A stretch of 64,000 nucleotides of DNA from Limihaloglobus sulfuriphilus. GTDB lineage: Bacteria; Planctomycetota; Phycisphaerae; Sedimentisphaerales; Sedimentisphaeraceae. Location of the stretch: the NCBI RefSeq assembly GCF_001999965.1, contig NZ_CP019646.1:3757125-3821124 (forward strand), read 5' to 3'. Both the position numbers and the translations under genes were made by a program. The notes beneath the pieces were generated by a model. The model was not told where the DNA came from and did not search any database. It worked only from the letters and a program-made list of their open reading frames with translations. Shown here piece by piece: positions 1 through 64,000 of the stretch; the first letter of the stretch is position 1; the number at the start of each line of letters is the position of its first letter.

Positions 1-499
1 TCATAACCATGTCCGGCATAAGTGCGTTTGTCTCATCAATTACCCTTTGCAGATAACCGGCACTTACAGAGCCAACATGGATATCAGATAACTGTACAAT
101 ATCAAAATCAGAGGGGCCCGGGATTGTGATGCTTTTGATCCGGATAAGCTGGGCGTTTATAATAGCGTATATCACGAGGAGCTCGACAATTGTAAGTATT
201 CCTATGCCGGCAATGTGTGGTTTTATCTTGATAAAAAGCCTTAGAATTTCATAAACAAGCAATGCTGATAGCAGCAGCCAGAGCACACCGTACCAGCCCG
301 CCGCGGCGGTGTAAAATATCCGGCTCAAGACATTGCCGTAGTGCGACTGGTAAGCTGTTGCCGCGATTAAACTTACGCTTAAGAGTAAAACAGCCGCCCA
401 GAAAAACAGACCCTTTCTAATCGCAAAGAATCCGCAAAGTCTTGCCAGGACGTAAAAGTTCATCCCAAAGGCTATAAGAAGAATTACAGTTATAAACAT
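1..499 (-). CDS. Membrane-anchored metallophosphoesterase, 5' part only
   Basis: Reading leftward from an ATG at 499-497, the frame stays open to the window edge (166 codons), so the C-terminal part is missing. The N-terminal ~125 residues are strongly hydrophobic with about four membrane segments. They are followed by QLSDIHVGS, the first metal-binding motif (D-x-H) of calcineurin-like phosphoesterases of the YkuE/YaeI type. Known members hydrolyse phosphoester or pyrophosphate bonds, often of lipid precursors, with the catalytic domain outside or at the membrane; the substrate here cannot be told. A purine-rich AAGGGTG sequence lies a few bases before the ATG. The gene is divergent from the rRNA operon, separated by about 280 bases of AT-rich sequence before the rRNA promoter. 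Confidence 0.75.
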   Translation of the reverse strand, partial: MFITVILLIAFGMNFYVLARLCGFFAIRKGLFFWAAVLLLSVSLIAATAYQSHYGNVLSRIFYTAAAGWYGVLWLLLSALLVYEILRLFIKIKPHIAGIGILTIVELLVIYAIINAQLIRIKSITIPGPSDFDIVQLSDIHVGSVSAGYLQRVIDETNALMPDMVM

Positions 500-782
500 A
501 AATCACCCTTTTTAAAAAGAACTTAGAATAACAGCCTGACATTAAACCGTTTCTGTAAAGACATTTGCCCGTTTACCGACAGTACTAACTGAATTTACGC
601 AAAACAATGTATAAGTCAAACTAAAATATAATATCGAATCCATACTGTTTTTGATAAATTCTTCTAATATAATTTTTATGTAAATCATGCGGTATTATAC
701 TTAAGTCGTTTGTTTTAAATGTATTAAGCGTTGGGTAGTTGAAGAATGTGTAAAACTTTTTATAAAAACTTTTTAAAAGCCC

Positions 783-810
783 TTGACGTATATTAAAAAA
801 CGGTTATATT
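783..810 (+). promoter_or_regulatory. Sigma-70-type promoter of the rRNA operon
   Basis: TTGACG at 783-788 and TATATT at 805-810 are separated by 16 bases, close to the housekeeping consensus. The site is preceded by an AT-rich stretch with A/T runs of the UP-element kind. It lies about 130 bases before tRNA-Ile, with no gene in between, so it most likely drives the tRNA-tRNA-23S-5S transcript. Assigned from motif and position only. Confidence 0.65.
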
Positions 811-860
811 TTCTCGTCTCACTTGAGTTAGCTCGGGTGGGTTATACGCCTTTAGAGGCG

Positions 861-872
861 GTTCTTTGATAA
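861..872 (+). promoter_or_regulatory. boxA-like antitermination site in the rRNA leader
   Basis: GTTCTTTGATAA matches the bacterial boxA pattern GYTCTTTRANAA that recruits NusB/NusE in rRNA leaders. It lies just after a small hairpin (CGCCT/AGGCG, 847-860), downstream of the promoter and upstream of tRNA-Ile, where an antitermination signal for this operon would be expected. Confidence 0.45.
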
Positions 873-939
873 GCGAATAAGCGACAGGACTTGAGAGCCT
901 GCTTTTCCTTTAATCGGGTTTAGAGGGCTTTAGAAGATT

Positions 940-1013
940 GGGCTCGTAGCTCAGCCGGCTAGAGCGTTCGCCTGATAAGCGAGAGGTCGGAGGTTCGAGT
1001 CCTCCCGGGCCCA
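940..1013 (+). tRNA. tRNA-Ile (GAU)
   Basis: A 74-base cloverleaf: acceptor GGGCTCG pairs with CGGGCCC (one T-G), D-loop GTAGCTCAGCCGG, anticodon loop CTGATAA with anticodon GAT at 974-976, T-arm with GGTTCGAGTCC. No CCA is encoded. tRNA-Ile(GAU) followed by tRNA-Ala(UGC) is the pair normally found in the 16S-23S spacer, but here no 16S gene precedes it. Confidence 0.97.
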
Positions 1014-1016
1014 CTG

Positions 1017-1041
1017 GCAGAAATCTTAAAAAGATTTCTGC
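1017..1041 (+). other. Perfect hairpin between the two tRNAs
   Basis: An 11-bp perfect stem (1017-1027 with 1031-1041) closed by an AAA loop sits between tRNA-Ile and tRNA-Ala. There is no T-run, so it is more likely a processing or spacer structure than a terminator. Confidence 0.5.
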
Positions 1042-1083
1042 ATTTGAGATTTCAAATTTGAGATTTGAGATCTGTTTGGTCTC

Positions 1084-1156
1084 GGGGCTGTAGCTCAGTT
1101 GGGAGAGCGCCTGGTTTGCATCCAGGAGGTCGTCGGTTCGACTCCGTCCAGCTCCA
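1084..1156 (+). tRNA. tRNA-Ala (UGC)
   Basis: A 73-base cloverleaf: acceptor GGGGCTG pairs with CAGCTCC (one G-T), D-loop GTAGCTCAGTTGGGAGAGC, anticodon stem CCTGG/CCAGG, anticodon TGC at 1117-1119, T-arm GGTTCGACTCC. No encoded CCA. It lies 70 bases after tRNA-Ile and about 380 bases before the 23S gene, in the same transcript. Confidence 0.97.
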
Positions 1157-1533
1157 TTGCCGCAGATAAAACCTGTGGATCTGGTATTTCAGATATGAGA
1201 TATCAGATAAAGATCTTTTAAAATTTAATACAGTTGACACAAAAGTAAAGAATTCTAACAATTAGCGCGATAACGATTTAACCGAATCGAAAATCAGAGC
1301 AATAAGGATATTTATTTTTAGAATTTAGAATAGGGAATTTAGAATTAAGAATATTTGATTCTGACATTTTAGATCCTTTATCTAAGTTCAACTCATTATA
1401 AGACTGGCATTCATTAGAATGTTATCTTTAGTAGAGCGGAACACATCAATTGTAGAATAAGGTTTAGAGTTAGGTAAATCCTAATTCTTAATTCCTAATT
1501 CTTAATTGATTTAGATCAGTAATTGATTGATGT
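1157..1533 (+). other. Spacer tRNA-Ala to 23S rRNA
   Basis: No gene seen. The sequence is AT-rich with many near-repeats of the kind TTTAGAATT/AATTCTTAATT that could fold back on each other. Its last bases (from 1515) form one arm of the 23S processing stem: 1515-1540 pairs with 4695-4720 almost completely over 26 bp, a typical RNase III substrate bringing the ends of 23S rRNA together. Confidence 0.6.
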
Positions 1534-2356
1534 GGTCAAGTTACTAAGGGTACATGGGGGATGTCTAGGTATCGAGAGGCGACGAAGGACGTGGAAGGCT
1601 GCGATAAGCCCGGGGCAAGAGCCAAACATCTGTTAATCCCGGGATTTCCGAATGGGGTAACCTGTCAGGCCGGCGCAAGCTGTGCCTTTCGTCAACGGCT
1701 GAATTCATAGGCCGTTGAAGCTAACGCAGAGAATTGAAACATCTTAGTACCTGCAGGAAAGAAAATCAACCGAGACTCCGTCAGTAGCGGCGAGCGAAAG
1801 CGGACAAGCCCAAACCGGCGTGCTTGCATGCCGGGGTTGCGGGCACCAATACTAGAGTTACAAAGAAGCATATTATAGGAACGATCTGGAAAGTTCGACC
1901 ATAGATGGTGAAAGTCCTGTACTTTACAATATAGCTTTCTCTTTTGGTGTACCAGAGTAGCACGAGACTCGTGGAACCTCGTGTGAAGCTGGGGGGCCCA
2001 CCCTCCAAGGCTAAGTACTCCTCGATAACCGATAGTGCAAAGTAGCGTAAGCGAACGATGAAAAGCACCCCTTTTAGGGGAGTTAAAAGTACCTGAAACC
2101 ATGTACCTACAAGCAGTCGGAGCCCTATTTAATATGGGTGACGGCGTGCCTTTCGCATAATGAGCCGGCGAGTTAACGTCTGTTGCAAGGTTAAGCACTT
2201 CCGGTGCGCAGCCGCAGGGAAACCGAGTCTTAATAGGGCGTAGTTAGTAGCAGGTGTTAGACGCGAAACCAGGTGATCTACCCATGGCCAGGTGGAAGGG
2301 GATGTAAAAATCCCTGGACGACCGAACCCACTAACGTTGAAAAGTTAGGGGATGAG

Positions 2357-2387
<31 letters not shown>

Positions 2388-2838
2388 TGGAGATATCTCG
2401 TTCTCTCCGAAATAGTTCTAGGACTAGCCTCAGTTAATACCTTACAGGGGTAGAGCTACTGATTGGGATTGGGGGGCCACCAGCCTACCCACCCCTACCA
2501 AACTCCGAATACTGTAAGGCTTATGCTGGGAGTCAGACTATGTGCAATAACGTGTGTGGTCAAGAGGGGAACAACCCAGATCGCCAGCTAAGGTCCCGAA
2601 TCATTGCTAAGTTACTAAGGAAGTCAGATTGCCCAGACAATCAGGATGTTGGCTTAGAAGCAGCCACCATTTAAAAAGTGCGTAATAGCTTACTGATCGA
2701 GCAATTTGGTGCCGATAATGAACGGGAATCAAGCAATGAACCGAAGCTGCGGATTTGTATTTATACAAATGGTAGGAGAGCGTAATAGTCAGCGTCGAAG
2801 CGGTACCGCAAGGAGCCGTGGAGCGTCTATTAGTGATT

Positions 2839-2884
<46 letters not shown>

Positions 2885-3384
2885 AAAACCTAAGGTTTCC
2901 TGGGGAAGGTAGATCCGCCCAGGGTTAGTCGGCCCCTTAGTCGAGGCTGAAAGGCGTAGACGATGGGCAGCAGGTTAATATTCCTGCACTATGTAGATGG
3001 ACGAAAGCAGTGACGCATTTTTTAAGGCAATCCCGTGATTAGTCGAGCGGGTTTCGCAAGATCGAGGCCGTATATGATGCCGAAGTTGCCGGCAAAGGTG
3101 CCGAGAAACAGCTGCTGTAGATTGAAATCTGCATAACCGTACTAAAACTGACACAGGTAGGTGAGGAGAATATCCTAAGGCGCTCGAGAGAACCGTTGTT
3201 AAGGAACTCGGCAAATTGACCCCGTAAGTTCGCGATAAGGGGGCCCTATCCCGATTCGTCGGGAAGGGGACAGAAAAGTGGCACTGGCGACTGTTTACCA
3301 AAAACACAGTTCTCTGCTAACACGTACAGTGGATGTATAGAGAATGACGCCTGCTCGGTGCCGGAAGGTTAAGGAAGGCGGTTA

Positions 3385-3681
3385 TCCGTCACTTGATTTA
3401 TACGGAGATACACAATGTATTATGTATATGTACTTTATGAAGAAAACACAGAGAAATGCTACATCGGTTACAGCAGTGACTTGAAAACAAGAGTCTCAAG
3501 TCATAAGTCTGGCAGTGGTTGTAAAACCACCAGAAATGGTAACTGGCATTTAGTTTATTATGAAGCATATATGAGCGAATCAGATGCGAGAAAACGTGAG
3601 AAACGTTTGAAGAGCGGCAATGCCCGCAGACATTTGATGAATAGAATACAGAAAAGTTTAATGTGTAAATCAAGTGACGGA
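3385..3681 (+). repeat. 19-bp stem bounding the 23S insertion
   Basis: Bases 3385-3403 (TCCGTCACTTGATTTATAC) pair with 3663-3681 along all 19 positions with a single T-G pair. The stem grows directly from the conserved base of helix 63 and encloses nearly the whole nuclease gene. This is the architecture of 23S intervening sequences that RNase III removes without religation, leaving fragmented 23S rRNA; whether cleavage happens here is not shown by the sequence. Confidence 0.85.
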
Positions 3682-3696
3682 GAAGCTGACGACTGA
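3415..3696 (+). CDS. GIY-YIG nuclease-domain protein encoded inside 23S rRNA
   Basis: A 93-residue protein of the small UPF0213/YhbQ-like GIY-YIG group. Visible motifs: YVYVL and CYIGYS (the GIY and YIG halves), the arginine in LKTRVSSHKSG, and the metal-binding glutamate in ARKREKRLKSG. It has its own ribosome-binding site, GGAG at 3404-3407, seven bases before the ATG, placed just beyond the 5' arm of the helix 63 stem. The last ~10 codons run through the 3' arm of the stem and stop (TGA 3694-3696) within mature 23S sequence, so the C-terminus is dictated by rRNA. GIY-YIG domains occur in homing endonucleases and repair enzymes. No intron-like splice structure was seen, so the gene sits in an expansion rather than an intron. 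Whether it is translated is unknown. Confidence 0.85.
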   Translation: MYYVYVLYEENTEKCYIGYSSDLKTRVSSHKSGSGCKTTRNGNWHLVYYEAYMSESDARKREKRLKSGNARRHLMNRIQKSLMCKSSDGEADD

Positions 3697-3700
3697 AGCC

Positions 3701-3744
<44 letters not shown>

Positions 3745-3745
3745 G

Positions 3746-3777
<32 letters not shown>

Positions 3778-4043
3778 CGGCGTAACGACTGGTGCACTGT
3801 CTCAACAACGGACTCGGTGAAATTGTAGATGTGGTGAAGATACCACATACCCGCGGCAAGACGGAAAGACCCCGTGAACCTTTACTGCAGTCAGGTATTG
3901 GTACCTGGTATATCATGCGTAGGATAGGTGGGAGGCTTTGAAGCGGTTCTTCTGGGAATCGTGGAGCCATCGTTGAAATACCACCCTTGGTGTATTAGTT
4001 ATCTAACTCTGAGCCTTGAATCAGGACAGAGGACCGTGCTTGA

Positions 4044-4090
<47 letters not shown>

Positions 4091-4236
4091 TACAAAGGTA
4101 CACTCAGCATGGTTGGCAATCATGCGTAGAGCATAAAGGTAGAAGTGTGCTTAACTGCGAGAGTTATAACTCGAGCAGATGCGAAAGCAGGTCTTAGTGA
4201 TCCGGTGGTCCCGTGTGGAAGGGCCATCGCTCATCA

Positions 4237-4269
<33 letters not shown>

Positions 4270-4296
4270 GCCCCCGAGCGTTCATAGCGGCGGGGC

Positions 4297-4337
<41 letters not shown>

Positions 4338-4341
4338 TAGG

Positions 4342-4400
<59 letters not shown>

Positions 4401-4701
4401 GCGTGAGCCAGGTCGGTCCCTATCTGCCGTGGGCGTTGGAATCTTGTGGAGATGTTTCCCTAGTACGAGAGGATTGGGAAGCACTGACCTCTGGTGTACC
4501 AGTTGTGCTGCTAAGTGCATGCTGGGTAGCTAAGTCGGGAAAGGATAACCGCTGAAGGCATCTAAGCGGGAAGCCCACTCCGAGATGAGGATTCCATGAT
4601 TAATATCTGAAGGACCCTGGAAGACTACCAGGTTGATAGGCCGGATGTGTAAGTGCAGAAATGTATTAAGCTAACCGGTACTAACGTCCAATAACTTGAC
4701 C

Positions 4702-5010
4702 GCATCAATCAATTATTGATTATAAACTAATAGTGAATAGTGAAAAACTAATAGTGAAGGATTCAGCCTTGGGCTGATACTTTTTACAAGTACCAGCGAA
4801 GCGAATTCGACAACTATTAGTTAATAGTTATTCACTTATATTTATTAGTTTAACAAATATTCTTATTGAATTTGATTACAGCGTATTGATAGATTCTTTA
4901 CGTGTCAACTGTAGTAACTTTATATACAATACGGTTTAAGTGAACAACTAATAACTATTAGTTATTCACTATTAGTTATTAGTTTACCCAAACCGTTTAG
5001 TAAATGAACT
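4702..5010 (+). other. Spacer 23S to 5S rRNA
   Basis: No gene seen. After the processing stem (to 4720) the spacer holds several near-copies of ACTAATAGTGAATAG and its complement CTATTCACTATTAGT in both orientations, so it can fold into long AT-rich hairpins. These may serve rRNA maturation; no tRNA was found here. Confidence 0.5.
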
Positions 5011-5118
5011 TGCCGGTGACCATACTGTTGGGGAAACGCCTGATCCCATTCCGAACTCAGAAGCTAAGCCCAACCGGCCGATGATAGTCCCTTGGGCGAA
5101 AGTAGGTTATCGCCGGCA
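5011..5118 (+). rRNA. 5S ribosomal RNA
   Basis: About 108 bases. The terminal helix TGCCGGTGA/TCGCCGGCA closes the molecule, and the conserved loop block CGAACTCAGAAG and the TGATAGT region are in the expected order. It follows the 23S gene by about 310 bases and is directly followed by a strong terminator, ending the operon. Confidence 0.95.
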
Positions 5119-5122
5119 TTAT

Positions 5123-5165
5123 GAAGCCCTTCTGGTTAAAACCAGGAGGGCTTCTTCTATTTTAT
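5123..5165 (+). terminator. Rho-independent terminator of the rRNA operon
   Basis: A 13-bp stem (5123-5135 with 5142-5154, one T-G pair) is followed by TTCTATTTTAT. It lies four bases after 5S rRNA. Confidence 0.9.
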
Positions 5166-5186
5166 AGTATAGGGCGGAGATGGTTT

Positions 5187-5981
5187 TTAAGTAATAGAGC
5201 GTATTATTCCGCCCTCAAGGCGAAGTGCGGTGCCGTTAATGGCATCGTTGGCAGCGATGAAGAGAACTGCCTGTTCAACTTCCAGCACGTCTATGAACCG
5301 TTGTATCAGCGAGTTTGGCTCGTGGGTTTTGAAATAGTTTGCGGTCAGCTCGTTTACGTCCTTATTCTCGGCCTCGGCGAGTGAATTGAAATAGCGTTCA
5401 ACTCCCTCAGACCATGTCGGGCCGATGACCAGACTGTTTACGGTAACCTTTTTACCTTTTGTCAGTTCCGCCAGCGCCCTTGAGAGTCCGATAACGGCTG
5501 TCTTTGTTACGGAGTAATGCACCATCTGGGGCAGGGGTTTTATGCCCGCCTCGCTTGTGATGTTTATAATCTTGCCGCTGTTGTGCTGGAGCATTCCCCT
5601 GAGAAAATGCCGGCAGAGGCGGACAACACTCATAACGTTTACGTTCCAGTAGTGGTCCCAGTCAAAATCGGAAATTTCAAAAAAATTCGTGGTCTTAAAA
5701 ACCCCGACATTATTGACCAGAATATCCAGTTTTCCCAGTTTATTGATTCTCTCGCACATGAGCTCAAGCTCTTCAGGTTTTGCGACATCGCCGGAGATGG
5801 CTATCGGTTCTCCAATAAACTCCTGCAGAGCAAGATACCTCTCAGCCTGCCGCCGCACCTTTTCCTGTTCACGGCCGTGTATGATCACTCTGGCACCCAA
5901 TCGCAAAAACCCCTCGGCAATAGCCTTGCCGATGCCGGAAGTTGAACCCGTTACCAATACAAGTTTGTCCTTAATGACCAT
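5187..5981 (-). CDS. SDR-family NAD(P)-dependent oxidoreductase
   Basis: 264 residues with a classical short-chain dehydrogenase layout: nucleotide-binding TGSTSGIG at 11-18, the NNVG structural motif at 90-93, catalytic S143 (INITSEAG), and Y156-x3-K160 (HYSVTK). It reduces or oxidises an alcohol/carbonyl substrate in the cytoplasm; the substrate cannot be inferred. The start is well supported by GGAGG seven bases before the ATG. It is transcribed toward the rRNA operon, its stop only 22 bases past that operon's terminator. Upstream on the same strand is the yjbQ-like gene. Confidence 0.9.
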   Translation of the reverse strand: MVIKDKLVLVTGSTSGIGKAIAEGFLRLGARVIIHGREQEKVRRQAERYLALQEFIGEPIAISGDVAKPEELELMCERINKLGKLDILVNNVGVFKTTNFFEISDFDWDHYWNVNVMSVVRLCRHFLRGMLQHNSGKIINITSEAGIKPLPQMVHYSVTKTAVIGLSRALAELTKGKKVTVNSLVIGPTWSEGVERYFNSLAEAENKDVNELTANYFKTHEPNSLIQRFIDVLEVEQAVLFIAANDAINGTALRLEGGIIRSIT

Positions 5982-6025
5982 AATTTACCTCCGTAAACTA
6001 ATCTGAAATAATTATCCTGTGCGAT

Positions 6026-6442
6026 TTATTCTCCGATGATTTTTACCAGGACTCTCTTTTTGCGTTTTCCGTCAAACTCACCGTAAAATATCTGTTCCCA
6101 TGGCCCAAAATCGAGCTCGCCTTTTGTGATTGCGACAACTACCTCGCGGCCCATGACACTTCTTTTGAGATGAGCGTCTGCGTTGTCCTCGAATCCGTTG
6201 TGGTCGTACTGATCGTATGGTTTTTCCGGTGCCAGTTTTTCGAGCCAGCGTTCAAAATCGCGATGCAGCCCCGGCTCATCGTCATTGATAAAGACGCTGG
6301 CGGTTATATGCATGGCGTTTACCAGCACGAATCCCTCTTTTATGCCGCTTTCACGTAGGCATTCATTGATTCTGGGTGTGATATTGATGTATTCCCGACG
6401 GTTTTTGATGTCAAACCACAATTCTTTTCTGTAACTTTTCAT
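6026..6442 (-). CDS. YjbQ/UPF0047 family protein (secondary thiamine-phosphate synthase type)
   Basis: 138 residues from the MKSYRKEL start. Family blocks are clear: [28 protein letters not shown] and [23 protein letters not shown] near the C-terminus (the last is split here by reading only its parts). The family forms trimers with conserved His/Asp residues binding metal, and some members have weak thiamine-phosphate synthase activity; the true role is unclear. A longer frame exists from a TTG at 6496, but the internal ATG gives the usual family length and has AGG upstream, so I chose it. A short gap (44 bases) separates it from the SDR gene, so they may be co-transcribed. Confidence 0.88.
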
Positions 6443-6662
6443 GTTGTAATACCTGTAATTATGTTTATCAAATACCATTACAGTCAGAATGGGCAATCAA
6501 AGACATCAGCCCGAAGCCCATTTAATGACGTCAAAAGTATTATAACACATAAAACCGTTTCTGGGAACAGTTTATTCCAATTTTAATGTAATTCCAACCA
6601 TACACGTATTTAGTGTTGTTGAAAAACTTAAAAGTTACAGTTTTTTTGCCGGTGTTAAATAT

Positions 6663-8171
6663 TTATTCCTGGGGCAGGTAGCCTTCGAGCCAGTTATCCG
6701 TGAGAATCATCAGGTCATAGACGTCAACCGTCCCGTCCTGGTTTATGTCGCAGCGGCTGTTCCAGCCGGCATCTGCCGCGGTTGTGTTCCAGGCAGCGGC
6801 AAACGCGGCGAAGTCTTTATTGTCTATAACGCCGTCAAGGTAATAGGGGGCGATATCGGCCGTGCGGTAGAAACGCTCTATCTCGAGAGATGGGTTTGAA
6901 TAGTCCAGCAGACCGCCGTAAATTTTCAGGTTAAACTGTGTAAAAAGGTTTGTTCCGATGATCCCGTCAAGGTTGCCTCCGGCAGGGGATGCGATGTCAT
7001 AAACGACTACCGGCACATTAGTTGCGATAAACCATTCGCCGAAGATCGGTATCTCGAGCCGGTCTATATAGAACCCTGGAGCCATTTCTGAGCCGCCGGT
7101 TGCGTCCTTAATTTCAACTTCAAAGTCAGGGTTTGAGCCGTCGAGCCCCAGAAGGGCGGCAAGTGCTGATTTAATAACCGTTACCTGGGCACCAGTGTCG
7201 AACATAAACTGAGTTTTTTCAGTTGCTTCGTTGCCGTTGTTTTCGAGATTAACATATTCGAGAAAGAAAAGACTCTGCTGAGGCACGTATGAGAGTGAGA
7301 GGGTCGAGCCGACCTGAGGCCGGTACATCAACTCGTTCATGAGGTAATCCATGTCATAAAAATATGACACGTCGGTAGAACCTGCGGGGTTGTATCTTAG
7401 CGGTACGGCAGTGCTATAGTCGGGTATTTGTGACTCCCAGCCCTGATAAATTGTAACATCAGGTGTGGAATAGGTTTGCCCGTCTCGCTGAAGGGCTATT
7501 CTGTTTTCGTTGTCAATGACTGTTGTATAGCACGCCGCAATCGGACAGCCAATGGCGGTGGGGTTGTCAAATTCGGTATATCCCAGTCCAACGCCGAAAG
7601 AGAGGTTGTAAAGTCCCATCATGGAGCTAAGGTCAGCAGGTGAGCCTGGACTTTGGTCATCTATCGCTGCCAGACCCTGGACAAAGAGCCCTATTGGCGC
7701 TGTAACTCCCAGGTCAACCGTTCCGTTAGCACCGGTGATCTGCATTACGTTTGGTGTAAGGTATGAATAATTGCTGTCGGGATACATGGAATGCGAGGTA
7801 TCGAAGAGGTTGAGCAGCACAGAATTCTCATAGCTGATTATTGAGACCGATGCACCCGTGTCAAAAAGGCCTATCGCGAAGTCTTCCGACGGGTTGGGGG
7901 CGGTGTAGTTGCCATAGGGGCTTGACGCGGGCGATGCGGTCATTTCGTCCTCTATGCCTGCATCTGTCGTTGTAAGTGCCACCAGCGGAACAAAGCCGCC
8001 GATGGGAGGTGAGTCGATCGTGTTTGCGGGCGGCTCTGCGGCGGTCTGGGATTTCATAATGGATTTAGTTACAGGTTCGTTGTAAACCTTTATTTCACCA
8101 GTTTTTATTGATGAAGCAGTAACTGCCGCCGCCGTGAGGGCGGCTATGTAAAGAACGATAGACGATTTCAT
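6663..8171 (-). CDS. Secreted two-lobed aspartic-protease-like protein with C-terminal dockerin-like repeats
   Basis: 502 residues. Residues 1-20 form a signal peptide. Two aspartic protease active-site motifs are present in one chain, D104TGAS and D325TGAQ, each in the expected FDTGA context, and GIIGTNLF near residue 404 matches the hydrophobic glycine motif that follows the second aspartate in retropepsin/pepsin folds. The C-terminus (about 447-500) carries two Ca-binding dockerin-type repeats (VIDNKDFAAFAAAWN and DINQDGTVDVYDLMILTDNW). Known aspartic proteases need two such aspartates, one per lobe, so a catalytic fold is plausible, but activity is inference. The ATG lies three bases after the stop of the CE7 esterase gene, whose end supplies GGGGGTAA as ribosome-binding site, so the two form an operon. 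Confidence 0.75.
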   Translation of the reverse strand: MKSSIVLYIAALTAAAVTASSIKTGEIKVYNEPVTKSIMKSQTAAEPPANTIDSPPIGGFVPLVALTTTDAGIEDEMTASPASSPYGNYTAPNPSEDFAIGLFDTGASVSIISYENSVLLNLFDTSHSMYPDSNYSYLTPNVMQITGANGTVDLGVTAPIGLFVQGLAAIDDQSPGSPADLSSMMGLYNLSFGVGLGYTEFDNPTAIGCPIAACYTTVIDNENRIALQRDGQTYSTPDVTIYQGWESQIPDYSTAVPLRYNPAGSTDVSYFYDMDYLMNELMYRPQVGSTLSLSYVPQQSLFFLEYVNLENNGNEATEKTQFMFDTGAQVTVIKSALAALLGLDGSNPDFEVEIKDATGGSEMAPGFYIDRLEIPIFGEWFIATNVPVVVYDIASPAGGNLDGIIGTNLFTQFNLKIYGGLLDYSNPSLEIERFYRTADIAPYYLDGVIDNKDFAAFAAAWNTTAADAGWNSRCDINQDGTVDVYDLMILTDNWLEGYLPQE

Positions 8172-8174
8172 GGG

Positions 8175-9137
8175 TTACCCCCATTGTAAAAAGTGTTGGA
8201 AGGTCATATCCGCCGCGGTTGGCAGATTTTCATGACCAAAGTCTGGAAATATCTCCAGTTTTTTGTCGGCTTTTATATTGTTATAAGCGGCAAAGATGCT
8301 TGAGGGCGGGCAGATAGTGTCACGCAGGCCGACAAACATCAGAGTTTTTGCTTTTATTTTCTCGCTAAGGTGGTAACAATCTATATATCCGAGCTTTGTG
8401 AAAACTTCTGTTTCTTTTTTGTGCAGCGGGTCGAAACGCCTGAAATACTGCTTTATCTCATCGTAAGCCTTTGTTTCCAGATCAAGGCTCCATACTCTCT
8501 GATAGTCGCAGAGGAAAGGGAAAATCGGGGCAATTCTGCTGACCCTCGGTTCAAGCGCTGCACAGGCGAGTGTCAAACCGCCGCCCTGGCTTCCGCCGAA
8601 AGCGCCAAGGCGTTCAGAATCGGTTTCGGGCATATCTAATACAATCTTTGCCAGCATTGCCGTGTCAAGGTATATATCCCTGAAGAGCAGGTTTTCAGGC
8701 GAGTTTTGCAGACCGCGTATAATATGCCCGTCATAAGTGTAGCCATCTACTGGGTTAACGTCCTGGGAAAGGCCTCCCTGTCCGCGGCAGTCCATCGCCG
8801 CGATGATAAATCCGCAGCCGGCATATCCGAGCAGGTCCGCCCAGTCGCCTGCGCTGCCGCTGTATCCGTGGAACTTGAGCAGTGCGGGTAATTTGCCGGA
8901 TATTTTTTTCGGCTTACATAGTTTTGCGTGGATTCTCGCACCCTTGGCGGAGGAGTAGAACATGTCGAAGCATTCTATGCCCGGCGTCTGGAAATCAGCC
9001 CTTATCAGCTCAAAAGCGGGGTCAATAGTCCTAATCTGGGCAACCGACTCGTTCCAGAATTCATCAAAGTCATCTGGTTTTGGGTTTGTTCCGCGGTAGT
9101 CCCGGAGTTTATCAAGGGGCATATCAACTATCGCCAT
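8175..9137 (-). CDS. Acetylxylan esterase / cephalosporin-C deacetylase family (CE7)
   Basis: 320 residues, the family's normal length. It opens with MPLDKLRDYRGTNPKP and FDEFWNES as in CE7 enzymes, has RGQGG at 118-122 (oxyanion region), the nucleophile S183 in GGSQGG, the aspartate in GLRDTICPP (about 273) and the histidine in FGHE (about 302). CE7 enzymes remove acetyl groups from xylo-oligosaccharides and other small acetylated substrates in the cytoplasm; no signal peptide is present, in keeping with that. AAAGG lies about ten bases before the ATG. It is followed after three bases by the secreted aspartic-protease-like gene. Confidence 0.92.
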   Translation of the reverse strand: MAIVDMPLDKLRDYRGTNPKPDDFDEFWNESVAQIRTIDPAFELIRADFQTPGIECFDMFYSSAKGARIHAKLCKPKKISGKLPALLKFHGYSGSAGDWADLLGYAGCGFIIAAMDCRGQGGLSQDVNPVDGYTYDGHIIRGLQNSPENLLFRDIYLDTAMLAKIVLDMPETDSERLGAFGGSQGGGLTLACAALEPRVSRIAPIFPFLCDYQRVWSLDLETKAYDEIKQYFRRFDPLHKKETEVFTKLGYIDCYHLSEKIKAKTLMFVGLRDTICPPSSIFAAYNNIKADKKLEIFPDFGHENLPTAADMTFQHFLQWG

Positions 9138-9234
9138 GTTTATTGAGCCTTTCTGTTACATCTATTTGTATCTGCCGTTTTTAGTACGTAGAATAATTCC
9201 AAAAGATTGGATAAATCTGGTTGTTATCGCCGAA

Positions 9235-10437
9235 TTACTTAAAATATTTTTTAAGTTTATCGACCATATCTGTTTTTTCCCAAGTGAAATCAGCGAGGTT
9301 TCTGCCGAAATGTCCGCCTCTTGCGGTATTTTCATATATCGGGCGTTTCAATTTGAGATAATCAATGATTTCATGAGGCGTGAGCGGGAATAACTCTCTG
9401 ACAGCGGCCTCGAGATCTCTTTCTGAGACTTTTGCCGTTGAGTTTGTTTCAACATAAACGGAGATAGGTTCGGCGATACCGATTGCGTAGGAGAGCTGCA
9501 GCTCGCAGGAGTCAGCGAGTTTTGCCGCTACGATATTCTTGGCGATGTAGCGTGCCATATAGCTTGCCGAGCGGTCAACCTTGGAAGGGTCTTTGCCGCT
9601 GAATGCGCCGCCGCCATGGCTGCCGTGGCCGCCGTATGTGTCAACGATAATTTTCCTGCCGGTAACGCCGCAGTCGCCTTTGGGACCGCCGATAACAAAT
9701 TTACCCGTAGGGTTTATATGGTATATCGTTTTATTGTCTATGAGTTTAGCCGGTACACAGGGCTTTATGACCTTTTCGATAATCTGTTTTTCCAGCTCGC
9801 TTCGTTTGACGTCGGGGTCGTGCTGGGTGGAAACGACAACAGTGTGCACTCTCTGTGATTTGCCGTCGAGGCTCTTTTCGATAGTTATCTGTGACTTGCC
9901 GTCTGGCCTTAGCCAGCTAAGCGTGTTTTTCTTGCGCAGTTTTGTGAGCTGGTCGGTGATTTTATGTGCCAGATATATACTCAGCGGCATGTATGATCTT
10001 GTCTCGCTGCACGCATAGCCGAACATGATTCCCTGATCGCCTGCTCCCTGCTCCTTGTGAAGGCCTCTGCCCTGGTCAACGCCCATGGCGATATCAGGGC
10101 TTTGTTTGTTAAGGGCGGTTAGAACTGCGCAGTTTTCATAGTCAAACCCAAGCTCGGGCCGAGTGTATCCGATGTCTTTGATTGTTTTTCTGGCGACGTC
10201 CTGAATGTCAACTACCGCTTTGGTTGTGATTTCGCCGGCTACTATTACAAGCCCTGTACTTACGAGAGTTTCACATGCTACTCTGCTTTCGGGGTCCTGT
10301 TCGAGCATAGCATCAAGAACCGCGTCCGATATCTGATCGGCGACTTTGTCGGGATGTCCCTGTGTTACTGATTCACTTGTGAAAAGCAGCCCTGCCGAAG
10401 CAGGAGATTTCTTTATATTTGATTTTTTCTTAGCCAT
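9235..10437 (-). CDS. metK: S-adenosylmethionine synthase
   Basis: 400 residues covering the full enzyme: [18 protein letters not shown] near residue 20 (ATP/methionine site), [12 protein letters not shown] (about 130) and the P-loop-like [16 protein letters not shown] (about 275). It makes S-adenosylmethionine from methionine and ATP in the cytoplasm. It begins with a lysine-rich extension ([10 protein letters not shown]) of about ten residues. It lies 21 bases after the DUF547 gene on the same strand and is probably co-transcribed. I saw no SAM riboswitch in the short gap. Confidence 0.97.
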
Positions 10438-10458
10438 TTATTGACTTTCTAAAAGTGG

Positions 10459-11493
10459 TCATTGGTTGGTATCGTTTAAAAGCCAGTTGTATTTTCTGAA
10501 TTTTATATCAAAATTAACTTTTGTAAACAGGATTGTATCCTGTGGTTCTACATATTCACTCGCCAGGTTTAGGTATGCTCGGGTTTCTGTATCTCTTGCC
10601 CTGAAACGCAGATCCGTGCTGTGGCTTTTCATGATATAATCTTTAAACATCTTAAACGCCGGGGGCAGGTAAATCTTTCTTTCTGAATAATTTACATCTA
10701 CTCCCTCTGGTGATTTTATGAAGGCTTTGAGCTGTGCTTCAAGCTGTTTTTCAAGTTTACTGCCGATGTAGGCATCTTTTCTTATGGGTGGCGAGCTCAT
10801 ACTTGCGTAGCAGAGCCCGAAAAATGCTTTTGTGTTGTCAGTCAAAACGGCGATTGCCTCCTGCATCTCGTCAAGAGTGTACTCGGTTCCCATGATGTTA
10901 AAATATTTTTTTGTTCTCGGGCTGCTTATGTGCATTATGCTGTTTGCAGGATAGAAAAACAGCTTGAAACGAGATGGCTCAATCGGGTAATTGTCGATAA
11001 TCAGTTTTATCGCGGAGATATTGTGAGCATTTATCCAGAAGGCTACCTGGTCGTCCTGTTCCCATTCGGCAAACTCTATGATATCCACGTCGCCGAAATC
11101 TTTCATCAAATGGATCAGGTCGGAGCGTTTGCGGCGAAGGTTGGCGTAATCAATAAGCCCATCATCTGTTACGTGCTGGGAAAGAAACTGGTCGCAATCT
11201 TTGAATACCACGTGAATGTATTCTGGTTCTGCCTGCTGCTCAGGCTCCGGCGATGGTTCACTGTCTTCTGGGTTCTGGCCGGATTTTTCCTGCGGGTCAG
11301 GCGGTGTGTCGCCGGTGTCGCCTTGAGCTGTTTGGGTCGGCTCAGAGGCGTCAGGTTCAGCGGCAGTCTCCGAGGAAGCTCCTTGAGCCTGGTCTGTGCC
11401 GCTGTCTTGGCCGCCGTAAAGAATTGTTGCGGCAGCGATGGCAAATATAAGTGTGAATACGACTAAGTTGTTGTAACTAAGAATTTTATACAT
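10459..11493 (-). CDS. DUF547 domain protein, membrane-anchored
   Basis: 344 residues. An N-terminal membrane segment (about 8-27) is followed by a low-complexity acidic/proline linker (about 30-92) and then a DUF547 domain, recognised from DGLIDYANLRRKRSDL, QVAFWINAHNISAIKLII and the downstream Y-LDEMQEA region. DUF547 has a transglutaminase/papain-like relationship but no settled function. The domain would lie outside the cytoplasmic membrane. It is the first gene of a pair with metK and is divergent from the transketolase gene across about 400 bases. Confidence 0.8.
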   Translation of the reverse strand: MYKILSYNNLVVFTLIFAIAAATILYGGQDSGTDQAQGASSETAAEPDASEPTQTAQGDTGDTPPDPQEKSGQNPEDSEPSPEPEQQAEPEYIHVVFKDCDQFLSQHVTDDGLIDYANLRRKRSDLIHLMKDFGDVDIIEFAEWEQDDQVAFWINAHNISAIKLIIDNYPIEPSRFKLFFYPANSIMHISSPRTKKYFNIMGTEYTLDEMQEAIAVLTDNTKAFFGLCYASMSSPPIRKDAYIGSKLEKQLEAQLKAFIKSPEGVDVNYSERKIYLPPAFKMFKDYIMKSHSTDLRFRARDTETRAYLNLASEYVEPQDTILFTKVNFDIKFRKYNWLLNDTNQ

Positions 11494-11896
11494 TAAGTAA
11501 TTGTTAAAGTAAGCATAAACAATAACGAAAACAAATTATTATAAACATTATATAATTGAATAATATACTATCTTAACTTTGTTCTATAAAATTACCAGTC
11601 AATTTTTTTATCCCGTTATCTTTTCCATATTAAGGCAACCCCGCGGCGGGCAGTAGTGAATGGTTTTGCCTTGAAAACTGATATCATTTGTTTTGTATGC
11701 ACTTTTTTGCTGTGAATGATTGTGTTTGTTTTGTTTCATTTTCTTTCATATTGCTTTCCATTTTAGCTTCCGAATGCTGTTTTGGCTTGCAATAAGGCGA
11801 TAATCTGGTAATCTTTTTGTGTGTTGGCCGAGATAGAACGGCAAAACGGTACAAAACTATAAGAAATTTCACTTTTTTATTTAACAGGAGAATCAG
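11494..11896. other. Divergent intergenic region DUF547 / transketolase
   Basis: 403 bases without a convincing gene. The left half is very AT-rich, suited to a leftward promoter; the right half ends in AGGAG before the transketolase ATG. I could not pick a single clear promoter. Confidence 0.4.
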
Positions 11897-13903
11897 ATGG
11901 CAGGTAAAACCGCTATTGAGGAAAAATGTATTCAAACAATCCGCTTTTTGAGCGCAGAGGGCGTTCAGGCGGCAAAATCTGGTCACCCTGGTATGCCTAT
12001 GGGTATGGCGGCGGCGGCTTTCGAGATATGGATGAACCAGATGCGTCACAATCCGGCCAACCCCAAATGGGACAACCGCGACAGGTTTGTTCTCTCTGCG
12101 GGCCACGGCTCGATGCTTCTTTATTCAATGCTGCATCTGACCGGATATGATCTGCCTCTTGATGAGCTGAAGAATTTCCGCCAGCTCGGCAGTCTTACTC
12201 CCGGCCACCCCGAATACGGCCACACACCCGGCGTTGAGGTTACGACCGGCCCGCTCGGGCAGGGAATCGCAAACTCCGTGGGTATGGCAATCGCTCAGAA
12301 ATACCTTGCTGAATATTTCAACCGTGACGGTTTTGATATCTTCGACTACAAGATTTACTCTATCTGCGGCGACGGCTGTCTGCAGGAAGGTGTCTCGGGT
12401 GAGGCTTCTTCACTTGCCGGCCATCTGGGGCTTGGAAATATAATCCTGCTTTATGATGACAACAGCATAACTATCGACGGCGAGACAAGCCTCTCTTTCA
12501 CCGAAGATGTCGCAAAGCGTTACGAGGCGTACAACTGGCACGTGCAGGAAATCGGCGGCGACGGTACCGACCTTGACGCACTTGCAAAAGCAATAGATAA
12601 CGCCAAGGCGGAGACTTCGCGCCCGAGTATCATTAAGTTCCGCAGCCATATAGGTTTCGGCTCGCCTAACTTCCAGGATACGCACACTGCGCACGGCGCA
12701 CCGCTGGGCGATGATGAAATCAAGCTGATGAAAAAGAATTTCGGCTGGGATCCTGAAAAGAGCTTTGAAATCGCCGATGATGTCAAAGAGCTGATGGGCG
12801 GCTGCACTGCCAAGGGCAAAGAGCTCGAGGGAGCGTGGAACGAAATGCTGGCTAAATACGCCGATGCCTATCCTGAGCTGGCTAAAGAGCTTAACGATGC
12901 CCGCGAAGGCCGGCTGCCGATTAACATTGATGAGCATCTGCCAATATTTGAGGCCGGCTCATCTGTTGCTACACGCAAGGCTTCCGGCGAGACAATCGGA
13001 GCGCTTATGCCAAAGCTGCCGCTGGTTCTTGGCGGCTCTGCAGACCTTACGCCTTCCAATAATACCCATTTCAAGGGTGCGGTTGACTTCCAGAAAGACA
13101 CTCCCGAAGGCCGGTATATCCGGTTTGGCGTCCGTGAACACGCCATGGGAGCAATTTTGAACGGCATCAACGTCAGCGGGCTTCTTCGCTGCTACGGCGG
13201 TACGTTCCTGGTGTTCAGCGACTATATGCGAGGCGCTCTGAGGGTGGCGGCATTGAGCGGCTATCCGAGCATATTTGTCTTTACCCATGACAGCATTGGT
13301 GTCGGCGAAGACGGCCCGACACATCAGCCGGTAGAGACTGTTGCTTCTTTGAGGGCGTTTCCGAATATGCTTGTATTCCGTCCGGCGGATGCCGTTGAAA
13401 CGACATACGCCTGGAAATATGCCCTTGAGAATAAAGATGCGCCTGTCGCTATGTGCCTGACGCGGCAGAATCTGCCGACACTTGACCAGAATAAATATAA
13501 TCCCGCCGCAGAAGGTGTGGAAAAGGGCGCTTATGCCCTGAATAAGGTTGATAATCCCGATGTTCTGCTTCTGGCAACCGGATCAGAGGTTCAGCTGGCG
13601 GTTGCCGCGGGCGAGAAACTCGAGGCCGACGGGATAATGGCACGTGTTGTCAGTATGCCCTCGTGGGAGCTTTTCGAAAAGCAGAGCCGCGAATATAAGG
13701 ATTCTGTGCTGCCGCCAAGCGTAACCGCAAGGGTAGGCGTAGAGGCCGGAGTTGACCAGGGATGGTATAAGTATCTTGGCCTTGAAGGTAAATTCATAGG
13801 AATGAATAGTTTTGGAGCATCAGCGCCGCAGGGTGAATGTTTCAAGCACTTCGGCATTACAGCAGAAGCGGTTGAAAAAGCCGCCAGAGAGCTGGTAAAA
13901 TAA
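11897..13903 (+). CDS. tkt: Transketolase
   Basis: 668 residues, full length. Motifs in order: SGHPGMPMG at 28-36, [10 protein letters not shown] (71-80), thiamine-diphosphate-binding GDGC at 159-162 with the conserved NSITIDG downstream, and the C-terminal half with [11 protein letters not shown] and [15 protein letters not shown]. It transfers two-carbon ketol units between sugar phosphates in the pentose phosphate pathway, using ThDP and Mg. AGGAG lies eight bases before the ATG. It is a single-gene unit, followed by its own terminator. Confidence 0.97.
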
Positions 13904-13928
13904 GCTCTGTATCAAAATCTAAATGATA

Positions 13929-13965
13929 AACAGGCTGCTCACTAATGGGCGGCCTGTTTTTTTTA
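13929..13965 (+). terminator. Rho-independent terminator after transketolase
   Basis: ACAGGC(T)GC pairs with GC(G)GCCTGT around a short loop and is followed at once by eight T's (13957-13964). Confidence 0.9.
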
Positions 13966-14181
13966 TGGGCTTATCCCGCGTTGGGCCGCCGGCGTAACCG
14001 CCCGTTTATCCCGATGTACGCCTCGACGGCTCTGGCGGGGTAAGTTCGGCTGTGCGGTGTTTGGAATAGGCTGATTTGGTGATCTTGGCGAGGTTTTGTT
14101 TGTTGCCGGTTTTTAAGAGAATTCGGAAATCTCTATACCTGCTCATTGCTTGGAAGAAACTTAATCATTATACAAATTTGC

Positions 14182-14297
14182 TTTATTCCTTCACGACCTT
14201 CATTTACTTCATGGTTTTAATTATTTACCATGAAGGCATTGAAGGTAATGAAGAGATTTAGTTTATTTCTTCATGCGTTTCATTTACTTCATGGTTT
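14182..14297. repeat. Palindromic repeat, copy A plus a partial third copy
   Basis: 14182-14255 matches 14782-14855 with only a few differences. Each copy is an imperfect palindrome: CTTCATTTACTTCATGGT, an AT-rich loop, then ACCATGAAGGCATTGAAG. A further partial copy (left arm only) lies at 14262-14297 and abuts the end of the GxxExxY gene. Confidence 0.85.
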
Positions 14298-14298
14298 G

Positions 14299-14691
14299 TT
14301 ATATCACAAAACTGCTCAATCCGTCTTTTAGTATTGGGACATTGAAGTTGATTAGGAAGCCTTGGCGTAAGCCCGAAAGTTTCATATACGATATTATTTG
14401 AGCTTCATGAATCGGTTTGATTAAATCTATAGCTTTTAACTCAATGATTATTTGATTCTCAACGACTATATCAATTCGATAGCCGCAGTCGAGATGAAAG
14501 CCTTTGTAATTGACCGCAAGAGGCTTTTCCCTCTCGAACTTAATGTTGTTTAATCGAAATTCATGACAAAGGCATTGCTGGTAGGCAGATTCGAGCAAAC
14601 CCGGACCGAGGGACTTGTGTACGTCTATGGCGCAGCCTATTACCCTGTTGGACAGCTCACTGAACTGGATATTCTTATTTACTTTTGCCAT
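14299..14691 (-). CDS. GxxExxY family protein
   Basis: 130 residues. The naming motif is visible as GPGLLESAY (about 30-38), followed by YRIDIVVENQIIIELKA, which carries the D...E-x-K arrangement of PD-(D/E)XK nuclease-like folds. Function is not established for this family. The gene stands alone, bounded on both sides by copies of the same palindromic repeat, with more AT-rich sequence than its neighbours, which suggests that gene and repeats move or were gained together. The ribosome-binding site before the ATG is weak. Confidence 0.85.
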   Translation of the reverse strand: MAKVNKNIQFSELSNRVIGCAIDVHKSLGPGLLESAYQQCLCHEFRLNNIKFEREKPLAVNYKGFHLDCGYRIDIVVENQIIIELKAIDLIKPIHEAQIISYMKLSGLRQGFLINFNVPILKDGLSSFVI

Positions 14692-14781
14692 TATTTCTGT
14701 CTCATTTTATTTGACAATGAAAACATACCAATTAATGCAGAGTTTTCTGTTTAGTTTTTAGAGTCGTTTTGCACTTTTTTA

Positions 14782-14855
14782 TTTATTCCTTCATGACCTT
14801 CATTTACTTCATGGTTTTAATTATTTACCATGAAGGCATTGAAGGTGTTGAAGAA
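14782..14855. repeat. Palindromic repeat, copy B
   Basis: Direct-repeat partner of the copy at 14182-14255, on the other side of the GxxExxY gene. Confidence 0.85.
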
Positions 14856-15219
14856 TGTCTTTGTTTACTTTCAAAACTTTTACCCATAAAATAAAGGGAG
14901 CAAACTTTTCTGTTGCATGTTATTTCTAATAAATACTTTACATAACAGTTTGAAATACGGTTTTTCCTTTATGCCTTGTCTTGTTATACCCTATATATCA
15001 TGCAAAGATTTACTACCAATTGAGCTCGCATCGTATTATAGGCAACCCACTGACAATGTCAACAGGATGCCTTGCTTGGGTTTCGCTGTTATGAGTGACA
15101 TTTTTACGGCTGTGATGGGTTTAATTCGGGTTTGCGGCGGTGGTGAGGGCAGAGGAAAATCTTTTTATAAAGTTTTTTTTAATAGAAATTTATGTGTTTT
15201 ACTGCAAGTATTATAATGC
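14856..15219. other. Intergenic region with no convincing gene
   Basis: AT-rich sequence. A 99-codon frame at 14917-15216 has no ribosome-binding site, atypical composition and no recognisable motif; I treat it as chance. Confidence 0.5.
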
Positions 15220-15247
15220 TTGACAATGGCGGGCAATGTGCTATATT
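15220..15247 (+). promoter_or_regulatory. Sigma-70-type promoter before the nitroreductase gene
   Basis: TTGACA (15220-15225), 16 bases, TATATT (15242-15247): nearly perfect hexamers, about 45 bases before the ATG at 15291. Confidence 0.7.
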
Positions 15248-15290
15248 AGAATGTTGTTGATTTGACTTTTTTTAATTACAGGAGTTTAAA

Positions 15291-15863
15291 ATGAACAGCT
15301 TTAGTGAGCTTGTGAAGAAGTGCCGCAGTTACCGGCGTTTTGACGGCAGCCATCAGGTAGCCAAACAGACCCTCATTGACCTTGTAGGCCTTGCCAGGTT
15401 TACCGCCTCCGGGGCGAATCTCCAGCCGCTTAAATATATCATAAGCTCAGATGAGCAGAAGAACGCAGTGATCTTTGATTCACTTGCCTGGGCCGGATAT
15501 CTGACTGATTGGGACTGCCCGGCCAAAGATGAAAGGCCCAGCGGCTACATCATCATTCTAAATGATACGACAATCGCTAAAATCAGCGGTTACGATCCCG
15601 GCATAGCCGCACAGACCATCATGCTCGGCGCGGTTGACAGGGGCCTGGGCGGCTGCATGTTCGGCTCAATTAACCGCAAAAAACTTTCTCAAAATCTGAA
15701 AATACCAGAGAAGTATGAGGTTCTGCTGGTGTTGGCGATCGGAAAGCCCGTAGAAACGGTAGTTCTCGAAGATGCCGATGGAGACATAAAATATTACAGG
15801 GATGAAAACCAGGTTCACCACGTGCCCAAACGCACACTTGATGAGCTGATTCTCGATCTGTGA
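15291..15863 (+). CDS. Nitroreductase family protein
   Basis: 190 residues. It begins CRSYRRFDG (the R-S-x-R-x-F/Y FMN-binding signature of the family), has SGANLQPLKYII (N-x-Q-P region), and GLGGCMFGSINRKKL in the second half. Such proteins bind FMN and reduce nitro, quinone or related compounds with NAD(P)H in the cytoplasm; the short length fits the compact subgroup found in anaerobes. AGGAG precedes the ATG, and a near-consensus promoter lies upstream. The YccF gene follows after 40 bases. Confidence 0.88.
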   Translation: MNSFSELVKKCRSYRRFDGSHQVAKQTLIDLVGLARFTASGANLQPLKYIISSDEQKNAVIFDSLAWAGYLTDWDCPAKDERPSGYIIILNDTTIAKISGYDPGIAAQTIMLGAVDRGLGGCMFGSINRKKLSQNLKIPEKYEVLLVLAIGKPVETVVLEDADGDIKYYRDENQVHHVPKRTLDELILDL

Positions 15864-15903
15864 TGATGGGAGTGCTTTACTTGCTCTGAGAGGAGTTTGC
15901 TTT

Positions 15904-16350
15904 ATGGCGTTTGTGCTTAATTTGATCTGGTTCATTCTCGGCGGGTTAGTGCTATGCATTACCTGGTTTCTTGGCGGGTTAATAATGTGCATAACCGTAA
16001 TTGGGATCCCGTTTGGAGTGGCCTGTTTCAGGATAGCAGGATTCATAGCATTTCCATTTGGCAAGGATATAATTGACGCGCGGCTTCTCGGCGAAAAAAG
16101 AATAACCGGAACTGCTTTGATGAACTTTCTCTGGATCGTTCTGGCGGGAATATGGCTTGCTATATCGCACGCAATCGCGGCGGTGCTTTGTTTTATAACC
16201 ATAATTGGAATCCCCTTAGCCGTGATCCACGCCCGAATGGCGAGGGTCAGTTTTGCGCCTCTGGGCAAGAGGATAGTCATAAAGTCTGAGGTAAGAGAAG
16301 CAATAAAGTACAATACCAGAGCTAAAATAGAAAAGCGTAAAAAGGCATGA
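15904..16350 (+). CDS. YccF domain membrane protein
   Basis: 148 residues with the two internally repeated YccF domains: LNLIWFILGGLVLCITWFLGG... with ITVIGIPFGVACFRIA, then FLWIVLAGIWLAISH... with ITIIGIPLAVIHARMA. About four membrane segments; the C-terminus is basic. YccF is an inner-membrane protein of unknown function. GAGGAG lies about nine bases before the ATG. It probably shares the nitroreductase transcript. Confidence 0.92.
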   Translation: MAFVLNLIWFILGGLVLCITWFLGGLIMCITVIGIPFGVACFRIAGFIAFPFGKDIIDARLLGEKRITGTALMNFLWIVLAGIWLAISHAIAAVLCFITIIGIPLAVIHARMARVSFAPLGKRIVIKSEVREAIKYNTRAKIEKRKKA

Positions 16351-16411
16351 GTTAAAAAGAGAAATCAAAATATTTTCTCTGATTTTTATCCGCAAGGCAG
16401 TAATTTGGTAT

Positions 16412-16440
16412 TTGCAATTAATTCAGCTATATGTTATAGT
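16412..16440 (+). promoter_or_regulatory. Candidate promoter of the zinc-ribbon/ferritin-like pair
   Basis: TTGCAA (16412-16417), 17 bases, TATAGT (16435-16440), about 100 bases before the first ATG. Confidence 0.45.
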
Positions 16441-16541
16441 AGAATTATGAGTTTTGTTTTTTGAAATGAGATGATTGTTTAAATGCAAAATCTATTAAAA
16501 GTTTCAATATAATGAGATTTATTAAAAAAGGAGATACTAAA

Positions 16542-16769
16542 ATGCCTAAATTTGATGGAACAGGACCTGCCGGCCAAGGTCCGGGAACCGGACGCGGCTT
16601 AGGCCGTGGGCAGGGCGGCGGCAAAGGCGCAGGAGGCGGCCCGTATGCCGCAGGACCAGGCGGAAATTGTGTCTGTCCCAAATGCGGCCAGGCTTTGCCT
16701 CACAAAACAGCTCAGCCCTGTAATCAGATGACATGCCCCAAGTGCGGCAGTAAAATGACACGAGGTTAA
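16542..16769 (+). CDS. Small glycine-rich protein with zinc ribbon
   Basis: 75 residues from MPKFDGTGPAGQG. The first half is the G-x-G-P repetitive stretch seen in small proteins of anaerobes (pattern DGTGPxGQGPGTGRG), and the second half holds two CPKCG motifs 23 residues apart, suited to bind one zinc. Function unknown. A longer frame from 16512 exists, but AAGGAG sits right before the 16542 ATG. The ferritin-like gene starts 22 bases on, so the two are probably an operon. Confidence 0.8.
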   Translation: MPKFDGTGPAGQGPGTGRGLGRGQGGGKGAGGGPYAAGPGGNCVCPKCGQALPHKTAQPCNQMTCPKCGSKMTRG

Positions 16770-16791
16770 ATATTTAGAAAGGAAACTAATT

Positions 16792-17103
16792 ATGCCGGAA
16801 TTTGCAAATCCCTTCAGTTGTCTTGCAAATGATAGAAAACTCACCGATGCGGAGTTGATCAGATCAATCCGTTTCATGATAGCCGCTGAGTATGAAGCCA
16901 TTCAGCTTTATATGCAGCTGGCCGAATCAACAGACAACAAACTTGCCAAAGAAGTTCTCATTGACATAGCTGACGAAGAGCGTGTTCATGCGGGCGAGTT
17001 TTTGAAACTTCTTCACCATCTGGCACCCGATGAAAAAGATTTCTATGCCGAAGGAACCGAAGAAGTAGAAGAAATGATCGAAGAGTTAGAGAAAAAGAAA
17101 TAA
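16792..17103 (+). CDS. Ferritin-like / encapsulin-cargo-type protein (EncFtn-like)
   Basis: 103 residues. The pattern LTDAELIRSIRFMIAAEYEAI...LYMQLAEST...DIADEERVHAGEFLKLL has the E-x(6)-Y and E-E-x-x-H iron ligands of short rubrerythrin/ferritin-like proteins, and closely recalls the ferritin-like segment fused to encapsulin in Pyrococcus. Those proteins oxidise and store iron inside an encapsulin shell, but no shell gene is in this window. The C-terminus is acidic and lysine-tipped; no clear cargo tag is visible. AAAGGA precedes the ATG. The neighbouring zinc-ribbon gene is probably co-transcribed. Confidence 0.75.
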   Translation: MPEFANPFSCLANDRKLTDAELIRSIRFMIAAEYEAIQLYMQLAESTDNKLAKEVLIDIADEERVHAGEFLKLLHHLAPDEKDFYAEGTEEVEEMIEELEKKK

Positions 17104-17203
17104 CTCGCAGTTCTTCAGATTCTTGACATATTTTGCAGCGGCGGAATTCTGGCTCTCAAGCCGGGTCTGCCTTCAGGCGGTTCCTGCCGGTGATTATAAA
17201 CAG

Positions 17204-17239
17204 CCGGCGCAGCGCGTCCGGGTAGAATCGCTGCGCCGG
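17204..17239. terminator. Strong hairpin between convergent genes
   Basis: An 11-bp perfect GC-rich stem (CCGGCGCAGCG/CGCTGCGCCGG) with a 14-base loop, between the ferritin-like gene and the convergent Gfo/Idh gene. No long T-run follows on either strand, so termination is likely but not certain. Confidence 0.45.
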
Positions 17240-17299
17240 TTGGCAAAAGTTAAATTGTACTTATAATCCGGTCAAATGCGCGGGTGTCTTTTGAGTGGG

Positions 17300-18640
17300 T
17301 CAGAATTTCGGTTCCCATCCGGGCTCGTATTCGCGGCTCCACATTTTTATCGCTTTGGCATTGTTAATGATATGGCCGCTTGCGGGGTCGCATTCTAGGG
17401 TTGTGTTGAGCTTTGCGGATATATTCGCCAGATGCCCCAGCAGTATCGATTTGTGGCCTTCATCAATCGGGGAATTAACCTTGCCTTTGCCGATAATCGC
17501 GTTTATAAGGTTTTCAGCGTGATAGTCATTGAGGCCGGGGTCAATCGTGTTTGTGCTGCTGGTATCGCTTTTCTTTCCGGGGGCTTCTTCTCTGATTAGT
17601 TTTCCGTCCAGGTCGAGGATCTTGTATCTGTTGGAGTAGTATTCTATGACGCCTTTATCGCCGAAAAATGCTACGCCGCGTGTCTCACGGTCGTAGGTCT
17701 TGTATTGACTGCCGCTCAGGCCCTCCCAGGTAATCATTCTATCGTCTTTGTACTGAATAGCGATATTTTGGGTGTCCCAGAATTGCCAGTCATCCTGATT
17801 GGGGTAGTGTATCCTGCCGGCAGTGCTGTTTACTCTTTTTGGGTAATCAACCTTAAGCGCCCAGCGTGCTACATCGAGCTCATGTGAAGCGTTGTTCAAA
17901 GACTCGCCGGTTCCCCAGTTCCAGAACCAGTGCCAGTTGTAGGGATGTATGTTGTCACGGTAATCAGTCCTGGGTGCCGGGCCCTGCCAGAGGTTCCAGT
18001 CAAGATACGCCGGTACATCTACCTTTTTTCCATAGCCGATAGGGCCGCGTTTATTTGAGTACCAGGTTTTTGCGTAATAAACATCGCCGATGACACCGCC
18101 GTGAATCTCGTCAATCATCTGTTCAACGATCTTGAATGACCGCCGCTGGTTGCCCATCTGAACTATGCCTCCGTATTTTTTCTGTGCGGCTATGAACATC
18201 TCGCCCTCTGCCGGGTTGTGGCTGCACGGCTTCTCTACGTAAACGTGTTTTCCTGCCGCCAGTGCCGCAATACCCATAGGAGCGTGCCAGTGGTCTGGAG
18301 AGGCAATTACCAGCAGGTCAACTTCTTTGTCATCCAGAGCCGAACGGAAGTCTTTGATCTGTTCGGGGATTGAACCCTGTGCCTTTTCAACAGCCGCGGC
18401 TGCATCCGGAAGGTATCTGCTGTCAACGTCAATTACATATTTTACCCGGCAGTTTGGGATAGAGGCGAATTTGGAAGCGAGGTATTTTCCCCTTGATCTA
18501 ACTCCTGCAACGGCAGCAATAACCTTATTTGAAGCGTAATTCTGCGGTGCGGCAGGTGCGAGCCTGGAAATAAAAGAATACGTAAGTCCCGCGGCAGCGC
18601 CGAGTTTGCCGAAATCTCTGCGTGTAATCTGGTTTTTCAT
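17300..18640 (-). CDS. Gfo/Idh/MocA family oxidoreductase, Tat-exported
   Basis: 446 residues. The N-terminus MKNQITRRDFGKLGAAAG carries a twin-arginine export motif (TRRDFGKLG). The Rossmann part includes AAVAGVRSRGKYLASKF, VIASPDHWHAPMGIAAL and AGKHVYVEKPCSHN, the last holding the family E-K-P motif. The second domain follows with HEL DVARWALKV-type residues. These enzymes oxidise or reduce sugars and polyols with bound NAD(P), and Tat-exported ones are common in planctomycetes with DUF1080 partners, as here: the DUF1080 gene lies 44 bases upstream on the same strand. A good AAGGA site precedes the ATG. Confidence 0.92.
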   Translation of the reverse strand: MKNQITRRDFGKLGAAAGLTYSFISRLAPAAPQNYASNKVIAAVAGVRSRGKYLASKFASIPNCRVKYVIDVDSRYLPDAAAAVEKAQGSIPEQIKDFRSALDDKEVDLLVIASPDHWHAPMGIAALAAGKHVYVEKPCSHNPAEGEMFIAAQKKYGGIVQMGNQRRSFKIVEQMIDEIHGGVIGDVYYAKTWYSNKRGPIGYGKKVDVPAYLDWNLWQGPAPRTDYRDNIHPYNWHWFWNWGTGESLNNASHELDVARWALKVDYPKRVNSTAGRIHYPNQDDWQFWDTQNIAIQYKDDRMITWEGLSGSQYKTYDRETRGVAFFGDKGVIEYYSNRYKILDLDGKLIREEAPGKKSDTSSTNTIDPGLNDYHAENLINAIIGKGKVNSPIDEGHKSILLGHLANISAKLNTTLECDPASGHIINNAKAIKMWSREYEPGWEPKF

Positions 18641-18684
18641 TTTTTAATCCTTTTTCAGTAAATAGTTTCCGGTGTTAGCTTAAT

Positions 18685-20055
18685 TCAGTCAAGCTCTCTG
18701 ATTTTTATACTCCTGAAATGCACCTCATTGCCGTGGTCCTGCAAGAGGATGTGACCTGTGTCGCGTTCTCCGAATGCCGGCCATACGCGGTATTTGCTGT
18801 ATGCGACCAGTGCCCGCCACATCTGATTTCGGCGTTGGTATTCCACCATCTTGAGGTTGTTGAGCCAGTGTTCAACATGGTCTCCGCGTACTATTATATG
18901 TGCCTGATTCCAGTAATTCTGTCCGTGAAGCCGTTTGCCGTATGGGGCATCAGCGGCAATCAAATCGTACAGCGAGGCGAGTGTGCGGTTGTCGTTTACG
19001 CCGGCTTTGGCATCAGGGTGGTGTTTGTCGTCGAGTATCTGGAATTCACAGCCTATGCTGGAGCCTGCGCCTTTGTTGAGCTCGGTATCCACAAAATATT
19101 TTATGCCGCTGTTGGCACCTTTTGTAAACCAGAAGTCAACCTTCAGCTCGAAGTTTTTGTATTGCTTTACGGTGACAATGTCGCCGCCGTTTTCAGATTC
19201 TCCGCCGCCGGAGCTGTGGACAATTAGCTCACCGTCTTTTACTGACCAGCCTTTATCCGGGAAGCTCTTTAGTTTTGCCCCTCTCCAGCCGTTTGTTGTT
19301 TCTCCGTCAAAGAGCAGTTTCCAGCCTTCTTCCTTTTCGCGCTGACTGAGCTCATTATGCAGATAGTTGATCTGGCGTATATCTGTGTTTTCCGGCATCA
19401 GGTTTTGATGAATATTTTCCGTCATAATTCTGACGTTTTTCCAGCTGATCTTTGCCCCTGGTTTGGGTGTGGCGTGCACCTGAAGCCCAATAAAACCCTG
19501 CCGGACGTATTTATCCTCTTCTATAAGGTCTGCGCAGGGGACGCCGTTTACCCAGGTGCGGACCCTGTTTCCAACGGCTTCTATACGGAACCTGTTCCAG
19601 CCATCGACATCAAATGCGTTTCTGGCGGGTTGGTTTTCGTAAAGGGGATATAGCCACATTCTGCCGGCCTCATCGTATATGCCGCCGCTCCAGCGTCTTT
19701 CTGCCGGGTCGCATTCTACCTGCAAGCCGCCTACACGGTCGGTCTGTTCGTTCACGATTTGGCTGCGTATCTGAACGCCGGAATTGATCGGCTCATGAAG
19801 TTTCATGTCATATTCAAGAATGAAGTCCTTGAATTTTGCCTTTGTGCATAAAAAAGTGTTTATCTTAGAGTCTTTGCTCGTGCCTGTGATGACACCGTCC
19901 CTGATAGAAAACTCTGAGATGCCTCCATGTTTTTCCCAGGCATCGAGATTTTCTGCCGAGCTGAGGTAAAACCATCCTGGAGCGGCTGACGCTGCATAAG
20001 TTATTGTAAGTAAGGTGAATAAAAGAAATGCCAGGTTGAAGTTAAGTTTTTTCAT
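18685..20055 (-). CDS. Secreted protein with two DUF1080 (3-keto-disaccharide hydrolase type) domains
   Basis: 456 residues from MKKLNFNLAFLLF, a clear signal peptide; a frame 23 codons longer exists but AAAGGA precedes the internal ATG. Two concanavalin-like DUF1080 domains are visible: the first has EYDMKLHEPINSGVQIRSQ and GFIGLQVHA, the second GWKLLFDGETTNGWRG, NFELKVDFWFTKGANSGIKY and HILLQDHGNEVHFRSIKI. Members act on or bind modified sugars outside the cell, and some cleave 3-keto-glucosides. It is the first gene of an operon with the Gfo/Idh oxidoreductase, whose relatives make or use 3-keto sugars, so a joint pathway is plausible. Confidence 0.9.
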   Translation of the reverse strand: MKKLNFNLAFLLFTLLTITYAASAAPGWFYLSSAENLDAWEKHGGISEFSIRDGVITGTSKDSKINTFLCTKAKFKDFILEYDMKLHEPINSGVQIRSQIVNEQTDRVGGLQVECDPAERRWSGGIYDEAGRMWLYPLYENQPARNAFDVDGWNRFRIEAVGNRVRTWVNGVPCADLIEEDKYVRQGFIGLQVHATPKPGAKISWKNVRIMTENIHQNLMPENTDIRQINYLHNELSQREKEEGWKLLFDGETTNGWRGAKLKSFPDKGWSVKDGELIVHSSGGGESENGGDIVTVKQYKNFELKVDFWFTKGANSGIKYFVDTELNKGAGSSIGCEFQILDDKHHPDAKAGVNDNRTLASLYDLIAADAPYGKRLHGQNYWNQAHIIVRGDHVEHWLNNLKMVEYQRRNQMWRALVAYSKYRVWPAFGERDTGHILLQDHGNEVHFRSIKIRELD

Positions 20056-20219
20056 TTTCAATCCTTTTCTGTAAAAAGTTGCACAATATTGTTGTGAAAT
20101 TGTATAATACTTACTTGATATCAAATTAAATTGTATTATATTAACGTAATGTGTTGAGTCAAGGTTTTTTTCTCAGCAGTAATTGTTATGGCTTGGTTTT
20201 AACAGAAAAGGTTTTAAAC

Positions 20220-21314
20220 ATGCAGACAGGCAAAGAGTTAATAGATGCTATGTTAAAAGGCGGGCGTTACGAGCGTGTGGGGGTGTTTGATTTTATCTGG
20301 GAAGATACAATCGCCGGCTGGAAGCAGCAGGGACTTCCGGAACAGGAAAACGGCAGCCCGATTCACATCGCCTCACATTTTGGCTGGGATATCGATATGG
20401 TTGGCGGCTGGCTGGACTATATGCCTCTTAAGGGCTATGATGAGGTGGTTGAAGAGACGCAGGACTGGCATATACGCAGAAACGGTGCAGGTGCCGCTTT
20501 CAGGTACTGGAAGGGCAAGTCAAGCTGTCCTGAGCATATCGATTTCCGCATGACAAGCCGCAAAATCTGGGAAACTGATTACCGGCCGCATCTTCTAAAG
20601 CTCGACCCGGGCAGGATCAATGAAAAACTGATGCGTGAACATCTTGCGGCCGGCAGAGAGGGCGGCAGGTGGGTTTGTTTTACAAAGGCGTTTATATTCG
20701 AGGTGCTTCGTCAAAGTCTTGGAGATGTGTGCATGTATGAAAGTCTGCTTCTGGATCCTGAATGGATACATGATTTCAACCGGGTTTATACAGATTTTTA
20801 TAAGATGCACTACACCTATATGTTTGAGAATATAGGCAAACCTGATGGAATGATACTGTGTGAGGATATGGGCTATACAGGTGCGGCGTTTTGTTCAGAG
20901 GCTGTCTTTGAAGAGCTGTTTTTCCCATATTTCGCGGAGATAATAGAGTTTCTCAAATCGCACGATGTTCATGTTCTGCTGCATTCCTGCGGTTATGTTC
21001 AGCATCTTGTGCCGCGTTTTGTTGAGCTTGGATTCGAGGGGATACATCCTTTGGAGGTAAAAGCCGGCTGCGATGTACGCAAGGCTGCCCGTGATTATGC
21101 GGATAAACTTCTGTTTCTGGGCGGGCTGGACAAGCGGGTTTATGAGAGCGGGGACCGTGAGCTGATCGCGAGGGAAACGAAAAAAATTATTACGGACATG
21201 AAGGCCCTCGACGCGAGGTTTGTTTATGCTCTGGATCATTCACTCTCGACCGCTGTGAAATACCAGGACTATCTCTATGGACTGGAAGTGTACAGAGAAA
21301 ATTGCGGTTATTGA
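20220..21314 (+). CDS. Uroporphyrinogen decarboxylase (URO-D) family protein
   Basis: 364 residues from MQTGKELIDAML; AAAGG precedes this ATG and an upstream in-frame ATG at 20151 looks less likely. The fold signature is seen in DGMILCEDMGYTGAAF, HDVHVLLHSCGYVQHL and IHPLEVKAGCDVRKA, and in FLGGLDKR. The HSCG motif, with histidine and cysteine, points to the methyltransferase-like branch (MtaA/CmuA type) or to sugar-cluster members of unknown role rather than haem synthesis. The gene is divergent from the DUF1080 operon and heads a run with an Rbs-type ABC transporter 129 bases on. Confidence 0.85.
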   Translation: MQTGKELIDAMLKGGRYERVGVFDFIWEDTIAGWKQQGLPEQENGSPIHIASHFGWDIDMVGGWLDYMPLKGYDEVVEETQDWHIRRNGAGAAFRYWKGKSSCPEHIDFRMTSRKIWETDYRPHLLKLDPGRINEKLMREHLAAGREGGRWVCFTKAFIFEVLRQSLGDVCMYESLLLDPEWIHDFNRVYTDFYKMHYTYMFENIGKPDGMILCEDMGYTGAAFCSEAVFEELFFPYFAEIIEFLKSHDVHVLLHSCGYVQHLVPRFVELGFEGIHPLEVKAGCDVRKAARDYADKLLFLGGLDKRVYESGDRELIARETKKIITDMKALDARFVYALDHSLSTAVKYQDYLYGLEVYRENCGY

Positions 21315-21443
21315 CGAAAAGCTGACCCAAAAAGCCGCAGACCTTTTTTCTGCCAGAGAAAAAAATCTGGAAACCTGAGTTTATAAGTCTATAATCTAAT
21401 AAACAAAGCAGTATTTGAAATTATTCAGAAAAAAGGCGGTAAA

Positions 21444-22418
21444 ATGAAGAAAAACGCAGTGATAATTGTTGTTCTTGTCGTTCTGGCGGCAGTTTTTGTA
21501 GGGATTGGAATCAGCCGCAAGGGCAGTGATGCCGACTCGGACGGTTCGTTGACGATAGGCGTAATTCCCAAGGGTCTTACACATGTTTTCTGGCAAAGTG
21601 TAAAAGCCGGTGCTCAAGAGGCTTGCGACGAGGTTGGAGCAGATATGTACTGGAACGGCCCCGAGGTTGAGAGCGACCGTGACAAGCAGATTCAAATCGT
21701 AGAGGACCTGATGATCCGCAATGTATCGGGTGTTGTTCTTGCTCCGCTAGATGCCGAGGCACTTGTGCCTGTTGTAGAACGGCTTTATGAGCGAGAGATA
21801 CCCTGTGCAATAATCGATTCGGGTATAGAAACCGATAAATATCTCAGCTTTATATCCACAGATAATTATCTTGGCGGCCAGTTAGCTGCCAGGCGCATGG
21901 GCGAGATTCTCGGCGGCGAAGGAAATGTGATCGTGATAAAATACGCTCAGGGCTCGGACTCCACCACTCAGCGTGAAAACGGTTTTATCGAGACGATAGA
22001 GAATGAATTTCCCGGGATATCGATAGTAGATACCAAATACGGGCTGACTACGGTTGAAACCGCACTCCAGGCTACAGAAGACCTTTTGACCAAAAATCAG
22101 GACGTTGACGGTCTTTTTGCCTGCAACGCGTCCACCTCTGTCGGTGCGCTTCGCGGGCTTGAGAGCCAGGGCCGTACAGAACGTATCAAGATGGTTGGCT
22201 TCGATGACGAAGACGCTATTATTAACGGTCTTGTAGAAGGCAAGGTTGACTCTATTGTCGTGCAGAATCCGTTTAAGATGGGTTATGAAGGGGTTAAGGC
22301 CGTTGTCGCTTCAATCGAAGGCAGGCCGGTTGAAAGACGTATTGATACCGGAGTAAAGGTTTATACAGCGGAAGACCTTAATGATCCCCAGGTCCGCAAG
22401 GCCCTTCGGCTGGAATAG
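21444..22418 (+). CDS. Sugar ABC transporter substrate-binding protein (RbsB type)
   Basis: 324 residues. A single N-terminal membrane segment (about 5-24, signal or anchor, no lipobox) leads into a periplasmic-binding fold: TIGVIPKGLTHVFWQSVKAGAQEAC, DRDKQIQIVEDLMIRNVSGVVL-type opening, ISTDNYLGGQLAARRM and KMVGFDDEDAIINGL. It would bind a monosaccharide or related compound and hand it to the two following proteins. AAAGGCGG precedes the ATG. The ATPase and permease genes follow with gaps of 34 and 38 bases, so all three form one importer. Confidence 0.9.
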   Translation: MKKNAVIIVVLVVLAAVFVGIGISRKGSDADSDGSLTIGVIPKGLTHVFWQSVKAGAQEACDEVGADMYWNGPEVESDRDKQIQIVEDLMIRNVSGVVLAPLDAEALVPVVERLYEREIPCAIIDSGIETDKYLSFISTDNYLGGQLAARRMGEILGGEGNVIVIKYAQGSDSTTQRENGFIETIENEFPGISIVDTKYGLTTVETALQATEDLLTKNQDVDGLFACNASTSVGALRGLESQGRTERIKMVGFDDEDAIINGLVEGKVDSIVVQNPFKMGYEGVKAVVASIEGRPVERRIDTGVKVYTAEDLNDPQVRKALRLE

Positions 22419-22452
22419 CCACACAAAGAAAATCAGCGGTAAACAGTAGATT

Positions 22453-23955
22453 ATGACAGAGAGCAAACAAAATCGTTCTGTATTGAGCATGGCCGGCATA
22501 TCTAAGTCGTTCGGTCCGGTGCGGGCGCTGAGCGATGTGAATTTTGTTGTTCGCAAAGGCACTGTTCACGCCCTTGTCGGCGAAAACGGGGCCGGCAAAT
22601 CGACACTGATGAAGGTTCTTGCAGGTGTGCACAGGCCCGATTCGGGCACTATCCGGATTCAGGGCAGAGAGCAGACCTTCAACGGCCCTCACGATGCTCT
22701 AAAAGCCGGCGTGTCTATGATATATCAGGAGCTTGACCTCGCGGAGGATTTGAGTGTTGCGGAGAATGTTTACCTTGGCGGAGAGCTGAAAAAAGGCTTT
22801 ATGCTAAATCAGGCTCTGATGAATGAGCGGACTGATGCGCTCGCCGCAGAGTACGGATTCAATATCAGCTCAGGCGCGCAAGTCTCCGGGCTTTCTACCG
22901 GCGATTGCCAGATAGTAGAGCTGTTAAAAGCCCTGCACAGAAACGCCAACGTTATCGTAATGGACGAGCCGACATCTTCGCTGAGTAAAACCGAGGCTTC
23001 AAAACTCTTTGAAATTGTGCGAAATCTCCGCCGCGGCGGCATCTCGATAATCTATATCTCGCACCGCCTCGAAGAGGTTATCGACCTGGCCGATGATATA
23101 ACCGTTCTGCGTGACGGCAGTGTGGTTCATACGGGAAAAATGCAGGATATGGATATTCCCCGAATTGTGCATCACATGGTAGGCCGCGAACTGAAGGATT
23201 TTTATCCCGCCAGGGATGTCTCGCCGGGCAGGGTATGTGTCGAGGCAAAACATATTACAGCCGTCGGCGTCAAAGACGTTTCTTTTAAGATAAAAAGCGG
23301 CGAAATCGTCGGCGTTGCCGGTCTTGTCGGTGCGGGCAGGACAGAGCTTGCTGAGGCGCTGTTTGGAGTCAGAGAAAAAACCGGCGGCACTTTGGCAATA
23401 GACGGGCGGGAGGTGAAAATCAATTCCCCCGCTCAGGCGATATCCGCCGGCATAGCACTGCTGACAGAGGACAGAAAGCGAACCGGTCTGTGCGTGGGGC
23501 TTGCCTGCAGCTGGAACGTAACACTGCCCAACCTTGAAAAAATCGGCATGAAACATTTCATAAGCCCTGCACGTGAGGATAAAGCTGTTATTGATATCGC
23601 CTCGAAGGTTTCGGTTAAATGGCCGTCTCCATCTGCTCCTGCGGACTCACTTTCGGGCGGAAATCAGCAGAAACTGCTTATTGCCCGGTGGCTCATGGCA
23701 GATTCGAGATTTGTCATATTCGATGAGCCCACCAGGGGGATTGATGTCGGGGCTAAAAAAGAGGTGTACAAAATTCTAAACACTCTGGCTGCTCAAGGCA
23801 AGGCGATATTGATGATATCATCAGAGCTGCCCGAGCTCTTCGGCGTGGCCGACCGGATACTTGTAATACGCGGCAGTGAGCAGGCGGCAGATCTGGTAAC
23901 AGCGGAAACAAGCCCCGATGAAGTGATGAAATACGCCGCTACTGCTGAAAGCTGA
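22453..23955 (+). CDS. Sugar ABC transporter ATPase (RbsA/MglA type)
   Basis: 500 residues with two nucleotide-binding domains. The first has a full Walker A (GENGAGKST) and Walker B (VIVMDEPTSSL) but a loosened signature (LSTGDCQ); the second has the degenerate Walker A typical of this family (GLVGAGRTEL) and a good signature (LSGGNQQK) with FDEPTRGIDVGAKKEVY. This is the energising subunit of a CUT2-class sugar importer on the cytoplasmic face. It sits between the binding protein and the permease. Confidence 0.93.
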   Translation: MTESKQNRSVLSMAGISKSFGPVRALSDVNFVVRKGTVHALVGENGAGKSTLMKVLAGVHRPDSGTIRIQGREQTFNGPHDALKAGVSMIYQELDLAEDLSVAENVYLGGELKKGFMLNQALMNERTDALAAEYGFNISSGAQVSGLSTGDCQIVELLKALHRNANVIVMDEPTSSLSKTEASKLFEIVRNLRRGGISIIYISHRLEEVIDLADDITVLRDGSVVHTGKMQDMDIPRIVHHMVGRELKDFYPARDVSPGRVCVEAKHITAVGVKDVSFKIKSGEIVGVAGLVGAGRTELAEALFGVREKTGGTLAIDGREVKINSPAQAISAGIALLTEDRKRTGLCVGLACSWNVTLPNLEKIGMKHFISPAREDKAVIDIASKVSVKWPSPSAPADSLSGGNQQKLLIARWLMADSRFVIFDEPTRGIDVGAKKEVYKILNTLAAQGKAILMISSELPELFGVADRILVIRGSEQAADLVTAETSPDEVMKYAATAES

Positions 23956-23993
23956 AATTTACTGCTAAAAAACATAAGGATAGATACACAAAA

Positions 23994-24953
23994 ATGAACA
24001 AAATGATTCGACAGATGCTGCCGTTCGGCACACTGATACTGATAGTATGTATTTTGTCGGCGATAAAGCCCGATTCGTTTTTAACCCTGGACAACTTTCT
24101 AAATGTGCTAAGGCGTTCAAGTGTAAACGGCATAATCGCTGTGGGTATGACTTTTATCATCATCAGTGCGGGCATTGATCTTTCTGTCGGCTCTGTCGCG
24201 GCTTTTTGCGGCATGGCAGGCGCCTGGACGATGCTTAAGGTCAGCGGGGGAGATTTGACGGCAGGGTCTATGGTGATCGGTACTCTGGCGGGTATGTTTG
24301 CCGGGCTTGTCTGCGGGTTTTTCAACGGCACCCTGATCACCAGTCTCAAACTTCAGCCCTTTATTGTAACACTGGGCTCAATGAGTATCTTTCGCGGGAT
24401 ATCTTATGTTATGCACGACGGCCAGCCTTTCAACGTTCCGCAGTACAAATATCTCGGCGAAGGGGTGATTGCCGGCGTTCCCGTCTCGATAATTATATTC
24501 GCATTGGTAACAGGTGTCGCCGCGTTCATAATGAAATATACCCGGCTTGGACGTTACACGTATGCGATGGGTTCTAATCAGCAGGCGGCGTTTCATGCCG
24601 GTATAAACGTGAAAAAAAATCTCGTGGCGATATATTCACTGACCGGCCTGCTTGTAGGCCTGGCGGCGATGATTTTGACCAGCAGGACGGTATCCGCTCA
24701 GCCGACAGCCGGCATTCAGCTTGAGCTGGATGTAATCGCGGCGGTTGTAATAGGCGGTGCCAGCCTTTCCGGCGGCTGCGGCGGCATTACGGGCACGATA
24801 ATCGGTACGCTTCTGATCAGCTTTTTGCGGAACGGGTGTACTCTGTTGGGAATATCAACAAATGTTCAGCTGATTGTTATCGGTATTATAATTATCGCTG
24901 CGGTTGCGATTGATCAGGTTGCCAGGTCAAAAGCCGCAGACAGCACCAACTAA
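23994..24953 (+). CDS. Sugar ABC transporter permease (RbsC type)
   Basis: 319 residues, about eight to ten membrane segments. Family blocks: NVLRRSSVNGIIAVGMTFIIISAGIDLSVGSV, LQPFIVTLGSMSIFRG, and GGASLSGGCGGITGTIIGTLLI in the later half. It forms the membrane channel of the CUT2 importer with the two genes upstream. AAGGAT lies about 13 bases before the ATG. The DUF1805 gene follows ten bases after the stop. Confidence 0.93.
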   Translation: MNKMIRQMLPFGTLILIVCILSAIKPDSFLTLDNFLNVLRRSSVNGIIAVGMTFIIISAGIDLSVGSVAAFCGMAGAWTMLKVSGGDLTAGSMVIGTLAGMFAGLVCGFFNGTLITSLKLQPFIVTLGSMSIFRGISYVMHDGQPFNVPQYKYLGEGVIAGVPVSIIIFALVTGVAAFIMKYTRLGRYTYAMGSNQQAAFHAGINVKKNLVAIYSLTGLLVGLAAMILTSRTVSAQPTAGIQLELDVIAAVVIGGASLSGGCGGITGTIIGTLLISFLRNGCTLLGISTNVQLIVIGIIIIAAVAIDQVARSKAADSTN

Positions 24954-24963
24954 GGAGACGCGT

Positions 24964-25266
24964 ATGAATGTAGAGACTATTAACCTCTCCGGCGGCAGAG
25001 GAGCTCAGGGTTTTACTGTTGAGCTGGGGCCGGTAAATCTGGTTTTTGTCAAGACCGATACCGGCATGATAGGCTGCGGGGCGTTTAATGTGATGGCGCT
25101 TGACAAGTTTGAATATCCCGCCGCCCGGATCGCCTCAGAAGACGGTTCGCCGATTCGCTGCCCCGATGATCTGCTCGAAGGCGTCGTTATAGAAGTCAAC
25201 AAAACCGCCGCTGGTAAAGGGGCGGCACTGGAGCTCAAAGGCCGTGATGTTCTCGAAATGCTCTAA
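24964..25266 (+). CDS. DUF1805 (YunC-like) protein
   Basis: 100 residues. LGPVNLVFVKTDTGMIGCGAFNVMALDKF corresponds to the core of the YunC/DUF1805 family, seen here in its parts VFVKTDTGMIGCG and NVMALDKFEYPAA. Function unknown. TAAGGAG, overlapping the upstream stop region, lies just before the ATG, so it is translated with the ABC transporter genes and is the last gene of that operon. Confidence 0.8.
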   Translation: MNVETINLSGGRGAQGFTVELGPVNLVFVKTDTGMIGCGAFNVMALDKFEYPAARIASEDGSPIRCPDDLLEGVVIEVNKTAAGKGAALELKGRDVLEML

Positions 25267-25290
25267 ACGCGGCGTATTGAAGGGGGCGGG

Positions 25291-25605
25291 TTAGTTTCCG
25301 ATCAGGACAACCTCGCCGGTGTCGGGGTCTTTGTAGCCGACCTGCAATCTTCCGCTGCAATCAGGGCATTTCAGGCTGGTGTCGGTGTTCATAAGTTCGA
25401 GCTGGCTTAAGCCTTCGGTCAGCTCTTTCATTTTCTTTTCGTATTCGCCTACCGACATTTCGACGACTTTGCCGCATTCTGTGCACTTGAGGTATATTGG
25501 TTTGCTTTTTGTTCCGTCAGTACCGCCGCCGACGGATATGTATGTTATTATACCTGCCGCGGCAAGGCATAAAACGGCGATTGCAATCATTACGGTTTTA
25601 TTCAT
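25291..25605 (-). CDS. Small membrane-anchored zinc-ribbon protein
   Basis: 104 residues. One N-terminal membrane segment (about 5-25), then a region with CTECG and CPDCSG, 45 residues apart, likely a zinc site, on the outer face. No family recognised. AAGGAA precedes the ATG. It lies between the ABC operon end (24 bases away, convergent) and the fucosidase gene (co-directional, 48 bases downstream end). Confidence 0.7.
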   Translation of the reverse strand: MNKTVMIAIAVLCLAAAGIITYISVGGGTDGTKSKPIYLKCTECGKVVEMSVGEYEKKMKELTEGLSQLELMNTDTSLKCPDCSGRLQVGYKDPDTGEVVLIGN

Positions 25606-25653
25606 GGGTTATTCCTTAAGTAAGTTCTGAAACCTGTATTCTGCAATAGATCA

Positions 25654-27402
25654 TTAAGCGTTTGCTTTTATGAGTTTGTCTGAGCCTCTGGGATTTGCGA
25701 TCAAAGACGAGAGCAATACCGAACGCAGAGTAAAGCCCAGCCCTTTCTTGGCGTTTATGTGCTCTGGTTCGATTTCCAGCTCATACAGCCCAGGAGAATC
25801 AAAGGCAATCTCTCCGGCTCTGGTGCCGGCGTAAACTGCATGGCTTCCGGTGCGGGTTTCTTCGAAATCTTTTTTTATTTCCGTGTATAAAGTCTGGCCG
25901 GCGGCTGAGATTTTTATTTTGTGCCCGCCTTCCCAGTCAACCGGAGATGCCGGATCACCATCGGCCCGCGGCATAGATGTCAGAATACTGACCTCAAATC
26001 TGCCCGGTTGAAGCACCCTGAAAGACCATTTTACAGAGCCTTTTGGTTTGAGCCAGCTTTCGATTGAGCTGTTTGTGCCGGGTTTGAAATCGCCGCCGCT
26101 GTCAATGTCGGAATTTAGCACCTCAAGCGATATTTTACCGTCATGTTTTTGAGTGATCGTTTTATCGGCTGAAATTTCTTCGCCGCAATTCACTTCGACA
26201 GCAAGAGGCCTTTGGGTTTGCCATTGCGGTATGTCCACCGAAAGCATGTAGATTGATTTTTCGGGCAATATTTGCTGATTAAACGAGATATTGGCAGTCT
26301 GGTTTGACAGAAGGCTCATGTTTTTGACATGTGTGCGAAGTCCGGAAAGCTCAATCCTGCCGGCATCAGGGTCGGTTATGATCAGATAAAGCCTTTGGCC
26401 GGACTCTGTTACATATCCCCATTCAAAATCGCCTGTAAACGGGCTTGGTTTTGTACCGAAGACAGCGCGGGCGTTATCCTTTAGCCAGCTGCCGATGTAC
26501 GCAGCGCTCTGTATGCTTTGGGTCGGGATTCTTCCTATGCCGTCCGGTCCGATATTGAGCAGATAGTTGCCGCCTTTGCTTATGACCTCGATAAGCTGGT
26601 TTAGAAGCAGCTGGGGGCTTTTCCAGTTGCGGTCGTGGGTTTTATAGCCCCACGAATCGTTCATTGTAGCCGGCACTTCCCAGGCCTGGCCGGTTCCTCC
26701 GGCGGGTATGTCGTTGTCTTCTGTCTGGCCGTAGTCGCCTATGCCGTGGCCGAGACGGCCGTTGACAAGGCAGTCCGGCTGAAGCCGGTGAACCAGCTCG
26801 AAGAGCTCCTTGCTGTGCCGTCGGGAAATCTGTACCGGCGTGTCGAACCAGATGAGACCGATGGGGCCGTAATTGCTCAGCAGTTCGGTTACCTGGGGTT
26901 TTACCTTTTCTTCAAAATATATGGAGAAATCTTTTTTTTCAGGGTCAAAGTCCCAGTCGTTACCGGTTCCGTGCGGGTGGTGCCAGTCCTGGTCCTGCGA
27001 GTAGTAGAGACAGAATTTTATGTCTCGCTTGCGGCACTGGTCAGCGAGCGCCTCTATCGGGTCGATGTTGAAGCCCGAGGCGTCTATGACGTTGTATCTG
27101 TTGCATTTAGAGCGATACATGGCGAAGCCGTCATGGTGCTTGGCGGTGAATACAAAATATCTGGCACCGGCGCGGGCGACGGTTTCGATCCAGCCGGCAG
27201 GGTCAAAAGCGGATGGATTGAATTTTTCGGCGAGCTGCTCGTATTCCTTTGCAGGGATTCGTGATCGCTTCATAATCCATTCCGCTATGTAGGGCGTTTT
27301 CTTATCTTTCCAGACACCTCCCAGCATCGAGTATAAGCCCCAGTGGACAAATATACCGAATTTGCGGTTAGTGAAGATGTCTTTTATAGCCTGTTCAGTC
27401 AC
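25654..27402 (-). CDS. Alpha-L-fucosidase (GH29)
   Basis: 582 residues starting at a GTG with AAGG upstream. The catalytic domain has FGIFVHWGLYSMLGG near the start, YFVFTAKHHDGFAMY, and the nucleophile aspartate in GLIWFDTP (about residue 184). After about residue 340 follow a beta-sandwich domain and a C-terminal carbohydrate-binding-like domain (KPKGSVKWSFRVLQPGRFE...). GH29 enzymes release L-fucose from fucosylated glycans with retention. No signal peptide is seen, so it would act on imported oligosaccharides unless the start is further upstream. The adjacent sugar importer fits this. Confidence 0.93.
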   Translation of the reverse strand: MTEQAIKDIFTNRKFGIFVHWGLYSMLGGVWKDKKTPYIAEWIMKRSRIPAKEYEQLAEKFNPSAFDPAGWIETVARAGARYFVFTAKHHDGFAMYRSKCNRYNVIDASGFNIDPIEALADQCRKRDIKFCLYYSQDQDWHHPHGTGNDWDFDPEKKDFSIYFEEKVKPQVTELLSNYGPIGLIWFDTPVQISRRHSKELFELVHRLQPDCLVNGRLGHGIGDYGQTEDNDIPAGGTGQAWEVPATMNDSWGYKTHDRNWKSPQLLLNQLIEVISKGGNYLLNIGPDGIGRIPTQSIQSAAYIGSWLKDNARAVFGTKPSPFTGDFEWGYVTESGQRLYLIITDPDAGRIELSGLRTHVKNMSLLSNQTANISFNQQILPEKSIYMLSVDIPQWQTQRPLAVEVNCGEEISADKTITQKHDGKISLEVLNSDIDSGGDFKPGTNSSIESWLKPKGSVKWSFRVLQPGRFEVSILTSMPRADGDPASPVDWEGGHKIKISAAGQTLYTEIKKDFEETRTGSHAVYAGTRAGEIAFDSPGLYELEIEPEHINAKKGLGFTLRSVLLSSLIANPRGSDKLIKANA

Positions 27403-27990
27403 GTCTGCTGCCTTCGCTGCCTTTCCTGTTATGATAAGAATGTTATCTTGATCTATTACTAAGCGTATTTTATGTTAAATGAGGGGCGTTTGCTATGTCA
27501 TTTTGCGTGTAATGTTTATATTATTGCGACAGTTTGAGGGCTGCATGCCTCTATACCCATCGTGACGGCTCTACCGGCGTTTATACCGTCATCTGTAGAG
27601 ACGCAATGCTTGCGTCTTTCTGCGTTGTATGTGCTTTTACGTCATAGGTTTGACGCATTATGCAATATGTTTTTGCGTGTGAATTATATGTGTGTTTTTT
27701 GCTGTCATAGATTGAGAGCCGCATTCAATGCGGCTCTACTCCAGCGTAGATAAAGGCCGCGAAATTTGTTGCCGCCCACTCCAAACCACTATAAAATCTC
27801 ACAGACTTTGTGTCTCCAAAAAAATATTTAACTTGAATTCAGTTTTCGGCAGGTTTATTATAAAAACGTATGTTTGATTAACTGTAACGCCGGAACAATA
27901 TTGAAATTGGCAACGTAATGGGTGTTTCCGTTTTGCAGTTATCAAAAGAGTAGATTTGGCAAATAAACATTCATTCTGGAGGATCGGGCC
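27403..27990. other. Intergenic region with two small palindromes
   Basis: No gene recognised in 588 bases. Two perfect inverted repeats stand out: AGACGCAA/TTGCGTCT at 27599-27617 and AGAGCCGCATT/AATGCGGCTCT at 27715-27737. They have similar heads and share the theme of a pyrimidine/purine arm around ATGC, like small dispersed repeats. The region ends with GGAGG before the large dockerin gene. Confidence 0.55.
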
Positions 27991-30900
27991 ATGTGTAAAG
28001 GTTTAAAAATCGCAGCGACAACATCTTTTCTGTTTTTATTTGCAATATCATCAGCCGCGTATGGGGTTCACTATCAGGCCGTATGGACGGGGGCAAACGG
28101 CAGCGGGTTGTGGTCAGATGCCGGCAACTGGGACATCGCAGCGGTGCCTGTTAACGGTACAAATACATTTGATGTTGTAATTCCAGGCGGGTTCAATATT
28201 TACTTTGATATTGACGGTTCCGTCGATATTACCGACCTGGAAATCGCGGCAGGCAGCGCGCTTCATATCAACCCGGGTCACAGCCTGACGGTTCTTGACG
28301 ATTCTCTGATAACAGGCACTCTTGCCGCCGATGGCGTGAGTACCGTTTTTATCAGCGAAACCAACGGCGCGGCACTTGGTGACGGCGGTGTTATCAAGGC
28401 AACCGGCGGCGCGTTTGCCAAATCCCAGGCATCATCCTACTCATCTAAAACTATAAACGAGCACAGAACTCTCTTTTCGGCTGACGGGGTGGATACCAGA
28501 ATTGACCTTTCAGGTCTGCAAACCCTTGACTGCGCGTTTACCACCGGCTACCGCACACACACAATCGAAGCCATAAACTCCGGATACATAGATTTTTCCA
28601 GTGTTGGAGCAATAATCGGCCCGACAAACTGGTCTTCATTGCTCAACTTCCAGATCAATAGCAGCGGATACATAAATCTTAGCAATCTTACGGATATCCT
28701 CGGCGGCTATGTCCGATTTGACATCGATGTTCCCGGATACATGCTCGCATCCCTGCTCTCTGCAAAGACAACCGTTTTCGATATTAGTGAATCGTCCGGG
28801 CTGTACGTGCCAAACCTTAACACGATGAACGGCTGTTCTGTTTATATCGCTGATAACACAGAGTTTAACGCTCCAAAACTTACGTCTTTTATCGGCAGTG
28901 CAGTATCCTTGACCCCGCTCAAAACATTCACCACCGCCGCAATGACAAACACCGACGGCTCGAGGTTTATCCTGACAGAAGGGGCTCAATTCGGCACTGC
29001 CTGGGGTGATATAATCGCCACGGGCTACTCCGCAACAGAACTGAACAACAACTATACGTTATTCTCCGCCTCCGGCACGGGAACAATACTTGACCTGTCA
29101 TCTTATGAAGTCTTAAACGATGATTTTACAGCAGGTTACAGGACACATACAGTTCAGGTTTTCGATAACGGATTCATAGACCTCTCATCTGTAAGCACAT
29201 TATTTGGTGTCAGTGACTGGTCTTCGCTGACGAAATTCACTCTCAACTCCGGCGGCAATATTGATCTGTCTGCCCTGACAGAAATCCCCTCCGGCTACGT
29301 GCATTTTGATGTAAATATCCCATCCTATACTCTGCCGCTGCTTGCTTCGGCGACAACCACAAAGTTCGATGCTTCTGCGGTAAGCACAATAGAACTGCCT
29401 GCACTTACAGCACTTGCATCATCTACTCTGCAAATAGAAGACGGCGGCAAGATCAACGCCCCCAATCTTACAAGTGTTCCCGGCTGCGTTATAAGCCTCA
29501 CCCCGCTGCGTACGCTGGTAACCGGGCCTTTGAATCACCTGGATAACGCTCAGATTCATATCAGCGAGGGTGCCGAGTTCGGCAGTTTCTACGGTAATGT
29601 AACTGCTACCGGATATTCTGCAACCGGACTCAACAACAACTACACCGTTTTCTCTGTCGCAGGCACAGGGAGTGTGCTGGATTTGAGCTCGTTGACAGCC
29701 ATAAATGACAGATTTACCGCCGGATACAGAACACACACATACCAGGCATCAGATGGCGGGCTGCTCGACCTCTCCGCGGTAGAATTCATCGCCGCGGCAG
29801 ATTCCTGGAGCTCAAGCACGCTGTTTAACATTCAGAGCGGCGGAGATATAGACCTGGGATCGCTGGTGCAAATACCCTCCGGCTATGCCCGTTTTAATGT
29901 TGACATTCCCTCATACACGCTGCCACTGCTGGAATACGCGGCTAATGTTACTTTTGATGCCTCGGCAGTTTCAACAATTGAGCTGCCGGCGCTGGCCGCA
30001 GGTTCGGGCAGCGTATTTACAATCGAAGACGGTGGAACGATAAATGCACCTCAGCTCGTCAGCCTTACCTATGGAAATATAAATTTAAGCCCGCTAAAGA
30101 CGCTTGTTACCGGTTCAATCACAAATATCGACAACACAGTGATTTCTATAAATGACGGTGCGCAGTTTGGGACCGCTTACGGCAATATTTCCGCACCATC
30201 GTACACCGCGACAGGACTCAATAATAATTATACGGTTATGAGTGTTGCCGGCAGCGGATCTGTGCTCGACCTCTCGAGCGTTGAATCTATAAATGACGCC
30301 TTCACCTCTGGATACAGAAGCCATACATACTCTGCAAGCGACGGCGCGGTGCTTGACCTTTCGGCAGCGGTATCCTTTGCCGGTGCCTCACCGTCATCAT
30401 CAAGGTCGCATATAAATTCCGCCAGCGGAGCTGAAATAATATTTGGAAACGGTTTTACTGTTAATAACTATACAACTCTGACAGCCACTGCCGCTTCAAT
30501 GACAGTCGGCGGCTTTCTCAACATAAACTCTCCAGCGGCTGTACATCTGCTTGAAGGTGCGGTGTTAAAACTTGGCGGAGACTTTATTTACAATACAACC
30601 GACGAAAATGCGGTAAATTTCGATGCGGGCGTACTTGAGATGGCGGGTGCGGGCACACTAAAACTCGAGGTCGGCGGCGAAGACCTCGGAATCGGCGGCG
30701 CAACGGCGGGGAATTTCGGGATCGCGCAGCTGCAGGTCGGCAGCTATTCACAGCCGGCAACGGTTATGCTCGTTGATCTGATCGATAACGGCAACCGCTC
30801 AGGCGGACAGGAAGCACTATACCTCTACGGCAGCGGCGGCCTTAGCGGGCTTAGAATCCGCCCGGGTTCAAAGCTGATTATCGGCGATGTTAATCTGTAT

Positions 30901-31095
30901 GTGAATACCGGCGATGAGCTGATTCATATAAACAGCCTCTTTACGCCCGGCCGGAAATGGATCGCCTATGACGAGGGTGCTATTACACTTACAGAATACG
31001 AATGCTCCCTGCTGGCCGATATTACAGGTGACTGTGTGGTCAACCTCGACGATTTCTCGCTGATGGCGGGCGAGTGGCTCCAGTCCGTTAAGTAG
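27991..31095 (+). CDS. Large secreted repetitive protein with dockerin-like C-terminal repeat
   Basis: 1034 residues. A signal peptide (1-25) is followed by WTGANGSGLWSDAGNW, the autotransporter-like/PEP-associated opening common in planctomycete surface proteins. Four tandem repeats of about 196 residues follow, marked by FTxGYRxHT at roughly 180, 378, 573 and 769 and by LDLSS/ELPAL blocks; the pattern suggests a beta-helix. The C-terminus (LLADITGDCVVNLDDFSLMAGEW) is one dockerin-type Ca-binding repeat with a WL end. Function unknown; probably an extracellular adhesin or scaffold-bound protein. GGAGG lies about nine bases before the ATG. No terminator; a palindromic repeat array begins right after the stop. 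Confidence 0.85.
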   Translation: MCKGLKIAATTSFLFLFAISSAAYGVHYQAVWTGANGSGLWSDAGNWDIAAVPVNGTNTFDVVIPGGFNIYFDIDGSVDITDLEIAAGSALHINPGHSLTVLDDSLITGTLAADGVSTVFISETNGAALGDGGVIKATGGAFAKSQASSYSSKTINEHRTLFSADGVDTRIDLSGLQTLDCAFTTGYRTHTIEAINSGYIDFSSVGAIIGPTNWSSLLNFQINSSGYINLSNLTDILGGYVRFDIDVPGYMLASLLSAKTTVFDISESSGLYVPNLNTMNGCSVYIADNTEFNAPKLTSFIGSAVSLTPLKTFTTAAMTNTDGSRFILTEGAQFGTAWGDIIATGYSATELNNNYTLFSASGTGTILDLSSYEVLNDDFTAGYRTHTVQVFDNGFIDLSSVSTLFGVSDWSSLTKFTLNSGGNIDLSALTEIPSGYVHFDVNIPSYTLPLLASATTTKFDASAVSTIELPALTALASSTLQIEDGGKINAPNLTSVPGCVISLTPLRTLVTGPLNHLDNAQIHISEGAEFGSFYGNVTATGYSATGLNNNYTVFSVAGTGSVLDLSSLTAINDRFTAGYRTHTYQASDGGLLDLSAVEFIAAADSWSSSTLFNIQSGGDIDLGSLVQIPSGYARFNVDIPSYTLPLLEYAANVTFDASAVSTIELPALAAGSGSVFTIEDGGTINAPQLVSLTYGNINLSPLKTLVTGSITNIDNTVISINDGAQFGTAYGNISAPSYTATGLNNNYTVMSVAGSGSVLDLSSVESINDAFTSGYRSHTYSASDGAVLDLSAAVSFAGASPSSSRSHINSASGAEIIFGNGFTVNNYTTLTATAASMTVGGFLNINSPAAVHLLEGAVLKLGGDFIYNTTDENAVNFDAGVLEMAGAGTLKLEVGGEDLGIGGATAGNFGIAQLQVGSYSQPATVMLVDLIDNGNRSGGQEALYLYGSGGLSGLRIRPGSKLIIGDVNLYVNTGDELIHINSLFTPGRKWIAYDEGAITLTEYECSLLADITGDCVVNLDDFSLMAGEWLQSVK

Positions 31096-31096
31096 C

Positions 31097-31304
31097 TAAA
31101 CCGTCCTGGTTGACGTTTAAAAATGACAAGCGGGGGGCGATTGTTAAGTAGGTCAACCGTCCTCGGTTGACATTAAAAACCGACACTACGGAGATGCGTG
31201 TTCTACTTACGATTGACATTTGAAACTGTCATGATAGGATATGTGTTGAGCAGCTTAACCGTCCTGGTTGACGTTTAAAAATGACAAGCGGGGACGCTTG
31301 TCCT
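31097..31304. repeat. Degenerate array of ~50-bp palindromic repeats (left part)
   Basis: Four units at about 31097, 31152, 31206 and 31255 share AACCGTCCTGGTTGAC, then TTTAAAAATGACAAGCGGGGA. The best unit carries a palindrome, GACAAGC/GCTTGTC (31283-31302). A fifth unit lies on the other side of the insertion sequence at 32918-32960 (ATGGTTGACGTTTGAAAATG...), so the array was interrupted by it. Confidence 0.75.
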
Positions 31305-31318
31305 GATATGGAACGACC

Positions 31319-31637
31319 TTTGTCAATAGTTTTAATGAGATTATATTTACTTTTTTTTTAAATTTTACATATCTTATTTTAATGACGCATGATAGCGTGG
31401 GATTCTTCGACGTTGATTCAGTCTGATATACGTGGATTAGCTTTTGGCCAGAGCCGACATTGAAATACTCCGTCGCAAACCTTGCTTTCTACGGGCATGA
31501 GTCAGACTTACCGATAAGGCATATCTGTCATATAGGACAATCGCAAGTGGTTTTTTCGTACCCACGCCACCATTTGTCATGTTTTTCTGTATTAAATTTT
31601 AAATGTTTTTTTCCCAGGGTGATAAAAAGTATATGAA
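31319..31637 (-). ncRNA. Probable bridge/seek RNA region of the IS
   Basis: About 320 non-coding bases lie between the transposase stop and the inverted repeat on the downstream side, against about 140 on the upstream side. In IS1111-group elements this downstream part encodes the guide RNA. On the transposase strand it contains TTGTCCTATATG (complement of 31529-31540); its TTGTCCT equals the seven bases of the target flank 31298-31304, including the CT core, as a target guide would. The exact RNA ends are not known. Confidence 0.5.
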
Positions 31638-32765
31638 CTAAACTTTCTGCGGCTGAGCCTGTTTTCTTGCGTAATACTGGGTTGCTGTGAACCATATGAA
31701 CCCGGCCAGCTCTCTGGCAACTGCGATGTTGGCCTTTACCAGAATCTTGCCCCTGGCCCGAAGGTACCTGTGCCGGTAACTCAAACGCTGCCCGGCCCTG
31801 TCAGCTATTTCTATTCCCCATTGCGGCCGGCTCTCTCTACGTTTTTTAAGGGCCTTAGATGGAACATATCGATGCCGGTAGTGGTGGGCAGTTTCATTGA
31901 GCAGCCGCCTTACCCGCTTATTGCCGGCCTTGGTTATCGGGCCTTTTTTTTCTGATTCTCCACTGGAGTCCTCTTTAGGGGTTAAACCGAGGTATGACAT
32001 AAAAGCCGGGGCTGATTCAAAACGGGCAAAATCAAAAATTTCCACCAGAATGGATATTGCCGTGATGGTCTTGATGCCGTGAAAACAACTCAAAATACCT
32101 ACCATTTCGCGGTAGTCATCCGTTTCTGCCAGCGCCTCAACACGCCGATCACACCTGTCGAGCCTTTCACAACAGTTTATGTACTGGGCGAAATATGCCT
32201 CAAAGACTTCATTCAGGGCGGGCTCTTCGAAGTTTATACCACGCAGCCAGGTTATATGCTTATCTGTCCAGTGATTGCCCTGATGGTAAATATAGCTATG
32301 ACGATTGAGAAACTTGAGTATGTGATGTTGTGCTCTCTGGACATCCTTTCGGGCTGTCTCACGAAGACGCACCAGCTCTCTATCTGCCTCCTGTTTCTCA
32401 TTGGGAGCGTGAACCTCGGTCAACAGGCCCGCACTGTAGTACTCCTGAAGCTTCTTTGCGTCCCTGCGGTCTGTTTTTATACGAACTCCGGGTTTTACCG
32501 GTACCAGAGATGGGGCGATTACCGCACATTTAAAGCCCAGAGCCTCAATCCTGCGCTTGAGAGAAAAGCCGCAAACGCCGGCTTCATAGCAGAATTCAAC
32601 CGGCCCAGGTGCCTGACGGGCTATCTTTTTTACTGCCCGTTTAATATCAGAGGGCGTATTTTTGATTGTAAATTCAACAACATTATCCCGATCAGGGTAT
32701 TTTATGGCAGCTTTATGTTGTTTTTTGTGTGTATCCATTCCTACATATGTTATAATATTGTTCAT
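31638..32765 (-). CDS. IS110/IS1111-type transposase (DEDD RuvC-like plus transposase_20 domain)
   Basis: 375 residues from MNNIITYVGMDTHKKQH. The N-terminal DEDD domain shows YVGMDTHKK (first Asp), EFCYEAGVCGFSLKRRI (Glu) and KTDRRDAKKLQEYY (D-x-x-D end). The C-terminal domain has IKTITAISILVEI, FMSYLGLTPKEDSSGESEKKGPITKAGNKRVRRLL in parts, with the conserved serine region (SSGE). These enzymes recombine DNA as a dimer guided by a non-coding RNA. A frame 14 codons longer exists; the chosen ATG matches the family start. The gene appears intact. Confidence 0.93.
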   Translation of the reverse strand: MNNIITYVGMDTHKKQHKAAIKYPDRDNVVEFTIKNTPSDIKRAVKKIARQAPGPVEFCYEAGVCGFSLKRRIEALGFKCAVIAPSLVPVKPGVRIKTDRRDAKKLQEYYSAGLLTEVHAPNEKQEADRELVRLRETARKDVQRAQHHILKFLNRHSYIYHQGNHWTDKHITWLRGINFEEPALNEVFEAYFAQYINCCERLDRCDRRVEALAETDDYREMVGILSCFHGIKTITAISILVEIFDFARFESAPAFMSYLGLTPKEDSSGESEKKGPITKAGNKRVRRLLNETAHHYRHRYVPSKALKKRRESRPQWGIEIADRAGQRLSYRHRYLRARGKILVKANIAVARELAGFIWFTATQYYARKQAQPQKV

Positions 32766-33000
32766 AACGACCGGTACCTTTCGTATTGTATGCGGCTCTG
32801 TTGCCACAGTGTAATAACCCGCGATTGGCAGGTGCTACGTACACCTTATCGCATAAACCGTAATTATCCGGCTTATGACGAGATTTGCAACCGTTGGGGC
32901 CGGTCGTTCCATATTTTCTACTTATGGTTGACGTTTGAAAATGACAATACGGGGATGCGTGTTCTGCTTGGGCAGGTATCAGGATTTTACATTTCATATA

Positions 33001-33039
33001 GTCAAAGAAAAAGCCGCCAATCATTGCGATTGGCGGCTT
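33001..33039 (-). terminator. Leftward terminator without an obvious gene
   Basis: AAGCCGCCAATC (33011-33022) pairs perfectly with 33028-33039; on the minus strand the stem is followed by TTTTTCTTTGAC. Rho-independent in form. No leftward gene was found within 1.2 kb upstream, so it may end an unrecognised RNA or be the remnant of a lost gene. Confidence 0.6.
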
Positions 33040-33124
33040 AGCGTATGATTACAGTGGGAACTCTATTGAGGGCCTCGACATTTACGAAAAACCTGAAACA
33101 AATCTGCTACTAATATGTCGGAAA

Positions 33125-33163
33125 GGGTTGGGAAATTGGGAAATTGGGAAATAGGGAAAATAG
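33125..33163 (+). other. G-quadruplex-type tract
   Basis: Six GGG runs separated by 2-6 A/T bases (GGGTTGGGAAATTGGG and onward to AAAATAGGG). Four or more such runs with short loops fit the intramolecular G4 pattern on the plus strand. Confidence 0.6.
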
Positions 33164-33434
33164 GGAGGTGTTTTCCAACATACTTTCGAGCTGCATCAGG
33201 GTTTGTATTCCACTAACTTTCTCCTTTCGAGAATGTCCATCATGCATCTCTTTCTCACCGAATCAACGCCTATAATTTCTTTCTCTTTCGTTTAAAGTAA
33301 TGTAACCATCAAAGACGGTTATCGCTTCGCCTCTGGACACGGGAAATGCCCAAAAACAGAAGATGAAACACTGGAACCATGAAAGGCTGTCTTCTCAGCA
33401 CCTGAAAAAAACCACTTTTCGAAAAAAAGACTTG

Positions 33435-33466
33435 GTTTCTATCCGGGTTTGATCCCGGATAGAAAC
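33435..33466. repeat. 13-bp perfect palindrome
   Basis: GTTTCTATCCGGG and CCCGGATAGAAAC around TTTGAT. Could be an operator, a small terminator or the end of a lost element; it lies about 780 bases before the giant gene. Confidence 0.6.
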
Positions 33467-34248
33467 ACTAACTTTCTTTCTACTTTCAGGTAATTCACGG
33501 GCCAGCGTAAATTCATATTGTTAATTGCGCAGCATAAACGATTTTATGCCGCAATGAAATTATCAGGCTGTTAATTATACATTAACTTGTAAAAGATCCA
33601 CCATGGAAAACTCAGCCTTATGTAAACAACCCTGCGGGAAGCCGCAGATTGCAACAAAATACAGACTGACTCTTCACATGTCAATTTATCAACTTCGGAT
33701 CTAATACTTCAAAACTTCGTGAAGAACATCTCTTTCTGTGATGCTCTCCCTTTTTCCAAGTATCACTATATTGCATGTTTAAAGGCAATTCAAGAAGAAA
33801 ATTTAAAAATTTTAAGCAAAACCGTTTTGATTTTCTTAAAGTCTTTTCTGTAAAGCCTTTACATTTGTAAAATATTTATCTCTATCTTGTGGCCGGCCGC
33901 GGACTCTGCAGGCTTGAATCTTCACCTCGCCGCGTACGCAATACAAATTAAGATTATTCAGTTAGATACCATCAATTCTTCCCGCCGTATCCTGTGCCGA
34001 AAAAAAATGGCTGGTATTGAAACCTGAGTGATATTTCTATTGCCAACTGCCCGCGGACTGCTATAATATTTTTTTTCTGCAGCGATATTTAAAATCAAAC
34101 TGTGCAAACCGCTACAAATTGTTCAGATTGCTATCGGTATGATCAAATATGCATGACATTCAGGAATGAAAATGGAATCAGTTAATTGTAAATACTGACA
34201 AAAAAGATAATTCCAAAAGCAGTTTTAACTGCCTCAAAGGATACCGCA

Positions 34249-37200
34249 ATGATTACTAAAAGCAACATGAGCAATTTCTCTTTCCGCTGGAAAAACTGGA
34301 AGGACGGCAGGGCGGCCTCTGGCTGGGACCCCAACGAGCTGCCTTTGCGTGCTGAGCTGTTCACCTCTGAGCAGTTAACCCTTCATGCCAAAACCATTGC
34401 CGAAACTCATGATGTGGCTGTCAGCCGCGGGCCTAACAATCTTCTGGCACGGCTTGATCAGAACGAGGAAACACTGAGGGATTTCAATCTCTCTTCTCTC
34501 GAATTAACCCCCGAGAAACACATCACACCTGCTGCCGAATGGCTTCTTGACAACTTTTATCTCATCGAAGAGCAGATCCAGATGGCCAGGCGCCACCTGC
34601 CGCGAGGCTACAACCGTGGATTGCCGCGTCTTACTAAGGGACATTCCGAGGGCCTGCCGCGGGTTTACGACATCGTACTGGAATTTATTTCACATGTCGA
34701 TGCCCAGATTGACGCTGAAACACTCGAGTCATTTATAGCCGCTTACCAGGAAATCGCACCACTTAAACTCGGCGAGTTGTGGGCCATTCCTATTATGCTG
34801 CGTCTGGGGCTTATCGAGAATCTTAAGCGAATAACAAACCGGTTAATGATAGCAAGAAAAGATAGTGAGCTTGCCAACATGTGGGTTGACCGTCTTCAGA
34901 ATATGGAGCAGAAGAACCCGTCACATTTTGTTGTGGTGGTAGCAGATATGGCAAAAACCGATATCCCGCTCTCCAGCTCGTTCGTTGCCGAGTTCTGCAA
35001 GCGTCTCTCGCGGCACAGCCCGACCATGCTGCTCGCCCGTAACTGGCTTGAGCAGCGTCTCGGCGAACAGGGCTTATCTATTGAACAGCTTATACACCTT
35101 GATACCCAGAATCAGGCTGCTGACCAGGTTTCCGTCAGTCACAGTATCGCAAGTTTCCGTGCCCTGATTTCGATGGACTGGAAGCAGTTTGTTGAGGATT
35201 TGAGCAAAACAGAGCAGATTCTGCGGACAGATCCGGCAAATATTTACCATAAGATGGATTTTTCCACTCGTGACCGTTATCGCCATTCGGTTGAATTCTT
35301 CGCGAATCACACCCGTTTTTCGGAAATAGAGGTATCCCGGGCGGCTGTTAAACTCGCTGCACACAATGCCGAGCGAAAAGGCCCCGATGACCGGACCGCA
35401 CATGTAGGTTATTATCTCATAGATAAAGGCCAGGCACTTCTTGGGCATAAGTTAAAACTGCGGTGGCCGCTTAGAACTCTTGTTCAGCGAACGATTAAAC
35501 GCTTCCCCCTTACGTATTATGCCGGCGGGATTGGTCTGCTTACACTTCTGGGTTCAATCTGGTTTGCCCGGCAGGCGCAGGAGCTGGGAGTGCACCAGTG
35601 GGAGCTTGTTTTCTTCACGCTTACCTTTGTTCTTTGTGTAAGCCAGTTGGCGGTTTCCACAATAAACTGGCTCTCAACGATCATTCTGGAGCCGGCTACA
35701 CTGCCGCGGCTTGACTATAAATCCGGTATCGAAGCGGACTGCCGCACAATGGTTGTCGTTCCGACGATGCTCACCAGTGCAGACGGTATTGATAAGCTGC
35801 TTGAAAACATGGAAATACATTACCTGGCTAACAGGGACGATAACCTTCATTTCGCGCTGCTGACAGACTTAAAAGACGCCCCAGAGGAAGTCATGCCCGA
35901 TGACCAGTACCTGATCCAAATGGCAGAAGACGGGGTAAATACGCTCAACCGGAAATACCCCTGCAAAACAAAGAATCGTTTTTTCCTTTTTCATCGTCCC
36001 AGGCGGTGGAACCCCGGAGAAGGCGTATGGATGGGGTATGAACGTAAGCGGGGAAAACTTGAGGATTTAAACAATCTGCTTCGAGGCGGCCGCACAGATG
36101 GCTTCTCCGTTATAGCCGGCAATATTGATACCTTGCCAAAGATTAAATATGTCATCACCCTCGACACCGACACACAACTGCCGCGTGATGCCGCCAGGCT
36201 GTTGGTGGGCACAATGGCGCACCCATTGAACCTTCCGAGGTTCGACAGTGAAAAAGGCATCGTTACAGAGGGCTATGGAATCATGCAGCCGCGAGTTGGC
36301 GTCAGCCTGCCCACTGCCAGAACTTCCTGGTTCGTTCGGCTTAATGCCGTCGATGTAGGGATTGACCCGTACACGCTTGCGGTCTCTGATGTGTATCAGG
36401 ATGTTTTTAATGACGCATCGTTTATTGGTAAAGGTATTTACGATGTGGACGCTTTTCAGCGGGCAATGGCAGGGCGTTTTCCGGAAAACATCATACTCAG
36501 CCATGACCTGCTCGAATCGTGCCACGCAAGGTGCGCTCTGGTTACAGATGTAGAGTTGTACGAAGAATTTCCGTCCCGTTTTAATGTAGATGCCGGACGA
36601 AGGCACAGGTGGATCCGGGGCGACTGGCAGATTGCCCGTTGGCTGCTGCCAAAAGTCAAGGGGGGAGGTTCTCAGAAAATTAAGAATCCTCTCTCAGGAT
36701 TGTCTCAATGGAAAATTTTCGATAATCTTCGCCGAAGTCTTGTTCCTGTCGCATTTATGATATTGATGCTGGGACACTGGCTGATCATACCCGAAGTCAG
36801 CGGGCTGGGGCCTTTGCTGGTGATAGGTATAATCATCCTTCCCGGTTTATTGTCGGCTCTTGCGGATTTCTTGCGAAAACCCAAAGAACTGCCATGGACA
36901 ATTCATGTGAGAACGGTTGCCGGTTCTTTTGTCCGCCAGTTATGCCAGGTCATTTTGATTTTGGTATTTTTGCCCTATGAGGCTCTGCTCAGCCTCGATG
37001 CAATCATAAGAACAATTTTTCGATTAACGGTAACGCACAAGAACCTTCTCCAATGGCAGGTATCCAGCGAATTAGAACGCAAGGATTCGCTGAGCTTAAG
37101 AGGCTTCTACGTAAGAATGTGGATTGAGCCGGTTATTGCTGCTGCTATGGGGTTGTTCCTGACCTTTATACAGCCGTCCTGGCTTTATACGGCTCTTCCG

Positions 37201-40200
37201 TTATTTCTGCTCTGGACAGCTGCTCCACTGATCGCGTGGTGGATAAGCCGGCCGATAAAGACTCACAAACCGGAGTTATCCGCCGAGCAGTTTATGTTCC
37301 TTCGCAAAATATCCCGACAAACATGGAGTTTCTTTGAGACGTTCGTCACAGAGAAGGAAAACTGGCTGCCGCCGGATAATTTTCAGGAAGTACCAAAACC
37401 GACAATCGCACACCGGACATCGCCCACAAATATGGGGCTGGCACTGCTTGCCAATCTTGCCGCGAGGGATTTTGGTTATGTCTCTATGGACAATATGATC
37501 CAGAGAACCCGAAATACTTTGAATACAATGACGCGGCTGAAACGTTACTGGGGGCATTTCTACAACTGGTATGATACAAAAACCCTCAGGCCGCTTCTGC
37601 CCAGGTATATTTCCAGCGTGGACAGCGGAAACCTCGCGGGACATCTCTTGACACTGGCTTCAGGGTTGAGACTGACGGCTGATGAGAATGTTTTTTCATC
37701 GGTTATAATCGAGGGGCTGCGGGATTCGGTTTTTATCCTGGTAGAGCTGGATCCTGACAATGATGACTTAAAGAAACTCGATGAGCGTTTATCTCAAACA
37801 CCCTCAAGCCTTGCAGAAATATATGAACTGGTACAAACCGCAGAAAATATGGCAGATGGTATCAAGGCTTCAAATGATATCGATCAGGCACATCAGGAAG
37901 AATTTAATACATGGATTGAGACTCTCAGACAAAATTGCCGGATGCACTTAGACGAAATGCTCGTTCTGGCTCCGTGGCTTGATATGCCGTCAGATGTCTT
38001 GTGTATAGAAAAACCGCATATCCAAAATGGCTCTGATCACGAGCAGACCGACGGCCCCGCTTCTGATTCAGCCGTGAGCCGGCTTGTTCAGAATCTTGAC
38101 CGGCTCAATCAGGGATTTTCTCTGCGTGATGCCGCCGGTTTCGGGCAGAATCTCTGCGCCTTGATTGATGATGCCCTCGGGGAAATACGGCAGGACCAGT
38201 CAAAACCCGGCCGCTGCCGCAATTCTCTGACCGAACTGGCTGCAAGTGTAAGAAAAACTGCCAAAGAGGCCGCTGAATATATGCAGATACTGGAAACTCT
38301 TGCACTGTCCGCTGATCAGCTCGGCATGATGGATTTTTCGTTTCTATTCGAGCCGTCCAAAGACCTCTTTGCAACCGGATTTGACGTTAACGAACTCAGG
38401 CGCGACACCAGTTACTACGATTTGCTGGCTTCTGAAGCGAGGCTGTGCAGTTATATCACAATCGCGATGGGGCAGGTGCCTCAGGAACACTGGTTCTCAC
38501 TTGGCCGCGTCATGACCGCTTCCAGGGGCAGACCTATACTTGTTTCCTGGAGCGGGTCGATGTTCGAATATCTGATGCCCCTGCTTGTGATGCCCAACTA
38601 TGAGGACACGCTGCTTGACAACACCTGCAAAGCTGCCGTTGAGCAGCATATAAAATACGGCAGGCTCAGAGGTGTGCCGTGGGGCATTTCAGAATCGGGC
38701 TATAATAGCAATGATGTTCATCTCAACTACCAGTACAGGGCTTTTGGTGTGCCGGGGCTTGGTCTCAAGAGAGGACTGGCTGAAGATCTGGTGATTGCTC
38801 CATACGCGACAGTAATGGCGCTGATGGTTGCCCCGCAGCAGGCGTGCCAGAATCTCCAGAGGCTTCAGGCCGAGGGGCGCTGCGGCTTATACGGTCTTTA
38901 TGAAGCCGTTGATTACACACCGTCGCGTCTGCCTCCCGACGAGACCAGCGTTACGATTCGTTCATTCATGGCGCACCATCAGGGCATGAGTTTTCTTTCG
39001 CTTCTGAGCGTTCTCAGAGATGCCCCCATGCAGCGCCGTTTCATGGCGTCAGCTCTTCTTAAGGCAAACGATTTACTGCTCCAGGAACGCATACCAAAGA
39101 CTGCTGTGAGTGTATTCGCCAAAGATTTGAGAAACGAAGAAACCCGCACCCTTTCCGTCAACGCAGAAGCGGCCATGCGAGTATTCAAAAATCCAAATCC
39201 GCCTATTCCAGAGGTGCACCTCTTATCCAACGGCAGGTACAATGTCGTTGTGAGCAGCGCGGGCGGCGGTTACAGCCGCTGGAACGATCTGGCTGTTACC
39301 CGCTGGAAAGAAGACTCAACACGCGACTGCTGGGGCACATTTGTCTATCTGCGTGACTTGGAATCCGGTGAATTCTGGTCAACAGCATATCAGCCGACTG
39401 TCTGCGAAGTAAAAAATTATGAAGCAATATTCATGCAGGCCAGGGCGGAATTCCGGCAGCATCTGCCGGGACTTGAAGTTCATACCGAATTGAGTGTTTC
39501 ACCGGAGGATGACGTTGAGCTGCGGCGTATTACAATCACAAACAGGGCGCCGTCTCCCCGTGATATTGAGCTTACAAGCTATGCCGAAGTGGTTCTGGCA
39601 CTGCCCGAAGACGATGCCGCCCACCCGGCTTTCAGCAACCTCTTCGTCCAGACAGAATTTGAGAAGGATTCCTCCGCCGTTCTCTGTACCCGAAGGGCCC
39701 GTTCTGAAGAAGAAACCCCTCCGTGGCTGCTTCACATGATGGTCGGCCATGGTGTTGATATGAGGGATATATGCTGTGAAACTGACCGGTCAAAATTTGT
39801 CGGCAGGGGCAGAAACCTTGCGTCACCGGCGGCTATGACGTCCAAAGGCCCCTTGTCAAACACATGCGGCTCAGTTCTGGATCCTATTGTTTCCTTAAGA
39901 GGCACCGTTACAGTTCCGCCCCATGGCAAGGTTACAGTGAGCGTCATTTCCGGCGTTACAGCCACCAGGCAGGAGGCGATTGGACATATACAAAAATATC
40001 AAAGCCCGCGTATGACTGACCGGGCATTTGATCTGGCGTGGACACACAGCCAGGTAACACTGCACCAGCTCAGCGCCACTGAAGCCGAGGCGCAGATATA
40101 CGGCCGTCTGGCAAGTGCTCTGATCTATACAGACCCCGCACGGCGTGCCGCCGCTTCTATTTTGAGAAGAAACAGAAAAGGCCAGAGCGGGCTTTGGACC

Positions 40201-43044
40201 TATGGTATCTCGGGCGACTGCCCGATCGTTCTGCTGTTCATAAGCGACACGTCAAATACTGATATCATACGCCAGCTGATACAGGCCCACTCCTATTGGC
40301 GGATTAAAGGGCTGACTGTTGAATTGGTTATTATAAATCAAGACATTACAGATTACCGGCAGTCACTCAAAGAACAGATAACATCTCTGATTGCTTCAGG
40401 TACAGAATCGCATACAATCGATAAGCCCGGAGGGATTTTCGTACGTCAGCTGGAACATATCCCCAATGAGGATATGCTTCTTCTTCAGTCCGCGGCGAGG
40501 ATTGTGCTCAGTGATGAAAAGGGGACCCTTGTTGAGCAGCTCAAACACAGAAGCGTTCTGGATTCGACCGTCCCGGAAATGATACCTACACGTCCCGCTG
40601 CGGTTGACTCTTCAGAACCTCTGCTTGAGCGAGAATTGATTTTCAACAACGGTTTTGGCGGCTTTACTCCCGACGGCAGCGAGTATGTCATCACTGTTAA
40701 GCCCGGCCGGATGACGCCGGCACCCTGGGTCAATGTTATCGCCGGCCCTGCTTTCGGCACTGTTGTATCTGAGAGCGGCTCTGCATACACGTGGGTTGAG
40801 AACTCGCATGAATTCCGTCTCACGACATGGAGCAACGACCCCGTCCAGGATACCGCCGGCGAGGCACTTTATATAAGAGACCAGCATACCGGCCAGTTCT
40901 GGTCACCTACGCCGCTGCCGGCAGGCGGCTCCACCCCATATGTTATCCGCCACGGCTTTGGATACACCGTTTTCGAACATACCGAAAACGGAATCGAATC
41001 CGAGCTCTGGATTTATGTGGCAATTGATGCGCCGGTAAAATTTTCTGTCTTAAAATTGCGGAACGTCTCTGATCGCCCAAGAAGGATTTCTGTTAACGGT
41101 TACTGGGAATGGGTCCTTGGCGATTTGAGAGAGAACAATCTGCTGCACGTTCAGACCGAAGTGGATTTGAAGACAGGGGCCTTGCTGGCTCGTAATTTCT
41201 ACAACACGGAATTCCGCGAACGCATTGCGTTTGTTGATGTCCAGAATTCAACGCGAACAGTAACCGGCGACCGCAAAGAGTTTATCGGCCGAAACGGCAA
41301 TCTTGCAAATCCGGCCTCACTTAAACGCGACAGGCTTTCAAACAAAACTGGTGCAGGCATGGATCCCTGCGGAGCGGTTCAGGTAGCTTTCGATTTGCCT
41401 GTGGGACAGGTAAAGGAAACCTGTTTTCGCCTCGGAGTCGGCCGCAGCAAGAGCGATGTACGTGAGCTGATCAATCGCTTCAGGCGCACGGGCTCATATG
41501 CAAATGCCCTTGATAATGTACGGGATTACTGGAGCCGAACACTGGGAGCTGTTAATGTAGATACTCCAGACCCTGCCGTAAACGTGCTGGCAAACGGATG
41601 GCTTATGTACCAGACAATCAGCAGCAGGATCTGGGGACGCACCGGATTTTATCAGTCCGGAGGCGCCTTTGGATTTCGTGACCAGCTGCAGGATGTCATG
41701 GCTGCTATTCACGCAGCGCCGGAACTTACACGCAGCCATCTTCTGCGTGCAGCGGCTCATCAATTCCGCAACGGTGATGTCCAGCATTGGTGGCACCCTC
41801 CGGCAGGGCGCGGCGTCCGCACACATTTTTCTGATGATTATCTCTGGCTGCCATACGCCACATGCAGGTACGTTGCCTGTGTTGCCGACACCGGAGTCCT
41901 GGACGAAAAGGTTCATTTCCTCGAAGGAAGGCTTCTAAATCCCAAAGAGGAGGCATATTACGATTTACCGAGCCGTTCAGACGATGCTGAGACGCTTTAC
42001 AGCCACTGCGTCAGAGCAATTGAATACGGGCTCAAATTCGGTGAACACGGACTGCCGCTTATCGGCTGCGGAGACTGGAATGACGGAATGAACCTGGTTG
42101 GCCACCAGGGACGCGGCGAAAGCGTCTGGCTGGCATTCTTCCTCTACGATGTGCTGATTCAGTTTTCTCAACTGGCTCTTTCACGCCATGACAACAGCTT
42201 TGCCCATCGCTGCATCAGCCAGGCCGCCCAGCTCAAGGAAAACATTGAACGGCACGGCTGGGACGGGCAATGGTACCGCCGCGCATACTTCGACAACGGA
42301 AGCCCCCTCGGCTCACATTCGAACCCTGAGTGTCAGATTGATTCCATCCCGCAAAGCTGGTCAGTCATCAGCGGTTACGGCGAAACGCTGAGGTCAGAAC
42401 AGGCGATGAAATCAGTGGAAAAACGTCTTGTGAAACGCGACACAAAAATCATACAGCTGTTTGATCCGCCTTTTGATAAATCTGATCTTAATCCAGGTTA
42501 TATCAAGGGGTACATGCCTGGTGTCCGTGAGAACGGCGGGCAATACACCCACGCTGCGGTATGGTCCACCATGGCGTTTGCAATGCTGGGAAAGAACGAG
42601 CTGGCATGGGAACTGTTTAATATGATCAATCCCGTAAACCACGGCTCCACTCCGCAGTCCATTGCGACATACAAGGTTGAACCATACGTAGTAGCCGCGG
42701 ATGTCTATGGCGTAGCGCCGCACGAGGGCAGGGGCGGCTGGACATGGTACACAGGTTCAGCGGGCTGGATGTACAGGCTTATCGTAGAAACACTGCTGGG
42801 GCTTAATCTTGAGGTTGACAAATTGCGGCTGGAACCGCGTATGCCGAAAACCTGGGACTCGTTTAAGATCCATTACAGGTACCGCCAGACTGTTTATCAT
42901 ATCGAGATTGCCCGAATCCCGCAGGGCTCGGCAGATACTGATAAGCTCTCAGTTGACGGGATTGAAATGCCTGATATGGTAATACCCCTTAAGGACGACC
43001 GAGTTGATCACCACGTCAGTATGAAAATTCGTTCGTCAGAATAA
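34249..43044 (+). CDS. NdvB-like cyclic beta-glucan synthase (GT84-glycoamylase-GH94)
   Basis: 2931 residues, the usual size for NdvB/Cgs proteins. Membrane segments occur near residues 420-490 and again near 825-1000. Between them is a GT84 glycosyltransferase: VVVPTMLTS, ITLDTDTQLP (about 636-645) and RHRWIRGDWQ (about 785). Next comes a glycoamylase-like domain (TSPTNMGLALLANLAARDFGY in parts near 1050; VSWSGSMFEYLMP near 1435) and a C-terminal GH94 phosphorylase-like part with RDQLQDVMA (about 2475), HQFRNGDVQHWWH and GCGDWNDGMN (about 2603), whose aspartate is the catalytic acid in the family. In rhizobia such proteins start, extend and cyclise beta-1,2-glucan at the inner membrane. AAAGGA precedes the ATG. 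The gene stands alone. Confidence 0.93.
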   Translation: MITKSNMSNFSFRWKNWKDGRAASGWDPNELPLRAELFTSEQLTLHAKTIAETHDVAVSRGPNNLLARLDQNEETLRDFNLSSLELTPEKHITPAAEWLLDNFYLIEEQIQMARRHLPRGYNRGLPRLTKGHSEGLPRVYDIVLEFISHVDAQIDAETLESFIAAYQEIAPLKLGELWAIPIMLRLGLIENLKRITNRLMIARKDSELANMWVDRLQNMEQKNPSHFVVVVADMAKTDIPLSSSFVAEFCKRLSRHSPTMLLARNWLEQRLGEQGLSIEQLIHLDTQNQAADQVSVSHSIASFRALISMDWKQFVEDLSKTEQILRTDPANIYHKMDFSTRDRYRHSVEFFANHTRFSEIEVSRAAVKLAAHNAERKGPDDRTAHVGYYLIDKGQALLGHKLKLRWPLRTLVQRTIKRFPLTYYAGGIGLLTLLGSIWFARQAQELGVHQWELVFFTLTFVLCVSQLAVSTINWLSTIILEPATLPRLDYKSGIEADCRTMVVVPTMLTSADGIDKLLENMEIHYLANRDDNLHFALLTDLKDAPEEVMPDDQYLIQMAEDGVNTLNRKYPCKTKNRFFLFHRPRRWNPGEGVWMGYERKRGKLEDLNNLLRGGRTDGFSVIAGNIDTLPKIKYVITLDTDTQLPRDAARLLVGTMAHPLNLPRFDSEKGIVTEGYGIMQPRVGVSLPTARTSWFVRLNAVDVGIDPYTLAVSDVYQDVFNDASFIGKGIYDVDAFQRAMAGRFPENIILSHDLLESCHARCALVTDVELYEEFPSRFNVDAGRRHRWIRGDWQIARWLLPKVKGGGSQKIKNPLSGLSQWKIFDNLRRSLVPVAFMILMLGHWLIIPEVSGLGPLLVIGIIILPGLLSALADFLRKPKELPWTIHVRTVAGSFVRQLCQVILILVFLPYEALLSLDAIIRTIFRLTVTHKNLLQWQVSSELERKDSLSLRGFYVRMWIEPVIAAAMGLFLTFIQPSWLYTALPLFLLWTAAPLIAWWISRPIKTHKPELSAEQFMFLRKISRQTWSFFETFVTEKENWLPPDNFQEVPKPTIAHRTSPTNMGLALLANLAARDFGYVSMDNMIQRTRNTLNTMTRLKRYWGHFYNWYDTKTLRPLLPRYISSVDSGNLAGHLLTLASGLRLTADENVFSSVIIEGLRDSVFILVELDPDNDDLKKLDERLSQTPSSLAEIYELVQTAENMADGIKASNDIDQAHQEEFNTWIETLRQNCRMHLDEMLVLAPWLDMPSDVLCIEKPHIQNGSDHEQTDGPASDSAVSRLVQNLDRLNQGFSLRDAAGFGQNLCALIDDALGEIRQDQSKPGRCRNSLTELAASVRKTAKEAAEYMQILETLALSADQLGMMDFSFLFEPSKDLFATGFDVNELRRDTSYYDLLASEARLCSYITIAMGQVPQEHWFSLGRVMTASRGRPILVSWSGSMFEYLMPLLVMPNYEDTLLDNTCKAAVEQHIKYGRLRGVPWGISESGYNSNDVHLNYQYRAFGVPGLGLKRGLAEDLVIAPYATVMALMVAPQQACQNLQRLQAEGRCGLYGLYEAVDYTPSRLPPDETSVTIRSFMAHHQGMSFLSLLSVLRDAPMQRRFMASALLKANDLLLQERIPKTAVSVFAKDLRNEETRTLSVNAEAAMRVFKNPNPPIPEVHLLSNGRYNVVVSSAGGGYSRWNDLAVTRWKEDSTRDCWGTFVYLRDLESGEFWSTAYQPTVCEVKNYEAIFMQARAEFRQHLPGLEVHTELSVSPEDDVELRRITITNRAPSPRDIELTSYAEVVLALPEDDAAHPAFSNLFVQTEFEKDSSAVLCTRRARSEEETPPWLLHMMVGHGVDMRDICCETDRSKFVGRGRNLASPAAMTSKGPLSNTCGSVLDPIVSLRGTVTVPPHGKVTVSVISGVTATRQEAIGHIQKYQSPRMTDRAFDLAWTHSQVTLHQLSATEAEAQIYGRLASALIYTDPARRAAASILRRNRKGQSGLWTYGISGDCPIVLLFISDTSNTDIIRQLIQAHSYWRIKGLTVELVIINQDITDYRQSLKEQITSLIASGTESHTIDKPGGIFVRQLEHIPNEDMLLLQSAARIVLSDEKGTLVEQLKHRSVLDSTVPEMIPTRPAAVDSSEPLLERELIFNNGFGGFTPDGSEYVITVKPGRMTPAPWVNVIAGPAFGTVVSESGSAYTWVENSHEFRLTTWSNDPVQDTAGEALYIRDQHTGQFWSPTPLPAGGSTPYVIRHGFGYTVFEHTENGIESELWIYVAIDAPVKFSVLKLRNVSDRPRRISVNGYWEWVLGDLRENNLLHVQTEVDLKTGALLARNFYNTEFRERIAFVDVQNSTRTVTGDRKEFIGRNGNLANPASLKRDRLSNKTGAGMDPCGAVQVAFDLPVGQVKETCFRLGVGRSKSDVRELINRFRRTGSYANALDNVRDYWSRTLGAVNVDTPDPAVNVLANGWLMYQTISSRIWGRTGFYQSGGAFGFRDQLQDVMAAIHAAPELTRSHLLRAAAHQFRNGDVQHWWHPPAGRGVRTHFSDDYLWLPYATCRYVACVADTGVLDEKVHFLEGRLLNPKEEAYYDLPSRSDDAETLYSHCVRAIEYGLKFGEHGLPLIGCGDWNDGMNLVGHQGRGESVWLAFFLYDVLIQFSQLALSRHDNSFAHRCISQAAQLKENIERHGWDGQWYRRAYFDNGSPLGSHSNPECQIDSIPQSWSVISGYGETLRSEQAMKSVEKRLVKRDTKIIQLFDPPFDKSDLNPGYIKGYMPGVRENGGQYTHAAVWSTMAFAMLGKNELAWELFNMINPVNHGSTPQSIATYKVEPYVVAADVYGVAPHEGRGGWTWYTGSAGWMYRLIVETLLGLNLEVDKLRLEPRMPKTWDSFKIHYRYRQTVYHIEIARIPQGSADTDKLSVDGIEMPDMVIPLKDDRVDHHVSMKIRSSE

Positions 43045-43242
43045 AAATTCGGTTATACCCTGAGATTGATAGAGCTTGATTTTATCAGAAGTTCCACAAA
43101 AAATGCCACACACATCGCGAGATGCTTTTGGAATTTAGCTTGCAAATTCACTAATAAAGTGGTATTTAGAAAACTTTTGGATGAAAGTACAGGTTAAACA
43201 GCAAAGTCTGCAATTAGTATTGATTGTATTTAAGGAAATATC

Positions 43243-44781
43243 ATGAAGAGATTTACGTTTGTTTTTACATTGTTAATATTTGCATCTTTAGCGGCCGCGG
43301 AAATTCGTTTGCCGGCTATCTTCGGTGATAACATGGTCTTACAGCGCCAAGACAAGGTCGCCGTCTGGGGTTGGGCAAATCCCGGCGAAAAAGTTAAGGT
43401 CTCACCGTCGTGGGGCTGGTTCGGCTTCTATTCACAAAAAACATCAGCCGATGAGAACGGCCGCTGGAAGGTATATATCAAGACCGGCAAGGCAAAGGGG
43501 CCCCAGAAACTTACAATAAAAGGCGAGCAAAATACCGTTGAGCTCTCCAATATTCTTCTCGGAGAGGTCTGGCTCTGCTCTGGCCAGTCAAACATGGCAT
43601 GGACTCTTGGTGCGTTCGAAAATACAGAACAGGACATAGCCGCGGCGGATTTTCCCCAGATGCGCCTTTTTACCGTGCAAAGGGAAATCTCGCGGCAGCC
43701 GCTGGATGACTGCAGCGGGAAGTGGGAGCCGTGTTCACCCAAGACTGCGGCGGCTTTTTCTGCTGTGGCTTATTATTTCGGCCGTACGCTGCATAACGAG
43801 CTTGATGTGCCGGTTGGCCTTATCAACAGCTCCTGGGGCGGTACTGTTGCCGAAGCGTGGACCAGCCGCGATGCACTGGCAGAAGGTGGGTTTGAGTCTA
43901 TATTTGACCGCCAGAGAGAGCATGAAGAAAATTTCGAAAAAACTTACGAGCAATACCTCAAGAACCTGGAGAACTGGAGAGCCCAGGCCGAAAAAGCCAA
44001 AGAAGAAGGTAAGCCCGAACCTCCTAAGCCCGGTGAGCCAAAAGACTTCCATGCAAACAGCCCCAGTGCTCTCTACAATGCAATGATCAATCCGCTGGTA
44101 CCTTTCACATTCAAGGGAACTATCTGGTATCAGGGAGAATCGAACCGCACCAGGGCGTTTGAGTATAAGAGCCTTTTCCCGACGCTTATCCAAAACTGGC
44201 GGAATGTGTTTGACTATAAAAAGATGCCGTTCTATTTTGTTCAGCTGGCATCTTACCGTTACGGAAGCGGAGATCAGCCGCTTTATCTCGCCGAACTTCG
44301 CGAGGCACAGCTGCTGACCCTGAAGGGTGTGCCCAATACAGGAATGGCGGTAACTACCGATATTAGCGATATTAAAAATATTCACCCCCATCAGAAAGAG
44401 CAGGTTGGAAAACGTCTGGCACTGTGGGCACTTGCAAAGGATTACGGCAAAAGAGTACAGTATTCCGGCCCGATATACGACGAAATGGAGGTCGAAAACG
44501 GGCGGATAAGGATACATTTCCGCCACACTGCCGATGGGTTGGCTGCCAAAGACGGGCCTCTTGAGTGGTTTGAAATCGCAGGTCTTGACGGAGAATTTGT
44601 AGAGGCAAACGCCGTTATCGACGATGATACCGTAATCGTCTCAAGCCCTGATGTACCCGAACCGGCGCATGTGCGTTTCGGATACCATGAGCTGGCAGAG
44701 CCGAACCTCTTTAACTCGGCAGGCCTGCCGGCGTCGCCTTTCCGGACAGACTCGCTGCCCTGGCTGACAGAACCTAAATAA
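43243..44781 (+). CDS. Sialate O-acetylesterase family protein, secreted
   Basis: 512 residues. Signal peptide MKRFTFVFTLLIFASLAAA, then IRLPAIFGDNMVLQRQDKVAVWGWANPGE as parts of the usual opening, the SGNH-type nucleophile motif in VWLCSGQSNMAWTL, and the region GLINSSWGGTVAEAW; the late catalytic D/H motif is in ISDIKNIHPHQKEQVGKRLA. Members remove acetyl groups from sialic acid or other acetylated sugars such as xylan. An inserted charged stretch (about 240-270, K/E/P-rich) is unusual. The umuD gene begins one base after its stop. Its last ~74 codons are included in the 2412-bp duplication. Confidence 0.92.
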   Translation: MKRFTFVFTLLIFASLAAAEIRLPAIFGDNMVLQRQDKVAVWGWANPGEKVKVSPSWGWFGFYSQKTSADENGRWKVYIKTGKAKGPQKLTIKGEQNTVELSNILLGEVWLCSGQSNMAWTLGAFENTEQDIAAADFPQMRLFTVQREISRQPLDDCSGKWEPCSPKTAAAFSAVAYYFGRTLHNELDVPVGLINSSWGGTVAEAWTSRDALAEGGFESIFDRQREHEENFEKTYEQYLKNLENWRAQAEKAKEEGKPEPPKPGEPKDFHANSPSALYNAMINPLVPFTFKGTIWYQGESNRTRAFEYKSLFPTLIQNWRNVFDYKKMPFYFVQLASYRYGSGDQPLYLAELREAQLLTLKGVPNTGMAVTTDISDIKNIHPHQKEQVGKRLALWALAKDYGKRVQYSGPIYDEMEVENGRIRIHFRHTADGLAAKDGPLEWFEIAGLDGEFVEANAVIDDDTVIVSSPDVPEPAHVRFGYHELAEPNLFNSAGLPASPFRTDSLPWLTEPK

Positions 44782-44782
44782 T

Positions 44783-45220
44783 ATGTCAAAAGAAATTGAA
44801 GCCATATACATTCCTGATACCTCGACAGAGCTTGACTGCCTTCTGTTTACGGCGAGTGTGCCGGCTGGTTTTCCCTCTCCGGCAGCCGATTATGAGGAAA
44901 ACCGGCTCGATCTGAACAAACATCTGATCCAGAATCCGGCTTCAACTTTTTTTGTGCGTGTCAGCGGCGATTCAATGGTCGGTGCAGGGATACACTCCGG
45001 CGATATTCTCATTGTTGACCGAAGCCTCGAGCCTCGCAGCGGCAAGGTTGTCATCGCCGTCGTTGACGCAGAGCTGACGGTAAAACGCATCCGGTTCAAA
45101 AATTCGCCCAAACGGGTCATACTTGAATCGGCTAACGAAAAATACCCCGACAGGGAAATCTCCGGCGATTCAGAATTCGAGGTCTGGGGCGTAGTTACAA
45201 ACGTAATACACCGGCTATGA
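44783..45220 (+). CDS. umuD: UmuD-like LexA-family autoprotease, copy 1
   Basis: 145 residues. The cleavage site lies in PAGFPSPA (A28-G29), the nucleophile is S64 in SGDSM and the general-base lysine is K101 (LTVKRIRF), matching UmuD geometry (S60/K97 in E. coli, shifted by four). On DNA damage UmuD is trimmed to UmuD', which partners UmuC as polymerase V. The stop overlaps the umuC start (ATGA, 4 bases), so they are translationally coupled. It starts one base after the esterase gene, with no room for a private promoter unless it lies within that gene; I saw no obvious LexA box. Confidence 0.93.
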
Positions 45221-46488
45221 ACAGGATTTTCGCACTTATAGACTGTAATAATTTTTATGTTTCCTGTGAACGGGTGTTTGACCCTTCACTACGCAGCAGA
45301 CCGGTTGTGGTGCTTTCCAACAACGACGGCTGTATTATTTCCCGCTCCAACGAGGCAAAAGCACTGGGCATCAAGATGGGGACGCCCGTATTTGAGGTTG
45401 AATCATTTCTGAAAAAGAATTCCGTTGCCGTATGTTCTTCTAATTACGCCCTTTACGCTGATATGTCATCCCGGGTTATGCAGACCCTCGAGCAGTTCAG
45501 CCCAAAGATGGAGGTATATTCCATTGATGAGGCGTTTCTGGAATTCTCCGGCATTGGCGGCAGCCTCAAATCCATCGGCAGCGATATCCGGCGCAGAGTG
45601 TATAAGTGCAGCGGCATACCGGTCTCCGTCGGCTTCGGCTCGACAAAGACCCTCGCCAAGCTGGCCAACGGCATCGCGAAAAAATCAGTACGTGCCGGCG
45701 GCGTACTTGACCTGTGCGGACCGGCAAGACATCTTCAAATTGCCTTGCAGCGAACCGCGGCAGGCGATGTCTGGGGCATTGGCTATCGCAGCGCCAGAAA
45801 ACTCCGCGGCATGGGCATCGATACCGCCGCGGCTCTTGCACGGGCAGACGAGAGGCTCATACAGCCGCGATTCGGTATAACCGGCCTCCGTACGGTCTAT
45901 GAGCTCAGGGGGCACTGCTGTTTTGAGCTGGAGGAAAACCCGCCCGCGAAAAAGAGCGTTACGGTTTCGCGGTCATTTTCAAGGGCGGTTACATCGAAAC
46001 GTGAGATCAGCGAAGCAGTTACAGCATTCATCGCCAGGGCTGCCGAGAAACTGCGGGGTGAAAAGCTCGCCGCGAATTTCATGAATATATATGCCGCCTC
46101 CGGCAGCTACTCAAACGGAAAAAGAGCTGCTCGGGTTTACAAAACCTTCCCCCTTGAGTTTGAAACCGCTACAAACGATACACACGAAATACTGCGGCTG
46201 GCGGGCGATTTTGCCCAAAGTCTCTATTCAGCCGGAATACATTACAAAAAAGCCGGCGTTATCTTCCACAACCTTGTGCCCCAGGACCGTATCCAGCGAA
46301 ATCTTTTTGACAGCCGCGACCGGACACGTTTCAGGCGGCTGATGCAAACCCTTGACAAGATTAACGATAGCGGCAAATCAAGGGTATTCTTCGCCGGCGA
46401 GGGAATAGAAAAGCCCTGGCAGACAAAATTCCGACGCAGAAGCCCCCGCTACACAACCAGCTGGAACGAGCTGCCGCTGGCACACTGA
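45217..46488 (+). CDS. umuC: UmuC-like Y-family DNA polymerase, copy 1
   Basis: 423 residues. Catalytic aspartate D9 in [15 protein letters not shown], the D104-E105 pair in [12 protein letters not shown], helix-hairpin-helix region [16 protein letters not shown], and C-terminal little-finger domain. Full length for UmuC. It carries out error-prone translesion synthesis with UmuD'. It is identical in translation to the copy at 47629-48900. The ORF ends about 170 bases before element E1. Confidence 0.95.
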
Positions 46489-46654
46489 TTCTTGTAGATG
46501 TGTGTGATATTTTTTTTGTTTAGATACGTAACACGTTGTTTGTGATAGACTTGCGTTTTTGTTTCACGTCAACAGTAGTTTGGGGTAAGTTCGTGATATA
46601 CAATTGTTTACGGCAGAGCAGATGACAGAGGCCTTAGAGTCGGATTTTTAAGAG

Positions 46655-46972
46655 GAGAATTAAAGAGAAGTTGAGACCCTTTGTTTCGCTATCATTACGT
46701 ATCTCCTTTACTTTCAGAATGTTACACTCGCTAAATATGTATTCTTTAAAAGTATTATTCATGTCATCCGTTTTTTCGAGCCCGCGACAGGTGCTATAAA
46801 CTTAAATACCGAGCCCAGCCGGTCACAACCTGTTCGTATTCGCTAATCACTTTACCCATCTTATCATAAATGAATCAGGTTTCAAGGATATAACACATTT
46901 AAACAGTAATCATAAAGTATTCATTTGTAAGACCTTACAAAAATAAAGAGTCTCAACCCTTTTAATTTACTC
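46655..46972 (+). mobile_element. Element E, copy E1 (~318 bp, non-autonomous)
   Basis: Starts GAGAATTAAAGAG and ends CAACCCTTTTAATTTACTC. It shares its sequence with E2, E3 and E4. Its left end is a degenerate form of the inverted right end. No transposase gene fits in it. On the minus strand a short frame has YDKMGKVISEYEQVV, resembling RHS/YD repeats, but it is interrupted. Confidence 0.7.
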
Positions 46973-47193
46973 TTGAGTGGTTTGAAATCGCAGGTCTTGA
47001 CGGAGAATTTGTAGAGGCAAACGCCGTTATCGACGATGATACCGTAATCGTCTCAAGCCCTGATGTACCCGAACCGGCGCATGTGCGTTTCGGATACCAT
47101 GAGCTGGCAGAGCCGAACCTCTTTAACTCGGCAGGCCTGCCGGCGTCGCCTTTCCGGACAGACTCGCTGCCCTGGCTGACAGAACCTAAATAA
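46971..47193 (+). pseudogene. 3' fragment of the sialate O-acetylesterase gene
   Basis: Identical to 44559-44781, the last ~74 codons of the intact esterase, now fused to the right end of element E1. It has no start and is a by-product of the tandem duplication. It keeps the immediate upstream context of umuD copy 2, but any promoter located further upstream in the esterase gene is lost. Confidence 0.92.
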
Positions 47194-47194
47194 T

Positions 47195-47632
47195 ATGTCA
47201 AAAGAAATTGAAGCCATATACATTCCTGATACCTCGACAGAGCTTGACTGCCTTCTGTTTACGGCGAGTGTGCCGGCTGGTTTTCCCTCTCCGGCAGCCG
47301 ATTATGAGGAAAACCGGCTCGATCTGAACAAACATCTGATCCAGAATCCGGCTTCAACTTTTTTTGTGCGTGTCAGCGGCGATTCAATGGTCGGTGCAGG
47401 GATACACTCCGGCGATATTCTCATTGTTGACCGAAGCCTCGAGCCTCGCAGCGGCAAGGTTGTCATCGCCGTCGTTGACGCAGAGCTGACGGTAAAACGC
47501 ATCCGGTTCAAAAATTCGCCCAAACGGGTCATACTTGAATCGGCTAACGAAAAATACCCCGACAGGGAAATCTCCGGCGATTCAGAATTCGAGGTCTGGG
47601 GCGTAGTTACAAACGTAATACACCGGCTATGA
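47195..47632 (+). CDS. umuD: UmuD-like LexA-family autoprotease, copy 2
   Basis: Translation identical to the gene at 44783-45220, with cleavage site A28-G29, S64 and K101 intact. It is preceded by the esterase 3' fragment and element E1 rather than the full esterase gene, so if the first copy is driven from the esterase promoter this copy must use another. It overlaps umuC copy 2 by four bases. Confidence 0.93.
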
Positions 47633-48900
47633 ACAGGATTTTCGCACTTATAGACTGTAATAATTTTTATGTTTCCTGTGAACGGGTGTTTGACCCTTCA
47701 CTACGCAGCAGACCGGTTGTGGTGCTTTCCAACAACGACGGCTGTATTATTTCCCGCTCCAACGAGGCAAAAGCACTGGGCATCAAGATGGGGACGCCCG
47801 TATTTGAGGTTGAATCATTTCTGAAAAAGAATTCCGTTGCCGTATGTTCTTCTAATTACGCCCTTTACGCTGATATGTCATCCCGGGTTATGCAGACCCT
47901 CGAGCAGTTCAGCCCAAAGATGGAGGTATATTCCATTGATGAGGCGTTTCTGGAATTCTCCGGCATTGGCGGCAGCCTCAAATCCATCGGCAGCGATATC
48001 CGGCGCAGAGTGTATAAGTGCAGCGGCATACCGGTCTCCGTCGGCTTCGGCTCGACAAAGACCCTCGCCAAGCTGGCCAACGGCATCGCGAAAAAATCAG
48101 TACGTGCCGGCGGCGTACTTGACCTGTGCGGACCGGCAAGACATCTTCAAATTGCCTTGCAGCGAACCGCGGCAGGCGATGTCTGGGGCATTGGCTATCG
48201 CAGCGCCAGAAAACTCCGCGGCATGGGCATCGATACCGCCGCGGCTCTTGCACGGGCAGACGAGAGGCTCATACAGCCGCGATTCGGTATAACCGGCCTC
48301 CGTACGGTCTATGAGCTCAGGGGGCACTGCTGTTTTGAGCTGGAGGAAAACCCGCCCGCGAAAAAGAGCGTTACGGTTTCGCGGTCATTTTCAAGGGCGG
48401 TTACATCGAAACGTGAGATCAGCGAAGCAGTTACAGCATTCATCGCCAGGGCTGCCGAGAAACTGCGGGGTGAAAAGCTCGCCGCGAATTTCATGAATAT
48501 ATATGCCGCCTCCGGCAGCTACTCAAACGGAAAAAGAGCTGCTCGGGTTTACAAAACCTTCCCCCTTGAGTTTGAAACCGCTACAAACGATACACACGAA
48601 ATACTGCGGCTGGCGGGCGATTTTGCCCAAAGTCTCTATTCAGCCGGAATACATTACAAAAAAGCCGGCGTTATCTTCCACAACCTTGTGCCCCAGGACC
48701 GTATCCAGCGAAATCTTTTTGACAGCCGCGACCGGACACGTTTCAGGCGGCTGATGCAAACCCTTGACAAGATTAACGATAGCGGCAAATCAAGGGTATT
48801 CTTCGCCGGCGAGGGAATAGAAAAGCCCTGGCAGACAAAATTCCGACGCAGAAGCCCCCGCTACACAACCAGCTGGAACGAGCTGCCGCTGGCACACTGA
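47629..48900 (+). CDS. umuC: UmuC-like Y-family DNA polymerase, copy 2
   Basis: Translation identical to the gene at 45217-46488; all catalytic residues (D9, D104, E105) are kept, so both copies should be functional. The lack of differences, synonymous ones included as far as I could compare, points to a very recent duplication or to an assembly effect. Confidence 0.95.
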
Positions 48901-49066
48901 TTCTTGTAGATGTGTGTGATATTTTTTTTGTTTAGATACGTAACACGTTGTTTGTGATAGACTTGCGTTTTTGTTTCACGTCAACAGTAGTTTGGGGTAA
49001 GTTCGTGATATACAATTGTTTACGGCAGAGCAGATGACAGAGGCCTTAGAGTCGGATTTTTAAGAG

Positions 49067-49384
49067 GAGAATTAAAGAGAAGTTGAGACCCTTTGTTTCG
49101 CTATCATTACGTATCTCCTTTACTTTCAGAATGTTACACTCGCTAAATATGTATTCTTTAAAAGTATTATTCATGTCATCCGTTTTTTCGAGCCCGCGAC
49201 AGGTGCTATAAACTTAAATACCGAGCCCAGCCGGTCACAACCTGTTCGTATTCGCTAATCACTTTACCCATCTTATCATAAATGAATCAGGTTTCAAGGA
49301 TATAACACATTTAAACAGTAATCATAAAGTATTCATTTGTAAGACCTTACAAAAATAAAGAGTCTCAACCCTTTTAATTTACTC
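49067..49384 (+). mobile_element. Element E, copy E2
   Basis: Counterpart of E1 in duplication copy A2 (offset 2412). Directly after it comes a second copy of the 19-base right end, then the 203-bp repeat array. Confidence 0.7.
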
Positions 49385-49407
49385 CAACCCTTTTAATTTA
49401 CTCCTGC

Positions 49408-49776
49408 GGCGTGGGCTTGGCGAGCGAATAACTGTATGTAGTTTCTACCGTTTACAGTTGTTGGCGGTTATTCTGGTGTTTTTGCGTGACACAGTGTGTT
49501 TGCGTAACCGCTCCATTACTGTCGCGGCTCTGATGGTGTTGCAGGGTTAGATGGTGTATTTCGTAGCAATCCGAGCCGCGAATGTGAATGAGCGGTAATG
49601 TCGGCAAGCCGGCGCGGGATTGGCAGCCGAATAACTGTATGGAGTTTCTACCGTTTACAGTTGCCTGCGGTTATTCTGGTTTTTTATTGTGATACAGTGT
49701 GTTTGCGTAACCGCTCCGTTACTGTCGCGGCTCTGATGGTGTTGCAGGGTTAGATGGTATATTTCGTAACAATCCG
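49408..49776. repeat. 203-bp tandem repeat array, block 1 (about 1.8 units)
   Basis: Units begin GGCGTGGGCTTGG at 49408 and GGCGCGGGATTGG at 49611. Each unit has two nested inverted repeats: GAATAACTGTA with TACAGTT...GTTATTC, and TAACCGCTC...CGCGGCTC with GAGCCGCG...GAGCGGTAA, so it can form two long hairpins. The block with the following gene fragment matches 51869-53039 (offset 2465) with a few base changes. Confidence 0.85.
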
Positions 49777-49884
49777 CGTGCAACAAAAGGGGGTCTGACT
49801 CCCTTCTTTATCTGGTAGAGTTAAGAGTGAAAGTTTTTCTGGTCAGACCTGTCAACTTTTCACTCTTAACTTTTAACTCTTAGC

Positions 49885-50682
49885 TTAATAGATGTTATCC
49901 CTGTATGCGTATGCCTGGTATTGGCAGGTTATCTCCGCAGTCTCGCCGGCTTTTACGTCGAGATTCCAGGTAACATTTGTCCGCGGGTTTACAGAACCAA
50001 GCGGGGTGGAGACTTTTTCTTTTGTTTCTTTGTGTGATTTATCAATCACCCTGCCTATGAATGTACGCTCGATCTCGAGAGATACATCTTCGGCCTTGTG
50101 GTTTGTTACCGAGAGCTTACATTCAAAGGTTATCAGGTCGTACTTATTGCCGTAAAACGTCTTTACTTCCCGCTCGCGGCGGCTCTCATAGTCGAGTTTT
50201 TCCGCCTTTATATCAAGAGCCTGGGTTATTTTGACGGTAGCCTCCTGGCCGATGGGGGTATAATTCAATGTGTCCTGTCCCAGGATTAAATCGTTCTTAA
50301 CGATCTGAGCCGGAGATGTTGTCAGGGGCATTCCGGTTGTATTGTCAAACCTGATGCAGTGCCATATTTCTTCTTTGCTTGAGTCGTCGCCGCGATTGTA
50401 ACGCTGCACCGGCTCGGGCTGATCAACTTTCCACGTATAAATATGCTTGTATTCAAGCTCTTCTGTGAACAGCGGATAATAGCCCGTTTCGTCAGTTTTT
50501 AGTGTTACTGAATCTACCGGGTAGAAAAACAGGTCTTCGTTCGAGATTCCCTGTGCGGCGGTTCCATAATCAGGGGGATAATTAAAAGGGTTGGGACTCT
50601 TTGTTTCGCTATCATTACGTATCTCTCTTACTTTAAAAACGTTACACTCGCTAAATCTGTATTTTTTAAAAGTATTATTCAT
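49885..50682 (-). pseudogene. Truncated DUF4139 gene fused to a start inside element E3
   Basis: The last ~230 codons match the C-terminus of the intact gene at 52350-53999 (identical protein apart from silent changes noticed in the DNA). At 50574/50575 the homology stops and the frame runs on into element E3, which supplies 36 codons and an ATG (MNNTFKKYRFSECNVFK). The chimera therefore lacks the signal peptide and the N-terminal half. It has only a weak ribosome-binding site. Could be translated, but is most simply a broken copy. Confidence 0.85.
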
Positions 50683-50892
50683 GTTATCCGTTTTTTGTAG
50701 CCCGCGACAGGTGCTATAAACTTAAATACCGAGCCCAGCCGGTCACAACCTGTTCATATTCGCTAATCACTTTGCCCATCTTATCATAAATGAATCAGGT
50801 TTCAAGGATATAACACATTTAAACAGTAATCATAAAGTATTCATTTGTAAGACTTTACAAAAATAAAGAGTCTCAACCCTTTTAATTTACTC
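50575..50892 (+). mobile_element. Element E, copy E3 (best-preserved ends)
   Basis: Left end GATAATTAAAAGGGTTGGGA followed by CTCTTTGTT; the inverse of the right end reads AATTAAAAGGGTTGAGAC then TCTTTATT, so about 26 bases match with two or three differences. These are convincing terminal inverted repeats of a MITE-like element. It separates the truncated DUF4139 gene from a umuC fragment. No target duplication is evident because the two sides come from different loci. Confidence 0.75.
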
Positions 50893-51188
50893 TGCGGCTG
50901 GCGGGCGATTTTGCCCAAAGTCTCTATTCAGCCGGAATACATTACAAAAAAGCCGGCGTTATCTTCCACAACCTTGTGCCCCAGGACCGTATCCAGCGAA
51001 ATCTTTTTGACAGCCGCGACCGGACACGTTTCAGGCGGCTGATGCAAACCCTTGACAAGATTAACGATAGCGGCAAATCAAGGGTATTCTTCGCCGGCGA
51101 GGGAATAGAAAAACCCTGGCAGACAAAATTCCGACGCAGAAGCCCCCGCTACACAACCAGCTGGAACGAGCTGCCGCTGGCACACTGA
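50893..51188 (+). pseudogene. 3' fragment of umuC
   Basis: Matches 46193-46488, the last ~98 codons of umuC, with a few base changes (for example AAACCCTGG for AAGCCCTGG). It starts right at the E3 right end (ACTC|TGCGGCTGG) and is followed by the same trailing sequence as the full copies, but more diverged than A1 and A2 are from each other. So this third copy is older. Confidence 0.92.
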
Positions 51189-51354
51189 TTCTTGTAGATG
51201 TGTGTGATATTTTTTTTGTTTAGATACGTAATACGTTGTTTGTGATGGATTTACGTTTTTGTTTCACGTCAACAGTAGTTTGAAGTAAGCTCTTGATATA
51301 CAATTATTTACGGCAGAGCAGATGACAGAGGCCTTAGAGTCGGATTTTTAAGAG

Positions 51355-51651
51355 GAGAATTAAAGAGAAGTTGAGACCCTTTGTTTCGCTATCATTACGT
51401 ATCTCCTTTACTTTCAGAATGTTACACTCGCTAAATCTGTAATCTTTAAAAGTATTATTCATGTTATCCGTTTTTTCGAGCCCGCGACAGGTGCTATAAA
51501 CTTAAATACCGAGCTTAGCCGTTCACGACCTGTTCGTATTCGCTAATCACTTTGCCCATCTTATCATAAATGAATCAGGTTTTAAGAACCATAAAGTGTT
51601 CATTTGTAAGACCTTACAAAAATAAAGAGTCTCAACCCTTTTAATTTACTC
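51355..51651 (+). mobile_element. Element E, copy E4 (internal deletion)
   Basis: Same left end as E1, but about 22 bases are missing in the right half (after GAATCAGGTTT). Its right end is followed by an extra 15-base partial copy (TCTTTTAATTTACTC), then the 203-bp array. Several substitutions from E1. Confidence 0.7.
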
Positions 51652-51669
51652 TCTTTTAATTTACTCTGC

Positions 51670-52241
51670 GGCGTGGGCTTGGCGAGCGAATAACTGTATG
51701 TAGTTTCTACCGTTTACAGTTGTTGGCGGTTATTCTGATTTTTCTGCGTGACACAGAGTGTTTGCGTAACCGCTCCATTACTGTCGCGGCTCTGGCAGTG
51801 TTGCAGGGTTAGATCGTGTATTCCGTAGCAATCCGAGCCGCGAATGTGAATGAGCGGTACTGTCAGCAACCCGGCGTGGGCTTGGCGAGCGAATAACTGT
51901 ATGTAGTTTCTACCGTTTACAGTTGTTGGCGGTTATTCTGGTGTTTTTGCGTGACACAGTGTGTTTGCGTAACCGCTCCATTACTGTCGCGGCTCTGATG
52001 GTGTTGCAGGGTTAGATGGTGTATTTCGTAGCAATCCGAGCCGCGAATGTGAATGAGCGGTAATGTCGGCAAGCCGGCGCGGGATTGGCAGCCGAATAAC
52101 TGTATGGAGTTTCTACCGTTTACAGTTGCCTGCGGTTATTCTGGTTTTTTATTGTGATACAGTGTGTTTGCGTAACCGCTCCGTTACTGTCGCGGCTCTG
52201 ATGGTGTTGCAGGGTTAGATGGTATATTTCGTAACAATCCG
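51670..52241. repeat. 203-bp tandem repeat array, block 2 (about 2.8 units)
   Basis: Units begin at 51670, 51873 and 52076, exactly 203 bases apart; the last is cut short. The second and third units match block 1 (49408-49776), while the first is more diverged. Followed on the right by GGGGGTCTGACTCCC and a GTTAAGAGTGAAAG/CTTTTCACTCTTAAC inverted repeat just past the 3' end of the DUF4139 gene (also present in block 1). Confidence 0.88.
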
Positions 52242-52349
52242 CGTGCAACAAAAGGGGGTCTGACTCCCTTCTTTATCTGGTAGAGTTAAGAGTGAAAGTT
52301 TTTCTGGCCAGACCTGTCAACTTTTCACTCTTAACTTTTAACTCTTAGC

Positions 52350-53999
52350 TTAATAGATGTTATCCCTGTATGCGTATGCCTGGTATTGGCAGGTTATCTC
52401 CGCAGTCTCGCCGGCTTTTACGTCGAGATTCCAGGTAACATTTGTCCGCGGGTTTACAGAACCAAGCGGGGTGGAGACTTTTTCTTTTGTTTCTTTGTGT
52501 GATTTATCAATCACCCTGCCTATGAATGTACGCTCGATTTCGAGAGATACATCTTCGGCCTTGTGGTTTGTTACCGAGAGTTTACATTCAAAGGTTATCA
52601 GGTCGTACTTATTGCCGTAAAACGTCTTTACTTCCCGCTCGCGGCGGCTCTCATAGTCGAGTTTTTCCGCCTTTATATCGAGAGCCTGGGTTATCTTGAC
52701 GGTAGCCTCCTGGCCGATGGGGGTATAATTCAATGTGTCCTGTCCCAGGATTAAATCGTTCTTAACGATCTGAGCCGGAGATGTTGTCAGGGGCATTCCG
52801 GTTGTATTGTCAAACCTGATGCAGTGCCATATCTCTTCTTTGCTTGAGTCGTCGCCGCGATTGTAACGCTGCACCGGCTCGGGCTGATCAACTTTCCACG
52901 TATAAATATGCTTGTATTCAAGCTCCTCTGTGAACAGCGGATAATAGCCCGTTTCGTCAGTTTTTAGTGTTACTGAATCTACCGGGTAGAAAAACAGGTC
53001 TTCGTTCGAGATTCCCTGTGCGGCGGTTCCATAATCAGGAGCTGCCGGCGCGGCGGATTCTGCCATGTCAAACGCCGCCTTCTGCATCATGACATTGCCG
53101 CCCATACCACGGGCAAGCCGCCGGCTTTCATCACTGCCGGAGCCTGCAAGCTGATTGAGAAAATCGGAGAGGCTGTATTTCATTCCCAGCGGACTGTAGG
53201 TGTCGGCGAACTGGATATTCGGAAAACCGGTAGCCAGCAGAAGCTCTACACCCTCCAGGTCTGCCGCCTCGTTGATAACAAGGCCCTTGGCGGTAAATCT
53301 GGCCTTATCCTCTGTTATATCAAATATATAGCTGGGCGACCAGGTAATTCCTTTGGCAAGATAGCATAGACCAAGTTTGCCGCCGGAAGTATTGTCTTTA
53401 AACGTAACTTTCAGCTCTACTCCGGAGGTTGTGATAATTGCATCGCTGGATATGTCGGCATCCGAGAAATCAACCGCCCATACCTGCTGCGGGTTAATCG
53501 CTGTGAGTCCTTGCTCTGTCTTTACCAGCATCATCTGCGGCTCGCTGTACCATGGCCTGCGGTTTCGGCCGTTATCCGCCTTTCCCGGCTCATACGGCCT
53601 TATCGGCGGCTGCGGCTCGATTTTGGGAACAAGCTGTATCTCGCCGACAACGACCTGTTCTTCGCCGTAGCGGATTGTAGCTGTTTTACCGACGTTGCCG
53701 CTGAGAAGCTGCATTAGCGATACGGCCTGCTCTGTTTCATGGATATCCACCTCAGAGGCAACAGCGGATTTCAGCATCAGCCCGCCGCCGCTGCTCAGCC
53801 AGCAGCTGCCCAGCGAGGGAACAACCTGCGGGCGGATTATAACCGAGTCTGCGCCGGCGGGGACATCGACCTGAGAAACAAAGAAACCCATCCCGTTTTT
53901 AAACAGGGCAACCTTGAGTATATCCTCTTTCAGGATTTCTTCACTGTAGGCGGGCAAACAAATTGCTGTGATGGCTAAAAATAAAATCGTTTTTCGCAT
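52350..53999 (-). CDS. DUF4139 domain protein, secreted (intact copy)
   Basis: 549 residues. Signal peptide MRKTILFLAITAICLPAYS. The body has the DUF4139 features: N-terminal beta-rich part (LKVALFKNGMGFF, PQVVPSLGSCW), central GLCYLAKGITWSPSYIFDI, and a C-terminal part ending QALDIKAEKLDYESRRE and GETAEITCQYQAY. Function unknown; members are envelope proteins sometimes near mucoidy or S-layer genes. AGGAGA lies six bases before the ATG. Its 3' 693 bases are duplicated at 49885-50574. Confidence 0.85.
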   Translation of the reverse strand: MRKTILFLAITAICLPAYSEEILKEDILKVALFKNGMGFFVSQVDVPAGADSVIIRPQVVPSLGSCWLSSGGGLMLKSAVASEVDIHETEQAVSLMQLLSGNVGKTATIRYGEEQVVVGEIQLVPKIEPQPPIRPYEPGKADNGRNRRPWYSEPQMMLVKTEQGLTAINPQQVWAVDFSDADISSDAIITTSGVELKVTFKDNTSGGKLGLCYLAKGITWSPSYIFDITEDKARFTAKGLVINEAADLEGVELLLATGFPNIQFADTYSPLGMKYSLSDFLNQLAGSGSDESRRLARGMGGNVMMQKAAFDMAESAAPAAPDYGTAAQGISNEDLFFYPVDSVTLKTDETGYYPLFTEELEYKHIYTWKVDQPEPVQRYNRGDDSSKEEIWHCIRFDNTTGMPLTTSPAQIVKNDLILGQDTLNYTPIGQEATVKITQALDIKAEKLDYESRREREVKTFYGNKYDLITFECKLSVTNHKAEDVSLEIERTFIGRVIDKSHKETKEKVSTPLGSVNPRTNVTWNLDVKAGETAEITCQYQAYAYRDNIY

Positions 54000-54182
54000 T
54001 TTAATCTCCTGTGTTAAAGAAAAATTCTGTCATTATGTGCCGTACAAATATCATGATAATGTTAAACTGTATTTATTATAACACAATCAGGGGCTTTTGT
54101 TTGTAAAATATATGTAAAAACAGCAACACGATTTATCAGGCGCGGGCAAACCTGTATTATAAGCAAAAGAACATAGCTCAAT

Positions 54183-54673
54183 GACCAAGGGAGAGAGTAA
54201 AAGCCTATTTACGCAAGCGAATCTCCGGATCTGAAAAGCCGTGCCGGTTCGCACTTTGGGAGAGCGGGCAATATAACGGCCTAAGCAGCAGCGGCCTTGA
54301 GCTTGCCGATTCAATAAATGCTTTGCCGACGGACCCGTCAAGTCCGGAGAGCTATAGCTTTGTGATGGTTCATGCGTGGAGCTTTGGTTACCGGCCTATG
54401 GATGAAATAGCCGTAACGGTTAACAATCTTAACCCTGATGTGCGGGTTGTCACGTCTGACGAGTTCATTGAGCAAATCTATATAAATCTTTCACCGTGCG
54501 GAACCGCTCCGGCCAAAGCTGACATAAATAATGACTGCAAAGTGAACCTTGAAGATTTTTCAATATTCTCGCAGCAATGGCTGAAAATTAGCTCTTCTTC
54601 GGCAGATATTCGGCAAGACGGCCTCATCGATCAAAAAGATCTAAATGATTTTTCACTTCAATGGCTCGAATGA
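54183..54673 (+). pseudogene. C-terminal remnant of a GxGYxYP-like dockerin protein
   Basis: The frame is open from 54183 to a stop at 54673 with no good start or ribosome-binding site. FVMVHAWSFGYRPMDEIAV and DVRVVTSDEFIEQIYINL resemble the C-terminal end of GxGYxYP putative glycoside hydrolases; two dockerin-type repeats follow (ADINNDCKVNLEDFSIFSQQW and RQDGLIDQKDLNDFSLQW). The catalytic part is gone. A nearby TTG at 54323 could start a shorter frame, but I regard it as a decayed gene end. Confidence 0.6.
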
Positions 54674-54761
54674 CATCAGCAGGTCACTCTCAGCGGGCAT
54701 AAAGCCAACAGCATTACACGCTGCCGCCGACAAACGACGCATCCGGCTTAAAGTAAAGGGT

Positions 54762-54968
54762 TTAGAGCAAACTGCTCTTTCCGCCCCACTTATATCCGCA
54801 GTCATTGCAATACCATTTACTGCCGTCATTTTCGATGCTTTCACCTCCAATGTGTATCTCTCCGGCCTTCTCCTGCTTTGCCATTTCAAAAGTTGTCCGC
54901 CCATAAACTATCGGCACCACGTTTTCCGAACCGCATTTGGGGCATCTGCTTAATTTGTCTTCTAGCAT
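54762..54968 (-). CDS. Small zinc-ribbon protein
   Basis: 68 residues. CPKCGSENV near the N-terminus and CNDCGYKW near the C-terminus, 45 residues apart, make a probable zinc site; the middle holds GEIHIGGESIENDG. Small stand-alone zinc ribbons are common and functionally obscure. GGTGG lies just before the ATG. It runs opposite to the neighbouring genes. Confidence 0.75.
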   Translation of the reverse strand: MLEDKLSRCPKCGSENVVPIVYGRTTFEMAKQEKAGEIHIGGESIENDGSKWYCNDCGYKWGGKSSLL

Positions 54969-55183
54969 AATTCCACCGATTTAAGATATTATTATACAAG
55001 CCGCCGCCGCAACCGGCTGCTGGATTCAATCCGGTTTGTCATCTGCTCTCGTGAAATTTTATTATACTGACACATTGCGGAATGTCAATCATAAGATAGC
55101 AGGTTTAATCGAGTTGCGGCAAATCAACCGTATTCTTACTGAAAAAGCGTTTCGTCTTTTTAAAAAACTGTTATAATCACTGC

Positions 55184-55843
55184 ATGAAAATTTTTATTAG
55201 AATTCTTATACTTGCTGCCGCTCTTGCCCTGGGTGCCGTCTTAACATACAAAATAACCTCCAACCGGACTATCGAAGAGCTGCTTACTCAAAACCGCCAT
55301 CTCAAACAGGCAATCTCAAATTTAAGCCATGTCGAGCAGATAGGTTACGCAAAAGTAGTTTCACAGCAGCAGCGGGAAGGGAAACTGTTTACCCGTCTGA
55401 AATTTGTTCAAACCGACCCTGCCGACCCAACAATACATTTATTTTCTGAAGAATACGAGATACAGGGCGATGTTGTACATTTTGACGCGTTGATAATTAA
55501 ATTCAGCGAACAGCTTGTAATCGACGGCAAGGAGCGGACAATGTACTTATGGAGAAGGATTTACGGAGAAAACATGGCCCCTGAACAGGGAATGCCGATA
55601 GAAACACCAGGTAAACCCTCGCCGCGTTATGCACAGATTTGTGAAAAGCTCTCTCTCGAAGAAACACAGCTTTTCTGGCAGGAAATCTGGGATCTGGCGG
55701 ACAGCCCCAAAAAACTCGAGCATCTCGGTGTGCACACAATTTTCGGAAACACAGTCTATCGCCGTTTAAAACCGGGACTTATATACGTTTTTAAGGTCTC
55801 TGCCACCGGCTCACTCTACCCTGAAGTCGTGCCGGAGCTTTAA
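55184..55843 (+). CDS. Hypothetical protein with N-terminal membrane anchor
   Basis: 219 residues. One membrane segment at about 5-23, then a short coiled-coil-like stretch (RTIEELLTQNRHLKQAISNL) and a soluble domain with FTRLKFVQTD, EEYEIQGDVVHFDALIIKF and IFGNTVYRRLKPG. No family recognised with certainty, though it recalls conserved planctomycete/gamma proteins of unknown role. The rest of the protein should lie outside the membrane. A bidirectional terminator follows. Confidence 0.75.
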   Translation: MKIFIRILILAAALALGAVLTYKITSNRTIEELLTQNRHLKQAISNLSHVEQIGYAKVVSQQQREGKLFTRLKFVQTDPADPTIHLFSEEYEIQGDVVHFDALIIKFSEQLVIDGKERTMYLWRRIYGENMAPEQGMPIETPGKPSPRYAQICEKLSLEETQLFWQEIWDLADSPKKLEHLGVHTIFGNTVYRRLKPGLIYVFKVSATGSLYPEVVPEL

Positions 55844-55879
55844 TTTCCCTGGAAACCCGCCCTTATAAGCAGACATGAA

Positions 55880-55915
55880 AAAAGCCGGTACCTCTTAGAA
55901 GTACCGGCTTTTTAT
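55880..55915. terminator. Bidirectional Rho-independent terminator
   Basis: AAGCCGGTAC (55882-55891) pairs with GTACCGGCTT (55901-55910). T-runs follow on both strands (TTTTTATAA rightward; CTTTTTTCATG leftward). Confidence 0.85.
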
Positions 55916-56292
55916 AATACTGAGGTAGTTCAATCGATAAAAAATATAATATTAACAATTTATAATACTCTACGCTCAGTACCAAAACCTTGTTTTAAAA
56001 GAAAGATATAATATTACACGTAAATAATAAGACATATAACAGCAAATATCAAGCTAAAAATTTAATTTTTTATTTTTTTTTAGCCTTATCGGTTATATAC
56101 CTGCTGCCGAGAATATTTGTTCGATTGTGCCCAATCGGAACTGAGGTTGTTATCTATTCCGAAAAAAAGCTGACAGCTCATCTTTACTTGTTATAATAAA
56201 GATAAATAGTTTAAAAACAAGAAAAAACAATAGAAACAAGCCCCGCCGGAGCGAGGTTCAGCTTAGATAACTGCAAATACAGAGATAACACA
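55916..56292. other. AT-rich intergenic region upstream of ribBA
   Basis: About 375 bases, very AT-rich, with no gene. Despite lying before a riboflavin gene, the conserved blocks of an FMN riboswitch were not seen. A short GCCCCGCCGGAGCGAGG patch near 56240 could form a small hairpin. Confidence 0.45.
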
Positions 56293-57528
56293 TTGAAAAT
56301 ACATGACATACCAGAAATAGTAGAAGAGCTCAAACAGGGCAGGATGATCGTTCTTGTTGACGATGAAGACCGTGAGAATGAGGGCGACCTTGTATGCCCC
56401 GCCCAGTTCACCACGCCGGAGATAGTCAACTTTATGTGCAAATGGGGACGCGGGCTGATTTGTGTCCCGCTGGAGGCGGAACGCTGCGACGAGCTGAACC
56501 TGCACCCCCAGACAAGCAACAACACCGCCGCTCTGGGAACAGCTTTTACCGTAAGTGTTGACGCTCGCGAGGGTATAACAACCGGCATCAGCGCTTATGA
56601 CCGCTCTAAGACTATTATGCTTCTTGCTGACCCGCAGACAAAGGCCCGCCATTTGGCCCGCCCGGGGCATATCTTCCCGCTCAGAGCCAATCCGGGCGGA
56701 ACACTTGTAAGAGCAGGCCAGACTGAAGGCTCGATTGACCTTATGAAAGTTGCAGGGCTTACCCCCGCCGCGACTATATGCGAAATAATGGCAGAAGACG
56801 GCACCATGCTCAGAGGCGAAGGGCTGTCTAAATATTGCAGAGAACATAACATAAAAGCAACTTCCGTTGAAAAAATCATTGAACACCGCCTGCAGCGAGA
56901 AACTACAATCAAGCGAATCCAGGCCGTCCGGATGCCGACCGATTACGGCGAGTTTACAATGATAGGATACAGCAGTCCCAGCACACCCGAGCCGCACCTG
57001 GCGTTTTGCAAAGGCGACATCGGCAATCTGGACAAAAACGGAAAGCCGGTCCCGATAGATGAACCGGTTCTAATCCGGGTACACTCAGAATGTATTACCG
57101 GTGACTTGTTCAGGTCTCAGCGGTGTGAGTGCGGCGAACAGCTGGAAACAGCGATGAGAATGATACAGGACCATAAAAAAGGCGTCCTGATATACCTGCG
57201 GCAGGAAGGCCGCGGCATAGGGCTTGCCAATAAACTGCGGGCGTACAAACTCCAGGAAGACGGGCTGGATACCTGGGATGCTAATGTAGAGCTTGGATTT
57301 GCCCCTGACAAACGCGACTACGGCATAGGCGCTCAGATACTCAAAGACCTGGGGATAAGTAAGGTGAGAATCCTCACCAACAACCCCAAAAAGGTAAGTC
57401 GGCTCAAGGTTTATGATATCGAAGTCGTGGAGCAGCTTCCAATACAGATACAGGCAAAACCGACCAACAAACAGTACCTCCACACCAAAAAGGTTCGTTT
57501 CGGGCATATTCTTGATGAGGATCTTTGA
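56293..57528 (+). CDS. ribBA: Bifunctional DHBP synthase / GTP cyclohydrolase II
   Basis: 411 residues starting at TTG. The RibB half has DDEDRENEGDLV (about 24-35), FTVSVDAREGITTGISAYDR in parts, RPGHIFPLRA and GQTEGSIDLM; the RibA half begins near residue 205 with VLIRVHSECITGDLF, the zinc cysteines in SQRCECGEQ, the catalytic region YLRQEGRGIGL and ILTNNPKKV. The two activities make the first precursors of riboflavin from ribulose 5-phosphate and GTP. No clear ribosome-binding site precedes the TTG; an upstream in-frame start was not seen. The lipoprotein gene begins directly at the stop. Confidence 0.96.
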   Translation: MKIHDIPEIVEELKQGRMIVLVDDEDRENEGDLVCPAQFTTPEIVNFMCKWGRGLICVPLEAERCDELNLHPQTSNNTAALGTAFTVSVDAREGITTGISAYDRSKTIMLLADPQTKARHLARPGHIFPLRANPGGTLVRAGQTEGSIDLMKVAGLTPAATICEIMAEDGTMLRGEGLSKYCREHNIKATSVEKIIEHRLQRETTIKRIQAVRMPTDYGEFTMIGYSSPSTPEPHLAFCKGDIGNLDKNGKPVPIDEPVLIRVHSECITGDLFRSQRCECGEQLETAMRMIQDHKKGVLIYLRQEGRGIGLANKLRAYKLQEDGLDTWDANVELGFAPDKRDYGIGAQILKDLGISKVRILTNNPKKVSRLKVYDIEVVEQLPIQIQAKPTNKQYLHTKKVRFGHILDEDL

Positions 57529-58044
57529 TTGAATTTAAACGTTATAAGGAAAGTTTTATTCGTATCTCTGCCGGCGTTTTTGATAGTCGGCTGTGATTCC
57601 CTGCCAAAAGGGAGCCCCTCTTTGCCTGCGGAGCACACATACTCCAAAGAAGATTTTTTGCCCGTTTCAATTAAATTTAACGGTATGACTGAAATCTCCG
57701 CCGGCGAAACTGAAAACACTATTTCCATTACGCCGCACATAGATGTTTATGATGCGGCGGGCTCGAGAATAAAGGCACCAGGGATTGTCCGTTTTGAGCT
57801 GTTCGAGCTCATCGGACGCTCTCAAGATTCACTGGGCCCGAGACTGAAAGTATGGCAGGATTTCAATCTTAATACTTTCGAAACTAACAATCGCTACTGG
57901 AGCGATCCGCTTAGATGCTACATCTTTTCTCTCGAACTTGATTCTAATCTGGTTAAACCAGATACCCAGTATCAGTTCACGGCTGTTTTTATCTCCGGAA
58001 CAAACCGCTTCAGCGACCAGAAACGAATAGACTTCAACAAATAA
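57529..58044 (+). CDS. Hypothetical lipoprotein
   Basis: 171 residues from a TTG that follows the ribBA stop at once (TGATTG), suggesting translational coupling. The N-terminus MNLNVIRKVLFVSLPAFLIVGC ends in a lipobox (LIVGC), read here in parts (FLIVGC at about 17-22). The rest is a beta-rich domain with KFNGMTEISAGE and ITPHIDVYDAAGSRIKAPG, of no recognised family. It would be anchored in a membrane by lipid on its cysteine. Confidence 0.75.
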   Translation: MNLNVIRKVLFVSLPAFLIVGCDSLPKGSPSLPAEHTYSKEDFLPVSIKFNGMTEISAGETENTISITPHIDVYDAAGSRIKAPGIVRFELFELIGRSQDSLGPRLKVWQDFNLNTFETNNRYWSDPLRCYIFSLELDSNLVKPDTQYQFTAVFISGTNRFSDQKRIDFNK

Positions 58045-58055
58045 TAAGGGTTCCC

Positions 58056-58586
58056 ATGGCACAAAAAACCGCTCTTGTGATAATCGATGTTCAGGAAAAA
58101 CTGCTCTCTGTGATGCACGAGAAGGACACTTTAGTTAAGAATATATGCACACTGGTTAAGGCCTGCCGGCTGCTGGAGATTCCTGTTATCAACTGCCGCC
58201 AGTACCCCAAGGCGCTTGGAGAGACTGCCGCAGAAATACAGGAACTTCTTACAGATGAGCCGGTTGACAAACGCTGTTTCAGCTGTGCGGCCGGCGATGA
58301 TTTCCAAAAGAGGCTCAAATCCACCGGCTGCGAGAAGCTGATACTATGCGGGATAGAGGCACACATCTGTGTTTACCAGACCGCCCGCGACCTCATCTCC
58401 GCCGGCTTTAAGGTAGAAATTCCGGCTGATGCTGTCGATTCCAGAACGGCTGAAAACAAGCAAATCGCTATTGAACGGCTGCGGCAGGAAAAAGCTCTCA
58501 TAAGCAGTATAGAAATGTCGCTGTTTGACATGCTTGAAACATCAGAGCACCCGAAATTCCGTGAGGTCTCACGACTGATCAAGTAG
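58056..58586 (+). CDS. Isochorismatase-family hydrolase
   Basis: 176 residues with the cysteine hydrolase triad: D11 (IIDVQEKL), K72 (DKRCFSC) and C105 (GIEAHICVYQTA). The compact form with GIEAHICV matches the YcaC-like branch. Members hydrolyse amides, vinyl ethers or similar; the substrate is unknown. AAGGG lies six bases before the ATG. It follows the lipoprotein by 11 bases and so belongs to the ribBA run. Confidence 0.92.
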   Translation: MAQKTALVIIDVQEKLLSVMHEKDTLVKNICTLVKACRLLEIPVINCRQYPKALGETAAEIQELLTDEPVDKRCFSCAAGDDFQKRLKSTGCEKLILCGIEAHICVYQTARDLISAGFKVEIPADAVDSRTAENKQIAIERLRQEKALISSIEMSLFDMLETSEHPKFREVSRLIK

Positions 58587-58655
58587 CCTGAATACACAAA
58601 ACCTAACTCCCTTTATATCAACTATGAAACTTCGGCAGACCCGACTCAAGACTTT

Positions 58656-60557
58656 ATGGCACAGATAACTATAAGTGACATGACATTCGGCTTTGGAGAG
58701 CCTCCCCTTTTTGACGGCGTTAATTTTAATATTGAAAGCCGCCGGCGGATATGCCTGCTCGGGCGTAACGGCTCGGGCAAGACCACCCTGCTCAAACTTA
58801 TCGAAGGAGAGCTTGAACCGCTTGCCGGCAGTATCATCAAAAGCCCTCAGCTCAAAATCGAAAGGCTGCACCAACAGGTACCGCCGGAGACCTCCTTCGG
58901 CAAGACAGTTTACGAGATGATAATTGACGGTCACGGCGAGGCGGGAAGACTTATCGGCGAATACCACAGAACGGCAGTCGCCGCGGCCCAAAACCATGAC
59001 GAGCCCGGCCATCTTGAGAAACTCGAAAAACTCGCCGCACGTATCGAAGCCTGCGGGGGCTGGTCGCTGGAAAAAAAAGTGGAAGCTACCGTCAGCAAGA
59101 TGCGTCTCGAGGCAGAGGCCCTGTTTGACAGCCTTTCTGCCGGACTCAAACGCCGCGTATTTCTGGCACGTGCTATAATAAACGACCCTGATGTCCTGCT
59201 GCTTGATGAACCCACAAACCATCTCGATGTGGAGTCTGTGGAGTATCTCGAGAAATTCCTGCTGGCAAGCACACAAACGATAATCTTTGTAACGCATGAC
59301 AGGGCGTTTCTGCGGAAAATAGCCACACAAATCGTTGAGATTGACCGGGGCAGACTCATCAGTTATGAATGTAACTATGATGAATACCTGCGGCGGCGTG
59401 ACGCGGCCATTGAGGCCGAGCTGGCAAACAACCAGCGGTTCGACAAACTGCTTGCCCAGGAAGAGGCATGGATTCGCCGCGGCATTCAGGGGCGGCGGAC
59501 ACGCAACGAGGGACGTGTGCGAAACCTTATAGAGCTGCGGAATCAGCGGTCGCAGCGGCGAAACATACAGGGAAAAGCGAAAATATCGATTCAGGACTCT
59601 CAACAGTCCGGCCAGCTTGTGGCGCAGTTCACGGACGTATCCTTCAGATACCCTGAAACTGAAGATAATATCATAGAAAAATTCACGACGCTGGTACTTC
59701 GCGGCGACAAGATCGGCGTAATCGGCCCCAACGGCTGCGGCAAAACAACACTGCTGCGGCTCATACTCGGCCAACTCAACCCCACCGAGGGCGGGCTGAA
59801 AACCGGCAAAAGGCTCGAAACCGTGTACTTTGACCAGCTTCATGCCCAGCTTGAAGAAGACAAATCCGTCTTAGAAAATGTCGCCGACGGTTACCAGACA
59901 ATAATTTTCAACGGCAAAACACGCAGCGTAATCGGATATCTCCAGGATTTTCTTTTTGACCCAAAGCGTGCCAGAGGCCCGGTCTCGTCGCTTTCCGGCG
60001 GAGAGCGCAACAGGCTTCTGCTGGCGAAGATGTTCGCTAAACCCTCAAACATGCTGGTACTTGATGAGCCGACCAATGACCTCGACATGGAAACGCTGGA
60101 GCTGCTTGAAGAGCTGATTGCTGATTATCCCGGCACTGTGCTCATCGTTAGCCATGACAGGGAGTTTCTAAACAACACGGTTACTTGCGTATATTCTTTT
60201 GAAGGTGACGCAAAGGTAAAAGAATACGCCGGCGGGTACGATGATTACAAATACCACTCAAAACCCAAAAAACCGGAAAGCCCCGCGCAAAAAAAGACCG
60301 ATAACACGAAGACCAAACCAAAAACCGAACAGAAAAAACTCTCCTACAACGAACAAAGAGAGTTTGACGCGATTCCTGATAAGATAGAAGAACTTGAATC
60401 TCAAATCGCAAAAATCCATGCCGATATGGCTGACCCTGAATTCTTCAAATCCCAGGGCGATAAGATCGCGGAAAAAACCAAACTTCTCGAAGAGCTTGAA
60501 ACCCAGCTTGAAAACCTGTATAATCGCTGGCAGCAGCTCGAAGAAAAATACACATAA
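58656..60557 (+). CDS. uup: ABC-F family ATPase, Uup type
   Basis: 633 residues, two ABC domains in one soluble chain. Walker A motifs GRNGSGKTT (about 35) and GPNGCGKTT (about 363), signatures LSAGLKRRV and LSGGERNR, Walker B LLLDEPTNHLD and LVLDEPTNDLD. The linker between domains and a C-terminal coiled-coil (about 565-630, rich in E/K/L) place it near Uup. ABC-F proteins act on the ribosome; Uup also affects transposon excision and Holliday junctions. No Shine-Dalgarno is obvious before the ATG. The HAD gene follows after 33 bases. Confidence 0.92.
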   Translation: MAQITISDMTFGFGEPPLFDGVNFNIESRRRICLLGRNGSGKTTLLKLIEGELEPLAGSIIKSPQLKIERLHQQVPPETSFGKTVYEMIIDGHGEAGRLIGEYHRTAVAAAQNHDEPGHLEKLEKLAARIEACGGWSLEKKVEATVSKMRLEAEALFDSLSAGLKRRVFLARAIINDPDVLLLDEPTNHLDVESVEYLEKFLLASTQTIIFVTHDRAFLRKIATQIVEIDRGRLISYECNYDEYLRRRDAAIEAELANNQRFDKLLAQEEAWIRRGIQGRRTRNEGRVRNLIELRNQRSQRRNIQGKAKISIQDSQQSGQLVAQFTDVSFRYPETEDNIIEKFTTLVLRGDKIGVIGPNGCGKTTLLRLILGQLNPTEGGLKTGKRLETVYFDQLHAQLEEDKSVLENVADGYQTIIFNGKTRSVIGYLQDFLFDPKRARGPVSSLSGGERNRLLLAKMFAKPSNMLVLDEPTNDLDMETLELLEELIADYPGTVLIVSHDREFLNNTVTCVYSFEGDAKVKEYAGGYDDYKYHSKPKKPESPAQKKTDNTKTKPKTEQKKLSYNEQREFDAIPDKIEELESQIAKIHADMADPEFFKSQGDKIAEKTKLLEELETQLENLYNRWQQLEEKYT

Positions 60558-60590
60558 ACCAGAAAACTTTAAAAAAGGCAATCAGTTGAT

Positions 60591-61298
60591 ATGGAACAGA
60601 CAAATTTAAAAGCTGTTATATTCGATTTCGACGGTGTTATAGCCGACTCGGAGAATCTTCACTTCAAGGCGTTTGAAGAAATCTTCCGCCGGTACGGCTT
60701 TACGCTTGACCGGGAGACCTACTGGAAAGAATTCCTCGGATTTACGGACCTGGAGCTGTTCCAGGAAGCCGCGGCTAAATACGGGATAAGCTATGGAACA
60801 TCATACCAGAACCTCATCAGCGAAAAGTCTGAGATATTTATGGATGTTGTTAAAACCACAAGCACTGTGTATCCAACTATCAAGGACTTCGTATGCAGCC
60901 TTCGTGAATCCGGTATTCGCTGCGCAATCTGCTCGGGTGCCTCTATGTTAGATATAGAGATAATTTTCGAATTGGATAATGAGCTAACCGGAAACAATCT
61001 GGCTGCGTTGTTCGAAACCATCGTTACCGCCGACGATGTTAGCAGGGGAAAACCCGACCCGGAAGGCTATCTGCTCGCAGGCTCGCGGCTGAGAAAATCC
61101 GATGAGTCACTGAAAAACTCCGACTGCCTTGTAATAGAGGATTCGAGCTGGGGTCTGATGGCGGCAAAGGCTGCCGGTATGAAAACACTCGCGGTGACAA
61201 ACAGCTACCCAGGAGAAATTCTTGAACAGCACGCAGAGCTGGTTGCCCCGCAGCTTACGCCGGAGTTAATACCTCAGATGAAAAAAATATTTGGCTGA
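60591..61298 (+). CDS. HAD-family hydrolase, beta-phosphoglucomutase-like
   Basis: 235 residues. Motif I is F11DFDGVIADS with catalytic aspartates D12 and D14; motif II lies in CAICSGAS, motif III lysine in SRGKPDPEGY, and motif IV in VIEDSSWGLMAAKAAGM. The cap of about 70 residues after motif I fits the phosphatase/beta-phosphoglucomutase branch. It probably acts on a sugar phosphate. AAAGG is about ten bases before the ATG. Convergent with the nucleosidase gene. Confidence 0.92.
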   Translation: MEQTNLKAVIFDFDGVIADSENLHFKAFEEIFRRYGFTLDRETYWKEFLGFTDLELFQEAAAKYGISYGTSYQNLISEKSEIFMDVVKTTSTVYPTIKDFVCSLRESGIRCAICSGASMLDIEIIFELDNELTGNNLAALFETIVTADDVSRGKPDPEGYLLAGSRLRKSDESLKNSDCLVIEDSSWGLMAAKAAGMKTLAVTNSYPGEILEQHAELVAPQLTPELIPQMKKIFG

Positions 61299-61335
61299 AA
61301 GTTTATCTGCCGTGAAGAGCATTTGGCGGAGGATT

Positions 61336-62058
61336 TCAGCCAGAGAGCTGATTAAACGCATTCAGGGCTCTATGTGCATAGCCGCTGGAAATCTTTGACA
61401 GCTTTGCGAACAGCTTTGGCCAGTCATTAGCCGCTTCTTCGTCTGCACTGTCTGTGATTACACGTATGGACAAAAACGGTGTATTGTAGCGAATGCATAC
61501 CTGCGCCATCGCCGCCGCTTCCATCTCAACTGCCAGGGGATTGAATCCGGCGAGTTTTTCGCCCTCATTCACGAAATGATCGCCTGAGATAATTGTGCCA
61601 ACCCTGAGATTCTCATCAGCCGGCAGAACCGCCTCCATCTCCGGCGGCAGAGTCTTCATAAAAAGCTCACAGCCGGGTATCTGCCCGGGCTTACAGTCCG
61701 GAAATACACTGCTCACATCAAAATCATGCTGCACGAAGTCCCGCCCTACCACTATATCGCCCGTCTTGAGCGATTTATCGAGGCCGCCGGCAGTTCCAAC
61801 ACTGACAACATACGAAACGTTATACTCAGGATGCGATAGAAACGCCGCCGCCGAAGCCGCCGCGTTCACCTTGCCCACGCCGCAGACGTGCCCTATAACC
61901 CGCCGGCCGCTTGGATCGCTGAACAGGTCATACTCAAGCGGGCCGAGGTTGCGGCGCTCAAAATCAAGAGCCGAGATAAAATCCGTTAATTCCTGTTCAA
62001 GAGCGCTTATGAACAAAACCGTATCACCGGCGAGTCTGCCGTCTTTCAGCTGTATCAT
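61336..62058 (-). CDS. Purine nucleosidase of the MTA/SAH nucleosidase family
   Basis: 240 residues. Family blocks: the opening VLFISALEQEL, VCGVGKVNAAASAA, VVSVGTAGGLD, and VEMEAAAMAQVC with the ribose-binding glutamate, then ITDSAD with the catalytic aspartate. Members split methylthioadenosine, S-adenosylhomocysteine or futalosine; which one is not decided here, but MTA/SAH nucleosidase is the best guess. AGG precedes the ATG. It is the third gene of a leftward run after paaK-like and ACT genes (30-base gap). Confidence 0.85.
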   Translation of the reverse strand: MIQLKDGRLAGDTVLFISALEQELTDFISALDFERRNLGPLEYDLFSDPSGRRVIGHVCGVGKVNAAASAAAFLSHPEYNVSYVVSVGTAGGLDKSLKTGDIVVGRDFVQHDFDVSSVFPDCKPGQIPGCELFMKTLPPEMEAVLPADENLRVGTIISGDHFVNEGEKLAGFNPLAVEMEAAAMAQVCIRYNTPFLSIRVITDSADEEAANDWPKLFAKLSKISSGYAHRALNAFNQLSG

Positions 62059-62088
62059 ATAAGAACCTCATAATCCTTGTTGAATGAT

Positions 62089-62517
62089 CTAAAATATCGT
62101 CATTGACGTCAATATTCTAAAACCCGCCTGCTCAAGTTCGCTCTGCAGCGCCTTTGTAACAGGCTCTGAGGTTTCAAGGCAGCAGATACCCGTCTGGCCG
62201 CCTTCTATGACAAAGCCGAAGATGCCTGATATGTTTATCCCGTGCTCTAAGAGTATCCCTGTAAGCTCGTTGAGGTTTCCGGGTTTATCCGGCACGGCAA
62301 CAACCATCGCCTCCCGCAGTGCACAGGCAAAACCGTTTTCCGCAAGAATGAGCTTTGCCCGTTCCGGCTCTGTCGCGACAAGTTTCATCAAGCCGAACTC
62401 GCCTTTGTCGTGCACGGCAAAAGCTATTATGTTAACATTTTCCCTGGCAAGCGTCTCTGTAACGGACTTTATTCTGCCCGGGGTATTATCTACAAAAACG
62501 TTCAGTATCTCTGTCAT
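62089..62517 (-). CDS. Protein of two ACT domains
   Basis: 142 residues: ACT domain 1 begins LNVFVDNTPGRIKSVTETL, ACT domain 2 begins VVAVPDKPGNLNELTGIL with GINISGIFGFV. Tandem-ACT proteins bind amino acids and regulate partner enzymes; this type is usually encoded next to a phenylacetate-CoA ligase-like enzyme, as here (its ATG is 11 bases after that gene's stop). AGAGG lies about ten bases before the ATG. Confidence 0.92.
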   Translation of the reverse strand: MTEILNVFVDNTPGRIKSVTETLARENVNIIAFAVHDKGEFGLMKLVATEPERAKLILAENGFACALREAMVVAVPDKPGNLNELTGILLEHGINISGIFGFVIEGGQTGICCLETSEPVTKALQSELEQAGFRILTSMTIF

Positions 62518-62528
62518 GGTTAAACCTC

Positions 62529-63842
62529 TTAAAATTCACCGCGTTCGTCAACAACCCTTTTGCCCTTGCCCTCGAATGTCGGCAGGATACCCGGCTCATG
62601 CAGCTGCACGCGGGGGTGTATATAAATCGAAGCCCGAAGCTCCTCTGATATCTTGTCTTTGAGGATATCCAGCTCGACAGGGTCTCCGCTGAACATCTTG
62701 GAGTATATCTCCACCTTCACCGTAAGCCGGTCAATTGCACCAGACTTTGTCAGGTGTATCATATAGTTGGTGCCGACCTCGGGTATCTTCATTATAACCT
62801 CTTCAATCTGTGAGGGGAAAACGTTGACACCGTTGATAATGAGCATGTCATCAGTACGGCCCTTGATACGCGAAAGCCGCCTGTGTGTCCTGCCGCACTG
62901 GCACATGTCCGTATAGACGTGCGCCAGGTCTCTGGTACGGTACCGCATCAGCGGCATCGCCCGCCGGTTGAGACAGGTAACGACAACCTCGCCGGTTTCG
63001 CCGTCGGGAAGCAGCTCGCCGGTGGCCGGATCGATGATTTCCAGGATATAGGAATCCTCCCAGATATGAAGGCCGTTTTTATAGACGCATTCAAACGCCA
63101 GCCCGGGACCGTTCATCTCACTCAAACCGTAGCAGTTGTAACAGTCAATGTTGAATATTTCCTCGAGTTTGCGGCGTGTTTCTTCGGTATGCGGCTCAGC
63201 ACCTACTATCGCGCGTTTAAGTGAGAGTGTCTCGAGTGCGATGCCGTGTTCCTTAATAGCCGTGGCAAGATGCATCAGATAGCTTGGAGTAATATGCAGT
63301 GTAGTCGTGCCGAAATCCCGCATCGTGTTTATCTGGCGGATGGTGTTTCCCCCGCCTATGGGTATCACCATCATACCAAGCCGCTCGGCGCCGTAATGCA
63401 GCCCCAGGCCGCCGGTAAACAGGCCGTAGCTCATCATGTTCTGAAATATATCACTGCGGGTGCAGCCGGCAGCGGTCAGGCATCTGGCGACAAGGTCGGT
63501 CGCCGCCTCGAGGTCCTCGCGGTTCCAGTAAATGACAGTCGGTATGCCGGTTGTGCCGCTGGAAGAGTGCATCCTCACTACATCATCATAGTTTTCCCCT
63601 GCGAGAAAGCCGTTTGGATAGCCGCGGCGGAGATCTTCCTTGCTAACCAGCGGCAGTTTGCGGAAATCCTCAAACGTTTTTATATCCCGCGGCGATTTTA
63701 TACCCAGTTTCTTGAAATGGCGGGAATAAAACGGTGTTTTAAACGCCGCCTTTATAATATGCTGAAGTTTTTCCAGCTGTATCGCTTCTATTTCTGCGCG
63801 ATCGGCTGTTTCAATTTCTTTGTTCCAGTAGTTGACCTGCAT
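62529..63842 (-). CDS. Phenylacetate-CoA ligase family protein
   Basis: 437 residues, the normal length of PaaK-type adenylate-forming ligases. The ATP motif HSSSGTTGIPTV is at 92-103, YGLSEMNGPG around 240, the A8-type region TGRTDDMLIINGVNVFPSQ (here GRTDDMLIINGVNVFP) around 328, and a C-terminal domain ending in GKGKRVVDER. It joins an aryl or keto acid to CoA. In anaerobes this gene with its ACT partner often accompanies indolepyruvate ferredoxin oxidoreductase, which is not seen in this window. First gene of the leftward operon. Confidence 0.92.
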   Translation of the reverse strand: MQVNYWNKEIETADRAEIEAIQLEKLQHIIKAAFKTPFYSRHFKKLGIKSPRDIKTFEDFRKLPLVSKEDLRRGYPNGFLAGENYDDVVRMHSSSGTTGIPTVIYWNREDLEAATDLVARCLTAAGCTRSDIFQNMMSYGLFTGGLGLHYGAERLGMMVIPIGGGNTIRQINTMRDFGTTTLHITPSYLMHLATAIKEHGIALETLSLKRAIVGAEPHTEETRRKLEEIFNIDCYNCYGLSEMNGPGLAFECVYKNGLHIWEDSYILEIIDPATGELLPDGETGEVVVTCLNRRAMPLMRYRTRDLAHVYTDMCQCGRTHRRLSRIKGRTDDMLIINGVNVFPSQIEEVIMKIPEVGTNYMIHLTKSGAIDRLTVKVEIYSKMFSGDPVELDILKDKISEELRASIYIHPRVQLHEPGILPTFEGKGKRVVDERGEF

Positions 63843-64000
63843 TGTTTATCCGGTTATAAATCCCTTGACCCTGATTGGGGCAACAAGTATTGGTGCCGTT
63901 TTATTATAGTTAGAGAAATTGCCAGTCTAAGAATTCAGCCCCGGCACTAAAGGGACTGAATATCTGAATTGCTGACAACCACAAAATCGTGAGACTTTAA
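63843..64000. other. Window end, upstream of the paaK-like gene
   Basis: 158 bases; presumably the promoter side of the leftward operon. No gene seen. Confidence 0.4.

Follow-up and report, generated by a model that had tools for sequence, protein, structure and literature searches.

Paired, covarying hairpins in the 203-bp tandem units of Limihaloglobus sulfuriphilus as putative orphan sites of a class 3 Y1 HuH transposase

Two tandem arrays were analyzed in a 64,000-nucleotide stretch of the Limihaloglobus sulfuriphilus chromosome (contig NZ_CP019646.1, positions 3,757,125 to 3,821,124), which is called the window in the following and whose own numbering is used throughout. The repeated units are quite probably orphaned, BIME/REPIN-like non-autonomous DNA elements, in which a short hairpin represents the putative site of a class 3 Y1 HuH enzyme that was either lost or acts in trans. 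The units contain this hairpin in inverted pairs, the hairpin is dispersed in this and in other genomes, its stem covaries, it occurs beside class 3 genes of other genomes, and protein and profile searches of the genome of L. sulfuriphilus itself detected no such gene. The hairpin belongs to the type seen next to class 3 Y1 HuH genes and most likely represents the recognition site of the class 3 enzyme. In the initial annotation, either a structured RNA or a DNA recombination substrate had been considered; the DNA branch is strengthened by the short covarying hairpin beside class 3 genes of other genomes, whereas the RNA branch gained no support.

Repeat arrays, element architecture and local duplications

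Both arrays lie on the plus strand and show a period of 203 bp. Array 1 (49407-49776) comprises 1.8 units and array 2 (51669-52241) 2.8 units according to Tandem Repeats Finder, which agrees with the earlier count of about two and three. The exact 203-base spacing noted in the initial annotation holds within the window, but the motif spacing at four other array loci of the same genome is 184, 202, 184, and 201, so that 203 is not a fixed period.

A full element has a length of 165 bp and consists of a hairpin with a CCGA foot on the left (hairpin B'), an interior of about 115 bp and a hairpin with a CAGA foot on the right (hairpin A). The two hairpins, of about 20 nt each, are inverted with their feet pointing outward. 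One full element is located in array 1 (49571-49735) and two are located in array 2 (51833-51997 and 52036-52200), all on the plus strand. Hairpin B' is read on the plus strand at 49571-49595, 51833-51857, and 52036-52060, and hairpin A on the minus strand at 49508-49532, 49711-49735, 51770-51794, 51973-51997, and 52176-52200. Neighboring elements are separated by a linker of 38 bp (49533-49570, 51795-51832, and 51998-52035, plus strand), which together with the 165-bp element gives the 203 bp of the period. The left-most element of each window array is without the B' hairpin and starts at, or at most 16 bp from, the right end of a copy of element E.

Element E is MITE-like, about 317 bp long and has inverted ends. 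It gave 27 matches in the genome, eight of them covering at least 280 of 319 bases. As reported earlier, each array lies next to a right end of E: the copy at 49066-49384 (plus strand) directly precedes array 1, and the right end of the copy at 51354-51652 (plus strand) lies 16 bp ahead of array 2. Further copies are located at 50576-50893 (plus strand), between two duplicated segments, and at 46654-46973. At 3.823 Mb of the chromosome, a 69-bp piece of a unit is enclosed by two E copies, from which it follows that E entered a pre-existing array there. The E ends beside the window arrays are probably secondary as well.

The two arrays are both real, but they are not independent. Positions 49407-50574 match 51872-53039 with 99.4%, and array 1 was copied from the final units of array 2 together with the 3' end of a DUF4139 gene. 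About 110 bp past each array, the 3' end of such a gene is found on the minus strand, in one case as an ORF of 549 amino acids (52350-53999) and in the other as a truncated ORF of 265 amino acids (49885-50682), which scores below the Pfam cut-off. Since one array was copied from the other, a two-unit and a three-unit array cannot be taken as independent evidence for array growth. The unequal exchange proposed earlier is compatible with the data, but a segmental duplication accounts for how the two window arrays differ.

Upstream of array 1, a further duplication was identified between 44558-46972 and 46970-49384 (100% match over 2415 bases), which holds a gene pair coding for Peptidase_S24 and impB/mucB/samB (UmuD/UmuC-like) proteins. 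The region from 44558 to 53039 contains nested segmental duplications with E copies at or near the joints. Additionally, an ORF of 2931 amino acids was observed at 34249-43044 of the window.

Hairpin consensus, dispersal and class 3 Y1 HuH genes

Written on the strand of the foot, the hairpin consensus is CnGAG-CCGC-GA-NN-GTNA-NN-GA-GCGG, and every full unit contains this motif in two inverted versions. Five short oligonucleotide sequences, of which three represent the window motif, adopt the drawn hairpin with DNA parameters (z -1.6 to -2.6).

The hairpin is not confined to the arrays; it is also found singly at scattered sites. Searching the L. sulfuriphilus genome (one contig, 3.87 Mb) with one unit resulted in 28 matches, and a pattern search with at most three mismatches resulted in 35 sites, compared to none for the reversed pattern. 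By blastn with the unit, matches were obtained in 12 of 39 relatives; they are short and lie almost wholly within two stretches of the unit, which correspond to the two inverted versions of the motif. In 12 relatives chosen for the motif, sites were present in 12 of 12 and the control gave none (among the matches listed). A scan of named genomes revealed at least 120 stretches with the hairpin. The 80 titles among the matches listed belong mostly to Planctomycetota and Acidobacteriota (including Solibacter and Bryobacterales); one Verrucomicrobiia, two Deltaproteobacteria and an unplaced bacterium were also among them. Furthermore, 16 stretches of viral contigs hold the hairpin. None of six exact 19-20-base strings of the hairpin was found in the PMC papers searched.

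Most copies lie outside of crude ORF calls. This applies to 86 of 156 motifs in the loci of the named genomes (12% of the sequence being non-coding), to 19 of 28 in relatives of the order (19% non-coding), and to 24 of 26 deduplicated exact sites in the loci of L. sulfuriphilus (33% non-coding).

For class 3 TnpA_Y1 proteins of Planctomycetes, Acidobacteria, and Proteobacteria, atypical hairpins that carry a CnGA foot on the 5' side have been described on the flanks (Quentin et al., 2018, PMC6006769). In the part of that text used here, the proteins are characterized by the motifs NHVH, W[TA], and YV[VI][AENY]EQ, about 600 copies of the class 3-type hairpin are given for Solibacter usitatus, and it is proposed that the proteins may stand between IS200-type and REP transposases, their sites being termed "atypical secondary structures." The CCGA and CAGA feet in the window conform to CnGA; the copies from the named-genome scan do not count in this respect, because CAGA was forced there.

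At one of 30 Y1_Tnp loci taken from ten motif-bearing genomes of the named-genome scan (L271, a Solibacter MAG), the gene carries the hairpin on both sides, and its protein shows NHVH, WA, and YVVAEQ. With this protein as query, 54 genomes in a sample of 392 from the phylum were found to have a relative, and the best locus of each of 30 of the 54 genomes, excluding L271, formed the set of class 3-like loci. Within 600 bp and with at most three mismatches, the hairpin was found at 11 of these 30 loci, in nine cases on both sides, compared to 6 of 1500 shuffled class 3 flanks and none of 64 other Y1 loci, which include class 3 genes (L118 and L119, identical with L324 and L325) and some members of a weaker class 3-like subfamily. 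All five class 3-like proteins submitted to Pfam were assigned to Y1_Tnp, and in a 16-row alignment of class 3-like proteins the two histidines as well as W, Y, and Q are fully conserved.

The association was also seen by architecture. When the stem sequence was left free, and pairing, the GA/GA mismatch and a G..A loop were required, 10 of 36 class 3 loci were positive with five different stem sequences. None of 20 loci of the weaker subfamily was positive, and the two hits among 64 other loci are class 3 genes again (L118 and L119). A strict CnGA foot is present at five of the ten hairpin-bearing class 3 loci; the others have ACGA, GCGA, or GTGA.

On the other side of the balance, 19 of the 30 class 3-like loci have no hairpin within 600 bp at up to three mismatches. 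The class 3 gene L302 of G002, a genome of the same family, is flanked by a longer, different palindrome instead of the CCGC hairpin. The class 3 gene of G029 (L320) has no hairpin within 600 bp, with 23 sites in this genome among the matches listed, and at the class 3 genes of G023 and G027 the flanking hairpins have a CCTG stem, unlike the CCGC version which is dispersed in these genomes. In the order of the window, the CCGC hairpins are therefore largely apart from the class 3 genes detected. In addition, L298 and L309 do not retain the GA/GA mismatch.

The palindrome at L302 (CCGAG...CTCTG, at 1100-1350 and 2107-2206 of the locus) shows in part a tandem spacing of 97 bp with a linker of about 46 bp and may be related to the window arrays as a sister version. 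At L304, a class 3 gene lies between runs of hairpins at 87-bp spacing (1030-1315 and the right flank), so tandem hairpin arrays occur beside the enzyme gene, too. Moreover, a second hairpin family with a TTTAG foot (TTTAGCC...) was observed in the same order beside the weaker class 3-like subfamily (L330, L334, L345, L346, L347, and others). It is present at 9 of 20 loci of this subfamily, compared to 1 of 36 loci with strong class 3 genes and 7 of 62 loci with other Y1 genes, where several of the same genes recur. In 5 of 27 motif loci, it adjoins the CnGA hairpin as a mosaic.

In the single-contig genome of L. sulfuriphilus, no class 3 gene was detected, neither with the L271 protein nor with a profile at E 0.01. 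With the same kind of profile search, strong members (E below 1e-40) were found in two of four same-family genomes (G001 and G002) and in five other genomes of the order (G019, G022, G023, G027, and G029). The genome itself carries five Y1_Tnp genes, and paired hairpins with outward feet resemble the ends of an element. The units might hence be remnants of an IS200/IS605-like insertion sequence or MITE moved in trans by a resident transposase, such as the product of one of these genes. We regard this as unlikely, as no hairpin lies within 600 bp of the five genes, which were rejected as partners for this reason, or of 59 other Y1 loci, and the hairpin flanks class 3 genes instead. The nearest case is one site with three mismatches about 0.8 kb from a Y1 match (L059). 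Two Y1 genes of relatives were likewise unconvincing: at L121 the motif is about 0.8 kb away, and at L122 it lies beyond an ORF of 298 amino acids from the Y1 gene.

Covariation, folding and orientation

In the pattern of the named-genome scan, only the two NN positions were free, all others being fixed and the CAGA foot forced; the constancy of GA/GA was imposed by the search patterns. At the free positions, the NN/NN dinucleotides are complementary in 170 of 184 instances, with nine kinds of dinucleotides (among the matches listed). Counting each distinct 23-mer once, they are complementary in 25 of 35 (among the matches listed), compared to 4.1 on average and at most 13 in 10,000 shuffles.

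The same was observed inside the genome of L. sulfuriphilus, where a diverged single element (L025) has the same paired ends and an interior identity of 59-66 out of 113-115 positions with the array elements. In six of the eight array elements (w2, w3, L123, L125a, L125b, and L126), nine out of the 54 positions of hairpins and feet deviate from L025. Three both-sided pair changes, of which one results in a G.T pair in w3, two bases of the loops and the free base of the foot account for all nine. L124a and L124b differ from L025 at two and three further positions, respectively.

The longer structures behave differently. The nested inverted repeats described in the initial annotation are present in the unit: the arms at 49507-49534 and 49569-49596 are 79% complementary, and there is also a GAATAAC...GTTATTC hairpin. 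The unit at 51672-51874 folds better than dinucleotide shuffles, as RNA on the plus strand (z -3.58) and on the minus strand (z -3.01), each with none of 200 shuffles as good, and as DNA (z -2.48, 5 of 200 as good). However, the long hairpins lack support from covariation. Among the eight full elements of this genome, a both-sided change was found in only one of 52 predicted pairs (covariation term -0.25); inclusion of the diverged L025 as ninth element led to 5 of 56 pairs and a term of +1.02. The covariation sits in the two short hairpins of about 20 nt and not in the long ones.

Covariation may also result from RNA folding, if the units were transcribed as structured non-coding RNA, e.g., as an array of sRNAs or UTR hairpins. 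The good folding of the unit on either strand is in line with this, and GTNA/GNNA loops as well as tandem GA mismatches are also common in RNA. Between codirectional genes, the CnGA strand and the gene strand coincide in 7 versus 1 cases in the order relatives, which leans the same way; in the named genomes (18 versus 14) and in L. sulfuriphilus (8 versus 5), though, the orientation is mixed, and overall the hairpin has no constant strand relative to genes. Transcribed RNA seems improbable, given this mixture, the single both-sided change in 52 pairs of the long hairpins of eight elements, and the fact that the hairpin brackets a transposase gene family. Known RNA families were ruled out for the window, in which Rfam matches at the gathering score are restricted to rRNA and tRNA.

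Although segmental duplications are plain in the region, a mere tandem duplication of local sequence with incidental hairpins and no mobile element is hardly conceivable and already contradicted by the occurrence of single hairpins dispersed across phyla, their compensatory changes and the same paired ends in the diverged single element.

Relation to known systems and proposed mechanism

The interpretation of the units as orphaned elements of class 3 type can be compared to three described systems. The class 3 TnpA_Y1 system, as far as the cited text of PMC6006769 goes, is similar in the CnGA foot, the small gene-flanking hairpins, the many copies per genome, the occurrence in Planctomycetes and Acidobacteria and the protein motifs NHVH, W[TA], and YV[VI]..Q. 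The comparison of the hairpins is based on the foot, as given in that text. Flanking of class 3 genes was found elsewhere, i.e., at L271 in addition to the 11 loci mentioned above, and the copies in L. sulfuriphilus are numerous and mostly extragenic, but with 35 sites fewer than the roughly 600 stated there for S. usitatus. Unlike in that system, no class 3 gene was found in the genome of the window, and the hairpins are paired in 165-bp elements and arrays. In view of this negative result, the units do not form a complete class 3 REPtron and are orphan copies at most.

The REP, BIME, and REPIN elements (PMC3733652) are likewise short, dispersed hairpins that occur preferentially outside of ORFs, in inverted pairs and partly in arrays. 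Two inverted REPs as one unit, the arrangement of a BIME or REPIN, are seen in the eight full array elements and in the one diverged single element. These elements go with class 2 TnpA_REP (RAYT) transposases, and GTAG and CGTC families of REPs are described in the consulted part of PMC3733652; in contrast, the foot here is CnGA, not GTAG, GTGG or CGTC, and the associated transposases are class 3-like. Hence, GTAG REPs (class 2 TnpA_REP, foot GT[AG]G) and CGTC REPs (CGTC tetranucleotide at one end) were ruled out by the CAGA and CCGA feet.

With the ends of IS200/IS605 elements, the hairpin shares a foot, or guide, 5' of a small hairpin and presumably the recognition by a Y1 HuH enzyme. IS200/IS605 elements are characterized by TnpA-mediated excision as ssDNA circles and by insertion on the 3' side of a fixed target. 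In contrast to these elements, no defined insertion sequence is present here, and in the loci read the hairpins are mostly free-standing.

By analogy with the IS200/IS605 and REP systems, a class 3 enzyme would have recognized the hairpin in single-stranded DNA and, guided by the foot, cut close to it, which may have spread the hairpins singly or in pairs. The class 3 gene would later have been lost from this lineage or have acted in trans. Tandem arrays could have formed by recombination or by mis-integration between pairs, and the present form of the two window arrays would be due to later insertion of E and segmental duplication.

More speculatively, class 3 Y1 transposases might use a structural code of their own in single-stranded DNA, which consists of a CnGA-type foot and a 4-bp stem of free sequence, followed in most cases by a tandem GA/GA mismatch and then by 2 bp and a GNNA loop. 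The pairs of the stem would turn over in a compensatory manner, while mismatch and loop would usually be kept, and orphan arrays might be mobilized in trans or adopted by the host.

We regard the units as orphan, paired and tandem class 3 REP-like elements, in which the structure of the site is drawn more sharply than in the cited text of PMC6006769. The precise, covarying hairpin consensus makes recognition by the class 3 enzyme directly testable. With its single-contig chromosome, on which tandem paired hairpins occur and no class 3 gene was found, L. sulfuriphilus provides a clean case for the persistence of REP-like elements without their transposase.
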